This document shows, piece by piece, positions 1-24,662 of a stretch of DNA of 24,662 bases; position 1 is the stretch's first letter, and each line of letters starts with the position of its first letter. Below the pieces are notes generated by a model that saw only the letters and a list, made by a program, of their open reading frames with translations, did no database searches and was not told where the DNA came from. This stretch comes from a virus. The stretch is from positions 1 to 24,662 of the IMG/VR virus record IMGVR_UViG_3300025849_000211. One strand, 5' to 3'. Both the position numbers and the translations under genes were made by a program.

Positions 1-777
1 GTTTACCCGTAAGTACATATTTGGCTTAATTAGTGTTGCTTGTTCGTCAATTAGTTGGCTTAGTTTAACTGTTCTGTACTTAGGACAGTCTGGCCAGTTA
101 ATATATACAGGTTCTGCATTGTTTTCTCTGTCAAGTATCATCATACCACGGTTGTCATCCCATGCATCAGCATAGTTATGCGGAAACGCATTACCTAAGT
201 AATGTATTTTACCTTGTTTTTGTCTTTTGTGAAAGTGTCCAGAGAACACATACTCTTGATGTTCAAAGTGTTCAGCTTTTAGTTCGCCGTGATCGGGCAT
301 TTGTACCATTGCGTTCATATAGAAACTAGGTAATTCAAAATGACCAAACATGTATTTGCTTTTTATACTTTTAATTGTTCGCCATTCATCACCTACTAAC
401 CACGGAACAAGAGCAACATCATCTTCAATGTATACTTCGTCAATAAATGTAATACCGGGAATGTGTTTTGCAAATGCTGTACTATTAACATCACGTTTGT
501 CTTTGTAATACAAGTCGTGATTGCCGTCAAAAAAGTAAAACTTCTCAAAAGATTTGCCTAACTTTTCCATACAGCGTATTGTTGCATCCATTGTTGTTAG
601 GTTAAGTGAATTTCTGTTGTGATGCCAGTCACCGCAGAAGATACCGGTTTCGCAACCAGCAGCTTTTGCTTGATCTATGTACCAATCAACAAAATTTTCA
701 CAATCTTGGTTATGTACTTTGCTATTGCCCTTAAGGCCAAAGTGTATATCTGTAAAAACAGCCGCTTTTTTAAACAA
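1..777 (-). CDS. 47: gp47-like recombination nuclease subunit (Mre11/SbcD family), partial
   Basis: This is a metallophosphoesterase subunit of the T4 gp46/gp47 complex, which processes DNA ends for recombination-dependent replication. The frame is open for 259 codons and leaves the window at its C-terminal side (T4 gp47 is about 340 residues, so perhaps 80 are missing). All phosphoesterase motifs are visible in order: D10-x-H12 (TDIHFG), G49-D50 (CGDWHHNR), GNHD at 85-88, GHFE at 145-148 and GHFH at 180-183. They align in spacing with T4 DWHLG, YGDIFD, GNHD, GHWEL and GHFH. The start is taken as TTG at 777: an in-frame TAG lies at 790-792, and the first in-frame ATG is near codon 63, which would remove the first two metal-binding motifs. 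A weak purine-rich RBS (AGAGAG, 786-791) sits 8 bases upstream. The gene follows gp55 on the same strand and has its own promoter. The gp46 partner is expected beyond the left edge but is not seen. Confidence 0.93.
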   Translation of the reverse strand, partial: MFKKAAVFTDIHFGLKGNSKVHNQDCENFVDWYIDQAKAAGCETGIFCGDWHHNRNSLNLTTMDATIRCMEKLGKSFEKFYFFDGNHDLYYKDKRDVNSTAFAKHIPGITFIDEVYIEDDVALVPWLVGDEWRTIKSIKSKYMFGHFELPSFYMNAMVQMPDHGELKAEHFEHQEYVFSGHFHKRQKQGKIHYLGNAFPHNYADAWDDNRGMMILDRENNAEPVYINWPDCPKYRTVKLSQLIDEQATLIKPNMYLRVN

Positions 778-808
778 TTTTATATCTCTCTATAGTCATA
801 CTGCTAGT

Positions 809-837
809 ATTATACGTTCAAATAATATAAAAGTCAA
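809..837 (-). promoter_or_regulatory. sigma70-type promoter for the gp47-like gene
   Basis: On the minus strand, TTGACT (832-837) is followed after exactly 17 bases by TATAAT (809-814). This is a near-consensus host-sigma promoter inside the 64-base gap between the gp55-like stop and the gp47-like TTG. Predicted transcription start is near 802, giving a leader of about 25 bases. The -35 context TTAGTTGACTTT is identical over 12 bases to the promoter of the gp55-like gene. An early or middle role is inferred. Confidence 0.85.
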
Positions 838-841
838 CTAA

Positions 842-1672
842 TTATTTTTTACTTTGTAAAGTAGCTTCTCTTTTCTGTTCAGCTTCCCATTGTCCTTGAT
901 TTTGTCTTGTAAAACTAGGGTTCATATCGTTCATTTCGAGGATATCGTCTCTAATGTTTTGATTACGTTTTTCAATGTTAATAACTCTAACAAAACTGTT
1001 AGTTACAGCCGCAGTATAGTAAGCAAATGGATTAGCAGACTTGGATTCGTCGAATTGTAGTCCTATTTGTGCTAACTGTAGTATTGCTTGGCCACGCATT
1101 TCGTCATTATAGGTGTATCCACGTACATTACCGCGTGTTGCATAGCGATCACACAATTTCATCCACATTAAAGCAAGTTTGTTAGTTGCTTTGCCGTGAT
1201 CTTTGCTAAAACATCCGTTTTCCATGCCGCCTTCCCAATGACTTTTGCCTATACATACTAATTCTCCGTCATCATTAAATTTATAATGCTGAAAGGGCGG
1301 AAAATTAAGTTTTACTTTGTGATCTGCAACTGTTTTGGGTGTCTTTTTTCTTCCAGGCTCGTCTGGTATGTGATCAAACATCATAATTCTAAAAATTAAT
1401 TCTTCTTTTGTAATCTTTTTATAGTCAACTTCAAATTCTGCTTGTTTTACTTTTTTTCCGGCTAATTTAGCAGCATCAAATGCTGTTACTTGTAGTCTTT
1501 TTGCTTTATTGCGTTTTGCTTCAGCTACAGTCCTTATATTAATCTTATCAACACTAGGCAAGATTATGTCGTATTGTGCATACGTAGGATCAACGTAGCT
1601 ACAAAACGTAGACTTTGACTTGTGGATTTCTTTTAAGATATCCTTATTGTTTAAATAGTTTACTCTTTTCAT
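842..1672 (-). CDS. 55: gp55-like late-transcription sigma factor
   Basis: This is a phage sigma factor that directs host RNA polymerase to late promoters with a TATAAATA-type -10 box. The N-terminus (NYLNNKDILKEI, 5-16) aligns with T4 gp55 NYVNNKELLQAI. The core at about 161-245 contains RGYTYNDEM, FDESKSANPFAYYT and VRVINIEKR, and it aligns with the T4 gp55 sigma region-2-like segment (SGYTQSWKQEM, FDETKYKNPHAYIT, VQRIKKERK). At 276 residues it is longer than T4 gp55 (185). The extra length is an insertion of over 100 residues between these two blocks, with a possible C140-x4-H145-x8-C154-x4-H159 metal site. The C-terminus (EAEQKREATLQSKK) is charged and lacks the SLDFL-type sliding-clamp motif that ends T4 gp55. 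The ATG has a good RBS (GGAG, 5 bases away) and a strong promoter. It is divergent from the baseplate operon it should activate. Confidence 0.88.
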   Translation of the reverse strand: MKRVNYLNNKDILKEIHKSKSTFCSYVDPTYAQYDIILPSVDKINIRTVAEAKRNKAKRLQVTAFDAAKLAGKKVKQAEFEVDYKKITKEELIFRIMMFDHIPDEPGRKKTPKTVADHKVKLNFPPFQHYKFNDDGELVCIGKSHWEGGMENGCFSKDHGKATNKLALMWMKLCDRYATRGNVRGYTYNDEMRGQAILQLAQIGLQFDESKSANPFAYYTAAVTNSFVRVINIEKRNQNIRDDILEMNDMNPSFTRQNQGQWEAEQKREATLQSKK

Positions 1673-1693
1673 ATTTTCTCCATTTGTAGTTAC

Positions 1694-1722
1694 ATTATAA
1701 TATACTCTGTTAATAAAGTCAA
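1694..1722 (-). promoter_or_regulatory. sigma70-type promoter for the gp55-like gene
   Basis: On the minus strand, TTGACT (1717-1722) and a perfect TATAAT (1694-1699) are separated by 17 bases. The predicted transcript starts near 1687, 15 bases before the ATG at 1672. The -35 hexamer directly abuts the plus-strand late box at 1723-1729, so polymerases at the two promoters should exclude each other. Confidence 0.87.
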
Positions 1723-1729
1723 CTAAATA
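1723..1729 (+). promoter_or_regulatory. putative late promoter -10 box (CTAAATA) for the baseplate operon
   Basis: CTAAATA matches six of the last seven bases of the T4 late consensus TATAAATA. It lies 31 bases before the gp48-like ATG, which leaves room for a start near 1736-1740 and a short leader carrying AGGAG at 1747-1751. Late promoters of this type need no -35, and none is required here. Assignment rests on one short AT-rich motif plus position, so it is moderate. Confidence 0.5.
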
Positions 1730-1760
1730 ATAGTATTAGTAATATTAGGAGACTTTATAT

Positions 1761-2645
1761 ATGTCAAATCTAGATGCATTTGGTGGACCAGGAGCACCCG
1801 TAGGACAACAAAATCCAAATGCAGGTTCTCAAAATCAAAATTCAAAGGCACCTTCTAAAACATTAGCCAACAAAGTAGGAAGTGAAACTATCGGTGTTGG
1901 TGCTAGTATTTTAAAAAATGGTGTCAAACAAACTATAGAAGATATTGCTTCAGGTGGCGTTGGCGGAATAATGAGTGCTATCAGAGGATTTGGTATACCT
2001 GTAGACGGACTATCTGGGATCTTTGGTGGTGGCAGTACCGCTAGTTGGTCTAGAGATGATACTGGTGATTGGCGTATGCGTTTAAGTATCCCAGTTGGCA
2101 TGTCTTTAGATGGTGTACTCCAAGCTCAATTAAATGAAACACAAGGTATGATTTTTCCTTATACTCCTAGTATTATATTCCAACATTCTGCACAATATAG
2201 TATGATGAAACCTACACATAGTAATTATCCTTTTCCGATATACCAAAGTAGTCAACCTGATGCATTACAAATTTCAGGCGAATTTTATGTAGAAAGTGCT
2301 GCTGAAGGATTGTATTGGGCGGCGGCCGTACAATATTTACGTTCAGTTACAAAAATGGCATATGGTTCAACAAGCAACCAAGGTGCTCCGCCCCCGATTA
2401 TTTTGCTAAACGGATATGGAGATTATGTTTTTAAAAATGTTCCATGTGTAATACAATCTTTTTCAGTTGATTTACCGACAGATGTTGACTACATATATTG
2501 TCCTGAGATAAACACTTATGCTCCTACAAGAAGTACTATAACAGTTGTTGCACAACCTACTTATTCAAGAAGCGAAATTCATAAATTTAGTTTAGATACA
2601 TTTGTTAAAGGCGGATATGCCAAAGGCAAAGGAGGATTTATTTAA
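1761..2645 (+). CDS. 48: baseplate tail-tube cap/initiator protein (gp48-like)
   Basis: A 294-residue protein that probably sits on the baseplate hub and nucleates the tail tube. Residues 1-100 are Gly/Gln/Ser-rich and low complexity. Residues 105-290 form the conserved part. The block LQISGEFYVESAAEGLYWAAAVQYL parallels T4 gp48 FTWDLTPRSTEDLMAIINIYQYF, and the block with VPCVIQSFSVDLP followed by STITVVAQPTYSR parallels T4 gp48 GPCQIQSIRFDKTP and STFTLEITMREI. T4 gp48 is 364 residues. The RBS AGGAG (1747-1751) is 9 bases before the ATG. It is the first gene of the plus-strand operon and its stop overlaps the gp53 start (TAATG). The alternative is the related gp54 paralogue, since both share the tube-like fold. 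That this is a baseplate/tube protein is firmer than the choice of 48 over 54. Confidence 0.72.
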   Translation: MSNLDAFGGPGAPVGQQNPNAGSQNQNSKAPSKTLANKVGSETIGVGASILKNGVKQTIEDIASGGVGGIMSAIRGFGIPVDGLSGIFGGGSTASWSRDDTGDWRMRLSIPVGMSLDGVLQAQLNETQGMIFPYTPSIIFQHSAQYSMMKPTHSNYPFPIYQSSQPDALQISGEFYVESAAEGLYWAAAVQYLRSVTKMAYGSTSNQGAPPPIILLNGYGDYVFKNVPCVIQSFSVDLPTDVDYIYCPEINTYAPTRSTITVVAQPTYSRSEIHKFSLDTFVKGGYAKGKGGFI

Positions 2646-2941
2646 TGTATTCACCGAGTAGTCCTTATTATAAAACACCTTTTGTTTCTGGCAGATATTT
2701 AGATATACTAAAAATAAGACCAATACCTGCCGAACCTGACGATGTACTTTATGTTATACAAGTTCAATATACACACCGACCCGATTTACTTGCATTTGAT
2801 ATGTATGGCGACAAAGATTTATGGTGGGTTTATGCACAGCGCAATATTGAAATATTAAAAGATCCTGTTTTTGATTTTGAAGCAGGTACAGAAATATTTG
2901 TACCAAAAGGTCCTTCACTCAAGCGTTTGTTAGGATTATAG
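2645..2941 (+). CDS. 53: gp53 baseplate wedge protein
   Basis: A 98-residue wedge subunit with a LysM-like fold. The signature is R45-P-D-L-L-A-F-D-x-Y-G-D then W60-W61-V-Y-A-Q-R-N, ending in DPVFDFEAGTEIFVP (73-87), typical of the gp53 family (first-half LysM-like repeat, then a beta hairpin). It is about half the size of T4 gp53 (196), the compact form I associate with marine T4-like phages. The start overlaps the upstream stop (TAATG, 2643-2647) with a strong GGAGG at 2631-2635. It ends in TAG immediately followed by the next ATG. In T4, gp53 helps join wedges around the hub and is needed for assembly of the six-fold baseplate. Confidence 0.88.
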   Translation: MYSPSSPYYKTPFVSGRYLDILKIRPIPAEPDDVLYVIQVQYTHRPDLLAFDMYGDKDLWWVYAQRNIEILKDPVFDFEAGTEIFVPKGPSLKRLLGL

Positions 2942-5656
2942 ATGTCTTCAGATATTAATATACAAAATTTAACCGAACGATTAAAAGCTAAAGGCAAAGA
3001 CTCATTCTGGAGCAAAGAATTAGCACAAACTGGAGCAGATGCTGCTTCTGCTGTAGCAAGCCAATTTGAGACTTCTGGAAAAATTACAGTAGGCGGCGTT
3101 GCAAGTGCTGTTGAAGGTGCATTATCAGAAATTAGAGGTGCAACACTCGACATGCCTAATTCTATAAACGGAATTACTGGACCAGCTCTTGGCTCACTTG
3201 ATCTTGCTCAAGGCGGAATAAGTCAAGTGTTAAACAGTAAACTTCCAAATTTTGCAGGCGGTGCCAGTCTAATCAGCGGAGGACTTGGAGGAATTGCTCA
3301 AGCCTTTGGTGGACTATTGGGTGGCCTAGGAAAACAAAAAAATATTCTTAGTCCGTTTTCAAGTTACAATTACGTTTTTACACTAGGATGTTTAACAGAT
3401 TTTGAATTAAACTTTCCAGACTTAACTTACAGGTTTGCTGATCCTATGATTACAATTATTAAATCAGGAGGTGGTAAACCGTTAGTTGGAAGTAAGACTA
3501 TATATGAAATAAATGGAAAAACAGAATATTTCATAGACGATGTTGAAATAGAAACTATAATAGCTCCTAACGCTGCTACAAGATCGACAAATGCCCTATC
3601 TTTAAGTTTTAAAGTACAAGAACCATATAGCATGGGATTATTTCTACAAGCATTGCAGATTGCAGCATTAAGTGCAGGACACAAAAATTATATAGATGCA
3701 CCTTTTTGTCTAAGTGTTGAATTTAAAGGCCATGCAGGAAACCAACCAATTAGTATACCTAACTCAAGACGTATATTTCCATTAAAATTTACTAATGTAG
3801 AATTTGAAGTTACAGAAGGCGGAAGCCAATATGCTGTAAGTGCTATTCCTTACCACGAAACAGCATTAACAGATCAAACACAGTCTACAAGAAATGATGT
3901 AACTTTTGAAGGAAGAACAGTAGCAGAAATGCTACAATGGGGATTTGATAGTCTAACTACAAACATGAATGAAAAAGAACTTGAAGGCGTTGAACAGGAA
4001 AACAAATCCAAAGGTAATCAGTATATAATTATGTTTCCTACTAAGAAATCTAGTGCTGAAGAATCTGCAGCATTTGCCCAAGATGAAGACGAAGGATCAG
4101 CAACAACACAAGGTAACGACAGCGGCTCTGGAACACCAAAGCGTGAACTTACCGAAGAACAACAACAGAGATTATACGAGTCTGCAATAGCTGTACAAGA
4201 AAAAAGCATGCCTATTGAAAAATTTAAAGCAGCATTAGATAAAGAACTAGGTATTAGTGTAAAAAGATCTGATCTTGGAGAAACAATAAGAGATTATGCA
4301 GATGATCCAAAAAATATAAACGATATCGGAAATAAAAAGATTGTAAAATCAAAAAATGATGTTGGTTGTAAAGGTTATACCAAGCCAGCTGCTGCACAAA
4401 GCGAAGAAGAAAAAGGAAAAATCGATCGTTGTAAAGTACAGGCTAATCCTGAGCACAGAGTAATGACAGCTAGTAGCGGGAAAAAAATAGAACAAATTAT
4501 TGAAGATGTAATAATGGTAAGCGAATACGGAAGAGATATTGTTGATCAAAAACCAGATGAAAACGGAATGGTTAATTGGTATAGAGTTGAAACCAATGTT
4601 TACAATGTTACAGATCTTGACAATATAGATAAAACTGGACAACCACCAAAGATTTTTGTTTTTAGAGTTGTTCCTTATAAAGTACACCATAGTAATTTTA
4701 GAAGTCCAACAGAAGCATCAAAAGGATTACAAAATTTAGAGATTCAAGCATCAAAAGAGTACAATTATATCTATACAGGACAAAATGACGATATTATTAA
4801 TTTTGATATAAATTTTAACGCAGCTTTTTTTAGTAGTATAGCAGGAGATTTTGGTCAGAAGACAGCTGATACTAAAACAGCAGCGAGTGCAGGAGCAAAT
4901 AATGATAACAAAACAGCTGCAACAGGAACTACCGAAGCAGACGGAACTTCTATAAATGCTGATCCTGTAAAAGCTGATACTAACAAAGGTAATACAACAG
5001 ATACCGGCGGAGTAATGATGCATCCTGAGTCTATTGTTGCTAAAAACTTTAACGAAGCATTGGTAAATTCGACAGTCGACTTACTTGGTGTTGATTTAGA
5101 AATATGGGGCGATCCATATTATATAGCAGATAGCGGTATGGGTAATTACAGTGCAGGTATTGGTCCGTCAACGAACGTAACTTCAGATGGTACAATGGAT
5201 TATCAAAGTGGAGAAGTTGACATAATATTAAATTTTAGAACGCCTATTGATTATGTTGGTAATTATATGACATTTCCGGGCGGCGGTTCTGCACCAGTAG
5301 GAAAATTTAGTGGATTATATAAAGTATTATTTGTAGCTAATAAATTTTCAGGAGGACAATTTACACAAACTTTGCAAACAATGCGTAGACCAAAACAAGA
5401 ATCAGATACTAATCAAAATCCTACTACAGATAACACTGGAGCAGTCACAGCTGACAATCCTAAAAAACAACTTGAAGGAACTGAAACTAATCCAATAACA
5501 GGTAATCCTGAAGGTGCAGGTGCAGGCGGCGGCCCACCACCAGGTCATCCTGAGTATAATAAAGGTACTCCTCCTCCACCAGATAAACAACCTAGTAAAA
5601 AATTGCCTGGTACAGCAAGACAACTTCCAACCGGTAGAATAATAGGAGGATTTTAA
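2942..5656 (+). CDS. baseplate hub protein, gp27-like, large form
   Basis: A 904-residue protein in the hub position, directly before the spike gene. Residues 1-130 are Gly/Ala-rich. A first tube-like domain runs from about 134 to 325 (SYNYVFTLGCLTDFELNFPD, FKVQEPYSMGLFLQALQ, PLKFTNVEFEV). After an acidic, Gln/Ser-rich linker (335-410) comes a middle domain with EQIIEDVI (about 517) and EYNYIYTGQNDDIINFDI (about 605-622). A second linker (635-690) leads to a last domain with LEIWGDPYYIADSG (about 718-732) and GLYKVLFVANKFSGGQFTQT (791-811), as in hub proteins of contractile tails. A Pro/Gly-rich tail fills 818-904. T4 gp27 is 391 residues, so this is more than twice as long, mostly through linkers and tails. 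Assignment to gp27 rests on domain style and position rather than clear sequence identity. A baseplate structural role is secure. Confidence 0.7.
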   Translation: MSSDINIQNLTERLKAKGKDSFWSKELAQTGADAASAVASQFETSGKITVGGVASAVEGALSEIRGATLDMPNSINGITGPALGSLDLAQGGISQVLNSKLPNFAGGASLISGGLGGIAQAFGGLLGGLGKQKNILSPFSSYNYVFTLGCLTDFELNFPDLTYRFADPMITIIKSGGGKPLVGSKTIYEINGKTEYFIDDVEIETIIAPNAATRSTNALSLSFKVQEPYSMGLFLQALQIAALSAGHKNYIDAPFCLSVEFKGHAGNQPISIPNSRRIFPLKFTNVEFEVTEGGSQYAVSAIPYHETALTDQTQSTRNDVTFEGRTVAEMLQWGFDSLTTNMNEKELEGVEQENKSKGNQYIIMFPTKKSSAEESAAFAQDEDEGSATTQGNDSGSGTPKRELTEEQQQRLYESAIAVQEKSMPIEKFKAALDKELGISVKRSDLGETIRDYADDPKNINDIGNKKIVKSKNDVGCKGYTKPAAAQSEEEKGKIDRCKVQANPEHRVMTASSGKKIEQIIEDVIMVSEYGRDIVDQKPDENGMVNWYRVETNVYNVTDLDNIDKTGQPPKIFVFRVVPYKVHHSNFRSPTEASKGLQNLEIQASKEYNYIYTGQNDDIINFDINFNAAFFSSIAGDFGQKTADTKTAASAGANNDNKTAATGTTEADGTSINADPVKADTNKGNTTDTGGVMMHPESIVAKNFNEALVNSTVDLLGVDLEIWGDPYYIADSGMGNYSAGIGPSTNVTSDGTMDYQSGEVDIILNFRTPIDYVGNYMTFPGGGSAPVGKFSGLYKVLFVANKFSGGQFTQTLQTMRRPKQESDTNQNPTTDNTGAVTADNPKKQLEGTETNPITGNPEGAGAGGGPPPGHPEYNKGTPPPPDKQPSKKLPGTARQLPTGRIIGGF

Positions 5657-7512
5657 TGGCTACAGAAACTAGAAGTCCGCATAGTATTGCAACAACAAAA
5701 TCTTTAGAAGGACCAGGTCCCTATGTAGCTGTTGTTAGAGAACACCTTGACGTAGACTATATGGGATCATTAAAAGTAGAATTATTAAAAACTTCTAGTG
5801 AAGGAAATTCTGAATCTTCAGGTGAATTTGTACCTGTAAGTTATCTAAGTCCTTTTTATGGCGTAACCCCTTATGCCGGAACAAGTGAAAACGATGGATA
5901 TGATTACACACAAAAAAGTTATGGTTTTTGGGCTGTACCACCCGACATTGGAACTAAAGTACTAGTTATTTTTGCTGAAGGTAACAGAGGTAAAGGATAT
6001 TGGATAGGATGTATTCAAGATCAAAATATGAATTTTATGGTGCCTGGTAATGCAAGCACAAAGTTTAACAAAGAAGATCCTACAAAAGCAAGACCCGTTG
6101 GCGAGTATAATAAAAAAACTGAAGATGCCAACGGCACAAATGCAACACAATATTTAAAACCATGCAATCCTGACGCTTGTCTTATTTTAGATAGTTCCGG
6201 GTTAGCAGATGATCCTATTCGGGGAACAACAACTTCTAGTGCAAGGCGTGATTTACCTAGTATGGTATTTGGTTGGAGCTCGCCAGGCCCTGTAGACAGA
6301 CGTAACGGAAAACCTACAGTAAAGTCTGGAGGTAAGATTGATTCAATAGATATTAAAGCTAGTAGACTTACAGGAACAACTCTAGTAATGGATGACGGTG
6401 ATCCTACACTATTTAGAAAAGGACCGGTTAGAGGTCCAAATGCTACACCTAGTGAATATGTAAGTTTAAAGGACGGTGGAAATCCTTCTATACCTTTTAA
6501 CGAATTATTTAGAATTCGTACTAGAACTGGCCATCAAATACTTTTACATAATGCTGAAGATTTAATTTACATTGCACACGGTAGCGGCGACAGTTGGATT
6601 GAAATGACGGCTAACGGAAAAATTGACATTTATTCAAAAGATAGTATTAGTATTCATACTGAAAATGACTTTAATTTTAAAGCAGACAGAAATATTAATT
6701 TAGAAGCAGGACAAAATATTAATATAAAAGCAGGCAATCAAATGGCAATGGAAACAGCAGCTAATTGGACAGTAAAAGTAGGAGCAGACGGCATGCTTAC
6801 ATGTGCTGGATCTAGTAACATTAGTTCAGCAGCTCATAAAGAAACAGCTACTAGAATTGATATGAATAGTGGCAGTGCAGTTGCAGCAGAAGCAGGTGCT
6901 GCACCAACTCCGACTAGAATACCTAAGAGAGGATCTTGGACAGGTCAAGAAAATAAAAATCCTTTAGAACACACTCCTGAAAAAACAGACAACGATCCTA
7001 AAAAGATCAAAGAAGGTAAAGCAAACACTACTAGTGATGATAAAAATAAAGAGAAAAATCCTGAAGACACATTTAAGCAATGTCAAGTAGAACCTGAGAG
7101 TATTGTAGATGACGATCCTGTAGCAGATAGCACAGAAGTAGGAACTGAAAACAAAGATGCTACACTTGTTGATAGCAACAGTGAAGAAAGCATTGTAGGG
7201 GATGATCCAGTTGCAGAAGTTGATGACGAAAGTATTGTAGGGGATGATCCAGTTGCAGATACAACAGCAACAAATCAAAATACAGGATCAGCTACACTTG
7301 TTAATAATGAAGGTAATCTACAACCTCCTGCACAAGAGAGAACTATTGCATTAAGGAGAGACGAAAACGGAAATGTAGTAGGAAAGACTGTTGAAATTAA
7401 AGGAGTAGACGAAAATGGGGTTGAATATACCAAGAAAAGAAATGTTGCAGTTTCACCGGGAGATGCAGCCACAGCAGAGTTCGAATTTGATTTTGATACT
7501 GGAGCACAATAA
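5656..7512 (+). CDS. 5: gp5-like baseplate central spike, no lysozyme domain
   Basis: A 618-residue trimeric spike protein that would tip the tail tube. An OB-fold domain covers about 21-130 (GPYVAVVREHLDVDYMGSLK; YGFWAVPPDIGTKVLVIFAEG; GYWIGCIQD). A VgrG-like beta-prism/helix follows at about 283-390 (LFRIRTRTGHQILLHNAED, then the alternating hydrophobic NINLEAGQNINIKAG pattern). Residues 131-280 hold no recognisable lysozyme catalytic E-D-T arrangement, unlike T4 gp5, so wall digestion must be done elsewhere or not at all. A long hydrophilic C-terminal extension (about 410-618) carries three ESIVxDDPVA repeats (481, 511, 525) and an acidic end. The start ATG overlaps the upstream stop (TAATG) with AGGAGGA at 5644-5650, which implies coupled synthesis with the hub. 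Confidence 0.85.
   Translation: MATETRSPHSIATTKSLEGPGPYVAVVREHLDVDYMGSLKVELLKTSSEGNSESSGEFVPVSYLSPFYGVTPYAGTSENDGYDYTQKSYGFWAVPPDIGTKVLVIFAEGNRGKGYWIGCIQDQNMNFMVPGNASTKFNKEDPTKARPVGEYNKKTEDANGTNATQYLKPCNPDACLILDSSGLADDPIRGTTTSSARRDLPSMVFGWSSPGPVDRRNGKPTVKSGGKIDSIDIKASRLTGTTLVMDDGDPTLFRKGPVRGPNATPSEYVSLKDGGNPSIPFNELFRIRTRTGHQILLHNAEDLIYIAHGSGDSWIEMTANGKIDIYSKDSISIHTENDFNFKADRNINLEAGQNINIKAGNQMAMETAANWTVKVGADGMLTCAGSSNISSAAHKETATRIDMNSGSAVAAEAGAAPTPTRIPKRGSWTGQENKNPLEHTPEKTDNDPKKIKEGKANTTSDDKNKEKNPEDTFKQCQVEPESIVDDDPVADSTEVGTENKDATLVDSNSEESIVGDDPVAEVDDESIVGDDPVADTTATNQNTGSATLVNNEGNLQPPAQERTIALRRDENGNVVGKTVEIKGVDENGVEYTKKRNVAVSPGDAATAEFEFDFDTGAQ
7186..7260 (+). repeat. direct 33-bp repeat encoding ESIVGDDPVA in the spike C-terminus
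   Basis: Copies at 7186-7218 and 7228-7260 match at 31 of 33 bases and encode ESIVGDDPVAE and ESIVGDDPVAD. A more diverged third copy (ESIVDDDPVAD) starts at 7096. A second short echo, ATLVDSN/ATLVNNE, flanks them. The near identity at synonymous positions suggests recent duplication. Confidence 0.9.
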
Positions 7513-7527
7513 TAGGGTAAATACGTT

Positions 7528-7977
7528 ATGAGCACACAAGAAAAAAGATTATATCAAGATATTAATATCAAATCTAATAAAAAACCTGATTATGGTATAG
7601 GATCAAAGACTTATAAAGGATTTAGTACAACTGATCCTGATCAAAACGGATTTAATTTATATGACTTTAGTCTTATTAAACAAGATATCATCAATCATTT
7701 TCATATAAGACAAGGCGAATTATTATCTAACCCGAACTTTGGAACAATTATTTGGGACGTTTTACACGAACCACTAACTGAACAGTTAAAGCAAATTATT
7801 ATTGATAATGTAACAGAAATCATTAATTACGATCCAAGAATAAATGTAAATTCAGTTACTGTAGATGAATACGAAAGTGGACTACAGATTGAAGCAGAAA
7901 TACTATTTTTAACTTATAATATTGTTGAAAATATGCGTCTAACTTTTGATCAAAATAACGGATTTTTAAATACCTAA
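7528..7977 (+). CDS. 25: gp25 baseplate wedge, gpW/gp25 (lysozyme-like fold) family
   Basis: A 149-residue wedge protein; T4 gp25 has 132. The family signature is present: FSLIKQDIINHFHIRQGELL with R61-x-G63-E64, NPNFG (68-72), a conserved EPLTEQ (81-86), and DPRI at 102-105, matching the EPRI that gp25 proteins use in the wedge core bundle. The name 'lysozyme-like' in this family is historical and no activity is expected. In T4 gp25 contacts gp6 and gp53 and helps lock the sheath to the baseplate. Start ATG has AGGG about 10 bases upstream, 15 bases after the spike stop. A promoter-like string, GTAAATA, overlaps the gap but is too close to the ATG to be convincing. Confidence 0.92.
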   Translation: MSTQEKRLYQDINIKSNKKPDYGIGSKTYKGFSTTDPDQNGFNLYDFSLIKQDIINHFHIRQGELLSNPNFGTIIWDVLHEPLTEQLKQIIIDNVTEIINYDPRINVNSVTVDEYESGLQIEAEILFLTYNIVENMRLTFDQNNGFLNT

Positions 7978-8002
7978 TAATATACGTAGTTAATCAATAC
8001 TG

Positions 8003-8009
8003 ATAAATA
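8003..8009 (+). promoter_or_regulatory. putative late promoter -10 box (ATAAATA) before gp6
   Basis: The 56-base gap between gp25 and gp6, the widest in the plus-strand operon, contains GATAAATAC. ATAAATA is the T4 late consensus without its first base. It lies 31 bases before the ATG, exactly the spacing of the CTAAATA box before the gp48-like gene, and is followed by AAGGAAAG as the RBS. It would give gp6 and the giant gene their own late transcript. Confidence 0.6.
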
Positions 8010-8033
8010 CTGTATAATAAAGGAAAGCCAAAT

Positions 8034-11000
8034 ATGTCCTCGACTGATAGACAAAATAGATTACTAGTAGCAGAAGATTGGAAGCGTATCTACCAAAGTT
8101 ATAGAAACGCCGATTTCAAATCTTATGACTTTGACAACTTGCGTAGAACAATGATAAATTATCTACGTCAAAATTACCCAGAAGATTTTAACGATTATAT
8201 TGAAAGTTCGGAATACCTTGCTTTGATCGACATGATTGCTTTCCTTGGTCAAAACATTGCTTTCCGTACAGATTTAAATGCACGTGAAAACTTTCTAGAA
8301 CTTGCAGAACGTAGAGAAAGTGTTCTCCGTCTTGCACGTACACTATCTTACAATCCAAAGCGTAATCAGTCAGCTAACGGATTACTTAAAATTGAAAGTG
8401 TTAGTACAACTGAAAGTGTTAGAGATAGTAATGCAATCAATTTAGAAAATCAAACAATTATATGGAATGATCCTAGTAATGCTAATTGGCAAGAACAATT
8501 TACAAAAGTTTTAAATGCAGCTCTTCCAGTTAATAACCCTGTAGGCAGACCAGTTAAAAAAGATACAGTAAATAATATTCCGACAGAGCAATATAGGTTT
8601 AGTAGTACTAATACCGGAGTACCTGTTTTTGGATTTAACAAAAATATAAGTGGTAGTACTAGTAGATTTGAAATTGTAAGCACTGATGTAAACAACGGAA
8701 CAATAGAAGAAGAAGCTCCGTATCCAGGAAACAATTTTGCATTTCTATATCGCAATGATGGCAAAGGGCCTAGTAGTACTAATAGTGGATATTTTTGTCA
8801 CTTTAGACAAGGCGCATTAGATAGCGGATCTTTTATTGTTGATGCACCAAGCTCTAATCAAGTTGTTTCAATTGATGCAACTAATGTTAACAATTCAGAT
8901 GTTTGGTTATATTCAGTAGATGATTTTGGACTAGAACAAGAACTATGGACAAAAGTTCAAGCAGTTGAAGGTAACAATGTAGTTTATAATAGTCTAAGTA
9001 AAAGTATCAGAAATATATTCAGTGTACTTACTAGAGCAAATGATAGAATTAGTTTAATATTTTCAGATGGAACTTTCGGCAATTTACCGCAGGGAAATTT
9101 TAAAGTATATTATCGAACTGGTAAAAATCAAAGAATAGTAATTGATCCAAAAGACATGCGTGGTATTAGTATACAAATTCCATATGTAAGCAAATCAGGA
9201 AAAAGCGAAAGTCTTTCATTAGTATTCCAATTAAAGTATACAGTAGACAATGCAAGTATTAGCGAAACAAATGCAAGTATTAAGCGTAATGCTCCATCTA
9301 ATTACTACACTCAGAATAGAATGGTAACAGCAGAAGATTACCAAATTGCTCCGCTTACATCAAGCCAAGAAATTATTAAAGTAAAAAGTGTTAATAGAAC
9401 ATCTAGCGGAATTAGTAGATATTTAGATCTTGTCGATGCAACTGGTAGATATAGTAAAACAAATTTATTTGCCGTAGACGGAATTTTAACAAGAGAATTT
9501 ATTGATACAAAGGTTGGATTTGATTTTGTTACTAAAACGGATATTGAGGGTGCAATAGCAAACGTTATACAACCAGTTTTAGAAAACAGGAAAATTAAAA
9601 ATTATTATCTTACTAATTTTCCAAAAATACTAGTAGGCGATTTAGGACTAGTATGGAATAGTAGTACAGTTGACGCAAATCAAAATACTGGTTATTTTAC
9701 AAACGCTGCAGGTACTAGACAACAATTAGGTACTTTTACAGCTAGTACATTAAAATTAATGCGAGCAGGAACACTACTTAAATTTATTGCTCCAACAGGC
9801 AAGCATTTTATGAAGACTGATAATAATAAAATAATGGACGGCGCAGCCGACCATCCAGGATCAGTTGATTACTTATGGGCAAAGATTGTAAGCACTGAAG
9901 GTAACGGAACAGTGGTTGCAGATGATGGTACAGGACCAGTTTTAATAAATGACATAATTCCACAAGGCGCAAAACTTACTCAAATTATTCCTAGAATTGC
10001 TAATGATATACAAGCATCAGTTCAAACACAACTTGTAGATCAAATTTTTGCTTATAGAACTTTTGGTTTAAGGTTTGATGTAAATTTAGGAGAGTGGAGA
10101 CTAGTGTCTTCTACTAATTTAGATAGTGCAAGTGAATTTAGTATTGGTAAAGCAGGCGATAATACTAACCAGCAATTAGATGCAAGTTGGCTGTTATTGT
10201 TTGAAACAAACGGCGAAACGTATACGGTTACATATAGAGGATCTAGATACTTGTTTGAAAGTGATGAAGAAGTTAGATTCTATTTTGATAATAGTGATAA
10301 AGTTTATAATAATAGAACTGGTAAAATTATTAAAGATAAAATTAGTATGTTAAGTATTAACCAAAAAGATCCGACATCAAATCCGGTTCCTTATACAGTT
10401 GATTATGATTGGGAAATTGTAGAAGATTATAGAGATACTGAAGGTTATGTAAACAGTAAAAAAGTACAAGTTAGTTTTTTTGATGCTGATGATGATGGAG
10501 TTGTTGATGATCCAAATTTGTTTGATGTTATTGTTAATGAGACAAATAATCCTTTAGAAAAATATATATTTTCTGAAAAGGTTACAAGTATTGACGGCGT
10601 TGAAGAATGGTTCTATAAACCGAATAGTGTATTAAATGTTGTTGTTCTTCAAAATAAAGCAAGTTTAGGATCTACTACATTATACACAGACGGCCAGATA
10701 TTTTATTATGTAGACGAGAATATTTTTGAAATACTTGATAAAACCACAAGTAACTTAAATATTTCACAAAAGTATAGAGCACAAATTGGTCGAGATAATA
10801 TTAAATTTCATTATGTTCATGCTGCAGACGAAAGTACACGTATAGATCCTAGTGTGAGTAATATTATTGATTCTTATTTACTAACAAGATCATATGATAA
10901 TAGTTTTAGACAATACTTAGATGGTATTACAAATACTAAACCATTAGCACCTAGTAGTGATAATTTATTTTTAAATTACGGTGCAAACTTGAATAACATT

Positions 11001-11516
11001 AAATCGTTAAGCGATGAAATTATATACCATCCAGTAAAGTACAAAATTTTATTTGGAACAAAGGCAGATGCAGAATTCCAAGCAGATTTTAAAATTGTAA
11101 AAAATCCTGATATTGTTATAAACGATAACGAAATTAAATCAAGGGTAATAAGTGCAATAAATGAATTCTTTGCTTTAGACAACTGGGACTTTGGCGAAAC
11201 TTTTTATTTTACAGAACTAACAGCATATGTGATGCAACAACTTGCACCAAATATTGTTACTTTTGTAATTGTACCAAAACAAATAGACCAAACATTTGGA
11301 AGTCTTTTCGAAATAAAATCAGAATCAGATGAAATATTTATTAGCGGAGCAACAGTAACTGACGTAGCAATAATAGACAATGTTACAGCTACACGTCTTA
11401 AAGCAGAAGGCGCAATTACAACAACTGCAACAACTACAGGTAATATTGGAATAACAAGTTCTAATACAAGTTCTAATACAAGTTCGACAAGTTCAAGCGG
11501 AGGCTCTAGCTACTAA
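8034..11516 (+). CDS. 6: gp6 baseplate wedge protein (baseplate J-like), large form
   Basis: A 1,160-residue wedge protein. The N-terminal block is diagnostic for gp6: FDNLRRTMINYLRQNYPEDF (about 34-53), then LALIDMIAFLGQNIAFRTDLN and ENFLELAERRESVLRLARTL, a helical region. The conserved C-terminal block near 1040-1085 (NEFFALDNWDFGETFYFTEL and QQLAPNIVTFVIVP) corresponds to the dimer/ring-forming end. T4 gp6 has 660 residues; the extra roughly 500 lie mainly in the middle (about 500-960). A Ser/Thr/Gly-rich tail ends the protein. In T4, gp6 forms the continuous inner ring that holds wedges together and drives the hexagon-to-star change. The stop overlaps the next ATG (TAATG, 11514-11518). 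Confidence 0.9.
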   Translation: MSSTDRQNRLLVAEDWKRIYQSYRNADFKSYDFDNLRRTMINYLRQNYPEDFNDYIESSEYLALIDMIAFLGQNIAFRTDLNARENFLELAERRESVLRLARTLSYNPKRNQSANGLLKIESVSTTESVRDSNAINLENQTIIWNDPSNANWQEQFTKVLNAALPVNNPVGRPVKKDTVNNIPTEQYRFSSTNTGVPVFGFNKNISGSTSRFEIVSTDVNNGTIEEEAPYPGNNFAFLYRNDGKGPSSTNSGYFCHFRQGALDSGSFIVDAPSSNQVVSIDATNVNNSDVWLYSVDDFGLEQELWTKVQAVEGNNVVYNSLSKSIRNIFSVLTRANDRISLIFSDGTFGNLPQGNFKVYYRTGKNQRIVIDPKDMRGISIQIPYVSKSGKSESLSLVFQLKYTVDNASISETNASIKRNAPSNYYTQNRMVTAEDYQIAPLTSSQEIIKVKSVNRTSSGISRYLDLVDATGRYSKTNLFAVDGILTREFIDTKVGFDFVTKTDIEGAIANVIQPVLENRKIKNYYLTNFPKILVGDLGLVWNSSTVDANQNTGYFTNAAGTRQQLGTFTASTLKLMRAGTLLKFIAPTGKHFMKTDNNKIMDGAADHPGSVDYLWAKIVSTEGNGTVVADDGTGPVLINDIIPQGAKLTQIIPRIANDIQASVQTQLVDQIFAYRTFGLRFDVNLGEWRLVSSTNLDSASEFSIGKAGDNTNQQLDASWLLLFETNGETYTVTYRGSRYLFESDEEVRFYFDNSDKVYNNRTGKIIKDKISMLSINQKDPTSNPVPYTVDYDWEIVEDYRDTEGYVNSKKVQVSFFDADDDGVVDDPNLFDVIVNETNNPLEKYIFSEKVTSIDGVEEWFYKPNSVLNVVVLQNKASLGSTTLYTDGQIFYYVDENIFEILDKTTSNLNISQKYRAQIGRDNIKFHYVHAADESTRIDPSVSNIIDSYLLTRSYDNSFRQYLDGITNTKPLAPSSDNLFLNYGANLNNIKSLSDEIIYHPVKYKILFGTKADAEFQADFKIVKNPDIVINDNEIKSRVISAINEFFALDNWDFGETFYFTELTAYVMQQLAPNIVTFVIVPKQIDQTFGSLFEIKSESDEIFISGATVTDVAIIDNVTATRLKAEGAITTTATTTGNIGITSSNTSSNTSSTSSSGGSSY
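11454..11495 (+). repeat. short tandem repeat (ACAAGTTCTAAT) at the gp6 C-terminus
   Basis: Two perfect 12-base units (11454-11465, 11466-11477) are followed by 9-base variants ACAAGTTCG and ACAAGTTCA. All units are multiples of three, so they lengthen the Ser/Asn/Thr tail without a frameshift. It looks like a slippage-prone low-complexity tail. Confidence 0.85.
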
Positions 11517-14500
11517 TGGCATATAACAACGATCAATCAGACCAACCGTTACCCGGAGGTAACGAAAATCGTAAAAGACAAAGTGCAAGTCATTTACCAA
11601 AGTACTATCGAACTCCTGCGAATAAAAAGTTTTTAGCAAGTACAATGGACCAGCTTATACAGCCTGGTGTAGTTGAAAAATTAAACGGTTATGTAGGAAG
11701 AAAAACAGCAAAGGCTTTTTCCTCTACAGATAATTACGTATCTGATGTAAGTGATGCTAGAGAAAATTATCAATTAGAACCAGCAAGTATTGTAAAAGAC
11801 AATTTAGGCAATGTAACATTTTATAAAGATTATAATGATTATATTAACCAACTTGATAGTTTTAACAAAGGCACAAGCGATCACAGTGTATTAAATCAAC
11901 AAGAATACTATGCTTGGGATCCTCACGTTGATTGGGATAAACTTACTAATTTTAGAGAATATTATTGGTTACCAAACGGTCCGCAAAGTTTTGGGTTGCC
12001 AGGTAATACAATAGATGTTGAAAGTACATATACAGTACGTATTGGCGATAATGCTGATAATAATACATATATCTTTAGTCCGGACGGATTAACAAATAAT
12101 CCTACAATAACATTATATAGAGGTATAACTTATAAGTTTGATATTGATACACCAAATTTACCGTTTACAATTAAAACTAAAAAGACTCTTGATGAAGGAT
12201 TTGATTTAGATAGTTCTAGTATACTCGTTTTAGAAGGAGTAAGTGTACAAGGTTTAGAAAAAGGTACAAGCACACTACAACTTGGAACTGACACACCGGA
12301 TATACTTTATTATATGGCGGCAAACGATTTACAAGCAAGCGGAACTATAGTTGTTAAAGACATTAGTGAAGCAACATTTATTGATGTTGAAAAGGAAATA
12401 CTCGGAAAGAAAACTTATAAAGCAAGTAACGATGTTGTTTTATCAAACGGAATGAAAGTGTTTTTTACTGGTGAAGTCGAACCAGCTTCTTATGCACAAG
12501 GTGCATTTTATGTAGAAGGTGTTGGCGACAAAATTAAACTTGTACCTGAAACTAATCTTAATGTTCCAACAGATTTTACAGACGATGTTGAAATAGCATT
12601 TGATGCTGAAGGTTTTGATAGATTGCCGTTTGGCAAAGCAATTGGTTATCCAACTAAGAAAGATTATTTGGTTATTAATCGTTCAGCAAAAGACGGAAAC
12701 CTTTGGGCAAGATATAATAGATGGTTTCATAAAAGTGTAATTGAAACTAGTGCAGTACAAAATAATCAACCTTCCGAATTAGATCAACTACAACGTGCAA
12801 AAAGACCAATTATTGAATTTGAAGCAGATATTAAATTACACAATTTTGGTACAAAAATTAAAAAAGATGTTGACTTAATAGATAATTTTACTACAGATGT
12901 TTTTAGTACTATTGAAGGCGGAATAGGATATAACATTGACGGAATTAATATTGTTAAAGGCATGCGTATTTTATTTACAGCAGATACTGACATACTTGTA
13001 AAAGGAAGAATTTTTGAAGTAGATATAATTAAGTTTGCCGGCGGCCAGTCAACTAACAACCAAATTACTCTTAAAGAAGTTGCTGATAGTATTCCTCAAG
13101 AAAATGAAACTGTACTTGCACTAAACGGTAATGTGTTTAAAGGTAAAATGCTATATTTCCAAAACGGATCTTGGCAGGAAACACAACAAAAAACAAATAC
13201 TAATCAACCGCCGTTATTTGATATTTTTGACAGTAATGGAAAAAGTTATTCAGATACTAGTACATACAAAGCATCAACATTTAGTGGCAACAAATTGTTT
13301 AGTTATAAGCAAGGAATAGGATCAGCAGACACTGAATTAGGATTTCCTTTAAGCTACCGTAGTATCTCTAATGTAGGAGATATTGTTTTTAATTACGACA
13401 TTCTTCAAGATACTATGACGTATACTAATGAAAATGATATTTTTACAGTTAATACAGATATTGGATTTTTAAGAAAGTATAGTGATCTAAATGTATTTGA
13501 AACAATAAGTGGTTGGAAAAAAGTTACAACATTATCAGAACAGCCAGTTATTCGACAGTATGTTTTTGATAACACAACAACCGGATTTGAAATTGATGTA
13601 TATAACAATAGCGGACTATTAAGCGACTTATGGGTAAGAGTTTACCTTAACAATAAATTACAATTTGAAAATGTTGATTATACTATTACAACTAATATTC
13701 AAAATAATGCACAAATAAATTTTAATAATACCCTCACACTTAATGATGATATAGTTATTAAAACTAAATCTAAAACTTTAAAAAACGACAATGGGTTTTA
13801 TGAGATACCATCGTCATTAGAAAGAAATCCTAAGAATGAAAATCTTAAAGAATTTACATTAGGAGAAGTTAACGATCATGTTAGTACTATTGTTGAAAAT
13901 TTAGATAACTTTACCGGTACTTTCCCAGGAGTTGGTAATTTAAGAGATCTTAATAACTTGTCAGATCTAGGAAGAAGATTTTTACAGCATAGTGCTCCTA
14001 TGAATTTATCTCTTTATCATATAACTGATAAGGATAGTAATATTATAAAATCGTTAGATTATGCAAGAACTGAATATAATAGATTTAAAAGAGAATTTTT
14101 GCAAGTTGCGTTAGATTCTGAGTTTCAAGGCACAACTAAAGATCATGTAGACAATATATTACAAACTATTAATAGTGTAAAAAATAAAGAAATGCCATTT
14201 TATTTTAGTGATATGGTACCAACTGGTGCTGTTAAAAAACTATCATATACTATATTAGATGCTGACGAGACATTTTTTGCTTTAAGTCAAGTTTTTGATA
14301 ATAATACACTATCAAAAAAAGCTGTTAGTGTTTACAAAAATAATACCCAATTAGTGTACAATAAAGATTACACATTTAATAGTGATGGATTTGCTGTTGT
14401 AACAGCAACAAAAGCACAAGATGATGTAATAGACATTTTTGAATACGAAACTACTAACGGAAGTTATGTGCCTCCAACACCTACTAAATTAGGTCTTTAC

Positions 14501-17500
14501 CCTGCGTACGAACCAATGTTATATAGTGATGATACATACCTAACAACAACTTCATTTATTCAAGGACATGACGGTAGCAGATTTGTTGCTTTTAACGATT
14601 ATAGAGATGATTTGTTATTAGAATTAGAAAAACGAATTTTTAATAATATTAAAATAAAATATGATACAACACTTTTAGATATAAATGATTTAGTTCCTGG
14701 AGAATACAGACAAACTGGAGTATCGTTTAGTGAAATTAATAAGTCAATATTAAGTAACTTCTTATCTTGGAGTAAATTTATAGATACAGATTATACTTTA
14801 CATAACTTCTTTGAAAGAACAAATACATTTACATTTAATTATAGTAAATCAAATTCACCAAGCGGAAATATTTTGCCAGGATTTTGGAGACAAATTTATA
14901 AAAGGGCATTTGATACAGATCGTCCACATACTCATCCTTGGGAAATGCTAGGACTTACAATAAAACCTAGTTGGTGGGAAACACAATATGGTCCAGCACC
15001 ATATACTAAAGATAATTTATTAATGTGGACTGATTTACAAAATGGTATTCTTAGACAGCCGGGTGTAAAATATAAGATTTTAAACAAATATAAAAGACCA
15101 AATTTATTAAGTAATATACCATCAGACGAATCAGGGAATCTTTTACCTCCGTTAAGTATTGGTTGGATTAGTAATTACCAACCCGACACAATAGATTTTA
15201 GTTTCGTGTTTGGAGACGGCGCACCAGTAGAATCTGCTTGGAGAAACAGCTCAGATTATGCATTTAGTATAATTAAGGCATTTATAATTAATAAACCAAG
15301 TTTAATATTTTCTACAGGATTTGATAGATTTAACCAAGTTCGTAATAGTGCAGGTTCTATCGTATACAAACCTACTAATAAAAGAATCAATTTAAAAGAT
15401 TTAGTATTTCCAAGTACATCAACTGATGCTACGCAAACTTTTACAAGCGGATTAGTAAATTACGTAGCTTCTTATATGGCCGGTGATGTCTTAAAGAATT
15501 ATGAAAAATACAAAGAAAATATTACTAGTATTGATAATCAAATAGGTTTTAAATTAGCAGGATTTACTGACATAGAAAAGTTTAAATTGATACTTGACAG
15601 TAGAACTCCAACTAATGAAGGTAATGTTTTTGTTCCAAATGAAAATTATCAAATATTTTTAAATACAAGCTCGCCTATAAAAACTGTAGAATATAGTGGT
15701 GTAATTATTGAACGCAGAACAGATGGGTATGTAATTAAAGGGTATAGTCCTAATAATACTATATTTAAATATTTAAGTGCGGTATCTAAACAGAACGATC
15801 CAAGTATTAATGTTGGCGGAATAAGCGAAAACTATGTTGTGTGGAATAGTGGTAAAACATATATTGCAGGTCAAAATGTTGAGTACCAGGGCTCTTACTA
15901 TAGAACAAAAACCCAACACCAAAGTACACAAACATTTGATGAAACTCAGTTTGCTAAATTAGCTGCTTTGCCATTAAAAGGCGGAAGAGAAGCTTTTATT
16001 AGAAAACAATTTACAGATACTATAATTAAAGAAATGCCGTATGGTACGTTATTAACCGAGATACAAGACGTAGTAGATTTTTTACTAGGATACGGAGAAT
16101 ATTTAAAAAGCCAAGGATTTATTTTTGATTATTTTCAAAGCGATAATAAAGTAGTTCTTACTGGCGGACACTGTGTAAACGAATTTTTATTCTGGACTAC
16201 ACAGAATTGGGCTGCTGGTAGTGTTATTACACTAAGTCCTGGAGCAGAACAAATTAAAATAACAACTAATTATTCGATGGTCGATAATATATTTGACGGA
16301 TTTTATGGTTACGGATTATTCAAAGCAGATGGACAAAAACTTGTAGAAGATTTTGCAAATCTTGGAAGATCGCCTAATGAATTTAGCATAGGTCCAAAAA
16401 ATACAGCAGACGGAATTTATTTTATATCGTTACCCTTAGTACAAAAAGAACATGTGGTTATTATTGATAACGCAACAGTTTTTGGCGATGTAATATTTGA
16501 TCAGCAACCAGGATATAGACAAGAAAGAATAAAAATACTAGGATATAGAACAACAGACTGGGATGGAAGTTTAAATATCCCTGGTTTTATATTTGACGAA
16601 CCTAATATTGTAGAATGGGAGCAATGGCAAGATTATAATATTGGTGCTGTTGTTAAAAATAAAGAATTTTATTATAGTGCTCCTAAGAAAGTTCCTGGCT
16701 CACAAATATTTGATGCAAAGAATTGGAACGTACTTTCGGAAAAACCGGAAGGCGGCCTTTATGCAAACTTTGAATATAAAACAAATCAATTTGCTGATTT
16801 TTATGATTTAGATTCAGATAACTTTGATGTTGAACAGCAAAAAATGGCACAGCATTTAATTGGTTATCAAAAACGCCAATATTTACAAAACATTGTAAAC
16901 GATGATGTAAGTCAATACAAATTTTATCAAGGATTTATTCAAGACAAAGGTTCTAAGAATGCTCTTACTAAATTGTTTGATGCACTTGCAAGTGACGACA
17001 AGGATAGTTTAGAGTTTTACGAAGAATGGGCTATTAAAGATGGACAATACGGAGCCAGCGAAGGCTTTGACGATGTTATTTTTAGACTAGACGAAGGAAA
17101 GTTTAGACTAGTGCCACAGCCTATACAACTAGTAAATTCAACTACTGGTGAAGAAACTGATTTAATTTATAGAATTAAACCATATGAAGTTTACCAAAAA
17201 TCTAAAAATTATGATCATAAACCATTGCCTGGAAAATATGTTTTTGACAGTTACACAAAAAATGCAGGATATGTAAATCAACAAGATGTTAGAGGAATAG
17301 TAACCAACTACGAAAACATACTTGACTTTAATTTTGCTGATATTGCAAAAAATGCATATATTTGGGTTGGAAATCAAGATAAAGACTGGACAGTGTATAA
17401 ACATGTTGACACTCCTTATGTAATAAACCAAATTGGAAAAGGTGAAGCAACATTTGACATTACAGTAGACACAAATGTTAAAGATTTTGTAAAAGGTGAT

Positions 17501-20500
17501 ATTATTGGTATTAATGCTATACATAATGATAGTACAAGTCTTAACCTTGACGGATTTTATAAGATTGATAGTATAAACAACAATGTTATAACTGTAGAAA
17601 CTGACGATCCAAAAACTACTGAAGATAGTGACCTAGTTGGTAATATAACAGTATTTTTAAAAGTTAGAGCAACAAATGTTGTTGAAGCAAACAAAATTGT
17701 ACAAACAAATTTACATGGTAACGATTTGTTATGGGTTGATTCAATAACAGACGACAACGAATGGGCAGTATATAAGAATACTAATTCATTTGTTGATCAT
17801 CAGCGTATTAATAATCCAGTATCTAATGCATACGGAAATATTGAATCTATTACTTTAGATGTTGCTAGTACTACTATTTTTAATCAAGGATTTCATAAAT
17901 TATCAAAATATGATAGAATAACGTTTAGTGGAATAGAAGGTACTGTAGAACTTAACAGTACTTCAAAATATGTTGGCGGAACTATTACATCATCATCGTT
18001 TCAATTATATGATGACGCTGACCTAACTATACCAACAAATTCGTCAAGTTTTACAGCACACACCTTCAAAACTGGTAAATGGGTAAACAACGGATCAAAC
18101 TTTGGAACAGCAATAGCTGTTGATGACAGAAATACTACATTATTAGTAAGTACACCAGATGACGCTGACGGAAAGGTTTATGTATATAACAGGCCGACTA
18201 ATGCATTAACATACACATTAACACAAACAATTGAACCTTTTAAGTTTGGTAACGATAGACAACGATTTGGAGCCGGCCTAGCAATAAGTCCAGACGGTGA
18301 ATATGTTGTAGTTGGTTCACCTAATGCTTCAAATGTAAAAACAAAATATTCAGGAGCATTTCAATCAGCTGTTGATTATCCCAAAAATAGTATAGTAGGA
18401 AAAGACCAAGGACTATGGCGTGCCAAAATAGATATTCAAGGCGAAGAAGACAATATTGTTTTTAATAGTTTTAGTTCAGTTGTTGAAAATATTCAAGCTG
18501 CAGGTTTGCAAAATAATAATACCGATTTTATTCCGGCATTAATTATTGGGGATTATGCAATTGATACTAATAATAACTTACTTGCATTTAATGGTTTACC
18601 AACAAACCATATACTTGTTCGAGCACCGTTTTCGTTGTATGAAGGTAGTGGAATAAACGATCAGGTAAGATTGCAATGGAATTCAATAACATACGGAAAC
18701 CAAGATTTATCAGCATTAACAGCAAGAGCTCCATTTAATGGAAGTCATTCAGTAATCACAGATGCATTTTTAAGTCAAGAACATACAATACAAAAGAAAA
18801 TTGACGAAGTTTTATATGTTAATAGTAGCACAACCTCTGTTGATATAGGAGATGTTTTACAAACTCCGGTTGCTACTGGTATAGTTGAATATACTAAATT
18901 AGTAGGCGCTGAACTATTAATATATCTAAGAGACGTAAACGGTACATTTAATACTAGCGATAGTTTATTTAGAGACGATGGTGACTTTATCGGCGAATAT
19001 GTTAAACAAGGACCAATAGATCCTGTCAATACTTCAACCGTTTGGGGTGGATATTGGTGGATTGACACACCGGTGTATACACCAACTTCATCTACAACAA
19101 ATATTGACAAGGGCGCCGGATTAGTTTACTGGGATCTAATATCAGATAGTACTCCAACTGGTAGATACTACTATTCGAGTTTAGATTATTTAACAACTGA
19201 TATTAGTAGTCAAAATACTTTTACTGGTTATATAAGAACGTTAACATATAGAGGGCTTCCTGGAGCAGGCGGAAGTAATGATACTTTTTCAAGTAACTTA
19301 TATGTAATGCGAGCTCCTAAAGCACTTAGCGATACTATATCTCCAGGTGACCCAGTCAGTGTTTATGTTAACCAATTACCGCAATACACAACCGGTGACT
19401 TCAAAGACCTAACTACAATAGGATTAAGTTCTACAACTACAAACACAACAAGAAACGTTTATGATGTATGGGACGGATACATTAATTTAGCTTTTACTAA
19501 AACAGATGCAGCAGATAATCCGTTTGAGCCAAGAGTAGGTGATACAGTTCGTGATTTAACAACAGGAGCAACAGCTGAAGTAACATTTTATCAAAGAAAC
19601 AGTTTAAATGCCACTATATTTGTAAAAAATTTAGCAGGTTCATTTAGTGTTGGAGATGATTATGGACAAAATGCTGAAATAGAATTTTTAGGTACACCAG
19701 GTGATCCTGATGTAAACTATCAAACCGATCGTGTAATGGGTGAAATACAATTTACATCATTAGGGTATACACCTGCTGGAATAGGTAAAATGCTAGTGTT
19801 TGATAGCGGAAATCCTATTACATTAAGTGCAGAAGATAATATTAATGAAGTTGAATATTGGATGTATACTGAAGGAAATGTTTTAGGTATTCCTAGATTA
19901 CCGAATCCACCAAGTAGTATAAACAACGATTGGGAACAAGTTTATAGAATTCCTGCAGAATCAACAGGAACACCAAGTGGATTTACTAACCAAGGACTAT
20001 ACACAGTATACAGTAGATCAGCACCTGGCAGGTATGATGAAATTGGTACATATACTGTTCCTGAACAACAGTCAAATTTTAAACTTGGTAGCAATATTAA
20101 AATTGCAAAAAATAGTAACGGTTTATATAGAACAATGGTGCATGCTGAAGGCACTCAGACACAATCATTACCAGGAAGAATTTATTTTATTAAAACAGGT
20201 ACTGAAAATAATATTACATATACATGGGAATATGCAAAAAATAAAAAGTACAAAGGTGTTTTTAACGAAAGTATAAATTATTTTACTAAAGATATTGTTT
20301 ACAGAGAAAATCCTGCTGTAAGTGGAACCGGAGTATTATATGTAGCAAAAACTAATCTTGCACCAGGCCCATTTAGTATAACTGACTGGACAAGTACAGA
20401 CGACTTAATTGACTACGTTGGATTTATTCCAAACTCTTCAGGTACTAGTGTTATTAATGATAGTACAGACGGAAGCACAGTTCTTGATCAAGGATTACTT

Positions 20501-23500
20501 TCAACTTTTGGAAATGAATTTGATATTAATAAAAACGGTGACGTACTAATTGCTAATGCATTATACGATAATACAAAACCTAATCAAGTTGTTGTATACC
20601 GACAAAATAACGGCTTCTGGGAAAGAGGCCAAGAAATACAAGCACCAGATAAAACTAGTGGCTTCGGAAAAGCAATAGCGATATCAGATGACGGCATGTA
20701 CATAGCAGTTTCAGAACCATTTAATGATGATTACAATGCCGATCAAGGTAAAGTTTCAATTTATCATCAAGTTAATGGCGTGTTTACGTTTTTACAAGAT
20801 TTACAAAGTCCTAACAACGAACGTGCTGAAAGATTTGGTTGGAAATTGCAATATGATGGAAATAAATTATTTGTAACTTCAAGAAACGCTGATTCAACTG
20901 AAACAACTACATTTGATTCTAATACTACTAGATTTGATAATTCTTTTACAGAAATAGTTGAAGGAAGAAAAGACGTTGGCGTAGTATTTGTATACGAAAA
21001 AACTCCAAATGGAATGTTATTTGCACAAACTATTCAAATTCCAGATTCAGATGTTAATACATTTGGTAGAAATATACATGCAAAACAAAACCATTTTTAT
21101 GTAGGATTAGAAACTAAGGTAAGTGAAAACTCTCAAGGCCAAGTTATTGATTTTAGAATAGATCAAGATGTTACAATGTGGGAAACACATAGATCTTCAA
21201 ACAAAACAGTTGATGTAGAAAAAATTAAAAAAATATTCTTATATAATATTAAAGAAAATGAATTACTCACATATCTCGATTATATAGATCCAATACAAGG
21301 TAAAGTAGCAGGTCCTGCTGAACAAGAACTTACATATAAAACATATTTTGATCCTGCTGTTTATACTAATTCTAGTAATATTGGCGCAATACAAGATCAA
21401 ACAGCTGCCTGGGGAACAAAACAAGTTGGTGAGGTTTGGTGGAACTTAACAACAGCTAAGTTTACTAATCCTTATCAAGGAAGCATTCAGTATGCAACAC
21501 AATCTTGGAACAAAGTATTTCAAGGAAATTCAATTGATATTTACGAATGGGTAGAATCAGATATACTTCCAAGCGCCTGGGACGCTCAAGCAGATACTGA
21601 AACTGGATTTGCCAAAGGATATAGCGGTAAAAGTTTATATGGAGATTCATCTTACTCAACAAGACGAGTTTATAATGAAATTCTAAAGACTTTCAAAACA
21701 ATGTATTATTTCTGGGTAACAGATAAAACTATTGTTCCTAATGTTGAATTTAGAAAAATTGATACTAGAGAAATTGCACAATATATCACAGACCCCGCAG
21801 CAAAAGGTCATAGATTTGTTGCACTTATTTCTCCAGAAAAATTTGTACTATACAACTGCGAACCTTTGATAAAAGGGACAGATGTTGCTATTAATATACA
21901 ATTTTGGACAATTAAAAATCAAAACCAAAATGTTCATAACCAATATCAAATTGTTAGTGAAGGACTTGAAACTAGTCAACCGAATCCCGATGTTGTTATA
22001 AAATGGTTTGATAGTTTAATCGGATATGATGCACAATCAAGAGTAGTACCAGATCCGACACTTAGTGACAAAGAAAAATATGGATCACTTAATAGGCCTA
22101 GGCAGTCTTGGTTTAAAAACAAAAACGAAGCACTGAAACAAGTTATTGAGCGTGTAAACCTTGTTCTTACAAAGAATTTAATTATTGACGATAAAGATAT
22201 AAGCAAATTATCGTTAAACGATCCGATATTAACTACAGCTAGTAATTTATATGATGTTGAAGTAGAAACAGTAGCAGATCTTGCAACAGTTGGAACAGAC
22301 AAAATTGAAAGAGCAGTACTATCTCCTGTAATCAAAGACGGAAAAATTACAGATGTAACTATTATTAATCCTGGTAAAGGATATAGATATCCACCTGCTA
22401 TTTCGATATCAGGCAACGGCACTGATGCAGAATTGTTACCAGTAATAGACGGAGCAGGTAAGATAATATCTGTAACAGTGTTACAACAAGGAACATATTA
22501 TGATTCAAGTACTATTTTAACTGTACGAAATTTTGCTGTATTAGTTAAAACTGATGAAACTTTGCTAGGTAAATGGGCTTTGTATGAAAGAGAAAACAGA
22601 ATCTGGAATAGAATAAGAAGTCAATCTTACAATGTAGGAATATTTTGGAATTATGTTGACTGGTATGCTACAGGATACAATGAAGCAACTGATATTGATT
22701 ACCTTATTGACAATAGTTACGAATTGACAAGTTTAGATAATACTGTTGGAAGTATTGTAAAAATATCAAACATTGGTACAGGCGGCTGGTTGTTAATTGA
22801 AAAAATATCAAACAATGACACTGACGATTATACACAAAATTATAAAACTATTGGTAGACAAAACGGAACAATTAATTTTAAAAATACATTATATGATTCG
22901 TTAGCAGCAAACACAGGGTTTGATACAATTAGTTTTGATACTAAAATATTTGACAGTGAACCAATTAAAGAACTTAGAATTATTTTAAACACAATAAAAG
23001 ATGATATTTTAATTGATGAATTGTTAGTTGAATTTAATAAATTGTTTTTTGCAAGTTTGCGTTATGTATTTGCAGAACAAACATATGTAGATTGGGCGTT
23101 CAAAACTAGCTTTATTAAAGCCAAGCATAATGTCGGAAAACTTAGAGAAGATATTACTTTTAATAATGATAATTTACCTAGCTACGAAGCATATGTTAAA
23201 GAAGTTAAACCGTTTGCAACAAAAATTAGAGAATACCTAAGTGCATACGAAGGTATTGATCCTACAAGAACAGTAACAACTGACTTTGACTTACCAGCAT
23301 CTTATAATTCTATAGAAGGTAAAATATTACCAAAGAATATCAAAGTTATTGATGATGTACTAGTAGGAACAACAACTGATTTAGAAACTTATCCTAATAA
23401 AAATTGGTTAGATAATAGTAGCTATAGCATTGTTAGTGTAAAACCGGTTGACGGCGGACAAGGTTATACCTCTCCTCCAGTATTAACATTAACTGGCGGA

Positions 23501-24662
23501 GGCGGAACAGGCACTGTTCTAAAAACATATTTAGGTACAAAAGGCGATGTAACAAAAGTTGATGTAGTTGTTTCTGGTAGCGGATATTACAGCACACCTG
23601 TAATCTCAGTTAACGGCAATCTTATAGATGGCGGCAGAGATGCAACCTTCAGTGTAGAACTAGGTAATAATCCAGTAAGAGGAATTACTACTACAGTTAA
23701 GTTTGATAGAACTACAGGAACATATGTATATACGCAAATTGATCAAACACAAACATTTACAGCATCAGGATCTCAGTTTGAATTTAATTTGAATTGGCCT
23801 ATTGATTTAAAAATTACTGATATAAGTGTATTTAGAAATAATATTGAACAATTAAGTAACGAATATACCTATACCAACATGTTAGATGCTACAGCAAGCT
23901 ACGAAAGATATTATGGACAAGTATCTTTTACAAATAAACCAGATGCTAACGATATAATTGTTGTTAATTACAAACTTTCTCCAGATTTATATCAAGCCCA
24001 AGATCGAATTAGTAATTTATATAATCCGCAAGAAGGTCAATTAGGTAAAGAATTAAGCCAGTTAATGACAGGCATTGATTACGGTGGCGTAGAAGTTAAG
24101 AGCTTTGGGATGTCGCAGGGTCAAGGTTGGGATTCAGATGCATGGTTTGGTTCAACCTGGGATAGTTATGATAACACGTACAATGATGAAATATTTGAGT
24201 TAGATGGTTCAACAATTAGTATAGAGTTAAGTAAACCACTTGAAAATGGCGTACAATATAATATATACTTAAATGGTGTAAGAATCGATGATCCAGATTA
24301 TCCAAGTAATCCTACAAATCCAAATGCAAGATGCCAAAGTATTACAGGTGACGGGGTACAGACTACAATATTCTTAGATAATGACGGACTTAACATTAAT
24401 GGTGAAGGAAGTCCTTTAGACTCAGAATACAACAATGGTGCATTGATTGCCGAGAACAATGGTACAGTGTTTGACAGAGCCCTAACTGTAAACGGATTGA
24501 AACTGGTTGTTGCAGGAGCAGTAGGCGGACAACTTGCAGTACCAGATGAATGGGCAAAGAAAACTGCAAGAACATTTGAATTAATGACTGATCCTAACGG
24601 TGCTGGCATTAACACTACACATCAACGCAATTTTCTTAAAACACTAAAAGGTGACGTAGGAA
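11516..24662 (+). CDS. giant virion structural protein, gp7 position, partial (at least 4,382 codons)
   Basis: Reading begins at ATG 11516 in TAATG with the gp6 stop (GGAGG at 11499-11503) and stays open to the window end, 4,382 full codons. No stop was met on direct reading. Modules in order: cupredoxin-like sandwich (about 163-282: PTITLYRGITYKFDI, then DILYYMAAN); NLWARYNRWFHK and RAKRPIIEFE (394-435); PPTPTKLGLYPAYEP (986-1000); HTHPWEMLGL (1138-1147); W/Y chitin-binding-like module (1443-1482); MPYGTLLTEIQDVVDFLLGY (1507-1526); QQKMAQHLIGYQKRQYLQN (about 1774-1792); two WV..DxxWxVYK units (1949, 2072); FG-GAP-like segments (about 2190-2320 and 3000-3200); WWNLTTAKFTNPYQG (3308-3322); NRPRQSWF (3526-3533); glycine-rich beta repeats (about 3603-3672 and 3963-4055); YVDWAFKTSFIKAKHNVG (about 3858-3875); LMTGIDYGGVEV (4183-4194). 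I recognise several blocks as recurrent in large structural proteins of marine T4-like phages. Position after gp6 suggests a gp7-type wedge role, but T4 gp7 has only 1,032 residues. No signal peptide, membrane segment or enzyme motif was noticed. A fusion of several baseplate/fibre genes is possible. Confidence 0.9.
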   Translation, partial: MAYNNDQSDQPLPGGNENRKRQSASHLPKYYRTPANKKFLASTMDQLIQPGVVEKLNGYVGRKTAKAFSSTDNYVSDVSDARENYQLEPASIVKDNLGNVTFYKDYNDYINQLDSFNKGTSDHSVLNQQEYYAWDPHVDWDKLTNFREYYWLPNGPQSFGLPGNTIDVESTYTVRIGDNADNNTYIFSPDGLTNNPTITLYRGITYKFDIDTPNLPFTIKTKKTLDEGFDLDSSSILVLEGVSVQGLEKGTSTLQLGTDTPDILYYMAANDLQASGTIVVKDISEATFIDVEKEILGKKTYKASNDVVLSNGMKVFFTGEVEPASYAQGAFYVEGVGDKIKLVPETNLNVPTDFTDDVEIAFDAEGFDRLPFGKAIGYPTKKDYLVINRSAKDGNLWARYNRWFHKSVIETSAVQNNQPSELDQLQRAKRPIIEFEADIKLHNFGTKIKKDVDLIDNFTTDVFSTIEGGIGYNIDGINIVKGMRILFTADTDILVKGRIFEVDIIKFAGGQSTNNQITLKEVADSIPQENETVLALNGNVFKGKMLYFQNGSWQETQQKTNTNQPPLFDIFDSNGKSYSDTSTYKASTFSGNKLFSYKQGIGSADTELGFPLSYRSISNVGDIVFNYDILQDTMTYTNENDIFTVNTDIGFLRKYSDLNVFETISGWKKVTTLSEQPVIRQYVFDNTTTGFEIDVYNNSGLLSDLWVRVYLNNKLQFENVDYTITTNIQNNAQINFNNTLTLNDDIVIKTKSKTLKNDNGFYEIPSSLERNPKNENLKEFTLGEVNDHVSTIVENLDNFTGTFPGVGNLRDLNNLSDLGRRFLQHSAPMNLSLYHITDKDSNIIKSLDYARTEYNRFKREFLQVALDSEFQGTTKDHVDNILQTINSVKNKEMPFYFSDMVPTGAVKKLSYTILDADETFFALSQVFDNNTLSKKAVSVYKNNTQLVYNKDYTFNSDGFAVVTATKAQDDVIDIFEYETTNGSYVPPTPTKLGLYPAYEPMLYSDDTYLTTTSFIQGHDGSRFVAFNDYRDDLLLELEKRIFNNIKIKYDTTLLDINDLVPGEYRQTGVSFSEINKSILSNFLSWSKFIDTDYTLHNFFERTNTFTFNYSKSNSPSGNILPGFWRQIYKRAFDTDRPHTHPWEMLGLTIKPSWWETQYGPAPYTKDNLLMWTDLQNGILRQPGVKYKILNKYKRPNLLSNIPSDESGNLLPPLSIGWISNYQPDTIDFSFVFGDGAPVESAWRNSSDYAFSIIKAFIINKPSLIFSTGFDRFNQVRNSAGSIVYKPTNKRINLKDLVFPSTSTDATQTFTSGLVNYVASYMAGDVLKNYEKYKENITSIDNQIGFKLAGFTDIEKFKLILDSRTPTNEGNVFVPNENYQIFLNTSSPIKTVEYSGVIIERRTDGYVIKGYSPNNTIFKYLSAVSKQNDPSINVGGISENYVVWNSGKTYIAGQNVEYQGSYYRTKTQHQSTQTFDETQFAKLAALPLKGGREAFIRKQFTDTIIKEMPYGTLLTEIQDVVDFLLGYGEYLKSQGFIFDYFQSDNKVVLTGGHCVNEFLFWTTQNWAAGSVITLSPGAEQIKITTNYSMVDNIFDGFYGYGLFKADGQKLVEDFANLGRSPNEFSIGPKNTADGIYFISLPLVQKEHVVIIDNATVFGDVIFDQQPGYRQERIKILGYRTTDWDGSLNIPGFIFDEPNIVEWEQWQDYNIGAVVKNKEFYYSAPKKVPGSQIFDAKNWNVLSEKPEGGLYANFEYKTNQFADFYDLDSDNFDVEQQKMAQHLIGYQKRQYLQNIVNDDVSQYKFYQGFIQDKGSKNALTKLFDALASDDKDSLEFYEEWAIKDGQYGASEGFDDVIFRLDEGKFRLVPQPIQLVNSTTGEETDLIYRIKPYEVYQKSKNYDHKPLPGKYVFDSYTKNAGYVNQQDVRGIVTNYENILDFNFADIAKNAYIWVGNQDKDWTVYKHVDTPYVINQIGKGEATFDITVDTNVKDFVKGDIIGINAIHNDSTSLNLDGFYKIDSINNNVITVETDDPKTTEDSDLVGNITVFLKVRATNVVEANKIVQTNLHGNDLLWVDSITDDNEWAVYKNTNSFVDHQRINNPVSNAYGNIESITLDVASTTIFNQGFHKLSKYDRITFSGIEGTVELNSTSKYVGGTITSSSFQLYDDADLTIPTNSSSFTAHTFKTGKWVNNGSNFGTAIAVDDRNTTLLVSTPDDADGKVYVYNRPTNALTYTLTQTIEPFKFGNDRQRFGAGLAISPDGEYVVVGSPNASNVKTKYSGAFQSAVDYPKNSIVGKDQGLWRAKIDIQGEEDNIVFNSFSSVVENIQAAGLQNNNTDFIPALIIGDYAIDTNNNLLAFNGLPTNHILVRAPFSLYEGSGINDQVRLQWNSITYGNQDLSALTARAPFNGSHSVITDAFLSQEHTIQKKIDEVLYVNSSTTSVDIGDVLQTPVATGIVEYTKLVGAELLIYLRDVNGTFNTSDSLFRDDGDFIGEYVKQGPIDPVNTSTVWGGYWWIDTPVYTPTSSTTNIDKGAGLVYWDLISDSTPTGRYYYSSLDYLTTDISSQNTFTGYIRTLTYRGLPGAGGSNDTFSSNLYVMRAPKALSDTISPGDPVSVYVNQLPQYTTGDFKDLTTIGLSSTTTNTTRNVYDVWDGYINLAFTKTDAADNPFEPRVGDTVRDLTTGATAEVTFYQRNSLNATIFVKNLAGSFSVGDDYGQNAEIEFLGTPGDPDVNYQTDRVMGEIQFTSLGYTPAGIGKMLVFDSGNPITLSAEDNINEVEYWMYTEGNVLGIPRLPNPPSSINNDWEQVYRIPAESTGTPSGFTNQGLYTVYSRSAPGRYDEIGTYTVPEQQSNFKLGSNIKIAKNSNGLYRTMVHAEGTQTQSLPGRIYFIKTGTENNITYTWEYAKNKKYKGVFNESINYFTKDIVYRENPAVSGTGVLYVAKTNLAPGPFSITDWTSTDDLIDYVGFIPNSSGTSVINDSTDGSTVLDQGLLSTFGNEFDINKNGDVLIANALYDNTKPNQVVVYRQNNGFWERGQEIQAPDKTSGFGKAIAISDDGMYIAVSEPFNDDYNADQGKVSIYHQVNGVFTFLQDLQSPNNERAERFGWKLQYDGNKLFVTSRNADSTETTTFDSNTTRFDNSFTEIVEGRKDVGVVFVYEKTPNGMLFAQTIQIPDSDVNTFGRNIHAKQNHFYVGLETKVSENSQGQVIDFRIDQDVTMWETHRSSNKTVDVEKIKKIFLYNIKENELLTYLDYIDPIQGKVAGPAEQELTYKTYFDPAVYTNSSNIGAIQDQTAAWGTKQVGEVWWNLTTAKFTNPYQGSIQYATQSWNKVFQGNSIDIYEWVESDILPSAWDAQADTETGFAKGYSGKSLYGDSSYSTRRVYNEILKTFKTMYYFWVTDKTIVPNVEFRKIDTREIAQYITDPAAKGHRFVALISPEKFVLYNCEPLIKGTDVAINIQFWTIKNQNQNVHNQYQIVSEGLETSQPNPDVVIKWFDSLIGYDAQSRVVPDPTLSDKEKYGSLNRPRQSWFKNKNEALKQVIERVNLVLTKNLIIDDKDISKLSLNDPILTTASNLYDVEVETVADLATVGTDKIERAVLSPVIKDGKITDVTIINPGKGYRYPPAISISGNGTDAELLPVIDGAGKIISVTVLQQGTYYDSSTILTVRNFAVLVKTDETLLGKWALYERENRIWNRIRSQSYNVGIFWNYVDWYATGYNEATDIDYLIDNSYELTSLDNTVGSIVKISNIGTGGWLLIEKISNNDTDDYTQNYKTIGRQNGTINFKNTLYDSLAANTGFDTISFDTKIFDSEPIKELRIILNTIKDDILIDELLVEFNKLFFASLRYVFAEQTYVDWAFKTSFIKAKHNVGKLREDITFNNDNLPSYEAYVKEVKPFATKIREYLSAYEGIDPTRTVTTDFDLPASYNSIEGKILPKNIKVIDDVLVGTTTDLETYPNKNWLDNSSYSIVSVKPVDGGQGYTSPPVLTLTGGGGTGTVLKTYLGTKGDVTKVDVVVSGSGYYSTPVISVNGNLIDGGRDATFSVELGNNPVRGITTTVKFDRTTGTYVYTQIDQTQTFTASGSQFEFNLNWPIDLKITDISVFRNNIEQLSNEYTYTNMLDATASYERYYGQVSFTNKPDANDIIVVNYKLSPDLYQAQDRISNLYNPQEGQLGKELSQLMTGIDYGGVEVKSFGMSQGQGWDSDAWFGSTWDSYDNTYNDEIFELDGSTISIELSKPLENGVQYNIYLNGVRIDDPDYPSNPTNPNARCQSITGDGVQTTIFLDNDGLNINGEGSPLDSEYNNGALIAENNGTVFDRALTVNGLKLVVAGAVGGQLAVPDEWAKKTARTFELMTDPNGAGINTTHQRNFLKTLKGDVG
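22322..23686 (+). repeat. paired glycine-rich beta-repeat modules inside the giant protein
   Basis: Two separated segments share the pattern G-x-G-Y-x-x-P-P-x-[IVL]-x-[IVL]-x-G followed by a K-x-x-x-V-x-V-x-x-x-G-x-Y strand pair. The first is at about 22322-22530 (NPGKGYRYPPAISISGNGT; IISVTVLQQGTYYD), the second at about 23420-23686 (GGQGYTSPPVLTLTGGGGTG; VTKVDVVVSGSGYYSTPVIS). Similarity is at protein level only. About 900 bases of a different conserved block (DWAFKTSFIKAKHNVG) lie between them. Extended, surface-exposed beta structure is inferred. Confidence 0.6.

Follow-up and report, generated by a model that had tools for sequence, protein, structure and literature searches.

In phage T4, gp7 (1,032 aa) is a protein of the baseplate wedge that is listed at 6 copies (PMC3004832). 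The protein is very divergent in T4-like phages, where gp7, gp10, and gp12 are described as forming up to nine clusters (Sullivan et al. 2010, PMC3037559). Directly behind a gp6-type gene, jumbo phages encode giant proteins that have been annotated at 3,326 aa in RaK2, 3,333 aa in PBECO4, 3,340 aa in CBB, 3,771 aa in Vibrio 2.275.O, 3,807 aa in SCTP-2, 3,857 aa in PA5oct, 4,449 aa in Atu_ph07, and 4,555 aa in Phosso. The order gp25, gp6, giant is common to PA5oct, CBB, Atu_ph07, and Phosso. Presence of the giant in the virion was shown by others for two of these relatives. The record of the PA5oct giant (gp355) carries an ESI-MS/MS note, and CBB_236 stands in the CBB virion mass spectrometry table with the figures 21 and 7.72 (PMC5259590), which are probably peptides and percent coverage. 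Two cyanophage giants, of S-B43 (4,337 aa) and Syn33 (Syn33_092), are likewise encoded behind gp25 and gp6.

The window, which is the whole stretch of DNA analysed here (24,662 bases), contains a giant of this known kind. Its very long frame is genuine and takes its place in an existing family, and so it is no oddity. The less expected part is a mobile domain at the cut end of the frame that travels between phage proteins.

The giant frame and its neighbours

The genes of the window, from left to right, are as follows.

842..1672, minus strand: late-transcription sigma factor, gp55-like (phrog_12791)
1761..2645, plus strand: virion structural gene, 294 aa (phrog_12050)
2645..2941, plus strand: baseplate wedge subunit (phrog_7145; Phage_gp53 note on the syntenic gene in CBB)
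2942..5656, plus strand: virion structural gene, 904 aa (phrog_11190)
5656..7512, plus strand: gp5-like hub and tail lysozyme gene (phrog_13211)
7528..7977, plus strand: gp25-like baseplate wedge gene (phrog_261 / phrog_43 "baseplate wedge subunit"; syntenic GPW/gp25 genes)
8034..11516, plus strand: gp6-like baseplate wedge gene, 1,160 aa (phrog_10646, E 1.4e-299)
11516..24661, plus strand: the giant frame, 4,382 codons from an ATG

The giant frame has no stop and is still open at the 3′ edge of the contig, as a preliminary description of this DNA had stated. The IMG/VR record is the window itself, exactly 24,662 bases long, and the stop codon lies beyond it. The final base of the gp6-like gene is also the first base of the giant's ATG, which is preceded by a Shine–Dalgarno-like GGAGG. 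Shortly before the end of the gp6-like gene lies a perfect 12-base tandem repeat of 2.7 copies (window 11454-11485). Neither Rfam families at gathering score nor tRNAs were found in the window.

The preliminary description took the frame for one real protein, and the analysis agrees. A chance opening is ruled out: the longest open run in the three frames of 100 base shuffles was 131 codons, and dN/dS (Nei–Gojobori, ten 430-residue windows over the first ~4,300 residues) stays below 0.2 throughout, at 0.06-0.18 against the relative L006, 0.06-0.11 against L010, and 0.08-0.19 against L018. Purifying selection appears to act along the giant's entire length. The other two plus-strand frames across the region have longest open runs of 117 and 36 codons, and the GC content of the giant by codon position is 43/36/17%. 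Several genes or internal starts in place of one gene, a possibility raised at the outset, are not supported, as relatives keep a single frame and internal ATGs are rarely accompanied by a Shine–Dalgarno-like match (at least 4 bases, ATG starts only; 1 of 29 in-frame against 19 of 223 out-of-frame). In all 26 of 26 IMG/VR records, drawn from 80 loci and mostly long contigs, the end matched by the window's last 367 residues falls inside one stop-free open frame of 4,506-5,268 codons. Judged from its sequence, the frame is a genuine single gene under constraint. Its visible chain has a mass of 491.9 kDa, close to the half megadalton first estimated; the further suggestion that it ranks among the largest virion proteins of T4-like phages yields no size record, given Syn33_092 of the T4-like cyanophage Syn33, with 6,376 aa at the gp7 map position.

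Profile comparison assigns the giant to PHROG 10938, "virion structural protein" (E 0, 1038.8 bits, four stretches, the best at aa 721-1696), a family already known from jumbo phages and filed under the category "head and packaging". By pairwise alignment, the eight jumbo giants named above belong to the same family. They share with the window the place behind the gp6-type gene and the conserved blocks 1-1900 and 3200-4000, but they are shorter (3,326-4,555 aa), whereas near relatives of the window reach 5,254 aa. The order gp53, X, gp5, gp25, gp6, giant is found in the window, PBECO4, and CBB; in RaK2 and PA5oct some genes from gp53 to the giant are annotated as hypothetical, and small genes are interspersed. 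In SCTP-2, the usual gp6-type slot directly upstream of the giant is occupied by a 9,291-base gene (L108:6606-15896), possibly a second enlarged baseplate protein. Among 50,697 phage records, residues 1-1495 match 61 and the next 1,666 residues match 57. The last 1,220 residues match 146, of which 85 are of cyanophage type and match through the mobile domain only; the remainder are chiefly jumbo phages, among the matches listed.

Giants of 12 near relatives reach a stop, at 4,504 to 5,254 residues. The giant of the nearest complete relative, L088, has 5,048 aa; as far as window residue 4290, the two giants are 94% identical. Six others have 4,981, 5,085, 4,922, 5,254, 5,254, and 4,999 aa, that of L091 has ~4,960 aa after removal of 20 residues preceding its start, and those of L067, L073, L077, and L080 have 4,622, 4,504, 4,559, and 4,739 aa; L022, whose stop at 3,680 aa lies six bases from the contig end, was excluded. 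Because L114 and L115 read 1,096 codons beyond the point where the window stops, the full protein of the window is expected to have ~5,400-5,500 residues. The open frame of G020 came to 5,260 or 5,960 in two computations, and in L026 the longest ORF starts ~1.1 kb past the start of the match. In IMG/VR, one scan gave at least 599 confirmed stretches, out of the 600 compared. Six of seven larger records searched by PHROG contain the giant family, including G027 (299,910 bases); in G028 (252,603 bases) the mobile domain is present (L253) and a giant of the PHROG 10938 family was not detected.

Domain make-up and the relation to gp7

The following features are distributed along the giant.

12017..12370, plus strand: cupredoxin-like fold, aa 168-285 (model; VIA Z 10.4, rmsd 2.3, 100 aligned to 2dv6_A)
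15842..15931, plus strand: weak CBM5/12 chitin-binding-type module, aa 1443-1472 (Pfam E 0.0052)
16925..16978, plus strand: part of an F(Y/H)-x6-KG(S/T) block, aa 1804-1821 (resembles T4 gp7 FYSTKG by eye, not significant)
18062..21205, plus strand: seven FG-GAP-like repeats, aa 2183-3230 (repeat model from the window's own repeats)
18410..20047, plus strand: insert of ~550 residues separating repeats 2 and 3, aa 2299-2844 (in only some relatives)
22967..23098, plus strand: strongest helix-forming stretch, aa 3818-3861, also given as 3823-3861 (simple propensity scan; the block aligns to RaK2, CBB, and PA5oct)
23732..23995, plus strand: small beta domain, aa 4073-4160 (model; VIA Z 9.1 to 8hqo_P over 70 residues, Z 5.8 to 5iv5_A)
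24419..24661, plus strand: first 81 residues of the mobile domain, aa 4302-4382 (remainder outside the contig)

Conservation to the eight distant giants is concentrated in two parts, residues 1-1900 (interrupted near 200-400) and ~3200-4000. Residues 1900-3200 are covered much less, and the eight have no match to the window's FG-GAP-like repeats. The PHROG 10938 family gains from this a domain map in which a conserved core is distinguished from exchangeable outgrowths, a separation that makes the gp7 question testable.

The outgrowths are of several kinds. The cupredoxin-like domain is found by Foldseek at E 2e-4 to 1e-3, and by eye the loop of 12 sequences has no Cys or His-Met pair of the copper-ligand pattern. 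In L028 (10001-13558), a chitin-binding-type stretch, also recognized by eye, is nested within the cupredoxin-like domain as a module within a module. The CBM5/12 match of the window misses the Pfam gathering score (17.2 bits vs. 26.2), and a profile of relatives (A3) matches chitinase A1 (1ed7) at E 0.0017. Integrin-type FG-GAP propellers have seven repeats, and the seven repeats of the window can be read from their sequence as a seven-bladed propeller. Pfam FG-GAP_2 recognizes one stretch (E 5.6e-8, 33.3 bits vs. a cut-off of 23); with the window-derived model, seven repeats are found again in L091 and L093 and fewer in other near relatives. As modelled, the small beta domain is similar to domains found in phage necks and in fibre attachment, and also to one in T4 gp6. 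Foldseek gave no match at E 0.001 for the model containing it, and the immunoglobulin rows at the top of that list were disregarded for their very low TM-scores. The best matches in a viral structure library are uncultured phage proteins and a fragment of an Atu_ph07 structural protein, most of them with low TM-scores.

The frame is probably a single gene that encodes a giant protein of the baseplate wedge in a jumbo-related phage. Blocks aa 1-1900 and ~3200-4000 would form a body seated on the gp6–gp25 wedge, where T4 has gp7, and the cupredoxin-like, chitin-binding-type, FG-GAP, and terminal mobile domains would be exchangeable outgrowths round the rim. The outgrowths may make contact with the envelope of the host and assist in committing the baseplate to contract. 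We infer the wedge location, the gp7-like role, the copy number, and the host contact of the giant; the conserved gene order and the modular make-up are observed directly.

The preliminary description had assigned the giant to the map position of T4 gp7. The position stands, directly behind gp25 and gp6; the searches gave no evidence of common descent, and the gp7 reading is, as far as the sequence tells, positional only. In T4, gp7 lies between gp6 and the gp8–gp12 block. The gp6 side of the position is seen in the window and the downstream side lies outside it. Behind the giant of the nearest relative stand fibre-type genes, one of which has a tail collar domain, and no named gp8. A radical-SAM gene also lies downstream of the giant in this relative (L089:11552-12937), as do several in Phosso and Atu_ph07 (L002; L004), perhaps as a modification or glycan cassette.

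Giant profiles aligned to T4 gp7, alone or with four relatives, reach a Prob of 0.1-1.0% in hhalign, for which the positive control is weak: jumbo gp6-like against T4 gp6 gives Prob 8, compared with 99.3 for cyanophage gp6 against T4 gp6. With a control of only Prob 8, a missing gp7 signal in the jumbo lineage says little. No gp7 match was obtained in PDB sequence searches (P0001, A2, A3, A4), and T4 gp6, gp8, gp9, gp10, gp11, and gp12 gave no match to the full giant profile. By fold, two models, with aa 1187-3539 outside both, returned no gp7 chain among the matches listed; each list was dominated by one domain, and the negative result carries little weight.

Two cyanophage giants match T4 gp7 residues 729-762 (profile columns 736-769) with Prob 89.8 over 34 columns, around FYSTKG. 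The window giant reads FYQGFIQDKGSKNALTKLF at residue 1803, and a similar block occurs in 5 of 5 distant jumbo giants compared. T4 gp7 has the map position in common with the giant and a block that looks alike by eye, but a significant sequence alignment of gp7 with the giant family was not found, and the jumbo block aligns to the cyanophage pair at only 2%. A scan for an FY..KG pattern gave two matches in S-B43, one in T4, and one elsewhere in CBB, against 0.094 expected per shuffled giant; it permitted at most five residues from FY to KG and hence missed the jumbo block, which has six.

A stretch of the S-B43 "baseplate wedge initiator" (aa 451-805) matches L088 (aa 3714-4062) at E 5.6e-7 and was rejected as a shared core, the similarity being a GxGYxxPP repeat. 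In hhalign, S-B43 against the jumbo core gives Prob 0.2 without the repeat and 87.9 with the repeat alone, and residues 3700-3960 are unmatched. Repeats of this type are present at window aa 3620, 3981, and 4021. They recur in structural proteins of cyanophages as well as in Atu_ph07 and Phosso, with L085 and L110 among the loci, and can mimic homology between unrelated giants. The S-B43 giant shares the repeat with the giant of the window and carries the mobile domain, but the core of the cyanophage giants is not alignable to that of the window. In Syn33, the mobile domain sits in another gene, Syn33_094.

Withdrawal of the S-B43 core match makes the wedge explanation less likely and strengthens a rival in which the giant is attached to the baseplate as an adhesin or as a fibre-network protein, with the gp7 slot filled by the enlarged gp6-like protein or another gene. 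The rival agrees with the lack of a gp7 match and of a core shared with the cyanophage giants that bear the gp7 motif, with the fibre-attachment-like beta domain at aa 4073-4160 and the sugar-binding-type and FG-GAP modules, and with a gp6-like protein of 1,160 aa, compared with 660 in T4. The PHROG label "head and packaging" also counts against the wedge, as does a passage by the Atu_ph07 authors on baseplate genes, in which the giant (gp180) is absent. We nevertheless consider the adhesin rather unlikely, as the giant lies directly behind gp25 and gp6 like gp7 in T4, and the cyanophage giants at the same position match T4 gp7, which makes a very large gp7 possible.

Less probable still is a giant that is translated whole and then cut after assembly into several virion proteins. 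Its size and modular build would suit such a fate, and the figure of 7.72 for CBB_236, if it is percent coverage, is compatible with partial recovery; this computational analysis found no evidence of processing.

The mobile domain and the end of the contig

A giant wedge protein would carry the mobile domain as its terminal outgrowth. The domain, ~300 residues long, is sharply delimited by approximately EYNNG at one end and SGYVVD at the other. In one scan, 53 IMG/VR loci match the window's last 97 residues, many at >90% identity, and an alignment search confirmed the domain at 259 IMG/VR loci, of which 80 were retained. The giant's core is present in the same locus in 15 of the 80, and 22 others (within L209-L246) have an HGTH/HGSH block, as in subtilase, no more than 50 residues past the domain. 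Copies of the domain include L114:8001-9035 and L166:6001-6888. Hosts of the domain in phages appear, from their sequences, to be giant baseplate-type, subtilase-like, and fibre-type proteins and other ORFs. In the subtilase-like hosts, L149 and L161 also among them, the domain sits just ahead of the HGTH block, so the subtilase must tolerate ~300 inserted residues. The part behind the domain in L149 has a Pfam Peptidase_S8 call.

The domain is exchanged between these proteins. Clustering of 74 full-length copies by flank similarity (single linkage, 8 of 82 loci dropped as not full-length) gave 12 clusters, a rough figure in which giants and subtilase-like hosts are merged, and between clusters with dissimilar flanks the DNA of the domain is up to 96.1% identical. 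The 85 of 50,697 phage records with the domain are all named Synechococcus, Prochlorococcus, or cyanophage.

More distant relatives of the domain are found in bacteria, at 24 loci in one scan and with 42-56% identity. The genomes are named Flavobacteriaceae, Opitutales, Actinomycetota, Gammaproteobacteria, and others, and nearly all are metagenome-assembled or single-cell genomes; the short contigs may be phage DNA that was misbinned, an explanation less likely where the contig has 96 to 338 kb. The bacterial carriers are not phage baseplates and instead resemble secreted proteins or lipoproteins, ~340-710 aa long where complete, with the relative at or near the C-terminus in many. By eye, many have signal-peptide or lipobox-like starts, which seven gammaproteobacterial-type copies lack.

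An alignment of 14 copies of the mobile domain contains an invariant E-H-x-F-H-T-x-H core. Searches with one or a few copies against Pfam, NCBIfam, PHROGs, and PDB sequences gave no credible family; weak matches, Zincin_2 at E 0.22 among them, fall well short of the cut-offs. When modelled jointly with the core of the giant, the domain is weakly predicted (pLDDT blocks ~24-75). An intein was rejected, as by eye the ends D-x-EYNNG and SGYVVD are without the terminal Cys/Ser and His-Asn pair of the splice-site rules. The literature search, a small part of which was aimed at domain mobility, found no description. Tentatively, the domain may be an undescribed and perhaps, from its invariant block, metal-dependent enzyme whose coding DNA is passed on as a cassette among phage proteins that are otherwise unrelated, and which is common to envelope-type proteins of bacteria, often marine ones. 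It would then be a portable host-contact part and not a property of one phage protein. The wider interest of the locus lies in this domain. Its near-unchanged recurrence in phage proteins of different kinds, together with its relatives among the envelope-type proteins of bacteria, points to a target at the cell surface that all of them share.

Assemblies commonly break at near-identical segments that many genomes share. Among 53 contigs that carry the mobile domain, 30 end no more than 900 bases past the matched stretch and another 3 in the 200 bases that precede it, compared with 7 of 80 contigs at an arbitrary end of a giant-family query. Contigs break at the mobile domain more than elsewhere, and so the end of the window is probably explained by this near-identical shared segment. 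The window departs from L088 at aa ~4291, and the junction into the domain is genuine. The independent contig L128 agrees with window 16371-24609 at 99.7% without a gap, junction included, and L029 has the same junction behind a giant that is only ~55% identical. An assembly artefact in the long frame, or in the final 280 bases of it, which the preliminary description had allowed for and which the departure from L088 and the clustered contig ends might suggest, is highly improbable, as L128 and L029, together with L114 and L115, whose sequence crosses the entire domain and goes on beyond it, rule out a chimeric end.

Two further arrangements of the domain were observed. In L146, a stop lies within the mobile-domain match. 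In G027, which also encodes a giant of the PHROG 10938 family, the mobile domain is located in a separate ORF of 1,497 codons (L249).
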